Of a stretch of 64,000 nucleotides of DNA, positions 1-64,000 are shown piece after piece. Within the stretch, counting starts at the first letter, position 1; each line of letters starts with the position of its first letter. The DNA comes from Sipunculus nudus (Eukaryota > Annelida > Sipuncula > Golfingiida > Sipunculidae): contig CM049313.1 in the NCBI GenBank assembly GCA_026874595.1, forward strand, positions 51,881,659 through 51,945,658, in the 5' to 3' direction. Under the pieces are notes generated by a model. That model made no database searches and had not been told where the DNA came from. It was given only the letters and a program-made list of their open reading frames with translations. The position numbers and the translations under genes are program-made.

Positions 1-94
1 CACGTTTACGTAGCACGAGTTCAAGATCGGACTTGAAAAATTCTGGGTGGGATGATGGTACAAAAAAACTGGTTACGATGCTCCGACTATATAT

Positions 95-784
95 ATATGA
101 AACAAAAAATTAATGAAGGCGGCCCTATTGTATAAAAAAAATATTAGTGACGGTGAACCAATAGTATAAACAAAATATTGGTGACTGTGGGCCCATGCTA
201 TAAACAAACTATCAGTGAAGGTTGTCCGATTTTATAAATAAAATATGGGGGACGGTGGGCCGAAGGTAAAAACAAAATATATGTGACGGTTGGCCGATGG
301 TATAAACAAAATATTGGTGACGGGAACCGATGGTATAAACAAAATATTAGTGAAGGTAGGCCGATGGTATAGTCAAAATATTTATGACGGTGAGCCGATG
401 GTATGAACAAAATATTGATGACGGTGAGCCGATGGTATTAACAAAATATTGATGACGATGGGCTGTTGGTATTAATAAAACATTGGTTGCGATGGGCTGA
501 TGATATGATCAAAATATTGGTGACGGTGGGTAGATTGTATGAACATAATATTATACATTTGTATTTATAAACATAATATTGGTTATAGTATTGCAATGGT
601 ATAAACAAAACATTGATGAACAAAATATTGGTGAAGGTGGGCCGATGGTTTGAACAAAATATGGGTGAAGGTGGGCTGATTGTATGAACAAAGTATCGGT
701 GAAGGTGGGCTGATTGTATGAACAAAATATTGATCATGGTGGGCCGATGGTATGAACAAAATATTGGTGAAGGTTGACTGATTG
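95..784. repeat. 34-bp minisatellite, block 1
   Basis: About twenty diverged copies of a 34-bp unit whose core reads AAAATATTGGTGACGGTGGG followed by CCGATGGTATGAAC. Because 34 is not a multiple of three, every frame passes through the same three phases and recurs every 102 bp. This leaves long open frames on the minus strand (repeating PSAHRHQYF-like and SYHRPTVTNILF-like words) that I take as artefacts rather than genes. The block ends abruptly near 784 and resumes near 1657. Confidence 0.9.
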
Positions 785-1330
785 CGGACGGTACCCGTTA
801 CTGTTGAAATCGATGCTCTTTTTTATATATTTCTACTATTATAATATGTGGTGCATATATTTCCATTTGGGGTCCTCAGTAGTACATCTCTTTCACTGTT
901 TAAACCATTATTATATCTCTGATTGTTTTAAATGTAAGCCAAGCAATTTTCCGAGGTCCATTTTTACTTGCATATTCTATATACATGTTCGAGCAAAGAA
1001 TAAACTATCATTGCTCAGACCTTGGGGAAAATCATTCTGGGGAAGAGGGCAGGGCAAGGACTAAAAACTGAGATTGAATATTTAATGCCCAATATCAATA
1101 CCCTATTAAGTATAAGAGATTAAAGAAAAAGGATGTATCAAGTGTATATCAAATATTTCATAACTTATTCCATGTGCATGTAAGAAACAAAAGAGGTGGC
1201 CTATCATTTGAAATGATTACCCACCAACCCTCGAAGTGAACACTACAGCATTGAGATTGTATATGTAGTGTTATTGATATTTGGTTCGCTCGAGCGGAAC
1301 ATAAGAATAGGCCAACTTTTTAAAATGATA

Positions 1331-1376
<46 letters not shown>

Positions 1377-1574
1377 ATATATATATATAATAACTTATGG
1401 TATAGAGTCTGAAGTTGAAGTGTAGTAAAGAGTTAGAGTGACGCCTTTTTGATAGACTAACTTGTTAATAAACAATTATGCTTATGAATATATAATATGT
1501 TCATACATATATAAACGAAAGCCTAACCCACAGAGGTTTTAATAAGAAAAATTTAACACAAAGAAAAATAAACG
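785..1574. other. Non-satellite insert between minisatellite blocks; no gene seen
   Basis: Unrelated AT-rich DNA that interrupts the 34-bp minisatellite. It includes a TA microsatellite at about 1329-1390. No coding signature or recognisable transposase was found. Its right edge is the hAT-like terminus at 1575-1656, so the whole insert may be a decayed non-autonomous DNA transposon. Confidence 0.5.
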
Positions 1575-1656
1575 TATCGTCAATACCTATCGGGTATCGC
1601 TTCAAGTGTATCGCAATACGTATTGCACCTGAACAACTGACTGATACCCAGCCCTA
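1575..1656 (-). mobile_element. hAT-like terminal sequence
   Basis: Read on the minus strand, the end starts TAGGGCTGGGTATCAG and continues into runs of GCAATACG and GCGATACA. Non-autonomous hAT elements in many animals begin CAGGGCTGGG followed by GATAC-rich subterminal repeats, and this end resembles them. No matching opposite terminus is visible at the left edge of the insert (about 785), so only one end is supported. The assignment rests on motif resemblance only. Confidence 0.4.
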
Positions 1657-2303
1657 ATATGGCGATGGTGCAAACAAAACATTGATGAACAAAATATTGG
1701 TTAAAATGAGCCGATGGTATGAACAAAATATTGTTGAAGGTGGACTGATTGAGTGAACAAAATATTGGGTAATTTGGGCTGATGGTATATGAACGTAATT
1801 TTGGTGAAAATGGACCACTTTTATGAACGAAATATTGGTGACTGTAGACCGATGGTATGAACAAAACGTTGGTGACGGTCGGCCGATTGAAAAAACAAAC
1901 TATTGGTGACAGTATTGCGATGTTATAAACAAAACATTGATGAACAAAATATTGGTGAAGGTGGGCCGATGGTGTGAACAAAATATGGGTGAAGGTGGGT
2001 TGATTGTATAAATGAAATATTGGTGACGGTAAAAACAAATTATTTGTGACAGTGGGCCGAAGTTATACACAAAATATTGGTGAAGTTCGGCAGATGGTAT
2101 AAAAATAATATTTGTGACGGTGAGCCGATAGTATTATAAAAATATTGGTGAAGGTGGGCTGTTTGTATGAACAAAATATTGGTGACGGTATAGCGATAGT
2201 ATGAACAAAAAATTAATGACGGTGGGCCGAAGGTATAATATATTGATGACGTTGGGCCAATGGTATAAACAAAATATTGGTGACGGTGGGCAGATGGTAT
2301 GAT
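1657..2303. repeat. 34-bp minisatellite, block 2
   Basis: The same 34-bp unit as block 1, in the same orientation, with many single-base changes. It resumes directly after the hAT-like end and stops at an ATTG tetramer run (about 2308-2321). Open frames of 118 and 152 codons on the minus strand are products of the repeat. Confidence 0.9.
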
Positions 2304-2404
2304 TGATTGATTGATATACTTTAATTCCTCCAATATTGAAGATACATCACAATGTTTCATGTGGAACAGAAGGTGAATTAATATTTCGAAACGCAAAGTA
2401 ATTT

Positions 2405-2889
2405 AACAAATATATACATACATATATGCATATACTAATGTATACTGATGTACACATATCTATTGCATCAAACACATAACCATATACAAGTGAATACACG
2501 TACATATTCTGTTTACATCACGTATATGTAAACATATACACCTATACATGCAGAGATACAAACACGTGAAAATACATTCATTCACATATACTATATGACA
2601 CATACATGAACATACCATTACATAACCAAATAAATATGCAGATACATAAATGTACATATACATATGTGCATAAACACGCATTCGTGCACATATATATCCC
2701 TGTGTATAATGTATCCCAGGAGAAATTGACAATAATAAACCAGAAATGCGTGCACATGCATTTGCACATACATATACATATATACGTACATACGTGCAAA
2801 CATACATTCAACATATACACACATACATACACACATATAACTATAATGATATACATAAGATATCCCTATATACACATACACATATATAA

Positions 2890-2950
<61 letters not shown>

Positions 2951-3008
2951 TACGTACATACGTACATACATACACATACATATAAACATACTTATACATA
3001 CATATATT
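2405..3008. repeat. CATA/TACA-rich microsatellite region with TA core
   Basis: Imperfect ACAT, ATAC and CACA repeats surround a pure TA core (about 2898-2943). The tract begins right where the 3' end of the minus-strand LINE (3009-4608) should lie, so it may have grown from that element's 3' tail. The Tyr/Ile/Val/Cys-rich open frames here on both strands are simple-repeat artefacts. Confidence 0.85.
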
Positions 3009-4608
3009 GAATCGCGACACCATAACAACATGAGCTTCAGACACAACTAAACTAGTACGCAAATGAAAAATCACTTTACTTTGTACATCCACGGACCAGA
3101 AAATGAAAACTTAATGACCAAGCAAAGGTCTTACTTCAGTTAAGAAGGAAATGTCAGGTAGCCAATTGTCATACGCGTTAAATATTCTAGATTCGTTTAA
3201 TTGAGAAGTAAATAAATTTCGTCCACATATAAAGGAAGATTTCATAAACTCCCTCATCCAGAATCAAGTCATCTGGTAGCGGTCCACCAAATATGATTTT
3301 AACCATAAGCTTATGATCTTCCTTGAGCTTAGAAATAAATGCTTCTGACGAAAAGGTCCTAATCCGCTGCCACATTAAATCACGCAGCTCGTCTAATGCA
3401 AAGCATCCGAAAAGTATGTGTTCAATTTTATCCCAGAACATTGTTCCACATAAAATACATAATTCGCCGTCAGAAAATCGAAGATTTGGAGTAACTAAAA
3501 TACGTGCCAAAAACATAAACATAAATAATGAACCTGGAAAAATAAGGGCGACTTTCCAGATGGGAGACGGACAGGAACAAACAGGCATAATATCGTTAAA
3601 TGTACGTAGGTGATCATCAGTGGAAACCTTTTCCACGTATATAGATTGTTCACAAGCATTTATTGCTTGGTTAACAATACGTTTCCATGCTCGTTTACAC
3701 AGGAATGATCCGAAGTTGAGATAATGCTCAAAAATACCAAATAAGTTATACTTAGTGAGTATGCCAAAGATATCGCCGACAAAGCTTCTTCTAGCTTGGC
3801 GTCTACAAATATGGACATGAAAGAATCGTGAGATTAATATAGATTTACAAATATTGCCAGCTGGTAAGTAACATAGTCTACACAGAAATAACAATTTGTG
3901 AATGTCAATAATACTTCTCATGCTCGAAAAACCCATCATGGTCAGAACACAAGTAGTGCTTGTACGTTTTCCGAACCCTTGTGAAATTTTAAGACAAAAC
4001 CTGAGGAATCGTTCTAACTCCAGATATTCTGATTCAGGAAGACCACTCCACACCTCGCAACCATACAAGGCTCGCGGTAAAATAACTGAACGTAACAGTT
4101 TTCCCATTGTGATAGGATTCAGTTTGGAATCTCCTGCTAATCCTATTACAGACATAAAGGTGGATCTCCCCTTCCTAATCGCTTGCTGTGTACGGTCTTT
4201 ACTACTACTATTGTTGGCCCAACTTACGCCCAGGTGTTTCACACTGCAATCTTGAGGAACTTCATTATCGCCTAAATACCAAGATATAGTATTATGAAAA
4301 GCGGCTTTTCCAAAAATTACGATTTTAGTTTTGCTTATATTGTAATTAAACCTCCACATTTTCCTGTAATTTTCACAAATATCAACCATGGACTGAAGGG
4401 CTCTTGCGGAAGCAGTCAGTAGGCAGACATCGTCAGCCTGGGTGGGAGAACCACAGTACAGCCCTTCAATAGAGGCTCCGCAACCACTATTACGCAACTG
4501 TTGAAGAAGGCCATTCACGTACACCAGGTACAGCCAAGGTGATAAAATTCCACCCTGTCTCACAGACTGTAGTACCTCGAAGGGCCTTGAGGTGGCGCCG
4601 CTAACGCT
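3009..4608 (-). mobile_element. 5'-truncated non-LTR retrotransposon (LINE)
   Basis: A LINE copy on the minus strand. It keeps the RT from motif B to the C-terminus and about 180 bases of 3' flank. The 5' truncation at about 4608 joins directly to the 34-bp minisatellite, which continues on both sides of the region, so the element apparently landed inside the satellite. The long open frame suggests a fairly young insertion. The clade is uncertain; it does not read like the L1-, L2- or Jockey-like copies elsewhere in the window. Confidence 0.75.
3187..4608 (-). CDS. LINE reverse transcriptase, C-terminal half (ORF2 fragment)
   Basis: An open frame of about 470 codons without a stop. It has no real start; it opens at the truncation point. 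It starts just before RT motif B (VRQGGILSPWLYLVYVNGLL), followed about 25 residues later by motif C as TQADDVCLLT, then the thumb-like stretch NYNISKTKIVIFGK. Near the C-terminus is a cysteine-histidine motif, CILCG...IEHILFGC (CX2C, nine residues, H, X4, C), as found at the end of several LINE ORF2 proteins. Motif C has Gln where most RTs have Tyr or Phe before ADD. In LINEs this protein nicks DNA and copies its RNA into the target; this fragment lacks the endonuclease, the fingers and motif A, so it cannot act alone. The long open frame on the opposite strand (3902-4255) is a shadow. Confidence 0.8.
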   Translation of the reverse strand, partial: SVSGATSRPFEVLQSVRQGGILSPWLYLVYVNGLLQQLRNSGCGASIEGLYCGSPTQADDVCLLTASARALQSMVDICENYRKMWRFNYNISKTKIVIFGKAAFHNTISWYLGDNEVPQDCSVKHLGVSWANNSSSKDRTQQAIRKGRSTFMSVIGLAGDSKLNPITMGKLLRSVILPRALYGCEVWSGLPESEYLELERFLRFCLKISQGFGKRTSTTCVLTMMGFSSMRSIIDIHKLLFLCRLCYLPAGNICKSILISRFFHVHICRRQARRSFVGDIFGILTKYNLFGIFEHYLNFGSFLCKRAWKRIVNQAINACEQSIYVEKVSTDDHLRTFNDIMPVCSCPSPIWKVALIFPGSLFMFMFLARILVTPNLRFSDGELCILCGTMFWDKIEHILFGCFALDELRDLMWQRIRTFSSEAFISKLKEDHKLMVKIIFGGPLPDDLILDEGVYEIFLYMWTKFIYFSIKRI

Positions 4609-4800
4609 TCGATGGTATGAACAAAATATTGGTGAAGGTGGGCTTATTTTATCAACAAAATATTAGCGATAGAAGGCCGCTGGCATGAACAAAATATTGG
4701 TGAAGGTGGGCTGATTTTATGAACAACATATTGGCGATAGTGGGCTGCGGATATGAACAAAATGGTGATGACGGCCGGCAGTTTGATCAAAATCTAGATT
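4608..4800. repeat. 34-bp minisatellite, block 3
   Basis: Four to five further copies of the 34-bp unit (GATGGTATGAACAAAATATT core), directly abutting the truncated LINE. The last units are more diverged and the array fades out near 4800. Confidence 0.85.
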
Positions 4801-6280
4801 ACAGGGTGTCGGGGTATTTTTTTTCTAATTAACACGATTTACATAAGAGTATTATGAATAAAATTACTTACAATAAATATTACTTTTTTTTTCAGGGTTA
4901 AATATGAAGAGCTTAATATGTTTTTTTAGGATTAATGCTGCACAAGCTGACATTAAAACTGATACAAAGTTTTTTTTTATCTATTCGTAAGGGAAAAAAT
5001 GTCTCTCAAGAATATAAATCAGTTGTTATTAACGTCATTAATTACATTTTGGGTTTGGCAGCCATGCCAGATGTTCATTTAACAAACGCAATTTTTTTTT
5101 CAGAGTAAGACGGAAAATCAGTGTTAAAAGATATTATTAAGATCATTTTTGGCAATATAAAATACATTAAAATTATATAATACTGTTCAATAAATGTAAT
5201 TAATACCTAATCATGACTTTTACTGATTTGAATACTCCATGCCTTCTTTGTGCAAAGTTATTATACATTTTGCAATAATAAAAAGGGAATTCAGTTGTGT
5301 AAGAAATTGTAATGGTAATAACAAAGAACTGCCTATATAATCTGTAAAACAAGGTATTCTGACATGTTTAACATAATTTATTGGTACTTAATGAATTTCT
5401 AAAACAAAGGTCATAGCTAAAGTTAATTTTTATCTGGGTTGTTGTTATTCTGTTGTTTTTGCAAAATGAAATGAGTAAATGTACTGCATGCGGTGATAAT
5501 ACTTTTATTATACCCTTATGCGGCATTGATACAACTTCCGCTACTAAAACTACAACTATAACTACTACTACTACTACTATTACTACTATTACTACTACTA
5601 ATACTAATACAACTACTACTAATTATATTACACCTTTGGGTGCTTTCGGAACTCATGTCGCTGCAATTCAATCACTGGAAGCTCAAATTATCATATTTTA
5701 CCACTTCAGCTCGTGGTTGACTTTTACCGAGTTGGAAACCAACCACCTAATATTAGGAAATTATGTCCAGTGACCGGTAGCTGTTCCGGTCAAATTTGGA
5801 AGAAGATGTCCCGCGGCCACACGCCTTGTGCCGAGTCCGTTACAACATTGCGTAACGGTTAAGTGGCAACATTTCCGGATTGGGGAAATACCGAATGCCA
5901 CACTTTCTCAAACTTAAAAGACCTTTTATGACTGAAAAACCTCGACAAATGTGAACATTATGCGAGGGTCCCTGCCACTCCGTTGTAGGTTTTGTAAGCC
6001 GGTTGAACCTCTGGCAATATTTAAGTTGATCCTGCTTTCTGGACTTATTTACAGACGGTCTGCCAAGAGCTAGGCGGATCTATTGTCAATGTTAGACATA
6101 AGAGTGCATTTAAATACGGCAGAATGGGTCTTTCTAAAATAAGTGCACTGCCTCCCAAATATAAATAAACTAAATTGATGAAAAATCAATGGAAATTTAC
6201 AAAACATGTCAATTACACATACAGAAATTAATTTGTTGTATCCTCGGGTTATTTCTAGGGTCTTCCTCTAACTTACCCAC

Positions 6281-6284
<4 letters not shown>
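4801..6284. other. AT-rich stretch without a recognisable gene; includes an (ACT)n tract
   Basis: No domain, splice-bounded exon or transposon end could be recognised. An imperfect ACT/ATT trinucleotide tract lies at about 5540-5625 and produces a Thr-rich open frame (5453-5773) that I do not accept as a gene. The part at 5770-6100 is less AT-rich but shows no coding signal. Confidence 0.6.

Positions 6285-6333
<49 letters not shown>
6285..6333. repeat. (CT)n microsatellite
   Basis: About 24 uninterrupted CT dinucleotides. Confidence 0.95.
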
Positions 6334-6337
<4 letters not shown>

Positions 6338-7588
6338 GCATATTTAGCTGTTATCCGCTCCTGTCTGGTTTGGTATTTGCCCCCCGAAGGGAGGTGAATA
6401 TTCTGACACGAGTCAAGGAGACAATGAGCTAAATTCGTTATAAAAGAAAAATAAATGGCTCCTCAAAGAGAAATAACAAACTGGTTATAGTTTCTTTATT
6501 TACTTCATGGCATTCTTATGATACTGAAAAGTGACACATTTCCTCTTCACAAAGTTATATCAAGTAATCATACCCTAATATAACACTAAAATACTAATAT
6601 GAATTGTATAAGTTCAATCATACAGGCGTGACATAAAGATGCCGTCATATTTAACGGTCTATATACTGGTGGACAATTAGATCGTGTATGGCTACTTAAT
6701 GAAGGTCAAACATTTTTTAATTTGCCATAAAAATACGGATCTCATTTCAAAATATAGAAAAAAATATGAGGTATTTACAAAGTATTTGTAAGTTTCTCAA
6801 ATATCAATAAGCTGCATTTTTTTCATAAATAACTAAATTGCTTAAATGAATGATAATGTGGCATGATTAACCTGAAGTGCCCCCCCCCCCCACCAAACAC
6901 ACACATCACAAACGGAAATTGCGCCCCTGCATATATTATGTCTACACATGAATACTGGTAAGTAAACAAACACGAATGGACAAAAATATATTTATGACTC
7001 GAGGAAACCTGCCTCAATATAATGTGCCTGGTATATATAGCATTATTTTACGGTGATATCTCGTGACACTGTCCACTGCGACAGATCAGTTTCTAACTAT
7101 CCGGCTGTACTCCGTGAAGTAGCTCTTTTGCCTACACTTAATCCTTTAGGAAAACCCTGGGAGGGCCCTGTCACTGACATCAGTGTGTTTGACCGCTGGT
7201 GAATGGCCGTCGTATTAGAATCATTTGTATCAAACTATGTTTAATATTGACCTGAACAAACCACGTTTAGACCGATGACTGGCCAACACACGGCGGACGC
7301 TTGTGTCAATGTTTACGGTGGAATTACCGTATTTGATGGAATGGACCAGGCAGGGAGATCTTTGATACGGTTAGATGACAAATATTTGGGATTCCGTCTT
7401 GTATTTGAACAGTTAACCTGCACTGAGGGGTGTCTTTATTGGGTTACATCAAGGTATATCGGATCTTACTTTGACACACTCCCAGTGTATATATTTTTGA
7501 AACCTTTTGATTCAGGTACTAGACTTACCGCGGTTACAATGTAACTAGTACAAGGAGAACTATAACACGTACATTTCTGCTTTGATAT

Positions 7589-7590
<2 letters not shown>
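6334..7590. other. No gene seen
   Basis: AT-rich DNA with a C11-12 run at 6880-6891. An 89-codon open frame at 7275-7544 has no recognisable domain and is not supported as a gene. Confidence 0.55.
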
Positions 7591-9719
<2,129 letters not shown>

Positions 9720-9962
9720 TGCTCTTTCACTTCGCCTGTTATTATCTCCGCCAAGGGGCAGAGGTTATATTTTGCGGTTATTTATATAATATTCTGGAAA
9801 GCTAGGCAATGATACAAGGAAAAATTAAATTTTGGGAGTTATCCGGATCACCATCTGGAACCAGGAATGTTTTGAGGAAACATGCTGCATTTCTGACAAT
9901 GCCATATTGGGGTAATAAGCTGCCTTGGCGGAGGTCTGCGCTCTCTAAGTGCTTTTCTAGTT
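9720..9962. mobile_element. MITE-like element with CTCCGCCAAGG termini
   Basis: The left part contains CTCCGCCAAGGGGCAGAGGT (about 9746) and the right part CCTTGGCGGAGG (about 9923), an inverted pair about 190 bases apart. The outer flanks also partly match in inverted orientation (CACTTCGCCTG versus CACTTAGAGAGCGC on the opposite strand). Repeats with exactly this inverted CTCCGCCAAGG signature are widespread in invertebrates and fish. No transposase; short and non-autonomous. Confidence 0.65.
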
Positions 9963-11344
9963 TAATAGTATTTTCACTGCGAAACCATTATATATTGTTT
10001 ATAATATAAACATATTTTGGTATCTTTGTCACTCATTAAAGACAGCTATTCACCAACCTTTACTGTAGAAATTATGCGATTTTTGGCTTACCCCGCTTAC
10101 ATATTAATCATTTAAGGAACTTTAGGTATTGTTAGTTCAGACGGCCTCTGTGACTGATGCATGTTTATCTTCAAACTTGTCAGTAAACACGGTACATGCG
10201 CCAATGTTGACAAATATAAACAACAATTAACTTGGTTGGTTCTTAATCGGAAGTCGAAACGTCACCAGCTGCAAAATTCTGGTCAGTCGTACTTGCCGCC
10301 AGATGTCCTTGCATGTTCATTGTTTTTGGATCAATCTGGCGGGACCCCCTCAACAAAACGAACAACCTATAAACCCTGGGTCCAGCTTTTTCAGGCCATT
10401 TTTTTTACTAATAAACATACGAGGGGTTATGTCAATAGATATCGGAATATAATCTCTTAAATAGTAACGTTTGAACATACAACTCTTGATGTCCTTTTAC
10501 TTTCAGACCAAAGGGGGGTTTTAAAACTTGGTTACTCATTAACGATGTCATGCTGACAAATATACATGAGCAGCCACGGAGAGGTTGACCGTGGCCCAAA
10601 CTCTAATAAAAGAGTTACTTCACGAAACTGTTAATGGATCTTTATAGTATCTATACTCATTCGGTAACTTTATGTCATGCCTTTACCACAAAAATACCCA
10701 CTGGTAACACAATCTTGTAGGATTTGTCCCACAGATAATGTAAAACAACACAGGAAATTAAGTTAAAAATCACCAAATTGCCGAAATGTCTTGCCGAATT
10801 TGGAATGGTTGTTATTACAAATAGAAACATATACCGCCAGTCTATTATTTAATGTGAGAGTAAGGGTGCCAGAACAAACGCAGCGGCTAGTGTAAATTCA
10901 CCTTATGTGGATTACGTTTAGCCCCTTAGCACGTCAAAATGACTTAACTTAGTGCCGCCCAGATGTGGCACCACATCTGTACCAGAGGATAGGTGACTTT
11001 TTTCCATCTTGCCCCAGGAAAGCCTGCTGTACCATATAGGGGTAGCTTATCAATGGGTCTGTCCACTTATAGTTAAGAGGGGTGGTAGGTAGCTCTGATG
11101 GTGCTATCACGACCACAACAACCACTTCTGCAGCCTGTGGAATCTGAACAGGGTTTTTGTTGCTGCTCCTGGTACTAGTGACGCCAACAGGTACCGACGT
11201 AAATGAATTAGATGATGTTCAAAAAGCAGTGGATTCATTCTAGTATTTACGGAACTTCACTCGGCGCTAATTCCGTTAAGTCCTGATTTCATCCAAGTCA
11301 AATTTCAAATTTAATTTAAATATTCCACTCTTTACAAACATGTA

Positions 11345-11377
<33 letters not shown>

Positions 11378-12345
11378 CATCACAATTGTATTTTATTATC
11401 ATTTAGTGTTTTTTATGGCCTTTTAACAATAATACGTCTTTCTTTGCCTTTCTACCTATATATAGTATTTTCTAGCTCGTCCCAAAACCTCATATGTCGT
11501 GTACAACACATGATCACAAAACACAAAATACAGCATCCAATATGCACTACTTTACAGCTCCTGAAAACACTCTCAAAAGCGAGTGTTTCCCGTCTCATCC
11601 ATACTTCAGTAATCGTAATTAGCTTATTATTGGTGGGATTTGATATTTCAGAAAATCTGTTTGTTTCATGCGCAGCTAAAAAATATATCTGGATCGGCCA
11701 TTGGCATATTATGCATTAATACATTGCTACCAGTGTATTCATATTAAAGACACGTGAAGTGACATGTAAACAACAAACTTAAACCATCTTCACATTCAAG
11801 TGGTGTGGGATGTTCAATTGATACGTTCAACCTTATACGGAAAATGAAAACTGCCTTCACAGCTAATATTAATGTTTTTTTCTTCTTTGAAGAAGGTGTT
11901 ACATTCAATTATACGTGTATTTATATATGTTCAGGTCAAGGCATGGCGCAGCCTCGAAGCAACTAACATATTTAGAAATGATATTTTAACGTAAATCAAT
12001 CGATACAATCATTTCCCGGACACTGTGGCTCTGTTGCAATCGGCATTTAGGAAGTCCTGAGCAGCATGACGATGGAGGGCAGTTCAGCAATGAATCTGTT
12101 TTAATCCTGTGACTTCGCAATAGATGTGCTAGAAAATATGTATTATATTTACCATTAATGATGTAAATAACACTTAAATTCAAACCTCGACATACCTGAC
12201 ATACGTTACTAAGTATAATATTTATGTGCTGGTAAATAAGTTAAGATGATCAGAGAACCATAAATTAATTACATAATTTGTCACCAGATGGCAGTAAGTA
12301 CCTATGTTATTGTTGCCAAACGGTGTCATGCCTATGACCCCTGGA
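9963..12345. other. No gene seen
   Basis: AT-rich DNA without recognisable coding sequence. It contains a TTA trinucleotide run (about 11346-11378) and a short near-perfect palindrome at 10960-10979. Open frames of 60-99 codons carry no recognisable domain. Confidence 0.55.
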
Positions 12346-12349
12346 AGTT

Positions 12350-12482
12350 TCTCGGTGGGTCGATGGCAAAAAACAATATTTTGATGCCTGTTGGCCGATG
12401 GTATAAACTAAAATTGATGCCGGTTGGCCGATGGTATGCACTAATACTGATACTGGTCGGCCGATGATATTAAAATTGGGCA
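12350..12482. repeat. Diverged remnant of the 34-bp minisatellite
   Basis: Three to four degenerate units with the same words as the array at 95-4800 (TTGGCCGATGGTATAAACTA, then GGTTGGCCGATGGTATGCAC). The satellite family is therefore dispersed and not confined to one array. Confidence 0.7.
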
Positions 12483-12712
12483 GTTTTCACTTTAATTTCC
12501 AGTGCCAATTTCCCATCACAGTCCGCTCAGACCTGAATTGTAGTCGATATAAAACTTCCTAGGTGCAATACCAATGTTATAATACTATTATACCTTAAAA
12601 GGACAGATGTGGGAACCACACATGAGCTACAACAGTATCAAACAAATCCTTATAATAATGATCAGAGCACATTTGCGTAACTTACTGGCCCCCATCACGG
12701 TACTTTATATAT

Positions 12713-12715
<3 letters not shown>

Positions 12716-12767
<52 letters not shown>
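12716..12767. repeat. (TA)n microsatellite
   Basis: About 26 TA dinucleotides. Confidence 0.95.
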
Positions 12768-12769
<2 letters not shown>

Positions 12770-15310
12770 GCAGGGGCGACTAGTCAAAGCAGGGAGCGAG
12801 GGGGTCACCAGCCTGAATTCAGATGCGGAAAACCTACTCTTTTTAATTCTTAGGCCTTGCAGTTGTTGCTGGGATATAATACATACATATGTGATTGACA
12901 GTCTAGCCGGTTGTCTGAGTTTTTACTTTGTAACAAAACGAAGAGCTGCAGCAAGGGCCTGCAGATGGAACATTCCAGACGTTAAATTGAAAGCAAGGAC
13001 TCGAGAATTTTCGTCACTTGGTTGCTGAGTACTTTTTCTTGGAAGTGAGACATTGAAAACGTATGTTCGTCAGGAAAGCTACCTCATTAATGTTTTCCTT
13101 CGCTGCCTCAGGAGTCTATTAGCGGAAGGTTTGCTAAATCTGACATTTGAAAGTGAGGCAAAAAGTAGGCCATATCAGTCCAAGTCCGAGTCATATATTC
13201 ATATCGACCATCGAAACATATATTATGACTGTTATGACTGTCGGACATGTCCCCTCACTTTTTAATAGAATATATCATATAATGTTTATTTTTTTGGATA
13301 ATTCGTTAATCATTTTATATTCTATATACATTTATTTATATACAGCCATGTATTTCTAAATAATCATTCACTTGTGCATTTCATATTGAGAAAATATAAG
13401 ATAATGCATGTGTCCATAGCTTAATAGAATTGTCATGAATTTTTTATATTAAAATCAAAACGTATATTTTAACTAAAAAGAGGTATAAATCGCTATTTTT
13501 GGACAATGAGATCAACTTTTTGTCATAATATGTGAAGGGAGTCAAAACTTTTATGAGATTGTGTTGGTATTGTGTTGGGCGGTTTTTGTTTTATTTGTCA
13601 TAGGGGACATCTTTCGACATGTGTTAAAACTGCGAAGAAAGTAATAAATCCATAGGCAGCATTATTTGATATTCATATATTTGGTTCTGAAAGAGACCAA
13701 AAATAATGTTATCTTGTTTTGGCGTGGGGTGAAATTATGACGATAACACTGTATCTCTCCGCCATTTTATATGTAAATATTTTATATATCTTGAAAGATA
13801 CATTTATAAAAAAAAATAATATATTTGACTTATATCAAATTATTTGGAACAGAAAGAGCAAATCTGATGTGTGGATTCAGTGAATCACTAGTATACCTTC
13901 TCATTTATGAAAGATTCATATACATACCAGCTGTTATCCTCTTGATACCACAAAATACAACAAGATTTTTTTTGCTCTGGTTGGCGTCATATTCACGGGA
14001 TTTAATGGTCATATAAATTATGTTTCGCGAGGTTTCCATTTTCGCGACCTTACTATACCTACAAACGATATATACATGATTAAATCGATAAATATACGCG
14101 CAAAAAAATTAACTATTTGACGAGGGACGACAAAAGGTGAAACAGAATGAGTAAAATTTTTGTACATTATTAGACAGTCCGTCTAAGACTTGGTATTATT
14201 TGTTATGCCCATCTTTAACTTACTATAGTAACTCAAAAGTTTCTGTTTAATTCTATAAAATTAATCTCTGTTTTTTTACCTATGACGCTACAGAAAAATG
14301 TAACGTGCATGAATCAACAGTATGAACGAATATTTATCTGTGTAGACGTCTTTTTTCATGATGTTTTTAATTTAGCGACAATTAAAACACTCGCGAACCT
14401 AAAGCTAACCACTCTATGTATATACCAGCATATTACGCGTATTTGTGCTGGGACAGGTCCACAAGAACACATGTGGGTGGGGGGGGGGGGAGGGTTTACC
14501 ATTTACCTGCCATAGACATTGTTGCAAAACTATGTCAAATTCCTCCAAGTTTTATGGGACAATAAGGAAAATGCCCCGCTTAGGACACACTTTATTTCGA
14601 TTTCGAAACTTCAAGACCAAAAATGTGCAGAGTCTGAGGTGTAGCCTTATATGAATTACGTTACAAAGATTAGTGGCACCACCATCAGTTATAATATAGA
14701 TGGTCAAAGGGTATATGCCCTGTCTTGTCTGTTAACCTATTTATCAGTACCACCCAATGTAGATGAAACATATTATCCATGTTGAAAACACGTCCGCCAG
14801 ATTTGTGCTTGACAGTCTTTCATGACTCATTGGGAATCTATTACTTTGGGTCACAGAGCCTTGATCGAGCAGGAAACAGATTATTCAATAGTTTGGCCTG
14901 CGGCTCTGGACATAACCTAAGGTGTTATTAAAACACTGATTTATATGTGGTCCGTATAATCTTAATCGATATTCATCGTGTTGGTTGATTATTTTTTAAC
15001 GTGGCCAGTAAAGAAACATGGTTTCCAAATGCTTTTTCGTGACTAATTTTTGGGAATTTTAAATTAAATATATTTAGGCCAGAAATATGGGAAAAGGAGA
15101 TACACGTTGCTGAAGCAACAGACACGTAACATCGGTTATAACCGGTTAAAGTGGTTCAAAATAGGTAAAAACCTCAGCTTTTTTTATTAAATAGATTTTG
15201 TATTGGCACATTTTAATAGTGCCTCGTTTCGATAATTACAAATGAGAGAGGCGACATATGAGCCTAGAAATGGGATTTTAGACATAATGATGTCCCAACT
15301 ATTTCTTTGA
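12768..15310. other. No gene seen; one G-run
   Basis: AT-rich DNA. Several open frames of 60-90 codons overlap in different frames without recognisable domains. A run of about 12 G follows GTGGGT at 14474-14491. Confidence 0.55.
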
Positions 15311-15467
15311 GGGCCTGGACAGCTGAGCGGTCAAACGCTCGTCTCTCTCCGCTGGCTACCCGGAGTCAATCCCAGGTGTTGCCATGAGAGTGGGTTGAGA
15401 TTCTCTCAAGGTTCTTCGGCTTTCTTCACCACTCTCACTACGATCTTAAACTCTATCAGTATAGAGT

Positions 15468-15470
<3 letters not shown>
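15311..15470 (+). mobile_element. tRNA-derived SINE, TA-tailed family, copy 1
   Basis: The head has a polymerase III A-box-like word (CAGCTGAGCGGTCAAACGCT) and a degraded B box (GAGTCAATCCC, about 15363). It is followed by a GTTCTTCGGCTTTCTTCACC stretch shared with the copies at 43540 and 55677. The element ends in a TA microsatellite (15470-15523). Confidence 0.75.
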
Positions 15471-15528
<58 letters not shown>

Positions 15529-15575
15529 AGAGAGAGAGAGAGAGAGAGGGGAGGGGGGGGGGGGAGGAGGGGAGA
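15470..15575. repeat. (TA)n, (GA)n and G-rich compound microsatellite
   Basis: TA repeats to about 15523, then GAGAGA repeats, then a G-rich run (about 15548-15572). The TA part is the SINE tail. Confidence 0.9.
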
Positions 15576-15729
15576 TACGTCGTAGACCAGGTGCAAATCA
15601 AGATTAGTGAACTGGCTGAGTCCGGACAGCTGCAGGTCACGATTGGGAACTGATCTAGTCTACCCTCTTTTCACAGCGCCTTACCTATAGGCCTACTACC
15701 TGTATCTCAAGCTTCTTTAAACTAGTGGC

Positions 15730-17855
15730 CCATGGGCCATGACGCTCAGCTGAATTCAAGGAGTGTTGAACAATGAGCAAAATGACTGCCAGAGTGCTAA
15801 AAAATCATGAATTTTGTGAAGAGTCCTTAGAAATGTCAGGTTTATGAGAAAACTCTCCAAGACAGATTGACATGCCAAATTTCAGGCCAATATCTTGAAC
15901 TACTGCTGAGATATGAGCAATTTTTACCCAAAGCACATGAAGGCATGCAGATGGCACCACAAGTCTTGAGTACAAAATGGAGGAGTCCAAGATCTATGGG
16001 TATGCACAAATTCAGGCCAATACAGCAAATCACGCCTGAGAAAAGGGATTTATTTATTCTACAAAACCGGGGAAAGTATGTGGCCCCACCTGTCTGGTTT
16101 ACGTGAAAACTTTCAAAGATGGATGGACATGCCAAATTTCAGACCAATATCTTGAATCATTCCTGAGATATAAGCGAATTTTCACCAAAAGCAAATATAC
16201 CGATGGACGCCACGCTAAAACGACTGCAGACGGCGCCACCCATCTTGTTAACGAGATGTAGCTGTTGAGGATCTCTGAACATCTTCAATTGTATCCAATA
16301 CATTGAAGAACCACTAAGACAAACAGATGGCAAATGCACAGATGGACACTACACAAAAAGTATTGTAGGTGGCACCACCAGTCGCAATTATGAGATAGAG
16401 AGATCCAAGATCTATGCACATATACATTGAGCCACTCTTGAGATATGGGCTGTCATCTAAAAGACACCCAGATTTGTACTGCACAGAAAGGACTGCTGGT
16501 GGTGCCACCTGTCTTTGTTAGGCACAAAAACATAGGTGAAGGAACAATTATGCTGGGTTTCGGAATGATTGGTCCAAGGGTCTTAGAGGAGTTCTCTGGA
16601 AACTAATGCAGATTTTTTGTATCACATTTTTAATTATTCTGGGGGGTATTTACGAGCCCCATAGCTCGGAGGATATGGGTAACAGAGACTGTATTTCAGA
16701 TTTCCATAGAGACTTTTCATGGACCTCCTTTGATGCCAAATTAGAAGATTCAAGGTCAAGCGGTTATGACTTATGCCCTGTTAACAGATGACAGCTTCTT
16801 TGAAGGTATCAAAAATAGAGAAAAAAATTCGTAAAAATTAGAAAAATACACATGGCGCCACCAGTTTGCAGGAACTGATGGAACACTCCATGATCAATAT
16901 TCATGCAAAGAATAATGGTGATCAAGGAAGTAATTATTCAGATACTGAAGCTTTTGTATCAAATTTTTAATTATTCAGGGGGTACTTTTGAGCCCTATGG
17001 CTCAGCGGATATGAGTAACCGAGACTTAATTTCAGGTTTCCAAAGAGATTTTTCAGGGATCTCTCTGGATGTCAAGTTAGTAGATTTAAGGTGGAATAGT
17101 TACAATTGTGCCTTGTTAATAGAAGAGCACTTCTTTGAAGGTCTCAAAAATAGAAAAATAAAACACTTAAAAATCCATGTGGCACCACCAGTTTGCAGGA
17201 ATGAAACACTCCATGATGAATACCCATGCAAAAATCAACGCACCAATTGTCTAGATAGTGCAGCTTTTGTATCAAATTATTAATTATTCTGACGGGTATT
17301 TATGAGCTCCACAGTTCAGAGGATATGGGTAACAGAGACCTAATTTCAGGTTTCAAAGGGGATATTTCATGGACCTCTCAGGATGTCAAGTTTGAAGATT
17401 CCAGGTCCAGCGGTTACGATTTATGTCTTGTTGACAGATCACAGCTCCTTTGAAAGTATCAAAAATAGAGAAAAAATCGTAACAATTAGAAAAAGTACAA
17501 ATGGCACCACCAGCTTGCAAGAACTGATGGAATACTGCATTATCAATATTCATGCAAAAATCATGGTGATCAATGCAGTAGTTATTCAGATACTTGAGCT
17601 TTTGTATCAAAGCTTTGATTATTCTGAAGAGTACTTATGAGCTCCATAGCTCGAAAAATATGGGTAACAGAGACGTAATTTCAGGTTTCAAAGGAGATTG
17701 TTCATGGACCTCCCTTGATGTCAAGTAAGAAGATTCCTGGTCCAGCGGTAACGATTTGTGCCCTGTTAACGGACGGCCGGACAGACGGACGGCGGACGAA
17801 GAGTGGTCGCTATAGCTCAGATGACTTTCAGTCAGCTGAGCTAAAAACGAAAGAT
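15730..17855 (+). mobile_element. Tandem-array element A (HINE/pearl-like, non-autonomous)
   Basis: The left end has CCATGACGCTCAGCTGAATTC. Next come two different tandem modules: about 15840-16600 with a unit near 257 bp (two copies carry GACATGCCAAATTTCAG) and about 16610-17760 with a unit near 335 bp (anchor GGGTAACAGAGAC at about 16679, 17015, 17329 and 17664; conserved GGTGGCGCCACCAG). A tetramer run of ACGG/ACAG follows at 17769-17800, then the terminal hairpin at 17813-17843. The left-end word GCTCAGCTGA is the inverted copy of the hairpin's right arm. Tandem core, short inverted ends and a 3' stem-loop are known features of non-autonomous Helentrons, and an ACGG tetramer is known from oyster pearl elements. 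No protein is encoded; open frames through the array are artefacts. Confidence 0.75.
17813..17843. other. 3' terminal hairpin of array element A
   Basis: TAGCTCAG, A, TGACT, TTC, AGTCA, G, CTGAGCTA: an outer 8-bp stem, one mismatch, an inner 5-bp stem and a 3-base loop. It is followed by AAAAA. The same hairpin ends element B (20548-20578) and, more diverged, element C (26016-26046). Confidence 0.85.
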
Positions 17856-18106
17856 TTCCGCTGTCTCGGGGGCGTAGATCTAGTCCAGATCACGATTGGT
17901 ATTCTGGTCTAGACCAGATCATAATTTGATCGGGTCTTTGAAAATTTTAACCTGGACTAGGCTAGATTGCCATTTAGATCTGGACAAGGCCAGATCAAGA
18001 TCCTCTTCAAATTAATTGTAGACTAGGGCTCTAGGTCAGTTCTAAACTGACTAATCTTGATTTTATTGGGATCTCGAATACGTAAAAATATAACATATCA
18101 AATTCA

Positions 18107-18138
<32 letters not shown>

Positions 18139-18985
18139 ATAACTATTTAAAAAAAGCATCAGGGGGACAAGCTAAAAGTAAATGATTAGGGGTTCTTGCG
18201 TAGAGCTGGTAGGACTGCTAACGGCACGTACTACACACATATCTTCTTTGGAAATGGATGATCGTGGTCAGCACTTGTTTTTTAGTTATTATTGTAATCG
18301 AAATGAGAAGCGTACATGTCTATCTAATGATAAACTCATCGTCGGTTGACATTTGTGACCGGTTAGTTTCTGTATTAGCCTTAAGAAATCGCCAGGACAT
18401 GCAGGATTCTTGAAACCCTTTTTAGCAATCCCACTGATTACGTATTTAAATGTAGCATTTTATCATTCTCACAGCTAACACATGTTTATACGTATTAAAT
18501 GGCCGCCCGGTTCACACATATTTCAGATCAAGTTAATTGCTATGATGATACGCTGGACACCACTGTCGATCGTTATTCTCATTCAAGGACTACCAACGGG
18601 TCTGCAAAACACAATGCCATTCGTTTCGCTACCAATAAAAACCATGCTCTTTTGTTTACTAGGTGTATTTCGAGAAAGAAAACATGGAAATTATGAAAAG
18701 GCTAAAATATGTAGTGCTTATGTGTCGATGGCTCAATTGGTGTGATTCTGACCGCAAATTGCTCGAGTACGTATAAATGATACCACACTGATGCTCTCGC
18801 GAGCGAACTGCTCATTGGCCTCGGTACGGCGACAGCAACGGCGGAACTGATTAATTTGAGGGTCAAACTGGGCTTAAACCCCTACCTAAAAGCACGCCCT
18901 TTAGGACACCAATCCTCAGAAAAACGTAATCGGTATTTTTTTCTTTTTACATTACAAAAAAAATACACTGATTATATTTGTTATA
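17856..18985. other. Spacer with GATCTAGTCC/GGTCTAGACC motifs; no gene seen
   Basis: From 17870 to 18060 there are repeated palindromic words (TCTAGTCCAGATCACGATTG, GGTCTAGACCAGATCA). A related stretch (GGTCACGATTGGGAACTGAT, then CTAGTC) lies at about 15635-15665, on the other side of element A. The element may therefore have inserted into a local repeat. A TA run lies at about 18108-18132. No coding sequence recognised. Confidence 0.5.
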
Positions 18986-18990
18986 TAAGT

Positions 18991-20580
18991 GTCCCAGGAG
19001 TTATGACGCTCAGCTGACTAGGAAAACATTCACAATTTATCAATGCCACATTTTGTGGGTGGTATCGTCATTCAATATAAATAAGCATGCTATCAGAGGA
19101 TATGAGTAACAGAGACCTAATTTCAAGTTTCCATGGAGACTTTACATGGGCCTCTTTGGATGTAAAGTTAGAAGATTCTAAGTCCAATTTTAACCATTTG
19201 TGCCCTGTTAACAGACAACCAAATCTTTGAAGGTCTCAAAAAAAGACAAACAAAAATAAATAAATAAAAAAAATTCAGGTGGCACCACCAGTCTGCAGGA
19301 ACTGATGGGACACTTCATGATCAATATGCATGTAAAGAATCATGGTGATCAATGCATTAGTTTTTCAGATACTGGCGCTTTTGTAACAAAGAGCTTGAGA
19401 GATATTGGTTACAGAGATCTAATTTCAGGTTCTTCATGAGACTTTCTATGGATCTCCTTGGATGTCAGATTAGAGGATTCTAGATCCAGTGATTAGGATT
19501 TGTTCCCTGTTAACAGAAGACAACATGATCTTTTAAGGTCTCAAAAGTAAAGAATAAAATGTGTAAACATTATAAAAATATCCAGGTGGCACCCGCAGTC
19601 TGCAAAAGTTGGCAAAACTCTTCATGATCAATATCCTTGCAAAAAATCATGGTGATCAATTCATTAGTTGTTCAGATACTAGAGCTTTTGTTTCAAATTT
19701 TCCATTAGTCTGAGCCCCATAGCTTAAAGAATTTGGGGAAACAGAGGCCTAACTTCAGGTTTCCTCAGAGACTTTTGATTGGCCTCCCTGCATGTCAAGA
19801 GAGAGAAGATTTTAGGTCCATTCGTTATGATTTGTGCCCTGTTAACAGATGACCGCATCTTTATAAGAGGTCTAGAAAATAGAGAAAAAAATCATAATAA
19901 TCGAAACGATTCAGGTGGCGCCACCAGACTGCAGAGACTTATGAAACATTTAATGATCAATATCCATGCAAGGGAATCATGGTGATCAACAGTTATTCAG
20001 ATACTGGGCTTTTGTATCAAATTTTCGATTATTTATTTTGTTTGAGGGGGAGGGGTACTTCGGAGCCCCATAGCTCAGCGATTATGGGTAACAGAGACCT
20101 AATTTCAGGTTTCCCCTGAGAATTTTCATGGGCCTCCCTGCATGTCAAGAGAGAAGATTCTAGGTCCAGTCGTTACGAATTGTAAAAATCGAAAAAATAC
20201 AGGTGGCACCACCACTATGCAGAAACTAATAAAAAATTCCGTGATCAATATCCATTCAAAGAATCATGGTGATAAATACAATAGTTATTCAGATACTAGG
20301 CTTTTGTATCAAATTTTCTATTGTTCTTGGGGGTACTTCGGAGCCCCATAGCTCAGAGATTAAGGGTAACAGAGAGCTTATTTCAGGTTTCTAAGGAGAT
20401 TTTTCACGGACCCTTCTAGATATAAAGCTAGAAGATTCCAGATCCAGCAGTTACGTTTTTTGCCTGGTTAAAGGGACTGACAGACGGACTAACAGACGGA
20501 CATACAGACAGGCGGACGAACGGACGCCGGACAAAGGGTTATCGCTTTAGCTCAGATGACTTTCAGTCAGCTGAGCTAAA
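18991..20580 (+). mobile_element. Tandem-array element B
   Basis: The left end GTCCCAGGAGTTATGACGCT continues with CAGCTGACT. Five units follow with the AACAGAGAC-type anchor at about 19108, 19408, 19740, 20090 and 20368. Unit lengths of 278-350 bp show internal deletions. Then a run of ACGG/ACAG tetramers (20476-20530) and the conserved 31-base hairpin at 20548-20578. The same family as A but without the 257-bp module. Non-autonomous; no protein. Confidence 0.75.
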
Positions 20581-21394
20581 AATGGCAAAATATGTTTCAG
20601 TGTAACGTGTCCAAAACTCTAAAAAGGTACTGTGATATTTTCACAAGACCTCAGATAGACCATATAGGAGACAGATTATCATTTCATGTGGATATCTTTT
20701 AAGCACGGCTTGCAGAAATTATCAGGAATATGTGGTCCCTAAAGTCTCTTAAATATCGATCTCAAGTCAGACCTTAATCATCGAAGAAAATCAACGTACC
20801 GGCATGCACTTGCGCCAAGAAATTATACAAGGGTGTTTGTATTTTAACCAGAAAATCTCAGCTTTAAGGAAAATAACCCATCATTAGTTGCAATTTCGCT
20901 ATTTGTAGCTATTCCTTTTTTCGCAACTCTTTTTGGATTATTTTATTTTTTTTATGCTGGTTATGTATGTTCGACCTTTGTGCAATGGAAGAACATCCAC
21001 TTGGTTAGAATAGGGGTTTATGAGGCACGTGACACTTTGTTTTCTAGCTTCTTGATGATTTTTTTTTTGTCTTGCGAACTAATATGACAAACTTCAAAAG
21101 TGTTTGAACTATAATGAGTATAAACTTTGATTCTAATAATGGTGGAAATCCATATTGAAATTTAGCTGAAATTTCAAGTAACCACCCTAAATTAGCTTAT
21201 TTTGTAGTAGAGGAACAAACAAAATAAAAACACATAGGATATTCAGCTGAAGCGGAATTTCAGTGATCATTTTGTATAAGAGTGCATCAAGTGCACGAAA
21301 ACATATATCCTGTATTAATATAGGCGGTGGCCATCGGAAACGTTAAAAGGAGGCCGGGCGCACTAAACACGGGACGAAATCATGTTTTGTGTAT
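20581..21394. other. No gene seen
   Basis: AT-rich DNA between array element B and the decayed LINE. No recognisable feature. Confidence 0.5.
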
Positions 21395-21689
21395 GCTGGA
21401 AATGCTAGACCCACTAACAATGGACGCTGAATAGTCAGCGGACTTAAAAGCGGAAAATTTCGCTAAACTGATCAGTGTAGACTCCCAAGGTGAAACATCA
21501 CCTCCTATAGAAAAGAGGGAAATCGTTACAGCGATTGCCCAAAACCAGGAAACAAAACACATAGCTAAACTCAAACATACCGAAAACATACCATTCATTG
21601 CTAAATCACCTGAAAGAAAGCAAAGCCCCAAAGTCAAGAAAAAAGACCAAATAATCAAACTCACCCAGAAAACAAAACCAAACCAACAA

Positions 21690-22370
21690 AACTGAAGCAA
21701 CAACACTGAAAACTAACTAAAAGTCAAAATGAAACACCCATGGAAATAAACCAAACAACTGATTAACCACAAACCCAAAACAAACAAAATAACAGAAAAC
21801 AAAACCCAAACTAACAAAACTGAAAAAACAGACACTGATGACTCAACTGACAACTAACTAAAAGTCAAAACGAAACACCCATGGAAACAAACCAAACAAC
21901 TGATTAACCACAAACCCAAAACAAACAAAATAACAGAAAACAAAAACCAAACTAACACAACTGAAACAACTGGCACTGATGACTCAACTGACAACTAACT
22001 AAAAGTCAAAACAAAACTTCCATGGAAACAAACCAATCAACTGATAAACCACAAACCCAAAACAAACAAAATAACAAAAAAAAAAACAAACCAAACAAAC
22101 AAAACTGAAACAACAGGCACTGATGACAAAACAGACAACTAAACTGAAAGTCAAAACGAAAAACCCATGGAAACAAACCAATCAACTGATAAACCACAAA
22201 CCAAAACAAACAAAATAACAGAAAACAAAACCCAAACTAACAAAATTGAAACAACAGGCACTGATGACAAAAGTGACAACTAAACTGAAAGTCAAAGGAA
22301 ACACCCATGGAAACAAACCAATCAACTTATAAACCACAAACCCAAAACGAACATAAAAAACAACTAATGT
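21690..22370. repeat. 141-bp tandem array inside the decayed LINE
   Basis: Between four and five A-rich units of 140-145 bp. The marker word GAAACACCCATGGAAACAAA recurs, with small changes, at about 21731, 21872, 22013, 22158 and 22298. It sits between two pieces of the LINE ORF1. Minus-strand open frames rich in Phe, Cys, Leu and Val are its artefacts. Confidence 0.85.
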
Positions 22371-22982
22371 CACTACGTTCTAACCAAAATTCCTAAAATT
22401 GCCGGCATTTCTGAAGGACTGCCTGAAAACAGGGACAAAGCAAAAGAGCACATTAGCACAACGCTAAGCGTACAAACACAACATATACAAGCACAACACG
22501 GCTCACTGTTCATCAAAGTCAATGACCCACGGAACCTGGAAAATAATTTCCGACACGCTCCTGGACAAAACATGGTGACTACAAACACACCTCTATCGTT
22601 AACAGGGTCGACTCTCTCATGTACATAATGGGAGCGCTCACATGCAAACTCGACACAAAGAAAGAAACAACAAACAAACAAAAAACAACAAAACACTAGA
22701 GGGGTAATCAAAGGAATACCCCTAACAAACTCAAATAAGGAAATAACAAAACAACTGGAAAAATTTGGGGTAACTAAAACACAAACACTAGGCAAAACCA
22801 AAACGATGAAAAAAACATAAAAAAAGAATACATACACAACGGCGTAAAAAACAAGGCATCTCATTTCAAGGAACCAAACACAAAATTGAAAAATACAAAG
22901 AACTGGTAAAAATTTATTCTATATTACAGCTGCCAACGTTTCGATCGGCCATTCGGCAAAAACTTGCCTTTCCCCTACCAGA

Positions 22983-23024
22983 TGCCTTCGCTGTGGAGAA
23001 ACAGCACACGCTATGAAACTTTGC
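22983..23024 (+). other. CCHC zinc-knuckle coding remnant of the LINE ORF1
   Basis: The fourteen codons spell CLRCGETAHAMKLC, the exact CX2CX4HX4C spacing of nucleic-acid-binding zinc knuckles found at the end of Jockey/CR1/I-type LINE ORF1 proteins. It is flanked by broken frames. Confidence 0.75.
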
Positions 23025-23217
23025 AACAAACCGATGCAAAACAAAAGCAAAATCACATTCAGTAACCACAATATAGATAGATCAAAATTAATACACACCA
23101 ACATCAACAGCATCAAAACACACAAACTGGCCCAAATTGAACAAAAAAAAAATGTCAGCATTTTACAATATGCGGATGACATAGCCATTTAGGCAACTGA
23201 TTCAATTGTTAACTTTT

Positions 23218-23375
23218 GTTACGAAGACAAATTGAGGGGAAAACATTTGGCCGATCCGGGATTCGAACCGATGTTGGTGGCGCACATGTCCGGCGTTCCA
23301 ACCGCTTCGCTAAAAAAGCAAGCTTCACTAGCGTGACAGTTCGGTCCGCTTTTATGTCACCCCGTAATTTGCAAG
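23218..23375 (-). mobile_element. tRNA-derived SINE inserted in the decayed LINE
   Basis: On the minus strand the head reads TAGCGAAGCGGTTGGAACGC (A box) and GGTTCGAATCCC (near-perfect B box, 23258-23269), 45-50 bases apart as in a tRNA. No clean cloverleaf with paired acceptor arms could be drawn, so I call it a SINE rather than a tRNA gene. It separates RT motif C of the host LINE from its thumb. It is a different family from the TA-tailed SINEs. Confidence 0.7.
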
Positions 23376-24209
23376 AGTAAGAATAAAAAAAAAACAAAAA
23401 CAAAACAAAACAAAAAACTAGATGAAGTGAGTAATTGGTGTAATAAATGGAGAATAAAATTAAATCTAAATAAAACACAAACAACCTGCTTCCTTCGGAC
23501 CACAACATTCCATATTTCGAATCACTTACATTACGAGAAAAAAGCCCTAAAAGAATCAGACAATAACATTTCTAGGAATAAATTTCGATAGGAAGGCCAC
23601 CTGTTGAAGAATTATGCGAACGCATATGGGACAGAATTAACGTATTAAAGGCAATTTTCTATAAAAGATACGGACCGAGCAGAGACACAACAGCATATTA
23701 CTACAATCAATGGATTAGGCTGATTTGCATCAACGGAGGGATAGCTTTCATAGGTTCTGCAAAAAAAAAAACCACATCGACAAACAAGATATAATGCAGA
23801 ACAAAGCATTCCGAGTGATTCTGAGGGCTTACAAAATGATTTAAATAGAGAAAGAGCAAACATCTCTTCAAGGGCCGATGACATAAATGAACTGGCCAAT
23901 AATCCATATAATAGAATCAAACACATTTAATCAATAGAAATACTAACCTACGAACACACAATCGCTGTAAAAAAAAAGAACATCATAACCTGTCCACACC
24001 CATGATACTCTCAAATGCACAGAATAACCTATAAAACCCCAAACATAAAACCCTGAAAGATAAACAATATGTTTAAAATAAAAATGACAGCGCGTCAGTA
24101 ATATACGACCTCAAGTCAAACATTGAACTCAACTAACAAAGCACTAAATAAAACTATCTCAAAATAGGGAATTTCAGGACTCACTACACACATATCACAA
24201 AATCACGCA

Positions 24210-24240
<31 letters not shown>

Positions 24241-24242
<2 letters not shown>

Positions 24243-24549
24243 CTAGCACAGAATTAGGTTTACACATTACTATCTTTATTAAAACACCTTATATAAAAAA
24301 AGCAAGCATCTACCCTCCCCCCTTTCCGATTGTTCAAATTTAAGACTTAGATGAAAGCCCCATCAGTCGGAAGAAACACATTAAAGACAAAAAATAATAA
24401 TAAAATAATCATCACATATGGGGCGGTTCATGTCTAGGAGCTTATAGGGCCTCGCACATGGCAAGTCCCATTAGCTTAAGTTCATCAAAATCCATAATCA
24501 AATCAAAACTGATGACAATCCAACCAGCCTTTCCTGAGGAATCTGGCTA
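24241..24549. other. Short spacer, no gene seen
   Basis: AT-rich sequence between the AAT tail of the decayed LINE and array element C. Part of it may belong to the left end of element C, which I could not place exactly. Confidence 0.45.
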
Positions 24550-26048
24550 TTTGCATTATTTCTGGGGTGCTCAAACATACTCCGAGACTCTGAGAATATA
24601 GGTAACAGAGACCCAGTTTCAGCCTTCTGAGGAGAACTTTAGAGAAACCCTAAGGATGTGAAGTAAGAACCTTCTGGGTCCAAAGTTATGATTTGTGCCC
24701 TACTTTGGTATAACATTTTCAATTATTATAGGATATGCTTATAAGCCCAATAGCTAGGAAAATATGGGTAACAGAGACGTAATTTCTGGTTTCAAAGGAA
24801 ATATTTCAGGGACCTCCATGGATGTCAGTTTAAAAGATTCTATAACCAACGGTTACGAATTGTGCCCTGTTTACAGAAACCATATCTTAAAAGGTCTCAA
24901 GAATAGAAAAATAAAAAAAAAATCATGGTGGCGCCACCAGTCTGCAGGAACTGATAAAACACTACATGATAAATTGCATGCAGAGAATGATGGTGATTGA
25001 TGTGTTGGTTGTTCAGATTATTGAGCTCTTGTATCAAATTTTGCATTATTCTATGGGGTACTTAGGAACAGCTTAACTCGGAAGATATGGGTATAAGAGT
25101 TAATTTCAGGTTACCCCAGAAACTTGTCATAGACCTTCCAGGATTCTAGGTCCAGTCATTACTATTTATGCATGTAAATAGAAGACTGCATATTAAAAGG
25201 TATAAACATGGGGAAAATATCGTAAAATAAATCGAAAAAATACGGGTGGCACCACCAGTCTGCAGAAACTGAAGAAACACTCCTTTGATCAATATCCATG
25301 CAAAGAATCATGGTGATCAATGAACTAGTTGTTCAGATACCTGAGCTTTTGTATCAAATGTTTAAATTATTCTGGGGGTATTTTCGAGCACCATGGATTG
25401 TGCCTCATTAACAGACAGACGGACGATGGACAAAGAGTGATTGCTTTAGCTCAGATGACTTAGAGTCAATAAATTAATAAAAAAATACCAGTGGCGCCAC
25501 CAGTCTGCACTAACTGATGAAATATTCATGATCAACATCATTGCAAAGATTCATGGTGATCAAGGCATAAGTTGTTCAGTTTTTAAGCTTTTGTATCAAA
25601 TTTTCGATTATTCAGAGGGGTACATCTCGAACAATATAAAGGTCTCAAAAACAGAGAAAAAATCGAAAAAATAAAGGTGGCGCCACCAGTCTGCACAAAT
25701 TCATGACACATTGCATAACCAAAATCAATGCAAAGTATCATTGCGATCAATACATTATTTGTTCTGTTACTTGAGCTTAAGTATAAAACATTCCATTGGG
25801 GGGGTGGGGGGGGGGGGGTGGGGGGGGGGGGGGTCTTCTGAGCCCTATAGCTCGGAGGATATGGGTAACAGAGACTAAATTTCAGGTTTTCTAAGGAGAA
25901 TTGTCATAGACCATCCTTGATGTCACGTTGGAAGATTCTAGGTCCAGTGTTACGAATTGTGCCCTGTTCATGGACAGACAGACAGACGGACGACGGACAA
26001 AGAGTGATCGCTATAGCTTAGATGACTTTCAGTCAGCTTAGCTAAAAA
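24550..26048 (+). mobile_element. Tandem-array element C
   Basis: The same family as A and B. Unit anchors (GGGTAACAGAGAC-like) lie at about 24602, 24768, 25090 and 25865, with several units shortened. A partial internal copy of the terminal hairpin and tetramer sequence lies at about 25415-25465, as if one element end had been copied into the array or two elements had fused. The element closes with GACGGACGACGGAC and the hairpin at 26016-26046, whose outer stem has one T-T mismatch. A 36-base G-rich tract interrupts it at 25798-25833. Confidence 0.65.
25798..25833. repeat. Long G-rich tract
   Basis: Thirty-six bases that are all G except for two T. Strong quadruplex potential on this strand; also prone to sequencing and assembly error. 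Confidence 0.9.
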
Positions 26049-27039
26049 AAACAGAAAAAAATGCACAAGCTGTATTTACAGAAAAACACCCTACGCATGA
26101 ACATACTTCAGAAAGCCTGCAACATTTGTTGTAGACCGCGCCCTAACGGACCTAAATTCATCTTCAACTTTATCAGTATCTTCTATTTTCGGCTTAAAAA
26201 TCCTGGATTAACCAAAACCGACAAATTTTGTTAAACTTTGTCGTTGCTGAGGGAGCAAGTGCAAGCCGGTTATCCTTCACTTTCAGTCAATCAGTCAGGT
26301 TGCAGGAAATCAGGTAATCCGGTTTCTGGTAACCTCAGGCAGTTCTGTACAGTTATAATTTACTGATTTTTGAAAAAAGTCTCACATGGCTGTAAGTGAG
26401 GACATGTTTATCTAGGTGTTTGCTTGATAACCAGTTGATTATCACGTAAGCAAGGCAGCCCCTGGGGCCATAAAACGGTAACCTTCAAACAATTAGGAAT
26501 TTCCTGGACAATTCAGTTAATAGCTTGGTTAACCTTCCGAGCTCCATGCTTCAACGGCATGAATCATACACTACAAATAAGGCTTCAGCCATCCCCTCCG
26601 GCACGCCTCTCTGTTTTAACAAATTAAATAGGTGGTTTACTATTATCACAGTTTCCAAGATGCAAGCACCAGATGTGATTTTGTACCTATTTTACCATGT
26701 AGCATGTCATTCAAATCAGTACCAAAGTGCAGTATTTAACAAAGACTTAATAAAGTCTCACATGTCTACAAAATTCTCTTTGAAATCCATCGGGTTTATA
26801 AAGATGCAAGATATCTTGAGCACAGAAAGGAAATAGGTAGAATAAAAGAAATGAGACAGGAAAAAAGGAAAGTGAAAATATACCACATCTGACTATATCA
26901 CTAATGACAACAAGTGTTATATATACATAGTGACAAAAATTAATATTTATTTATATAAATCTACAAGTTAAAGAAAAAATAAGAAATTTTTTCCTCCGGG
27001 ACAGTGTTTCTGAATCGCGCATGAAATAACTAAAACAAG
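26049..27039. other. No gene seen
   Basis: A 103-codon open frame (26525-26836) has no recognisable domain, no partner exon and no codon pattern that convinces me. Otherwise plain AT-rich spacer. Confidence 0.5.
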
Positions 27040-28008
27040 GCTCCCATGGCGCTCAGATGAATTCAAGCAGCTTTCAACAATGGGTAAATTTACCCAAAAA
27101 ATTGAGTGCTAAAATCATGCATATTTTTTTTATTTTGGTTACACTGACCTTATTCTACATCCAGATGCTACCAATTGTGCACACCTGACTAAAAGCGTGT
27201 TAAAATGATGTTCTTTCAAACAGCTTGCTAGAAATAGGCTACAGTGACGTTATTTCAGGTTTCCAAGGAGATTTTTATGGACCTCCTTGAAAGACATGTA
27301 TGAGGATTCAAGGCCAAATGGATATAATTTGTGGCACATCTGACTCACTGAATGCTTACAAATAATAATTTCTCTCCCAATTTGCAAAATATACGTCCCC
27401 ATGACTGGTACCACCACACTCCATTATCAATATGCATGGAGAGTATCATGGCAACAAATAAATTAATTATTCAGATACTGGACATTTTGTATCAAATTTT
27501 TAATCATGCTGGGGTACTTACGAGCTCCATAGCTCGAAGCATAGGGGTCACATTGAATTATTTTCAGTTTGAAAGGGGATTTTACATGGACCTTCCCGAA
27601 AGTAAGGTAGAAGATTATAGGCCAAATGGATACAATTTATGCCCAATCTGATTTACTGGATGCTTTAAAATCATGTTTTGGCCCGTAATTTAAAAAAAAA
27701 AAATGGTCACGATGATCTTATTTGAGATTTCCAAGGAGATTTTCCATGGACCTCATTGGATGTCAAGTTAGGAGATTCTAGGTCTGACCATAACAATCTG
27801 TGCCCTGCTGACGAACGACCATTTTAATAGAATTTCTCAAAAATAGAGAAAAGAATATGTAAACATAAAAAATACAGGTGTCACCACCAGTCTGCAGAAA
27901 CTGGCGAAACACTTCATTATCGACTTGCATGAAAAAAAATCATGGCTATCAAAGCATTTGTTATTCAGATATTGGAGCTCTTGTATCATATTTTAATTAT
28001 TCTGGACT
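27040..28008 (+). mobile_element. Tandem-array element D, left part
   Basis: The left end CCCATGGCGCTCAGATGAATTCAAG matches the left ends of A and B. Three degenerate units of the array family follow (ATTTTCCATGGACCTC and CACCACCAGTCTGCAG words). The unit breaks off at the word TTTTAATTATTCTGG, where an L1-like LINE begins. The remainder of the element is at 42585-43440. Confidence 0.7.
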
Positions 28009-28100
28009 TCCGGTTGACATGTCGAGGTGATAGGACGGGAGTGTGAGGTCTCCGGAAAGAATTACATAAAAAAGTGAAAAGACCGAGATGATATAGTGTT

Positions 28101-29096
28101 ATGGATACCAGACAGAAAAGAAAACAAAAAGAGCAACCAGAGGGTACGTTGGATAAGTACGTCATTTGTGAAACAGAGACCAGTGGCGCCGGTAAAACTC
28201 GCAAGGCAAGTGTCACTGAGAAAAACATGGCCTCCCGTGCAGACCACAAAGAGAGAGCACCTGAAGGTGAGCGCGAACATGACATTGAGAAAAAAATGAA
28301 TGACTTTAAAGATACGCTGTCTGGGGCAATAGACACTCTCAGAAATTCTTTGACAACTGAAATAGAAGTAAAGTTCAAAGTGTTAAAAGAAGATACAAAC
28401 GCGAATGTGACAAAAATGGTAAAACTTGAACGAAGCCTTGAATTCTCCCAGAAAGAACTTGAAATATATAAAACGCACACAGATGAAGTGACAGAGGAAA
28501 ACAAAAAATTTGAAAGAGGAGTTGGCAAGTACCAAGACATTTCAGAGTAAAATGGAGAAAGATTTTGAAGAAACCGAAAGACGATTGCTTGATCAAATGA
28601 ATGAGACAGAGCGGTATTCAAGAGAATTTAATGTTAGGATTGCCTGGCTTACTGAAACTAATGGAGAAAACTGCGTGAAACTGGTGGCTCAAATAATATC
28701 TGAAAAAGAACTGATGGAAAGAAAATCGGTGGAGGAAATAGAGAACCTGATTGAGAATGTCCATCGTACATGAAAACGACTACCAAATAAGCAGAGGCAA
28801 ATAATTGCTAAATTTGTGAAAAGAACTGATAGAAATACATTTGTGAAGAATGCAAAGAGTCAGCTGAATAGAGCAGAAGGCGCAAAAATAAAATGTTCGA
28901 AGACCTTAGAAAAGCAGATTATGAGCTAAAGAAAAGAGCGCAACCGCAGATTGAGGCTGCCTATAATGACCAGAAGAAAGCCGAGTTCCGCCGAGGGAAA
29001 CTAATAATAAATGGACACCTAGTGGCAATACAAGGCAAAGCCGGAGCGCGACTCGAAATGATAAGCCAGCGGAACATGGCCCAAGGCCATGATTGA
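28101..29096 (+). pseudogene. L1/Tx1-like ORF1 (RNA-binding coiled-coil protein), broken
   Basis: The ATG at 28101 opens a frame of 149 codons that is basic at first (MDTRQKRKQKEQ) and then forms a long charged coiled coil (about residues 60-145). After a frameshift near 28530 the protein continues with a segment like the L1 ORF1 RRM (ETERYSREFNVRIAWL) to 28773. After a stop and a further shift it ends with the C-terminal domain (RQIIAKFVKRTDRNTF, then FEDLRKADYELKKRAQPQIE and FRRGKLIINGHLVAIQGKAG). In L1-type elements this protein binds the element RNA as a trimer and acts as a chaperone. At least two frameshifts and one stop make it inactive. Confidence 0.8.
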
Positions 29097-29717
29097 AGAA
29101 TCGCCCAGAGACTGAACGGCCAGGGACCACACGCATGAATGCCCATGACTGCAGCTCCACCTGAGACGAGTTTGGGTGCAATGTTTTTGGACTTTGTTTC
29201 TTTATTTTCAGAGTCGTAAAATTGACTCGGTTCAATATTTAATAATAAAGACTGAAATAATAGATACAATAACAGTTTATTTTTCAGATCAATAAGAAGA
29301 CTTGAAAGTGCTGTAAAATAGTTATTTAAAATGTGTTTCATCTTGTTCTGTTTAATTGTGTTTAATACCGGTGATCAGATCGAGGCCTCGCTGGTAATGT
29401 TTAACCGGATTACAGTTTTTGCCGTTTACTGTGTGGATAGTGACCGAGCCTCTGTTGTCGCTCATTACCAAGTGGTAGGTGAATTGTGAAAGACTCGGTG
29501 GTAGGTACTATCATATTTGTGTGCGTTATAGTAATATGTCATTTATGTTGATGTACAGGATACAACCATGAGTATTGTACGGGCATCATTTAGTATGTCA
29601 TTAATTAATTCACCTTTTGGGATATCCACCGTCACCTTTTATACGAAGATTCGATCATACCTAACGTTATTGGTAAAAAATAATATGTCATGAAGATATA
29701 TTCCTTGAATTTACAGT
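29097..29717 (+). other. Inter-ORF region of the L1-like LINE
   Basis: About 600 bases separate the end of ORF1 from the first recognisable endonuclease residues. No coding signal. This is long for an L1 intergenic spacer and may include decayed ORF sequence or a small unrecognised insertion. Confidence 0.45.
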
Positions 29718-31610
29718 AGCGACCCTAAATATCATAGGGATAAAAATACAAAGAAAAAGGAGGACAGTGTTTACATGTATGAGCCGACGAAAGGCGAATG
29801 TTATATTTCTAAAAGAGACGTATAGTAGTAAATCATGTGAAGTACAATGGCGTAATGAGTGGGGAGGTCATATTCTATATAACCATGGAAGTAATCATAG
29901 TAGAGGTGTTGCTGTTTTATTAAAACCGGGGTTAGATTATAAGATTATAAGAATTTATAGTGATGAAGAAGGAAGAATACTCATAGTAGAAAATTAATTC
30001 AAGATCAAGTTATATATTTCTGTAATTTATATGCCCCGAATCAAGAAAGTAAACAAATTGCTTTCTTTAAAAAGGTAAAACACAAGCTTATAGAATTTGG
30101 AGTGGATGAAGATAAAAATCTTATTATAGAGGTTGATTTTAATATTGTATTTGGTAATATTGATAAGGATGGAGGAAGAGAACAAATTAAAGTAAAGGTA
30201 GTAGATATAGTGAACGATCTGTCAAGCTGTTTTAATTTAATTGATATATGGAGAACTCGGAATGAAACAACAAAAATGTTTACCTGGCATCAAAAAGAAC
30301 CTGAAATTCATTGTAGATTAAACATATATTTCATTTCTAGTGATTTACAAGATCTTGTAAATAATTGTGACATTATCCTAACTGCAAAGACAGATCACTC
30401 TGGTGTAGTTTTGAAATTTGAAGATACGAAGCAGACAACAAGAGGGAATGGGTACTGGAAATTTAACAATGATTTATTAAATGACCCTCAATATGTTGGT
30501 ATGATAGAAAATAAAATTGATGAATGGTGTAAAGAATTGGCAAGTACAAATTGCAGTGAAAATGGGAATTATTAAAATATTTTATTAGAAAAGAAACCAT
30601 AGTTTACTCAAAGAAAATTAAGAAGAAAATGAATGATCATTATGATCAATTAGCTTCAAGACTAAAATATTTAGAGAAAGAAAACACAGATATTGAAGAA
30701 TACTTCAAGCTAAAAGAAACACTGAACTGTTTAGATCTTAAAAAGGCTGAAGGGACAATTATTAGAGCCAGAGTTAGATGGAGAGAAAGGGGAGAGAGGA
30801 GTTCAAGGTATTTTTATCAGCTAGAGAAAAGAAATACAGTAAAGAAACATATTAGAAAACGTAAATCACAGGACACTGAAGACACTATATCTGATAATAC
30901 AGAAATACTATCAACAGTAAAATCATTTTATGAAAATTTGTACAAAAGTAGATATCGAAAAAATGTTTTATCTGAAGGTCAAATAGTTTTTGATGACCCA
31001 AGTCTGGTCAAAGTTTACGATGAACAAAAAATAATATGTGAAGGTCTACTTACTCTCGATGAGTGTGAAAAGGTAGTTAAATCCACAAAAAATAATAAAT
31101 CCCCTGGAAATGATGGTTTATCCATATAATTTTATAAATGTTTTTGGAAAAGGGTGGGGCCATTGTTACTTGATTCATTCAATGATTCATACCATGTAGG
31201 GGAAATGTCATCATCTCAAAGACAGTCAGTTATAACACTCCTAGAAAAAAAAAGAGAAAGACAGATTACTTATTAAATACTTGCGCCCAATTTCTTTATT
31301 GAATAATGATTATAAAATTGCATCCAAAGCAATAGCAGAAAGAATACATATTTACAAGCATGGCTTCGTAAAAGGGAGATATATAGGAGAAGCAGTCAGG
31401 ACAGTACTTGATACTGTGGAATATTTAAAGATGAGTAGACACCCAGGATTATTAGTATGCGTTGATTTTGAAAAAGCTTATGATTCATTAGAATGGGAAA
31501 TTATGTTAAATGTATTAAAATAATAAAAAAAAATGATTTGATATCCTGGGTAAAAACATTTTACAATAATATCGCTTCATGTATAACAAAAAATGGATAT
31601 AGTCCATGGA
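29718..31610 (+). pseudogene. L1/Tx1-like ORF2, N-terminal part (endonuclease and RT fingers to motif A)
   Basis: An apurinic-type endonuclease reads as ATLNIIGIK, then NVIFLKETYSSKSCE (catalytic Glu region), WGGHILYNHGSNHSRGVAVL, NLYAPNQES, EVDFN in place of the usual GGDFN, and TDHSGVV (catalytic Asp-His). After the NNKSPGNDGL motif the RT starts with RPISLLNNDYKIASKAIAER (31283-31340), then VCVDFEKAYDSLEW (motif A, about 31457-31498) and SWVKTFYNN. The piece ends at NGYSPW, where the transposon inserted. Frames change near 30000, 30580, 31130 and 31520, with stops at about 29995, 30573 and 31127. In intact relatives this protein nicks the target and primes reverse transcription. Confidence 0.85.
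31603..31610. repeat. Left target-site duplication of the long-arm DNA transposon
   Basis: TCCATGGA on the left, against CCCATGGA at 40676-40683 on the right: 8 bases with one mismatch. The exact boundary can slide by one or two bases, so 7-9 bp is the safe statement. Both copies lie in the LINE RT coding sequence. Confidence 0.65.
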
Positions 31611-33000
31611 CTATGAGGGGTCACCGTGCACCCCCTCTGGGATTTTATGACATATGTATATTTAGATCCCTAAGTATGTCCAATTAATGAATTAAGATGT
31701 TATTATTATTTTGGGATACACTACCCTTTAAGGCCATAAAAAGACAACCGCGTCCTTACGCGCGCACCCGCGGACAGGTAGCCTTCATAAGGAGGTAGGG
31801 GTATGTAAATGCTTATAGCTCGTTTAATATTTGACATATTCACTTCAAATAAACTGCATTATGTTTGCAAATAGTGGGGAAAAGTCACTGACAACAATTT
31901 TTATATAAATGAATTATGTATTTTTGTTGATCAAGCAATTAATCACTATACTTATAAAATATCCAAAAAAGGAAATAAAAGTTAACAGATTTTTCTTTCA
32001 TTTTTTCCTACAGTAGTTTATTTTCGAGATGATGTTGCATTTCTAAATTTCTAATGCATTAATACATTAGTTCCTGACATTCCTACAATTTATGAGGATA
32101 AAATAATGAATATTTGACCATATACACCTGCAATAAATAACCAATTGTTAATTCTATTTTATGGTATCCCTTGTTTTTAAGATGGATCTGGTGTTCCATG
32201 TTCCTCTCCAGATGCATTGATTAAACTGTGATGCTTCGTTGATACTCTGAATTGTTATTTGTCTGAACTTGAAGGTGTTTATTGGTTTTAAAAATAAAGA
32301 AAACCCTTTCTTGAGCCATTTTTACATGTAATTATTATACAAAAATAATCATATTTAGGCCAATCTTTTGGAAGGGTCACTGTGCACCCCTCTTTATGAT
32401 ATAGGTATTTTTTAGATACCCAAATATGTCCAATTAATGAATTAAGATGTTTAAATTGATTATTTTAGGATACACTACCCTTTTATGGAACTGAGAGAGA
32501 GAGACAACCGCGTCATTACGCACAACAACCGCGTACAGGTAGCCTTGTTACGGGGGAAGGGGTATAACAATTTTTATAGCTCGCTTAATATTTGACATAT
32601 TTACTTAAAATAAACTGTATTGTATATACAGACAGTCAGAAAAAGTCACTGATAGATATAATGACATATATTTCTCACAAGTGACGAAGAAATTAATTAT
32701 GATATTAATAAAACACCCTGAAGAAATTTCACAGAACTCTCCGCTGTTGATGATTTTACAAGACATTTTGACATTTCTGAAGTTCTAGTTTATGAATTTA
32801 TTATTCTGTTTTGATCACACTTTTTATAACAGGTATACGACGTGTTCCGTTGTTCCTCTTTCGATGTACCTCACCGTGACGCTTCCCTAATACCATAAAT
32901 GGTCATTGTTTTGAAACTAAGGGCATAAACACTAGTAAACTCTTTATCAAGATAATTTCGAATATATAAATGTTTAAGGATACAAAACTTTCTCCGAGTA
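31611..33000 (+). repeat. Left inverted arm: two tandem ~757-bp units
   Basis: Unit 1 starts GAGGGGTCACCGTGCACCCC (31615) and unit 2 GAAGGGTCACTGTGCACCCC (32371), 756 bases apart. Both contain GACAACCGCGTC near ACAGGTAGCCTT, then GCTCGTTTAATATTTGACAT or a close variant, and, 550-600 bases in, a TGTTCCTCTC-like word followed by a TGATGCTTC-like word. Unit 2 is visibly more diverged and shortened at its inner end. Confidence 0.85.
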
Positions 33001-35399
33001 TAAGGACTAACCCGTGTTATGTTATCCCTTCCGAAATGTTGTCCTCATGACCTTATACCTTGTAAATCCTTTCTGTCATATTGTGTCATCCTTTGGCTAA
33101 TTTCAAAATGGGGTTATGTACATTGTGTAATACCTAATATTGAAGCGTCTGTCTTTATTGCACATTGTCCCTTCGTTTACTATCTTTAAGTATCAATTCG
33201 TATAAAGTGTATATAAATGACACTGCAAATAACACGCATATCTCTGCAAATAACAAGGATCACCAGAGATGGATCCTGGTCAAAATTGGATGAGTGGTCC
33301 GTGAACCAAGGAACTATAATAAATTTAGCTGAGAGTAATGGTTCACTTTTCCCCAACTGATTGCTTGCATCACAGTTGAGTTCAGATTACCAGAACATAA
33401 GCGGCTAAAAATAGTCACAACTGTGCATGCGAGTGGGATAAACTTTCTCCATATTCAGAAAATTGCACCTTTCTCTTAGTACCTTTGACTGACGATGGTC
33501 TCTTCCCCTCCTAGAACAAAAGTATGATCTCTTAATACCGAATATTCCTTCAAACAAATCGTATTATGTTGATCACGGTAACCGGTTTATATTCCTGGCG
33601 AGTATAAAATGAAGACATATACTGGGCTTTTCAAGATTAAGAGGGTGAATAACCACTTGTAAACAAAAGTCATTCAAGTAAAAATATGATGATACTCTAA
33701 TGATCAATACATTTAATATCATGAAAGACATTGACCATTGTGACACCTCGATTCTGGTACATGGATCGAGCTGAGACCTAATGCAGCATTAAAGCTGCCA
33801 GAATTATAAAGTAGAAAGCCTATCTTAATCTTTAGAAAAATTTCAATTCCCATTAAAATGTAAACCTAACTGAATGTCTAAGCAGGTTTGCATTGAAAAG
33901 AATGTCCTGAACTGATGGTAACATTTTACTGATAAGCCTAAGATGAATTCCCAGCAGTGACCATATATATTATTTTTTTTCAGCACTGAATATTATTTTG
34001 AATGAAAAATTGTAATGGTACTTCCGGAGAGGGTTTAAATATAAAGTATTGAGTACTCCCCAGAAGCCATCGTGTGCATATTAGCGGGTGTTTATGCAGG
34101 GACTGTAATGAAACACTGACATTTTTTATATCACCTATATGCTGAATAATATTTAACTGCACCATAAACTAGGAAGCGGATTCTCATCTATGTTTCCTGA
34201 CAGTCGAATGCTTTAAAAATGTGAGGCTTTCACTTCCTGCTTGTATACATAGCCTTGAATGATTAAGCATTAACCCTTTACTGTTTACAAGCCATTAAAG
34301 AGCACTCAAAATGGGCAACTAGAATGCAATGATATGTATAGATTCTTTCAGGACAGAAATATTGCATATTATTATAAAGTTTCAATGATTTTCAATAACT
34401 GTTGACCTGTTGAAAATTTGATAGAGAAACAAAAAGCTTGAAAAGTTATTGCTGTTAGTGTAAATTTTAAGAATTTGTCGGTAATCTAAAATAAATGTAA
34501 ACAGGAAAGGGTTAAATTTTAGATTGGGAGTTCCATAACCTTGACCTCTCCCGGAGAAATAAGTGGTCCATTTTTCATTAACTTGACAAAAAAATACATG
34601 TTCGTTAAATTTATATAATAACAGAAGTAAGGACTGAAATCTAAATGATTCTTCATAAAAACACGTATTTTGAGGATTGGCATAGGAAGGCGGGTGTACA
34701 GGATTAACTGAGCCAAATGTATTCGTGTCATGCCCACCCTTATATGTACTTGTAAGGATATGGTTCTTTTACAAAATTGTTAGCAGGCATTTTAATCTGG
34801 CTTCATGATTCCAATGACAGCTCCGCCATTCATGTTGAATCGTTCTGGGGTTATAGGTCTTAAAGTCTGTCATGATTATAAACACGATCTATCTTCTAAA
34901 GGCAACATGATATCCATAGTGTTCCATTTTATAATTTCAGAAGTTAGCACTGAAACTGCAGAATGCCTCTTCATAAATAATGAATTATTGAAGACTAAAA
35001 TGCATAGGAGCTAGAGGATGAATCCACTCGAATTTTTATGGGGGTAAATATAAAACCCATTTCTTTTGATATGGTGTCAAAACAGGTGAAATCTAATGCC
35101 ATTAATATATGTCTACCACACCCATTTACAGAAGCTGAGTTGTACCGAAACAAAATAAAATATATAGCACACACATATATACACTACACTTGGATGCAGA
35201 CGTCAGAGACTGTATATTTATTAGTAATCTCAATGGTATCTGTGCCCTTATACTATGTCTGGTGTAAGGGCACAGGCTTTGTCCATTTCTGTTTAGAACC
35301 CATAGCTTCGTTTCTTTAGTCAATTTTGGTAATTTTTACAGTCAGAAATCATACGTATGTTCTAAAATAGATTCTTCCCATTGATTAACACAAATATGG
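33001..35399. other. Interior of the long-arm transposon; no gene seen
   Basis: About 2.4 kb of AT-rich DNA between the left arm and the L2-like LINE. No transposase domain, zinc finger or long open frame is recognisable on either strand. It may be a decayed internal region or further unidentified insertion. Confidence 0.5.
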
Positions 35400-38300
35400 T
35401 CCCCTCCCTGTAAGGTACTGTCCCTGTAATACCATGCCCTTCCATTAACTACGACCGCATTGAAAAGAAATCACAAAAAGTGTTCACCCTGATCCATCAA
35501 TATACATTTAGATTAGAATATGTGATTTGTTTAAAATTTAAACTATCAAGTACGTTTCCTTGCAAGAAAATCTGAAAGCGACATGGTATGGCATTTAAAT
35601 ATAACAAGGCAACTAATGACCCTGTCATACCCAGTGACCTATAGTTCTGTTTGTAAACACTGTCATGAATTCCTTGAGGAATTTGTTGCACACGGCAAGA
35701 ACTGCAGTGGCTGGTTCTGTTTGTCCTAAACATCGACCGGTACAGAACTTGGTGAAACAATGCAGAAATCGGTATGTTTATAACAGACACCAACTACTTG
35801 GAATCTCTGGTTGTCCCATTCAAAGATCTGTTCGTAAGACTTTATTTTCATTGAACCTCTGGAGTAAATCTGTCAAATACAATCCTTAATTTACTCTCAA
35901 CAGCGGCGTGAATAAGAACAATCTTATCTATATCAGACGATCTGTCATACCACAGAATCTTAGTGAAAGTAATTCAGAGACTTTGAAACTCTGTCAATGG
36001 AATGCACGTTCAATCCGAAACAAGACCCATATATTTGCGGACCATATTCTTGAGAAGGACTATGATATCGCAGCCTTGACTGAGACATGGTTGGGTGCAA
36101 ATAACCAGGTTGTTGTAAGCGAGCTGACTCCACCTGGATATAAGCTTGTGAGTATTCTAAGGACAAAATCAAGTGGCGGAGGTGTTGGTCTTTTGCATAA
36201 AGCTGAGTAAGAAATAAAACTAAAAGAACATGAGACCAAGGCATCTTTTGAGATGATAGATGCTGCTATCAAGTGTGAACGTAGTTGGATAAAATTGATA
36301 GTCATATACAGACCGCCACCATCCAAACAAATAAATCAAGTAATGTACAGTTCCTATCAGAATTCTCAGACTGTTTGGAGGAATGGAGACTCTCTCAGTC
36401 GCCTATTGTGATCGTTGGAGATTTTAATTACCACATCAATAAGGCAGACGGAAGTGCTGACCGCTTCAGTGGAATGCTATCTTCGATGGGATTTCACCAA
36501 CATGTTCGTGATGCGAAACATAAGCATGGTAATGTTCTGGACTTGATAATTACTCGGTCCTATGAGGACCTTGTCTCAGACATTAAAGTCACATCTTTAG
36601 GCGTTTCAGACCATAATTTGGTATCCTGCAGTCTGGATATACCAAAACCAAGCGTTCAAAGCAAAACTGTGAAATTTCGGAAGCTAACATCAATTGATCT
36701 TGAAGCTCTGTCCAGGGATATTTCTGATAGATATAAAATATGTGAAACAAAGGGTTTGGAGTTTAATGTTACTCAGTATAATTGTGTTGTGAAATCTGTA
36801 CTGGATGACCATGCTCCGCTTCTGACTAAAGACATATTAATACGTGGGAATTCACCGTGGTATGTGCCTGACATTAAGATTGCTAAATGTAAGTTGCGCA
36901 AATTAGAGAGACAGTGGAGAGCATCCAAATTAACAGTTCATCATGAAATGTATGTTAAACACAGACAGGAGGAAAGGTAGCAGAATGTGGTGATGACTCA
37001 AAGGCTCTTTTTTCAATAGTGAATAACCTTCTTGGCAAACGTTCACAATCAGAGATGCCAAGTTCCTCAGTGACAGCAGAGGCTTTTAGCCATTTCTTCA
37101 CAAATAAAGTTGCTTCAGTTCGCAATAAGTTGCTAGAACAGCGCTGTGCTTTCCCTGTAGAAACGGCTAAGGCCACTCCTGCAGATTGCACACTAGATAC
37201 TTTCATACCCCCATCTGAAGAGGAGATCTCTCAAAGCTTACAGCGCTCACCAGCTAAGCACTGTGAACTGGACCCTTTTCCAACTTGGCTAGTTAAGCAA
37301 TGTGCGGATGTTTTTATTCCAATTTTTTGTCAATTGTGTCATATGTCTTTTTACAATTGTGAAGTTCCAGCATCTTTGAACTCGGCCATTGTAACCCCCA
37401 TACTGAAGAAAAGCAGTCTTGATGCACACGTTTTGAAGCACTATCGGCCAATATCTAACTTTTCGTTCCTTACTAAAGTGTTAGAAAAGATCGTTGCCAC
37501 TCGTATCACTTCATACATGAAGGAAAACCATTTGTATGAAGACCAACAGTCTGCATATAGACCTTTCATAGCACTGAAACATGCCTGCTCAAAGTATATA
37601 ACGATCTTCTCTGGGCTATGGACTCCCAACAAGTATCCATTCTCATACTATTGGATTTATCTGCTGCCTTTGATGTTGTGGATCATCAGCTCCTGTTACA
37701 ACGGTTGTCCACCAGGCTTGGAATAAGTGGGGATGCCTTGCAATGGATCAGGTCATACCTGTGCAATCGAAGTCAGTGTATCAGTGTTGCAGGTCATAAG
37801 TCTTCTCCAACTGAGATCACCAACGGTGTTCCACAAGGTTCTGTGCTGGGGCCTCTGTTTTTTACAATTTACACATTACCACTTGGTGAATTGGTACGAC
37901 AGCATGGAATGGATTATCATTTTTATGCTGATGACAGTCAAATTTATGTATCATTTAAACCAGAATCAAAGGTTCCTATTTTTACCATTGAAACATGCTT
38001 GCATGCCATAGGTGTTTGGATGTGTCAGAATCTGCTGAAACTCAATGCTGATAAAACTGAGGTTCTGATTATCGGTACAAACCAGCAAAAGTAAAAAATT
38101 CAGTTGAAAACTCTTAACATATTTGACTCTGTAGTTGTGCCAACAAACTGTGCTATGAACCTGGGGGTTGTTTTTGACCAAGGGCTTTGCCTTGATAAGC
38201 ATGTAAATAATATTTGTAGTTTGGCTTTTTACCACCTGCGTAATATAGCTAGGATAAAGGGTTTCCTAACTCAAGATTCACAAATAACATTAATTCATGC

Positions 38301-38930
38301 GTTCATCAGTTCAAGGATTGACTGTTCCAACTCTTTGCTATGTGGTCTTCCTAGCAAGTTATAGGACCGGCTTCAGAGAGTGCAGAATGCAGCTGCTAGG
38401 CTTGTAACTGGTGCCAAGAAGCGCGACCACATTACACCTCTACTTAAAGAACTCCATTGGCTCCCGGTGCGACAGCGCATTGATTTTAAAATTTTATTAT
38501 TAGTATACAAAGCCATAAATGGTCAATCGCCTATTTACATTAGGAACCTCTTAACTTTTTATGTTCCAGTCAGGCAGCTTAGGTCATCTGACCAAGGGCT
38601 TTTAGTGATTCCTAAAGCACGAAGTGAGATGTGTCGTTCGAGAGCTTTCTCAGCTGTGGCACCAAGGTTGTGGAATGAACTTCCGCACTCAATCAGAGCT
38701 TCACCATCTTTAGCTTCGTTTAAAAGAAATCTTAAAACTTACCTTTTTATATTAGCTTTTGGTAGTTCTTAGGAATTAGGGTTTAACTTTTAGGAATCTT
38801 TGTTTTAGTAGGAATCTACATTTTATGTGTTAGAAAAAACTGTGCTTTGTGTCGTGTAAAGCGCTTTTGATAACTATTTTGTTGAATTAACGCTATATAA
38901 ATTAAATATATTATTATTATTTATAATATA
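35400..38930 (+). mobile_element. L2-like (CR1 group) LINE inside the transposon
   Basis: A nearly complete L2-type ORF2 (35908-38772) followed by a short 3' UTR. It ends in AACGCTATATAAATTAAATA and an ATT repeat (38900-38920), the GCTATATAAA plus trinucleotide tail typical of L2/CR1-like elements. The 5' boundary is uncertain; an open frame at 35665-35889 (basic, Arg/His rich) may be 5' UTR or a remnant ORF1. It lies wholly between the inverted arms and is the innermost level of the nest. Confidence 0.8.
35908..38772 (+). pseudogene. L2-like ORF2: endonuclease and reverse transcriptase, broken
   Basis: The endonuclease shows LKLCQWNARSIRNK, DIAALTETWL (catalytic Glu), VIVGDFNYHINK and VSDHNLVSC (catalytic His region). 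The RT shows HYRPISNFSFLTKVLEKIVA, motif A LILLDLSAAFDVVDHQLL, motif B NGVPQGSVLGPLFF and motif C FYADDSQIYV. The C-terminus is the conserved L2/CR1 segment with LQRVQNAAARLVTGAKK, LHWLPVRQRIDFKILLLVYK and APRLWNELPHSIR. Frame changes occur near 36210-36285, 36960-37019 and 37570-37620, with stops at about 36208, 38092 and 38362. All catalytic motifs are still readable, so decay is moderate. Intact relatives nick DNA and copy their own RNA at the nick. Confidence 0.9.
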
Positions 38931-39289
38931 ATTGTAACAAAAATATGAAAATCAAATAAATTAATACCAAAAAAAAAATCAAGCAACACTAAAGTATGTT
39001 ATTAAGCTGTATACACCGTAATTATTGATTTTGAATTATAATTGAAACTGTTGCACATGCCTTCCTGTTCTTTCTCCTTTAAGATTCACAGTAAGTAAAT
39101 TGTTAATATTTGATTTTCCATTTGCGGACATATTCTTCACAATACTTAATATGGATTGATTTCCTATCTATTAGAAATTTCATATTATTATTATTATTTT
39201 TGATTATTTATGTGTTATATATTGTTCCAGAGAGGGCTCATATTATTATTAAAGCCAATAAACACAATAAAGCTCAGGAGAATAATTAC

Positions 39290-40675
39290 AAATTTTAATA
39301 TTGTATTTATGGTTTTTGTGGGAAGCATCACAGTGAAAAATTAATTACATCTCGACAGGAACATTGGACACCATATTCATCTTATATACAAAGGGTATAT
39401 AGAATGGACAATGGTTCATTCACTGCAGGTGTATATGGTCAAATATTTATAGTTTTATCCTCAGAAGTAATGTATTGATGCAGTAGGAATTAAGAAATGT
39501 AACATCATCCCGAAAATGAACTACTGTTGGGAAAAATGATAGAAAAAGGTGTTAAATTCAATTTTCTTAAAAAATATAGTGATTATTTGCTTAATCAACA
39601 ACATACATAATACATTCATATGATTATTGTTATCAGTGACTTTTCACCACAATTTGCAAAGATAATGCAGTTTATTTGAAGTGAACATGTCAAATATTAA
39701 GCGAGCTGAAAGCATTTACATACCCCTGCCCCCTTATCAAGGCTACCTGTCTACGGGTGCGCGCGTAATGACGCGGTTGTCTTTTAATGTTTTAAAAGGG
39801 CAGTGTGTCCCAAAATAAACAGTGTTAACATGTTAATTCATAAACTGGACATACTTGGGGATCTAAAATTTCCTATGTAATAAAACCCCAGAGGAGGTGC
39901 ACGGTGGCCCTTCTTATATAATGGTAAAAATATGATTATTTTTGTATAATTATTATATGTTAAAAATGGTTCAAGAAAGGGTTTCCAATATTTTTAAAAC
40001 CAATAGACAACTTCAGATTCTGAAAAATAACAATTCATAGTATCAAGAAATCCTCGCAGTGAAAATTAAGGCATCTGGACAGGAGCATTGAACACCATAT
40101 CTTTCTTATAAACAAGGGGTACCATAACATAGAATTAACAATGGGTCATTCATTGCAGGTGTATATGGTCAAATATTCATTATTTTATCCTCAGAAATTG
40201 TAGGAATGTCAGGAACTAATGTATTTATGCAGTAGAAATTTAGAAGTGCGACATCTTCTCGAAAATAAACTAATGTTGGAAAAATGGGAAAAAAAGCTGT
40301 TAATTTCCATTTTCTTTCTGATATTTTATACGTATAGTTATTAATTGCTTCATCAACAAAAATACATAATACATTTATATAAAAATTGTTGTCAGTGACT
40401 TTCCCCAATATTTGCAAACATAATGCAGTTCATTTGAAGTGAATATGTCAAATATTAAGCGAGCTATAAGCATTTACATACCCCTACCTCCTTATCAAGG
40501 CTACCTGTCCGCGGGTGCGCGCGTAAAGACGCGGTTGTCTTTTAATGGCCTTAAAGGGTAGTGTATCCCAAAATAATCAATGGTAACATCTTAATTCATT
40601 AATTGGACATACTTGGGGATCTAAATATACATATGTCATAAAATCCCAGAGGGGGTGCACGGTGACCCCTCCTAG
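39290..40675 (-). repeat. Right inverted arm: two tandem ~757-bp units
   Basis: Mirror image of the left arm. The outer unit ends GGGGGTGCACGGTGACCCCT (40651-40670) and the inner unit ends with GTGCACGGTGGCCCTTC (about 39897-39913), about 758 bases apart. Words such as AAATATTAAGCGAGCT and GCGGTTGTCTTTTAATG occur in both. The inner right unit is closer to the outer units than the inner left unit is. Confidence 0.85.
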
Positions 40676-42359
40676 CCCATGGACTAATACAGTTTAGGCT
40701 ATTTCCAAGTTGAGAGAGGTGTTCGACAAGGGGATCCCCTCTCAACATTCTTATTTATCTTAGCATTAGAACCCTAAGCTGAAGCAATAAGACAAAATAA
40801 TCAGATACAGGACATTAAGGTAAATAAAGAAATAGAGCTAAAGTGTATATTGTATGCGGATGATTTGACAGCTATAATGAAAGATGGTGAATCTGCAGAC
40901 AAATTATTAAGTCTGATTGAAGCCTTTTCCAGAGTTTCAGGCCTTAAAATTAACCAAGAAAAATCAGAAGCCATGTGGCTTGGTTCAAAGACAAATTGTA
41001 AGGAACAACCAATAAATGTTAACTGGAAGACATCTGTCAAAATTCTAGGAAATAATATCTCACATGATCAAAATAAAACGAGAGATCAGAATATCCAACC
41101 AAAACTAAAAGATGCATAGGAAACACTTAATGCTTGGAGAAGTATAAATTTAACTTTAAATGGAAGGATTATGTTAGCAAAGTCATTGGGTTATTCTAAG
41201 TGTTAATATGTAGCATCAGTAGTAGCTATACCTGAAAATTATATAAGGGAAGTTGACCGTTTGCTTTTTTAAATTCATATGGAAAGGGAAAAAAAAGAGG
41301 ACGGATAAAAAGAAGGATTTTAATTGATGAATATGAACAAGGTGGACAGAAAATGGTTAATGTAAAATGTATGATTGAGGCCCAAAGGATAAATTGGGTG
41401 AAAAGATATTTATATGGAAATAATATCCCATGGAAATCCCTAGTGGATTCGCTGTGTAATCATTATTGAGGGTTTTACATGAACTACCATCCTTTTATAG
41501 AGACATTTTTAAAATATGGAAAACTGTCAGAGAAGAAAAAGATCAGGAAATTATTTGGAATAATTACAACATAACTTTTAATGGGAAACCTTTGTTAATT
41601 GAAAATATGAAAAATGCAGGTTTACTTTTTTTTTATATCAGATTTTGTAAAACAAGGTAAAATAATACCTTTTCTAGAGTGGAGGAATAGAGGAGTTAAA
41701 GTGAAATATTACATGTCTTGGAGAAGTAAAATTAGTCAGGTATGGAAAGCATTGCGGTTTTTAAAAACTGCTGACTGTTCTAACAATGATGAATGGATTT
41801 TGAAATACTCCAGGACAAAGCTCTCAGAGGTTACCTCAAAGCAATTGTATAAAATTTTATTAGATAACATCCCAAGGGACATGGGTAAAGGTGAAAAAAG
41901 CAATAAGAAATTAATGATATACAAGACGGTCAGTGGACAGCTATATATAAATTACTCTGGATAACTACAAACGATAAAAAACTGCAAGATTTCCCATACA
42001 AGATAATCCATAGGATATTGGTTTTGAATGATTGGCTTTATAAATGTAAATTTATTGAAAATGAAAAATGCTCATTCTGTACCAATGAGAGAGAGACATT
42101 AGAACATTTCATATATGAGTGTGAAATAAGCAGACAATTTTGGGAAGATTTAGAAAATCATTGCAAGTTTTCAACAGTGAAAGATTGGAGTCGAGATGTA
42201 AAAAAAATATTATTTTGTATTATTAGAGATATAAATTTAAACAAGATCATAAATATCATTATTTTGCTTGGTAAAAAGTACTTGTATGAGTGCAGGTATC
42301 ATGGAAAAAAAACAAATGTCACAATATTTATGCATAAGTTAAACGGTATCAAGACATAG
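40676..42359 (+). pseudogene. L1/Tx1-like ORF2, C-terminal part (RT motif B to zinc motif)
   Basis: The LINE resumes after the transposon with YFQVERGVRQGDPLSTFLFI (motif B, about 40702-40760), then CILYADDLTAIM (motif C, about 40846-40881) and SGLKINQEKSEAMWLGSK. An L1-type distal region follows (WRSINLTLNGRIMLAKSLGY, RILIDEYEQGGQKMVNVKCM, WVKRYLYGNNIPWKSLV). Near the end is CSFCTNERETLEHFIYEC, the CX2C...HX4C motif of LINE RTs. Frames change near 41120, 41280, 41460, 41640 and 41970 and stops are present, so it is inactive. Joined to 29718-31610 it completes the usual domain order of an L1/Tx1 ORF2. Confidence 0.85.
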
Positions 42360-42584
42360 AGACAGAGATAGCGAAGAAAGGTAATAAATTGACTGAGACT
42401 AGAGAGTTGTGTTCATGTCTAAACTTACCACAAAGTTGATATTAGGTGACAATATTACGCTCGTGTTGTATTTTTTTTCCTTTTGTGCTATATGTTGTGC
42501 TTCTTGTGTATTGAAATTGTTATGGCATCGTGTTTAATGTAAATGTATCTGAGATTGTATTGTTTTCTTTTGTTAATAAAAAAA
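42360..42584 (+). other. 3' UTR and tail of the L1-like LINE
   Basis: T- and GT-rich sequence ending in TTAATAAAAAAAATATTTT, where the array unit of element D takes over (GGGGTACTTACCAGC). Confidence 0.65.
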
Positions 42585-43440
42585 ATATTTTGGGGTACTT
42601 ACCAGCAAGCTAACAGGATATGGGTAACAGAGACCTAACATTAGATTTCCAAGGAGATTTTCATGGACCACCCAGGATGTCAAGTTAAGAGATTCTAGCC
42701 CATGCAATTTGTGTCCCGTTAACGAACAACCGCCTTATTTGAAGGTCTCAAAAATAAAAAAAAAAAAATGCATACAAATTCGATAAAGGTTGGCAGCCCT
42801 CACGAAACACTTAATGATCTTTATGCATGCAAATACTCATGGCGATCAATGTATGAGTAATTCAGATACTGGGGCTTTAATATCAACTCTCTAATTATCT
42901 GGAGGGTTCTAATGAGCCCCATAACTCGGAGAATATGTGTAACAGAGACCTGATTTCAGGTTTCCAAAGAGATTTTTCATGGACCTCCCTAGAGATCAAA
43001 GTAGAAGTTTCTAGGTGGCACCACTTGTCAGCAGGTATTGATGGAACACTTCATGATCAATATCCATGCGAAAAAATTATGGCGATCAATGCATTAGTTA
43101 TTCAGATATTTAAGCTTTTGTGTCAAATTTTCAGTTGTTCTGTGGGGTACTCACGAGCGCCATAGCTCGGAGGATATTGATAACAGAGATCTAATTTCAG
43201 AGTTCAAAGGAAATTTTTGAGGACCCTTTCCGGATGTACTATAACAGTTTTTAGTTTTGACAGTTGCGATTTGTGCCCTGTAAACGAACGACCGCTTCAT
43301 GTGAAGGTCTAAAAAGAATAGAAAAATACGTAAAATTTCTAAAAAAAAAACCCCAGAAAATTCTAGGTTTTACGGTTACGATTTGTGCCCCGTTAACGGA
43401 CGGACGCACAGACAATCGGACGGCATAACATTTATTAAAC
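42585..43440 (+). mobile_element. Tandem-array element D, right part
   Basis: The array resumes with GGGGTACTTACCAGC and GGATATGGGTAACAGAGACC (about 42610), the continuation of the unit interrupted at 28008. Two to three units follow, then GTTAACGGACGGACGCACAG (43392-43411). The canonical terminal hairpin is missing; the element fades out at about 43440. Confidence 0.7.
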
Positions 43441-43539
43441 AAATGATCAGTAAAATAAAAAGAAAATGTAGCCGGTAAAACAAGGAATGCCAGCGCATAA
43501 AGCTGTTTTAATGCAATTTAATCAACAATCAATATCTGA

Positions 43540-43770
43540 AACTACTGGACAGCTGAGTGCTAAAACGCTCGGCCTTCTCCGCTGGCGACCCGCGTTCGAT
43601 TCCCGGTGTGGTTGTGAAAGTGGGTTGTAGTGGCCCGTCCAAGGTCGGTGGTTTTCTCCGGGTCCTCCACCCTTACCGACTACCGAGCGCCAACATCCGT
43701 GCCATGGTGAGTGCCTCGTATTAGTTATAATAACTAGTTGTACAATCCATGTAAAATAAATAAAGTTTAT
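43540..43770 (+). mobile_element. tRNA-derived SINE, TA-tailed family, copy 2
   Basis: The best-preserved copy. A box CAGCTGAGTGCTAAAACGCT (43550), B box GCGTTCGATTCCC (43592), then the shared body GGTTTTCTCCGGGTCCTCCA and a stretch ending GCCATGGTGAGTGCCTCGTA. A TA tail runs at 43770-43789. Some 230 bases long. Confidence 0.85.
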
Positions 43771-43790
43771 ATATATATATATATATATAA

Positions 43791-43900
43791 ATACAGTCGA
43801 ACCTCTATAAAGTGGCCACCCTTGGTACTGGGCCAAACTGTCCACATTACAGAGGTGCCCACCGTATGCAAGTAATAGGTGCCACATTCAGTGCTGCCAA
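43791..43900 (+). mobile_element. pogo/Tigger-like terminal sequence
   Basis: TACAGTCGAACCTCTATAAA followed by GTGGCCACCCTTGG and GTCCACATTACAGAGGTGCC is the typical start of Tigger-type mariner elements (CAGT plus CCTCTATA). It abuts the TA tail of the SINE, consistent with TA target choice. I found no opposite end. Confidence 0.55.
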
Positions 43901-45790
43901 CTACTTTGAAATATTACTATAGTTGCACTAGTTTTAAGAGTACTTCGTTTACTCGATGCATGTTCATTCTTCCTGTTTTTAAACATTAAGACTAATAAAT
44001 AAAAAAAATATAACTGTTAATACATATAAATGTGTGTGTGTGAGTGTGCGTGTTACAACATATATCAATAGACATAATCTACAAGCATCTTTTTAATATT
44101 TTGATTTACCCAATGCATTGCAAAGTTACCCAATATATCCTTAGATATACCATACTGTTCTTCACATTTTCTGTAAGACAAGTGACTCTCAGAATCTGTG
44201 ATTAGGTACACCTTTATATTTTAGTCTGGGATTGACATTTTATAATTCAACAGTAACAGTGAATATGACACAGAATGCATGCGAATGACCAGTTTATCAT
44301 GTTGATCATTAAGGGCAACTGTACAGTAAAATTTGCACTGAGACAGGGGAACCTTGCATTATTATTTTATCACACAGTACCAAGTAATTCGGTGAATGAG
44401 CAGGGCATCCACATATGGTATTCATCAAGCAGTTTCTTTGCTTCATTGAAATAAGAAAGTCTAGTGACTGTCAAATCAGGGTATGCCTATCAGTCTAGTA
44501 TGAATGGCTACTGAGTGGTGCATTCACTGCTGGCTTTATAAACATCACAGGAACAGCAAGTCTGGGATAAGGTGAGACCATGCCGAGCTGGCACAGCAAA
44601 CAGTCTAATCAGTATGCATGTATCCCATGCCTAGCCTTGAGTCAAGAAGACTCAACTATGCAATCAGACAGTAATAGACCTCTGTTTTTCCTTCATCTGT
44701 TTGATCATTTTCATTAATATTAATATTTAATAATTAACGGTTATTCTGATTACTAATATTAAAAAATTCACAATAAATAAAGCCCCATCAATTGGATGAT
44801 AATAGTGAATTAATTTACTTTTTTTCTGTGCTGTAATTAAATTATTACAGGGAGACAGTTAATATTTAATTTACACATCATAAAATTAAGAATTTTATAA
44901 AACTCAATGCAAATATCCATATGTCCACGGCAGGAGCTTGCAGAGCATGTTTATGATGTACGTGAAAGCGAGTTAATAATATAAAATTTACTAAAATTCT
45001 CAATGATCCACATATTGTTTTATAAAAGGCATGCGAACTATGAGGGAAGAAAACAACAATTTTAGGATTCCATATGGATCATTCAATTGTGACTTATATG
45101 ACTATCAACTTAAACTTAGAGTAATAAAAAGTATTAATGATAACCAAAACGAATCAATATGGAGATATGGTAGTATTTTTCCATAGTAAAAATCTCAAAA
45201 TAAATTGATTTGGGATTCATAAAATGTTGACAAAGACAGGACGTTATGCTTGTATTCCACTAGTTTTGTTGAATATACGGTTATGATATTTCTTAAAATT
45301 TTTGTTTATTTGGTTTGTAAGACAAATACATATACTTTTGAAAAATCGATATTATCACAATGTCTCTCTCTCTCGACACCCATGAACCCAATTAAACGGA
45401 CCGGCATCAGTCGTCTAAGGTGTGACACATGTGTTAAATTTGAGAGACCGTGAATTCAAAATTAAATAGCCGGTGTTCACAGCACAGGGTGGGCGTTCTG
45501 GAGGTTGGCGTAATGAGAAGGCTGTGCCCCACAACTAACTGTCTCGCATAAATGAGTATTACTTGTCTTTTAAATTACTCTAAGTATTACCTTTCGAGCG
45601 TAGGCGCCTTCGACTGAAAATTATTTCCTTTTTAAACTGCCCGCTGTTGGGTTTGTAAGGCTTTGGCATAGAGACTATCCGTTCCTTATTATCAAGCATA
45701 ATTGTCTTGACCAGGTACCACTAAATTAAAAAATGTAAGTATTACTAGTTACTGCATGATTTTTAAACTTACCTTTGATTTTCCAAACAA
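43901..45790. other. No gene seen
   Basis: AT-rich unique-looking DNA with a short GT tract (about 44030-44052). A 67-codon open frame at 45250-45453 lacks recognisable domains. A patch at 45385-45560 is less AT-rich and might be a decayed SINE, but its box motifs are too weak to call. Confidence 0.5.
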
Positions 45791-45794
45791 AATT

Positions 45795-46890
45795 TTAAAT
45801 GTGCAGATGAAATCCCACGTAACAATGAGCAGTGATAAGTCACGCTCATGTCAGTGACCCTCATGTCAATACGCATTTTATCAGTGTCCTTCATTTCAGG
45901 GGTAATTCAATCAGTGTCAGTCATGTAAGTGATTTGGTTATTGACACATGAGTCATTGAGCATATTATCAGTGACCTAAATATAAATGATAATTTTGCCA
46001 GTGACCCCTGATATAAGTTATCATTATACCAGTCACCTTCATATCAGTGATAATTTTGTCGGTCACTGTCATTTCACTGATCATTTCACTATTGTCGGTG
46101 ATCCTGATATCACCGAACAATTTATCTGTTTCACTGACCGGGCATTTCTGCCTACGAGTTTATCCTATATCAGAGAAAACCAGTGTGCACCCCTCGTTAG
46201 ATAGATAGCTAGTTAAGTAGTTAAGTGTTTTGTAAAATGTAAATTATGCTATGTAAATTACTCCATATATATTATGTATACCCTTATTTAATCAGTGACC
46301 ATAAGTTGAGTAATCATATTGTTAGTGACCCTGATATCACTGGTCATTTTTTCAGTTAGCGTGATGTCAGTGATCATTTTATCAGTGTCCCCGATGCCAG
46401 TGATCATTTATCAGTGAGCCTTATGTCACTGATAATTTTATCAGGGAGTCTGATGTCAGCGATATTTTAACAGTGAGCCTGATATCAGTGATCATTTATC
46501 AGTCATCCTGATGTCATTTTTCCTTTTATCAGTGAGCCTGTTATTTCTGATCATTTTATCAGCGAGCCTGATGTCAGTGATCATTTTTTCAGTGAGCCTG
46601 ATTTCAATGACCATTTTATCGGTGAGCCTGATGTCAGTGATCCTTTTACCAGTGAGCCTTAATGTCAGTGATCATTTATATGAGTGATTGATACCAGTGA
46701 CCATTTATTAGTGATCACCGTGCTCATTTATTAAATGAGCACGTTGTCGGTAATCATTTATCAGGGATTCTAATGTCATTGGTCATTTATATTTAAGCCT
46801 GATGTGAGCGATCCTGTAGAGAGGGCACAGACAAACAGACAAACTGACCAACCTGCTTGCCGATATCGAAGGTTTCCGGCAAGCAATAAA
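45795..46890 (+). mobile_element. 30-bp minisatellite element ending in a hairpin
   Basis: Roughly thirty imperfect copies of a 30-base unit (GTGAGCCTGATGTCAGTGAT plus CATTTTATCA), broken near 46160-46300. They are followed by CAGACAAACAGACAAACTGA and the hairpin at 46855-46884. The order of minisatellite core, ACAG/ACAA tetramers and 3' stem-loop is that of elements A-C with different sequence. No protein; the frame at 45986-46204 is an array artefact. Confidence 0.7.
46855..46884. other. Hairpin at the end of the 30-bp minisatellite element
   Basis: GCTTGCCG and CGGCAAGC form a perfect 8-bp stem around a 14-base loop, followed by AATAAAAA. Confidence 0.85.
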
Positions 46891-47029
46891 AAAAATATGA
46901 GTAAAACTACATAGATTTGGTTTTGCTAGAAACAAGGTGGTCTGGTTTCAGATCTTCATAATCGGTTGCAGATAGTAAAATACAATTATAATCTACCTAG
47001 CCCTGCAGTTTTGAATGTCTATCGGTATT

Positions 47030-47560
47030 CTTAGGGTGCGATGTACTTTGACCAATTCTGTATAATATACATAAATGATCTTCCAGGTGTGCTAAATACT
47101 GCCTTGCAAAAGATGCTGATGAAGCTGAGAAAAAAATTACAGTGTACTGTAGACCAAGTAACAAATTTACCTGGTATTTAGGAGACTTACTCACTCTAAA
47201 TAATAGTAAATCTCAAATTATAATGAATTCCAAAATGGTTGCTTATCAGAAACTGCAAATATCAATATTTGATTCGAATTTACTTTGATTTGATAAAAGA
47301 TGCTTATTTATCCTGGAGACCACATGTTGACTCATTATGCAAAACATATAAAAATAGTTCTTTATCGTATATCAAGCTTTCTTTTCTGGAATCAAGGTTT
47401 ATACCACAATCATTCAATCACATATTGACTCTGCCTCAAGCAGCTTCGGTATCTATGCATCTGTTCTTTATCGTCTACTATCAGTATGACACAAAAGAAA
47501 CTGAACAGAGCTACCCGAATATAACAAAAAATTACGATAAAAATGTAAATTCCCGATGCT
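47030..47560 (+). mobile_element. Decayed LINE RT fragment (Jockey/CR1-like)
   Basis: In broken frames on the plus strand: FCIIYINDLPGVLNT (the segment after motif B), then LSWRPHVDSLCKTYKNSSLS (RT thumb and connection) and HIDSASSSFGIYASV. These match the order and spacing of Jockey/CR1-type RTs. Motif C and both ends are lost. Small and strongly degraded. Confidence 0.5.
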
Positions 47561-48672
47561 TGTAAGTGAACATGGATGGATGAATGTACATTAACGCTTT
47601 ACACGTTGGATTGTAGTGCTAATGTGTTTGCTTAACGGTTCCTGATTCACGAAGGGATAGTTTTCATTTTGTTCATTAAGCTCACAATCATTGGACTCGA
47701 GCTGCTGTGAGTTTAAATGAAGCTAAACTAAATATTTGAAAAAGTCTTCACTACTTGCGGGGCGAAAAGTCTAGAATAGGTTATTATATGTCCATTCCGT
47801 TGTCGGGTCATATATTTATGTTTTATATTGAACCATGATTTCGGACAATATACTTGTATATGATAGATTACATCGAGGTAGTAAAATAACCATTAATGAA
47901 TGTAAATACGAGTAAAACTGTGTGCTGCCCAAAAGTGAACATTACTCCTGCTATACTTGACATTTAAAAACAAGCTGTCTGTCAAGAAACGTTGGAAATG
48001 TCGCACCGAAAATTTCTCTAAACGTAATCTCGGCATGATGCATCATAAATCATATCTATCTGGACTTGATTTGATGGTAGTGAGAACTTCACAGAGGCTA
48101 CATTGAGGCTGTTTGTATAAATTGTTGTTGTGCCTGACACATTTAAGAAAGATTACCCCGACGATGTTCTTATAAACAACAGTGCGCTTATCAATTACGT
48201 TATCAATAACGGTAAAAGTACAGACATTTATTTTACCCGAATTAAGTGGTCAACCTCGCACAAATTGCAACAAAAGCAAACGCAACTGATTTGTATTCCT
48301 TGGTATGGCCTTAACGTCAGAAAAATGTCTTCAGCAATTGTATTGGGGGTGGAGGGGGGGGGGGGGGTTGTAAATCATCAAATTTGACAAGGCAGAAAAT
48401 ATTTTTTATTTCACCATACATCAGCGTTTAAACGGTGTTGTATGAATAATCTCTTGGTTAACGTCATGCATATTCTTGTTCAAGTAGTATTGAAATTAAA
48501 TTTATTTCATGAACTATAAGAATCAATGATATAGATATATTTTAAAAAAATCAGCAATCTGTGATTTAAAGGGACATAATGACATGAGCAAAAAATGAAA
48601 ATGGCAAAAATAACCAAAGATCTCCGGAAAATCTTAACACTGTTCGAAGTGTTGACATACATTTTATTATTA
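47561..48672. other. No gene seen; one G-run
   Basis: AT-rich DNA. A run of about 14 G lies at 48355-48368. An 85-codon open frame (48130-48387) ends in this G-run and has no recognisable domain. Confidence 0.5.
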
Positions 48673-48675
48673 TTT

Positions 48676-48775
48676 TTTGCTCAGCCGATTATAAGTCATT
48701 TGAGCTAAAGTTATGATCCATTGTCTGTCATCCGTCCGTCTGTCCGTTTGACTGGCACGTTTTGAAACGATTGTG
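48676..48775 (-). mobile_element. Terminal fragment of the array-element family, reverse orientation
   Basis: On the minus strand: ACGGACAGACGGACGGATGA, then TTTAGCTCAAATGACTTATA and ATCGGCTGAGCAAA. This is the tetramer run plus a diverged version of the 3' hairpin of elements A-C. The tandem core is not recognisable beyond 48775. Confidence 0.65.
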
Positions 48776-50843
48776 GTATTGTAGGAAATAGTAAGATAAC
48801 AGATGAGGATTTAATTGAACAAACATGTCAACTCCTGAGCTGACATCAACTTATCAAGATGTCAACCACAGACCATGGTAAAAGAATAGATCTCATGTTT
48901 AAAAAATGGTTCATTGTACATCCTTCAGTTTCATCATTAGAAAATGGTCAGATCACAAAGTATTATTTGCAACAATTTTCTTACTTATCAGTTCAAATCA
49001 GTTATATCAACCAATATCTAGCTTAAACTACCTTTTCCTCTCAGACGTTTTCTTTATTAGTTTTTATTTTAGATTTTTACCTTCATGATCAACTTCAGCT
49101 AACTAATATGACCCACGGGTCCCTTATTTTTATCATCATATCAATAAAATCATGTAGATATGTAATGATCACATGTTAAATTAGACTTCATCATGTCCAT
49201 CTTAATCACAAAGTGTCTGCTAAAAGTTCTAAAAGTTAAAAGGAATTATAGATTTTCAGTGGAAAGTCTGTCTTAAAAAGATATCTACATATTGTTTACA
49301 TTTATTTTGTGGCGCTTTGATCTTGGAAAAAAGTTCATACATCGGTATGTTACCTGGAAGACCTAGTCAGTGAAGATTTTACATTTGCAAACCGGAATAG
49401 GACACTAGGGCATTCAGGTTTTCGAAGATCTTTGACTGGTTATATATATTATTATTATTATTGCGACCACAGGTAGCTGTCAAACATACTGAAGTGTATC
49501 CGCCTCGCGACCATGCATGCAGCGTTTTGCTAAAAGGAATGTCGATGACATGGGCTCTCTTAGACCTTTCTTGGAGTAATACAGGAATATTACGCGTACT
49601 TTACCTGTGATTTATGACAGGTGCCTGTGAGAGTCACATATTTTTTTACATTTGCTAACCATGCAACTTGGTAAGTGACTGGGAAAACTATGGGGCCAAA
49701 CATGCTTAAATCCATCTCTCACAACCGGGTTTATTCAAATGTACAATATACCTTAATCCTTTGCTGGAGTTGCATAGCCAGACCATGCAGCCATTCCGGT
49801 CTTTGCCAAACGCAGTTCGGCTGATTTCGGTGGTAACCGCAACGCAATTTTTTCAAACAGGCAAAAAAGCATTCAAACAGTTGTGTACATTAAATTTTTT
49901 TATTCCCATATTGGCGAGGTCATTGCGGGAACAATAACCTTTAAAGTGAGATATAGCACATTGTCATAACCTGATACCGGGGTTAATTTGAAGTCTGTAC
50001 ACCGCCGTACACTGATTGTGACATATTAGTGATTTTTTTTTAAACAGGATCTGATGTCAAAAACTATGTGGAGCTTCTCTGAAGGCGTCACTGGTAGTAT
50101 CGTTAGTCTATTATAAAAAAAATCATACATTAACCAACGGGAGATCTCATGTCGCCGGAGTAGTAATCACACAGTCTGCACTTGTTTCTAAGGAAAAAAT
50201 CCGAACCTTAAATGGCGACTGGCATCCAGAGATTACTGGTGAAATGAATGGGATGAGAAACAACTCACTCAGATTTCGGAAGTGTTTTATAGAATTTTTG
50301 ATTATTTTGTCTGATATCACTTATATTTCATATTCATGAAATTGACTATATCCTTGATCCTACCTTATTCCCATTTGCTCAAAAACAAACAGGGAACTCA
50401 GCTTCAGAAATTTGTTGAAAATACCCCGTGCCCATGGCGACTGATCCATGTGTAAAACGAGAACCAACTGACTGGAGGAGAAGAATAAACAGCGTCAGAG
50501 CTTGCCAGGTTTGTAACTGTGTTCTTGTTTATAACTATATACTATCTTGTAAGGGGGGGGGGGGTGGCGGTTCCAAGATATAACCAAGAGAGAGTACTGC
50601 AAGAAAACATACTAATACAGAAGGGGCGGGGTGTGGTGTATGTCCAGTTACCCCAAATTGGTCAAATACTCTAAAATATAATGTTCCGGACCCCCTCTCG
50701 ATTCGCTATTTTATTTTCTCTGCCGTTAAATATATCAATAATTTCATATCGAGCAAACATAAAGAAGACCCTTTTTTAAATTGCCATACATGAGTCAGCC
50801 TATGGGACCTTGCATGTTGTCCACAGTATTATCATAAGAGTTA
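48776..50843. other. No gene seen
   Basis: AT-rich DNA with an ATT run (49449-49462) and a G-run (50553-50564). No coding sequence or element end recognised. Confidence 0.5.
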
Positions 50844-50870
50844 GACACACACACACACACACACACACAC

Positions 50871-50949
<79 letters not shown>

Positions 50950-50950
50950 T
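50844..50950. repeat. (CA)n-(TA)n compound microsatellite
   Basis: About 38 CA dinucleotides with one CCCA interruption, then about 14 TA. Confidence 0.95.
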
Positions 50951-51539
50951 CCCGGTATTACGTGCTGCCTGGGTGCTGCCCTGGTGGTAGTTTGCTGGTG
51001 TCGATGTAATCGTGCTTTTAATCATACACTTACAGGTTGAGAATTTTCAAACTCAAAGAATTTAGTATTAAAATAGTAAAAGTTAATTCATTTTTTACCT
51101 TTAAAGAAACAGTGAGCGCCATTTTTTTTAAATATTTGGGAATACAACTAGTTAATATGTAACTGTGACTCAGAAGATGATGTAAATGGATTTAGCATAC
51201 CGTTATCCATGGTTAAATATTATAAGTAGGCCTGAAAAAAAGGTTTATGTGATTTTCGAAAGCAAGGTCACTTGGATACTAGATCTGCAGCTCGGCAAAA
51301 TGTTGTGGCGAAAAACTTGTTATAAGAGGCTTGGATACAAAAATTCAAAAACTATGGCCAAGAAAATGTTGAATATTTGTTTAAATATTTTTGTGTGTGG
51401 AGGTAACTGTAGCCATTTTTAATGCAAACTTTACTACGTATATGTACATCTGCAGAACTTTATTCCAGTTTCGGACTACATGTCAGCGCAGTAATATAAT
51501 TTATCTCATGTAATATCCTGGCGTTGAACAGTCTCGGTG
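50951..51539. other. No gene seen
   Basis: A 78-codon open frame (51186-51422) has no recognisable domain. Otherwise AT-rich. Confidence 0.5.
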
Positions 51540-51785
51540 ACTACTGTACCTGAGGGCCCTGGGGACATGATCGTCCCCATTACTAGGTCACATTATCGAG
51601 GTGCACTCGTATGGGAGTGCAACACGGCCGTAAGGCATGGCCTTCCCATTTAGCCTTCAGAGCGGTCACCCTTGATAGAGCCGACTTTAAAATCTCACCG
51701 CTTTAGGCCAGAATCGAACAAGCGATCTCTCGGCTTTGAGTCCTGTGTTCAACACCTGAGCCACAGAAGCTGGTAATGTTTTTAT
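51540..51785 (-). mobile_element. tRNA-derived SINE, second family
   Basis: On the minus strand the head reads GTGGCTCAGGTGTTGAACAC (A box) and TTGTTCGATTCTGGCC (B box, 51706-51720) within about 68 bases. A body of about 165 bases follows, relatively GC-rich for this region (GGCCATGCCTTACGGCCGTG). There is no TA tail. Its body does not match the TA-tailed SINEs. Confidence 0.7.
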
Positions 51786-52270
51786 ATTTATTTCAAAATT
51801 TCCTCTTTACCCGGTGAAATCGTTCATAAACATAAAATGTCTTAGCAATATCCGTCCGTGTCCGTAATTGTTACATGCCAAGTGGGAAAATAACGTCAGA
51901 TTCTCACAACGGGACAGTGACATCAGGCGATATTTCTTTAAAGATGCCTTGGTGACCGCTGTTTGGTTCATCATTACACGTGTATACAGTAACGGATATA
52001 AAGGAACATTTTACTATTGTATGTTCACTAAATTAACCATATTTTGAGATCTCATTATTGATGTCGTCTAACGTTATTTCTTATCGTCTGAAACTGGTTT
52101 AAGTAGCCATCTTTTTAACATCAATTATTATCCCATTACTGTCTAAAGTTCAGCAATAATTGAATATGTTTAAAAGACATTAGGTAAAATTAGGTAAATG
52201 TTTACTCCTGTCTGTAAGTTCAACTCCCTTCCGATCCATCAGTTGTCTACTCGCTAAAACCCCAAGGGCA
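51786..52270. other. No gene seen
   Basis: AT-rich spacer. Confidence 0.45.
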
Positions 52271-52530
52271 ATATTATTGCCTCCGCCAGGAGAGTATGCG
52301 TTTATTCCCGTTCGTGTGTTTGTTTGTGTGTGTGTGTGTGTGTTTGTTTGTTTACAACTTAACTTACGCAATCATGAACGGAACTCAAGAAATTTCCAGG
52401 GCATTTCGAGAATGGGGCAAGGAAGAATCGATTAGATTTTGGTGCTGATCAAGCATCTACTCTGGATTCTGGAGCGTCATGAAGGAATATTCACAAATGT
52501 TCAGTCACTTATGCACCAATAAACCTAAGA
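52271..52530. mobile_element. Second copy of the CTCCGCCA repeat family, partial
   Basis: Starts TTGCCTCCGCCAGGAGAGTA, followed by TTCGTGTGTTTGTTTGTG with a GT/GTTT microsatellite, then GCAAGGAAGAATCGATTAGA and TTTTGGTGCTGATCAAG. It shares the left signature of the MITE at 9720-9962, but its right terminus is not recognisable. Confidence 0.55.
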
Positions 52531-55500
52531 AAATGGGGGGGGGGGGGGGGGGATAAGTGAATGCATCGAAGGTTCTACTCATCAGGGTGGCCCGGTCACC
52601 TGTTCATGTAACGCTCGAGCGCCAAGCGCCTCGGTGTGTGTCAATTGGGTTTGCATAGCATTCAAGTATGTCATTTGTTACTTTCTCAAATGTTTTGGTT
52701 TTTAAATTAAAAATGGATGATTAATCGCTACGTCATTTACTGTTCAAATAATAATAGAACATCACACATTCATACTCAGTACAGCATAATTGTAACACTT
52801 GTAATGCGAACAATATTTTTTGCTTTGGTTTATTTAGTCTCACTTTAGCAATTGCAGTTAACCGTCTTTTGTGGGGATACTTATGTAATCATTCCTATAA
52901 TCCTTCAACAAAGTCAAATGTGTGTGACCTGAAAGATTTGCCTTTTTCATGCAAATTCAGATATTACCAATCACGAAATTATACCTTTTCAGGTGTTTGA
53001 ATTCATGATGTGAAATCTAGTACCAAATACCCAAGTAACAGCAGGATTATTTCTTGGCCATTACCAGGTCAGCCATCTATTTGGATAACAAATTGGATTT
53101 CAAATTTCATCTTCTTTTGCTCCCAGTTAAAACAGGATCATCAGAATGAATAAATAGCTAATCATGCATGTTCTTCTCTTTTTGGGGGCAAAACGGGTAT
53201 ATACGCTGAGACAGGCTGTGATAACGCTTGTTTAAAAAAAAAGTAAATCGAGCAGATTTGGTTGGTCAATTATCTCCCAATCAGCATTACAATTCTGATA
53301 ATGAAATATTAACTTTCATTTAAGTAAAATAGCGAAGAGACTTCAAATATTATAAATAAAATAATTTTGAAACAACAAACAGCTTAAACGCTACACATTG
53401 TGATAAATATAAAAAAAAATGTATAAGATTACGTTGTTTTTCGTGAGGAAAAGACTTCAAAATATTTAAAAAAAATGATGTGCTGTCTCTTTTTTTTATT
53501 TAAAATTTTTTTTTTTGATAGTTTGAACATTGATTTCTTACTTAAACGTTTAGATAGATTTTATGTTAGGTCCTCTGGCATCAAATGGGTGGAAATACTT
53601 AATAATAGTCCATTTTTACATTTTTTAAACCCGTTGCTTTAAACACGGTACTGTTCTGTACAATATAATTGTTGCACTTGTTTATTTAACGAATGATTAA
53701 TGAAGTTACTGCAATGATCATGTCAAATTATGTCATCTGTCGACCGCTCGGTAAAAAGTCCCTGGCGCTCGGTAGCCCAACTTAGGTCAAAAGGGGGTTC
53801 GCGCTCGGCAATAAGTTCTACTGAGCGGTAGCGCTCGGTACGCTCGGTAGCGCTCGGCATAAAGACCAACCCTATTTACACGCGGTTAGTGAACACAGTA
53901 ATGTTGACAAAGGAAAAACATGTTACCTTAGGTTGTTCGATTACTTGAAGTTGAAAGTTTACTGGTTGCAAAACGCTCTTTGCAAAGGTCCGTTCAACTT
54001 TCCACCAGTTGTCCTTATTGAATGTTTTTTGCCCCTCCTACATGTTATATTTTTATACAAGGTTAAAAATATATGACATACAATGCCAATTTAATTTAAT
54101 CAAAAGTATCATGTTATGATTGCTTTCATTTTTTTTCACTTTGATTAAAAAACATCAGATACTTGAATAGGCCATTTATCCATTTTACTTCTGCTCCATG
54201 GATATTAATCCAACGTAATACGTCTCACTCTCATTTATATCATACTTTTGGATTGAATTGGCATAAAGGTATCATGAACGTAGTCCATGGTAACATTGAA
54301 GGAAAGCATAAAAAAAATGAAATACACGGCTAATTTATCATGATGTTGGTTTTGATATTCTATGACAAACACGACTGCCAATTAATTCTAATCAAAAGTA
54401 TCATGCTATGATTCATTTAATTATTTTTCCCAATTAAAACACAGATACGAATATATGAAAACTGATTATTATCATTATAATTCAATTCTAACATGTATCC
54501 ATAATATTATCGGGCGTCTTCATAGAATTTCCTAGATGTAGGCAGACCCATTACTCAATGTTTCGGTGTATAATACCCTCAAGGTAAATGTCAATAGTAC
54601 GAAAGTGTCACACTGATGTAATACACAAAACAACATAAAATCATCTTTAATTAACATCATTTTATTTATCAGAAAATAATACAGACAAAAAATTCTTACC
54701 TTAATTGACTTTTGTAATTCTAAGAAAAATAAACATTACATTTGCTACTGTTATATGTCTCTATCCATATTTAGCCTGGAACTAGACAATTTCTTTTACT
54801 TGGACACTTTACCGCTCTTGTATTGTTAAAAGAAAAACCTCGTTATAACGACATTAGATATTCCACGATTTTCAATTTAATCTATAACTGTACTGATTAT
54901 AGTTTTCTCCATGAACTACAATAAGGATGTCTTCCCGCAACAAAGTTGTTTGAGGCTATATTCCCCGTGTCTATTACATGTAGGCCGTTTACAGAATACT
55001 AACCCTAACAGCATCTGTTTTCTACAACGTGTACTAGGTTTTCGGGTCTGTTGTATGGATAATGTAAGATCGTAGTTTGTCACATCTGATTTGGCAAAAG
55101 TAAATGAAATATTTCATCCTGTTTGCAAATCCGACATCCTTCCCCTTCCCATTTCTACAGAATCTTGCGAAAAGATATGCCTATATGTAACCTCCCCTTA
55201 AACTTTTCCTCAAGAAAACAGTGTTGTCAGCGGTGTTTTAGAACCCTACATCTGGACGGGAAGGGGGAGCAGGTATATTAATTGAAGCGCAACTGTCGAA
55301 GATGTGTGTCGCGGGTGTAGGTGTTCCCCTCGTACTGTTTCGAAACTATTCATTATTGTAAATTAATAATTTTTAAAATTACATCGAAATTAAATTCGCA
55401 TTTATCACGTATATGTAATGAGAAAAGTAAGAGCGAGGTTTATATTTGAGTATTTAGCATTCATCTTTATTTTTACATAATTTTATAATTTCATTTTCTA

Positions 55501-55675
55501 AGTGTTTTGAACCATGTATACAGGAACCTATAATACAACTTAAGTTATACATTTATTTCAGATAATATAAAAACTAAACCAAATTGCATTGAATACAAAA
55601 ATAAATTGATCAGATGTACAGCCACCAGGTCTGCCAGCTGGTGAATTGATAAAATATGCGGAACAACTTAACTTA
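52531..55675. other. No gene seen; a G-run, a GCTCGGTA cluster and a diverged duplication
   Basis: Very AT-rich. It contains an 18-base G-run at 52535-52552, a cluster of GCTCGGTA words at 53738-53865, and two related stretches about 292 bases apart at about 54085-54165 and 54377-54455. No coding sequence recognised. Confidence 0.55.
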
Positions 55676-55676
55676 G

Positions 55677-55849
55677 ACAGTCGAGTGGTAAAACGCTCGG
55701 CTGGCCACCCGAGTTGAAGTCCCTGCGTAGATCTGATGGTTGCCCGCCCGCGGTAGGTAGTTTTCTCCGGGCCCTCCGGTTTTCTCAACCACTTTCTCAG
55801 CCTTACCAACTGGGCCATGGAGAGCGCTTCGCATTAATTATTATGAATA

Positions 55850-55850
<1 letters not shown>
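55677..55850 (+). mobile_element. tRNA-derived SINE, TA-tailed family, copy 3
   Basis: A box ACAGTCGAGTGGTAAAACGC (55677), degraded B box GAGTTGAAGTCCC (55710), then the shared body (AGTTTTCTCCGGGCCCTCCG, then GGGCCATGGAGAGCGCTTCG). A long TA tail runs at 55850-55914. Open frames across it on both strands are artefacts. Confidence 0.85.

Positions 55851-55915
<65 letters not shown>
55850..55915. repeat. (TA)n tail of SINE copy 3
   Basis: About 32 TA dinucleotides directly after the SINE body. Confidence 0.95.
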
Positions 55916-55917
<2 letters not shown>

Positions 55918-57545
55918 CTCTGAAGAAAAACAACACTGTTAATTCACAACAGTCTGTTTTCCGGGATGCGACCCGATCATCATGGGTAAATGTGATTAGA
56001 ATATTTATATATATATATTACATGACCATCAATGTATGGAGTTTTGAATTCCAAACAGTTTGCAAATCCTAAATTATTTTTCTCTTGTAACTTTCCAGTG
56101 TACCCTGGCACATTTAAGCCGCGGTCTGGGTTGTAGAGGAAAAAATATCAAATGATAGTAAACAGACATTCAGCAGTTATCGTCAGTATGTTTTTACTGG
56201 AGGCTGCTTTTTATTAGAAAGATAATGAATCTCCTGGTAAGAGTCTAATGGTTACGGTTGTATAATCGTAGCTTCATCGTGGCGCGGTTTATCATGGAAA
56301 ATGTCTCTAAAAATCTCTCTAACACGTTGGTACAACTACTATGAAACACATGGAGCACCTCGGGATAGCCCAGCTTACTAACTGGTGTGAACTAACTCCC
56401 GGACGGTGTTTGACATGAATGCTTCGTATGTACTCGTGACAAACTCGGAACTGACTATGGAGGGTCCCAGTAACACGTAAAGAACTCTTATATTTATTAC
56501 CAAGCCGATTTAGTCAACTTTGCGGACTGTTGTATATAGTACGGGAGCGTAGCCGCGTGCTGATAATTGGATGTAGCCAAAATGACAAGTAAAATTGTCA
56601 CCGAATGTGAGAGGCGTTGAACGAACCCGTAAAGAAACCCGTCGCAAGATCCTTTTAAAAACTGTAACAGTCCTTTCAGAACCTACAACAATGCTGTATC
56701 GTATATAGTTTGCTTGAGAATTATGTATATCCCGTGCAATTTCTAAATATTCTACGGCAGAATGTATAGTCGTCTGGGAAACTAATGGGAGGCATCAATG
56801 GGTTGTCTGGCATTTTGGCTCTAGCCGTAATGGCCCTGTCTGGGTACATTTATGAGAAAAACTTCCACTTGGAACAAAAGTTCAGTTCAGCAGGATTTGT
56901 CTTGAAAGGGCGAAAGTGCTGGCGGTTATTTCCACCCTATATTTAATAGCATCGTTACGTCACGTTTAAAAGGCCCAATGACAAAGAGCCACATTGACGT
57001 TTCGTGCCTTGGCGGATTTTCGTGTTTTCGCTTTGTGTTTTTTTTGTTCATAGAGTGGACCCGGCGACCCTCGGGTTGTCGTGAGGATGTCTTTCTTCCA
57101 GTGTCATTATTTACATTGAAACCACTATTGATTTCGTACAGTGCTCTGGCGCTCCTTCATTGCGGTAGCTATTATGAGTCCAGGATATACACTACAGCAT
57201 GCCGATGTCCTGGCTGGGTCATAAATTAGTTCAGCAAACAATGGTCTCAGAACAAATGTCATTCGTTAATTAATCCTTTCGGAAGAGGCGATGTGCACAC
57301 TGCGCAGAATCAGATTCAATAGTAAGACTCTGCTGTTTAGGTTTTGTGGGTTTTCTGAACCCACGGTCGATAATGCAATTGGGATGGTGTAGTTATTAAC
57401 CGGGGCGTCAATGCAGCGTAAACATCCCCTGAGAATAATATTCAGAGACTTATATTTAGAAATCGAAAATGAAATATATTTATAATTAGTAATATAGACT
57501 ATATTTCCTTTTCTGAATGACAATGAAATATTACATATCTTAGCC

Positions 57546-57593
<48 letters not shown>

Positions 57594-59019
57594 GTCATAA
57601 TGTTAAGTTATCATGAAATGACTGAAAATGAAAGGTAAGAATTGCACAATATGCCTGACTGCAAATCACAAATATCTGTATCACAATAAAATAGTGTGAA
57701 GTGAACAGATATTTTGTAAGGAAGTTATTTAAGCCACTGGGTAATTTACCACCATGTCAGGGATGATGAGGACAATCCCTATCACTTTGGTAATTGGGCC
57801 CTCAGGTAGCCATTAGTGGTGAAGGAACAAGCCTCCATATTTACAGGTGTTAGTTTAGCAGAGGACTGGAATAGATACCACGTATCATCGGTCCCTCTGG
57901 GTAGCATGTAACTGTCAGGAGCTGCTAGGTACAAGAAAAACACAAGGAAAGTAAAAGTGGTTAGTGGGTTGCCCGGCAACCAGTCATTTCAACGAGAGCG
58001 GTTGACGCATGTTTAAAATTGGGGTCTGGAACAAAATACAATACCACGCTCTCTTACAATGGTCTGATAATAATTCTTTGCTCTGTACGCATCCTGGTGT
58101 TTCTACCAAGATAACATTGCCGTACCAAGTACCGATAACACGAAAGGGTACCGGCTTCTGTGGCACAGGATGAATTTATATTCGGCCAATGAAACGTTAT
58201 GACCATCCAGCACAGACATTTGAAAAGACATGAAGGTCCATGTATGGACTAGTTTGGACCACCCTTGTTTGGGATCTGTCGCGCATGCGCAAAACCAGAC
58301 CTCCGATCACGCGGCCTTTTTATTGTAAACAGACACACTCAAGGGGAGGTACTGTAACTGGAATGGTTTAACTTGGAAACTTTTGTAAAAAGAAAAAGTG
58401 AACTGAAAGTGTGAAAGAATAAGCATTATATTGCGCCTGATTATGCCCCTTTAATTACATGTATCCTTTCATATAAATCTTAGGATCATCTACGTTTGTT
58501 CCTTGTTTAGTAAATAAATGGCTTCGGTCACAACTTATTGCATGGTTCAACGTATACTGGCAACTGGCATGTTTAAACAAAGTTTGTTTATTCGGAACAA
58601 AAATGGAATTATTTTTTTTCACAGCCTTTAAATTTTTTCAGTTAATAAACTAAACATGTGTTAATTTACTTCAGCTCCACTTCCTTATTTATTTTATATT
58701 TTAAAGGCTTCATACATTACCAGTGGATTTATTTACATTCCTATCACAGACACATAATATAGGTACTAGTACTTTTACAAATATGCCATTAGGCCTATAA
58801 TAGGCTCCTGCATCTTTCATTTACATAGGTAGCTCATGAAAGTGCAGAGTCAACACCAGATGTGTAGGCTTTGGGACATTCCAAAAAGTGATATACAAAA
58901 AAATATCAAATGTTGCCTCATATCCATTATTAATTCAATATACAAGAGTTATATGCACATTTTCTTAGAATAAATTTCATCTGAGCGCCGTGCCCCATAG
59001 GAAGATTATATATATATAT
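55916..59019. other. No gene seen; GT microsatellite and an NRF-1-like site
   Basis: Mixed-composition DNA. A (GT)n tract lies at 57559-57590. GCGCATGCGC at 58281-58290 sits in a short patch richer in C and G. Open frames at 56978-57229 and 57266-57523 have no recognisable domain. Confidence 0.5.
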
Positions 59020-59022
59020 TTA

Positions 59023-59084
<62 letters not shown>
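59020..59084. repeat. (TA)n microsatellite left of the pogo-like element
   Basis: About 30 TA dinucleotides after an AAAAAA interruption, ending at the element's CAGT end. Confidence 0.9.
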
Positions 59085-59089
<5 letters not shown>

Positions 59090-60286
59090 TGAACCCGAAC
59101 CAAGCGACCACTGCCGCCAGTGACCGTCTGTGACTTACGATCGAAAAATGAATGCACAGAGCTTTATCACTCTTTAATGCCCCTGTGTTGAGCGACCGTT
59201 TGTGATACGTGACCATCGACCGCTCAAATGTGACCGTTAAGCGACCGCCTGGTGTAGCGGTAGTGGAACCTGGCGTCCTAAGTTAAGACTAAGAACGACC
59301 GTGCCATAGCCCGTTCTGAATGTGCAGGTGGCAATGGTGACCTACTTTCGCCGTGGTGAATTGGACATCAATTCACAATACCCCTCCAGGTGTCAATGGC
59401 CCAGGGCCCGCGTGGTTTTAATCTCTCTCCAAAAATGAAAGTTCCGCGAATATTGCGAGGGAACATGTAAAACGACGCAATTCTTTAATTCTGATGCCTG
59501 TGTACCATTACTTTTTTTTAGCACAGCCTATCTTTGAACACATCGTTTTTTTTAACTAAAACATTTTTACGGTAAATGATCACGTGCTCTAGAGGAAATC
59601 CCTCATTAATATTCCTCGAATAGAATTCCGCGGTCGCATTCACTACGCTGAGGTCGTTGACCGGAGTTCATACCTAGTCTTAGCGATGTGTAAATAACAT
59701 TTGCGCGGATTTAATTTAAAATAAAGGGAGTCATGAAAGTAAGTTTGTCATTACGTAAACGATCAACTGTCATTGCTTATCACACACATTTTGACATGAC
59801 AACATGTCAGTTCGTGACGACGACAAACTGGAGACCTGCTTCGATAACATCAATAGAATATTCATCAATAACTTGAATAAGACAATAGGGCTCAATGCTA
59901 ACTACCATAGTACCAAAATAGAGAGACTGTTTGATAACGTTAGTAGTCACCTGTAATCTAATGATTGATCCCTTCATACCTGCTTTTAAGTTTATTGAGA
60001 TTTTAATGGGGCTTGCTTCTAATTACGGTGAGCACAAGTCAGTGATCAACAAAGTGACTCCATGTGTACTCATGGTACATCATTAATTAGCGGTTTGTGT
60101 TTGTGCAATATGATAAACAGGCTATTCAAAGCCCTTGACAAAGGCTTGTTTAATAAAGTTATAAAAGGACCAGCTTTCTTTGATAATTATAAATAAGATT
60201 CCCTTTGTTAAGCAGAGCAAGATTGATTCATTGTTTTAAGTAAATATTGTTGTTAACTTGTAAATATTGTTGTGAATATCTTGATA

Positions 60287-60358
<72 letters not shown>

Positions 60359-60521
60359 TATGTATTTTTATAATAAATAAATAAATGTTTACGTAGACAT
60401 ATATGCCTTGATATTCTTTGTTCGCTTCATGCTGAGACTTGGACCAACTGAGACTTAAGACCACCTGTGACTTAAAACCGCTTTTGGTGTGGCACATCAG
60501 GTGGTCTTAACTCTCAGGTTT

Positions 60522-60526
<5 letters not shown>
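59085..60526. mobile_element. Candidate pogo/Tigger-like non-autonomous element
   Basis: The left end is TACAGTGAACCCGAACCAAG, then CGACCACTGCC. The right end read on the minus strand is TAGTAAAACCTGAGAGTTAA, then GACCACCTGA. Both resemble the CAGT(A/G)AACC ends of pogo/Tigger elements, and both abut TA arrays, the expected TA target. Subterminal GACCGTT/GACCACC words repeat in inverted orientation. The 1.4-kb interior has no transposase and carries another TA array (60287-60354). The pairing of the two ends is an inference. Confidence 0.5.
60287..60354. repeat. (TA)n microsatellite inside the pogo-like candidate
   Basis: About 33 TA dinucleotides. Confidence 0.95.

Positions 60527-60578
<52 letters not shown>
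60524..60578. repeat. (TA)n microsatellite right of the pogo-like element
   Basis: About 27 TA dinucleotides starting at the element's right end. Confidence 0.95.
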
Positions 60579-60579
<1 letters not shown>

Positions 60580-63500
60580 CTCAATTAGTAGTAGTTCTTC
60601 AGGGAAAAAAAACCATATAATTATAGAGTATCACATGCAGAGTATTGCATCAAGTAACACTGTCTGGGGGAACCTTTGTTGAAAATCACACCGCTGTAAC
60701 AGCTTATAGTGTTCATTCTTTTGAATCAAGTCATGTTGTGTAATATTCGGCCATAAATCTGCATGTGTGCTTATACAAACTTTCAAATCTTGATTACCCT
60801 TTTACGCCTGCGAGTCATTCCCCTCACATTTAAAGATAAATTGACGCCACTGGGTATAAATGAATATCAAAGAGGGTAATGTTGTCCTTTCAGTCAAGTT
60901 GAACAAGAATTGTTTAATCGGAAAATTACATAAACATAGGTGTTTTGTGGTAATGATTACAAGAAATAAGTAACATTTAGTGACCATGAGAAATGTAATC
61001 AAAAGTGTTTCCTTGAAATGTAACACATTTTGGCTTTAAAGTTTGACAATTGGGACAAGTATCCCCGGCTGTCCCACAGTGCCCAACTGGAAGCGGTTAA
61101 TTTGAGTAGAAATTACCTCTGGCGGAGGGGTGGGCGATATGTACCTCTTTGCGACACGATGCTATTCGAACTTCTATTATATCAAGCAGTCTCTCCACCT
61201 TCCTTTTACAGGTATCTTCGCAATCATTTCTAGGTTGCATCTCTGGATGTAACCTTCATATAAACAATTATCCCCCAGAGGATATATACCCTTGTAAACC
61301 TTCTGCAGAATCGGTAAAATTAGTATTTTAAAGCAAATTATTTAAAGCACCTAATTGGAGCGAATGTTAGAGCGAATGTTTTATAAATGTACCACACCGT
61401 GACGAAAATATCCAATGACGTGTTTTCTTGAGTTCTAGACTTCCAAACCACTCCAAACAAAGTAATATGTCTATATATAAATTCAACAATTCACGTAACC
61501 TCGACAGTCAGGTAGCTTAGCGTCAAATTTTGGCCAAACTGTTAATTATCGGACAAAAGCATCAAACTTTATAGGTGGATACAGTATATCGAGGCGGCTG
61601 ATTTAAAGGGGGTGCCCACGTGAGGTATACACTAGTTTTATTTAAGTGTCTTATATCTATATAGCCCTGCTCACCGAAATAACGAAATTTAACATAAAAA
61701 TAGGAATGGTTAATGGGGGAATAATAACAAGAGACACGCTTTATCGCTTTAAGATATTGCAAATGATATACCAAATTAAAGCCAAAGAAGGATATTTTCC
61801 ATTTTAAAATATTTATTTTTTTAATCATGTGCGCAAGAAGCCAACATAACATCACATGTCATTTGACCTGCATGACAGATCTCAAAAAGGTAGTGATCAA
61901 CCATGTGCAAAATGAAACAAAATGTTTAAGTGAAGAAGAACATATATGTATTATGTAGATGGTTGATTTAATAGATTTTTATATCCTGTGTCTGGCTCTT
62001 ATTAGAGAGTATTGTCTGTAAGGACTTACTGATAACTGCCTTTGTGGTGATTTTACTGGAATTTAATATGGGAACAGAATTCAGCTTATAAACCTTCTCA
62101 ACCTTTGATAATCATTTTTAGCATTTTTTGCTAACATTTTAGTTAAAGTCGTGACTTAGGCCAAAAGGCCCTAGCAAAATATAAATGTTATCAGTCTAAA
62201 TTTATCCTGTCATGTTCTTTTTGAGCCAGAAAAAAGAGCGGCTTGTCTCTGTTATGAAATCAAAAGTATAAATAATATGCCTTCTAATTTAAAATTCCCA
62301 GACTTCTTATATTATTGTACTTTATACAACAAGTCTGTTCTGCATTTTTATGTAGTACAATGTCTCTTTGGTTTATACAGGGAATTTCCTACAGTGGCTT
62401 AATAAATAAGATGTTACTTGAATATTCATTATATTTTCTAGAGATCATGTATGTAGAATATTCACCTATATTTCTTATCCCTTTCTTATTCCTGCTCATA
62501 TTTTTTTACTTCATTTCAGTTTCCCTTTTTTGATTTTGGTAACGTACAAATAAATATCATAAATACATGATTCATTTTGTATTATATTTTATGCAAACCA
62601 GCCGTTAAAACTAACTTCATATGCCGTACTACGTAAGTAATATCTTTATTTAATGATTTAATCGTTAGAGAGATTTCTCTAAATAAATGAAAGCTTTAAA
62701 GTATATATCTGGATCCCAAAATTAACCGGTTATATTTCATATCCAATATTTGTGTCTTCTGTCTCCGAGCAGTCTGAAATTCCCGCTAGAGGTTCTATGG
62801 TTTAGAAAAATCCACATTGGCAAACACTGCTGAACCACATACCTCGCCAATGTAAAGGTGTAAACTCAAGGCAAAGCCCCCATTTCCTAAAACATATTTT
62901 GTGTTTGTTATATAAAACATTAAACTTACACCAAGATGGCAGTCACAGCATCATAATACAACTTAAGCATATTCATATTTATTTTACAAAACTTACTAAT
63001 TATAAACAATCATAAATCATATATCTAAACAATAAAGAATGGATAAGTGCTTTTATATACCACGAATGTTATACTAAGTATATGAATTGCCTAAATATGT
63101 ACTTTCCTTGCCAATTGAATTAAGTTGAGAGTTGGGTTCAGCACACGTATTTTATCCAAATGAAATGAGTTGTAATCAATTATGTATTTACTGCCATATG
63201 TATGTAAACATATACAAACCGTAGTTCAAAAGCTGCTTTAAGCTCATTAAAATGCAAGATGAAATGACTACACTGCCATTAAAAGCTTGGTCATGTTGAA
63301 ACTATCCAACTCAAATCGATAATATTACTGGCATTTAATTTTATAGAAATTTATTTCTCTTAACGATCAAAACACCCAGCAGATCGCCATAAGTCCTCAT
63401 TAACTTATATTTGTTCCCTCAAGGTATCCACAATATCAGAGTGCATAGATCTGAAAAAAGCCTCGAGCCAAATTTGACCACTTCAGTTGCATATTATTAG

Positions 63501-64000
63501 GATAAGTGGTAAACAATAGTTCTTTCTGTCTCAATTCTGGCAATTTTACTGCTTGATACTATAAAATGAAGTGATTGAGATGTATTAATTCACAGTCCCT
63601 TAATGGTGGAACATTGAGGCAGCTCAACAAAGTGTTTCAATAAAATGTGTAAATACGTATTCATACACAGCATTTGAACAGATGGCCCTTCTGGAATTGA
63701 CGATGAGTGTACAATATATGATAAACATTCTTATTCAAAATCTGCGGCCGACAAACCTACTGCCTGTGCAAGCTTTGTCTAGTTAAAAAGATGGTCCAGT
63801 TCATACAGACTAAAAATTTAAACTCTAGTCCTACTCTGAGCTGCCAAGATAGCACATATGCTTATATGATCTCTACCATCCTAACAGTTATGTTGTATTG
63901 ATTTAAATTTAAAAAAATATATAAAATTAAAAAAAATATATTAAAAAAGCTCAGCTCCAGCATTTTAACTTCGAAACATGGAACCAATTTAACTTAGTCA
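60579..64000. other. No gene seen
   Basis: AT-rich unique-looking DNA to the end of the window. Open frames of 60-97 codons (for example 61030-61233 plus, 61562-61855 minus, 62315-62533 plus) carry no recognisable domain or splice context. No transposon end was identified. An exon of a large gene could hide here, but nothing in the sequence supports one. Confidence 0.5.

Follow-up and report, generated by a model that had tools for sequence, protein, structure and literature searches.

The element described here raises the question of why a DNA transposon carries its terminal sequence twice in each of its inverted arms, and whether this doubling belongs to one copy or to a whole family. It lies in a 64-kb stretch of contig CM049313.1 from Sipunculus nudus (the window), and the genome searched for relatives was the assembly GCA_026874595.1 of the same species, 1.43 Gb. 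We consider it probable that the element belongs to a family of non-autonomous cut-and-paste transposons, and that its arms are two tandem units that arose from a single duplication of the terminus.

A scan of boundary choices gave as the best joint fit a 3-bp duplication, ATA, and element ends TAGTCCATGG (Table 1). The earlier note had placed the ends of the inverted arms at 31611 and 40675; the arms are there, but the true termini are 11 bp further out, at 31600 and 40686. When the flanks are joined at ATA the frame of a host LINE is open over the junction, ...CITKNGYSLGYFQVERGVRQGDPLS..., with one stop downstream, and the joined flanks match RVT_1 with an E value of 6e-17 (the stop entered as X). 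The element splits the reverse-transcriptase frame of this LINE, whose 152-aa frame in the 5' part had no significant Pfam match. The span of 9.1 kb given earlier is right as the present length, but it includes a later LINE of 3.3 kb at 35629-38923, which is missing from the equivalent point in the copies L042, L043, and L051. The element minus this LINE is about 5.8 kb.

Table 1. Features of the element and of its host LINE in the window (positions are those of the 64-kb stretch)
Feature	Position	Strand	Remarks
Host LINE, 5' part	28092..31599	+	152-aa frame, then frames ending in first part of RVT_1
Left target-site duplication ATA	31597..31599	.	
Whole element	31600..40686	.	9087 bp; joint best fit of target-site duplication and inverted ends, joined flanks in frame
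Left terminal tip TAGTCCATGGACTAT	31600..31614	+	Commonest family form TAGTCCATGGGCTAG
Outer left unit (L1)	31615..32355	+	
Degenerate tip ahead of inner left unit	32356..32370	+	
Inner left unit (L2)	32371..32977	+	About 90 bp missing inside; nhmmer 32370-32803 and 32812-32977
Interior, left part	32978..35628	.	Longest stop-to-stop frame 128 aa
Inserted non-LTR retrotransposon	35629..38923	+	Exo_endo_phos weak, RVT_1 clear, ATT tail
Interior, right part	38924..39184	.	
Inner right unit (R2)	39185..39913	-	Full length
Degenerate tip ahead of inner right unit	39914..39928	-	
Outer right unit (R1)	39929..40671	-	
Right terminal tip TAGTCCATGGGCTAG	40672..40686	-	
Right target-site duplication ATA	40687..40689	.	
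Host LINE, 3' part	40690..42359	+	Remainder of RVT_1, zf-RVT

Each arm consists of the 15-bp tip, an outer unit of about 745 bp, and an inner unit. That the inverted arms are doubled at this locus, as first proposed from the letters, is borne out both by BLASTN of the region against the window and by a unit profile that finds four units. In BLASTN the arms match each other (31590-32669 with 40695-39618) at 85% over 1093 bp with an E value of 0, the left direct pair (31615-31891 and 32371-32652) at 78%, and the right direct pair (39189-39916 and 39931-40674) at 77% over 767 bp. The profile was built from L1, R1, and R2 and run over the 64-kb window. It matched the outer left unit at 31597-32365, the inner left unit in the two pieces listed in Table 1, the outer right unit at 40688-39919, and the inner right unit at 39929-39185, and there is no fifth unit in the window, the next match having an E value of 5.6. 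The gap in L2 is about 90 bp, profile positions 477-568, and the identity of L2 to the other units is 77-85% over the first ~300 columns and much lower beyond. The earlier count of four copies of the end motif holds for GARGGGYCACYGTGCAC, but not for the outermost 15 bp (TAGTCCATGGACTAT and TAGTCCATGGGCTAG), which within the window are intact at the two outer ends alone and have a degenerate form at the inner units.

Pairwise differences between the units of the window copy are 4-26% over the first 375 alignment columns, a range that a duplication in the assembly would not produce. In these columns L1 and R1 are identical at 345 of 360 positions, as compared to 339 of 390 in the remainder (Fisher p 1.5e-5), meaning that the outermost part of the outer pair is more alike. 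R2 agrees with the outer units at 300 of 355 and 304 of 358 positions of the same columns, and L2 is 74-77% identical to the other three. In 599 ungapped columns there are 28 informative sites; 22 of them join L1 with R1 and L2 with R2, one pairs the two units within an arm, and five join them in the third way, a split which argues against the two arms having been doubled recently and independently.

The ends of the element occur throughout the genome. The 33-base end was found at 230 places with at most 3 mismatches, and the 15-base tip at 138 places in its exact form, while the reversed controls gave 0 in both searches. The outer unit used as a query against the genome gave 83 matches from the 40 scored of 460 candidates, and most of these outer units had a second unit within about 10 bp behind them. 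A query made of just the outer unit does not select for doubled arms; it does favour copies close to the window copy. Among the 30 best-matching arms, the window's two included, the inner unit followed the outer one in 29, L028 being the arm without it. Beside these arms 20 longer stretches were retrieved, and with L052, L057, and L059 dropped, as they have one end only, the two-ended set came to 18 elements including the window copy.

The number of units per arm in other copies, a point raised in the earlier note, is two (some of them partial) in 32 of the 36 arms of the two-ended set, many of which are also among the 29 of 30 above. A single unit was seen in four arms, one each in L050, L053, L056, and L061, and there was no arm with three units in the 36 arms or in the 30 best. 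The interiors of all 18 elements belong to one family. The retrieved two-ended copies are 3.1 to 6.0 kb long and the longest form of the family about 5.7 kb. Tip pairs, which are not necessarily one element each, were drawn from 132 tips, the first 100 places of the 230 and of the 138; among the 29 pairs listed, 22 span 3.5-5.8 kb, six span 7.1-11.4 kb, and one spans 64 bp. A private local duplication or an assembly artefact, either of which could in principle have produced the doubled arms of a single copy, is excluded by two-unit arms being common to the family. The distances between the window units and the 22:1:5 split of their sites, which speaks against local duplications made separately in each arm, point the same way, and as no supporting point was found we regard this explanation as hardly conceivable.

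Both tips could be read in 17 copies (L054, with its left tip missing, is outside the count). An exact 3-bp duplication was found in 14 of them, and by our own estimate from base composition the chance of such a match is about 2% per copy. The duplications are mostly AT-rich: ATA three times, TTG, CTA, and TTA twice each, and AAT, ATT, TTT, AAA, and TGG once each. The one in L049 can also be read as 4 bp, and L043, L060, and L061 have no matching duplication of 3 bp. A TA target was ruled out by the 3-bp duplications of the family. Together with the ends found genome-wide and the frequency of two-unit arms, these duplications uphold the earlier description of a DNA transposon whose end region is duplicated, and a TIR cut-and-paste transposon with such a region in each arm is supported.

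For the history of the arms a tree was made from the 66 of 73 units that were of sufficient length, in which 36 rows are outer and 29 inner. The single left unit of L056, which is outermost by position, was kept outside these labels. A branch with 100/99 support sets all 36 outer units to one side. The labels left and right, set by the element interior, change 15 times (at most 17) in the outer rows, as compared to 2 times in the inner rows. Counted against the whole tree, the left inner units need 3 changes and the right inner units 3, neither being a single clade, and one-clade tests, run before L046, L048, L049, L050, and L056 were re-oriented, rejected both inner groups. The median tree distance within an element is 0.080 for the outer pair (15 elements) and 0.31 for the inner pair (10 elements), and between outer left and outer right units of different elements it is 0.109 (308 pairs).

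The 100/99 split and the mixing of labels imply that the arms were already doubled before the sampled copies arose; the doubling is not confined to the window copy and is no artefact of the assembly. Exchange or conversion between the arms has affected the outer units and hardly the inner ones. The family thereby shows, in one genome, which part of the arm stays alike, the outer units being mixed and the inner ones side-specific. In just 6 of 15 elements is each outer unit the nearest neighbour of its partner in the other arm, which means that the outer pair has been homogenised incompletely or long ago. The right inner units make up a grade that leads towards the outer ones, and the left inner unit of L058 is placed among right-type ones, so that extra conversion events are needed; judging from the tree, the grade is best read as the probable trace of occasional conversion by the neighbouring unit.

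The same tree bears on whether the ends were duplicated repeatedly, in tandem and independently in each lineage, as in an ongoing foldback-type growth. Single-unit arms do occur (4 of 36), and in the left arm of L056 the outer tip is found directly on a unit that the tree places among the inner ones, with an exact TTA duplication, which implies that a unit can go missing while the end remains, and that the number of units changes at least by loss. The single split between the outer and inner units largely refutes gain, however, and leaves loss; a three-unit arm was not seen. Repeated duplication is in our opinion very unlikely.

The junctions between the units gave a further clue. They could be compared in 33 rows (19 left and 14 right), and most rows share one junction: in both arms the inner unit is preceded by the majority form ...AATCATATT-TAAGCCATAATATAA-GAAGGG. 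The 15 bases ahead of GAAGGG, in the majority form calculated from 31 of these rows, match the outer tip at 8 of 15 positions (p 0.0045 by shuffling, and 0.012 as compared to 15-mers of the window), and G to A accounts for four of the seven differences. The likeness is weak when the window copy is taken alone, p 0.02-0.17, and the right junction of this copy is 2 bases longer than the majority one. Inner units without any tip, as the window copy had suggested, are ruled out by the junctions of all copies. In our reading the degenerate inner tip would be a relic end, duplicated along with the unit.

A degenerate tip at the correct place on the inner units is also what an old end would leave if an older element, with inner units as its ends, had inserted in the centre of a hairpin relative built from two outer units, and the composite had then spread. 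The 8 of 15 matching positions and the greater divergence of the inner pair would agree with such a nested origin. By our reasoning, however, a 3-bp duplication in a palindrome should offset the inner flanks by one base, whereas no such offset is seen between the arms in the majority junction (the window's right one aside), and no hairpin of about 1.5 kb is present among the 29 listed tip pairs. We find a nested origin unlikely.

According to the single duplication that we favour, the terminal ~750 bp would have been duplicated once in tandem, and the identical junction in both arms suggests that the enlarged arm may then have been copied onto the opposite arm by repair or gene conversion. Afterwards just the outer pair, used by the transposase, would have been kept alike between the arms, and the inner pair may have become a spare or relic end that possibly still carries putative binding sites. 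The family allows two things to be tested in a natural setting: the distance to which the transposase or the repair machinery acts within foldback arms, and whether mobility is increased by spare inner ends.

In the interior of the window copy no transposase was found; six read-through frames were compared with Pfam, and the best match, E 0.03, is not a transposase. The 17 retrieved two-ended elements have no stop-to-stop frame longer than 132 aa (these frames were outside the Pfam search), and none was recognised in four inner stretches of larger tip pairs. Among the 150 scored of 701 candidates no DDE_Tnp_4 lies inside the 132 listed tips, and one candidate is found 6.3 kb outside a listed end. 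Of the tip pairs considered as autonomous copies, the one at C10:4.96 Mb contains a LINE, the one on C3 family sequence with satellite-like repeats, and the one on C9 ordinary family sequence, while the 1 kb read of the one on C2 is unrelated and has no long frames. A copy with a transposase between its arms, which the earlier note had proposed to look for, was not found in the elements and tip pairs examined. As no transposase-bearing relative was found, we infer that the copies would be mobilised in trans, by a transposase encoded outside those sampled. Arm motifs of 18-20 bases gave isolated matches of at most 29 aligned bases in viral_contigs and genome_contigs (best E 0.005), one further arm pattern gave zero matches in the contig search, and nothing was found for the arm motifs in plasmids, phages, and Rfam. 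The letters of the element had no match in the papers searched.

Target duplications of 3 bp are shared with PIF/Harbinger, the related PHIS groups, and CACTA; in the papers cited here they are TWA for Harbinger, ANT for Pangu, CWG for NuwaI, and TNA for NuwaII (PMC4482050, PMC10741241). The duplications do not fit PIF/Harbinger, TTA being present in 2 of the 14 and TAA in none, and the tips do not fit CACTA, whose ends are given as CACTA or CACTG (PMC4482050, PMC10741241), the ends here being TAGTCC with the tip TAGTCCATGGGCTAG. It is conceivable, though we hold it for somewhat doubtful, that the functional ends moved outward in an element of a superfamily beyond those tested: after duplication of the entire terminus the outer pair would have become the working ends and stayed similar in both arms ever since, and the inner pair, set free, would represent the old ends, in left and right lineages.

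The closest structures are Galileo, Tetris, and Tm1, in which the target duplications are longer. Galileo of Drosophila, in the P superfamily, has inverted arms of 18-1250 bp, and in its subfamily F the arm contains a ~210-bp sequence repeated two or three times in tandem, with two repeats per arm in one copy; the arms are also lengthened by recruiting adjacent sequence, explained by repair copying from arm to arm (PMC3573991). For Galileo it has been published that tandem repeats provide the arms with additional transposase-binding sites, and that one arm is copied onto the other by repair (PMC3573991, PMC4079207). Long inverted arms with tandem repeats are common to Galileo and the present family, but Galileo has flanking duplications of 7 bp and a known transposase, as compared to duplications of 3 bp here, where none of the copies seen was coding.

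Tetris, a foldback element of Drosophila virilis, is likewise non-autonomous, with long arms and tandem repeats of ~220 bp, which its authors suggest to be derived from a portion of the arm's outer domain, and they found no transposase copy (PMC4079207). Its duplications are 8-10 bp, and the repeat number varies, up to satellite arrays, whereas here there are two large units. The Mutator/foldback element Tm1 of Meloidogyne has composite inverted arms with internal repeats, but these are ~14 bp, its duplications are 8-10 bp, mostly 9 bp, and its members include some with a putative transposase gene (PMC3169594). The foldback-type growth of the earlier note therefore fits as a way of working, with long inverted arms and tandem repeats, but membership in Galileo or in the Mutator-type foldbacks (Tetris, Tm1) is unsupported, because the duplication is 3 bp as compared to 7 bp in the former and 8-10 bp in the latter. 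Repeats inside long arms are already known in foldback transposons, and the present family is a tidy variant; in Galileo the repeat is found inside the arm, and here nearly the whole terminus is repeated.

The host LINE, i.e. the LINE interrupted by the foldback-like element, is flanked on each side in the window by diverged satellite-like repeats of about 300–340 bp, and it may therefore be located within a satellite array. The same satellite-like repeat was also seen near another element copy, on contig C3. Several clusters of a 34-bp minisatellite are present in the window as well, near a frame bearing RVT_1.

Elsewhere in the S. nudus genome, three element ends on contig C2 lie at intervals of about 61 kb, as from a tandem segmental duplication. 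The copy in the fetched stretch L043 (around 990 and 6693) has no direct target duplication, and 50 bp of its flank recurs on the far side of the element as a perfect inverted repeat, as if the copy were positioned at the centre of a palindrome or the target had been rearranged.

A second instance of a LINE inside the element's interior was observed in L062, where the LINE-like stretch contains long open reading frames of 199 aa and 468 aa extending past the edge of the stretch. The miniature in L065 is the shortest among the 29 tip pairs listed, and has TTC or TTCT at each side, according to where the boundary is set.

Coordinates of the repeats, frames and element copies
Feature	Location	Strand
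Satellite-like ~300–340-bp repeat	window 16615-20582, 24703-26048, 27241-28006, 42592-43424	
Satellite-like ~300–340-bp repeat near another element copy	L063 2125-3000, contig C3	
34-bp minisatellite, AACAAAATATTGGTGACGGTGGGCCGATGGTAT and variants	window 100-774, 1685-2300, 4616-4763, 12381-12470	
491-aa frame with RVT_1	window 3187-4662	minus
Three element ends	G000:C2 87688099, 87749324, 87810432	
LINE-like insert in another element copy	L062 990-3000 (G000:C10:4963200-4966200)	
64-bp miniature, two element ends only	L065 93-156 = G000:C1:69013992-69014055
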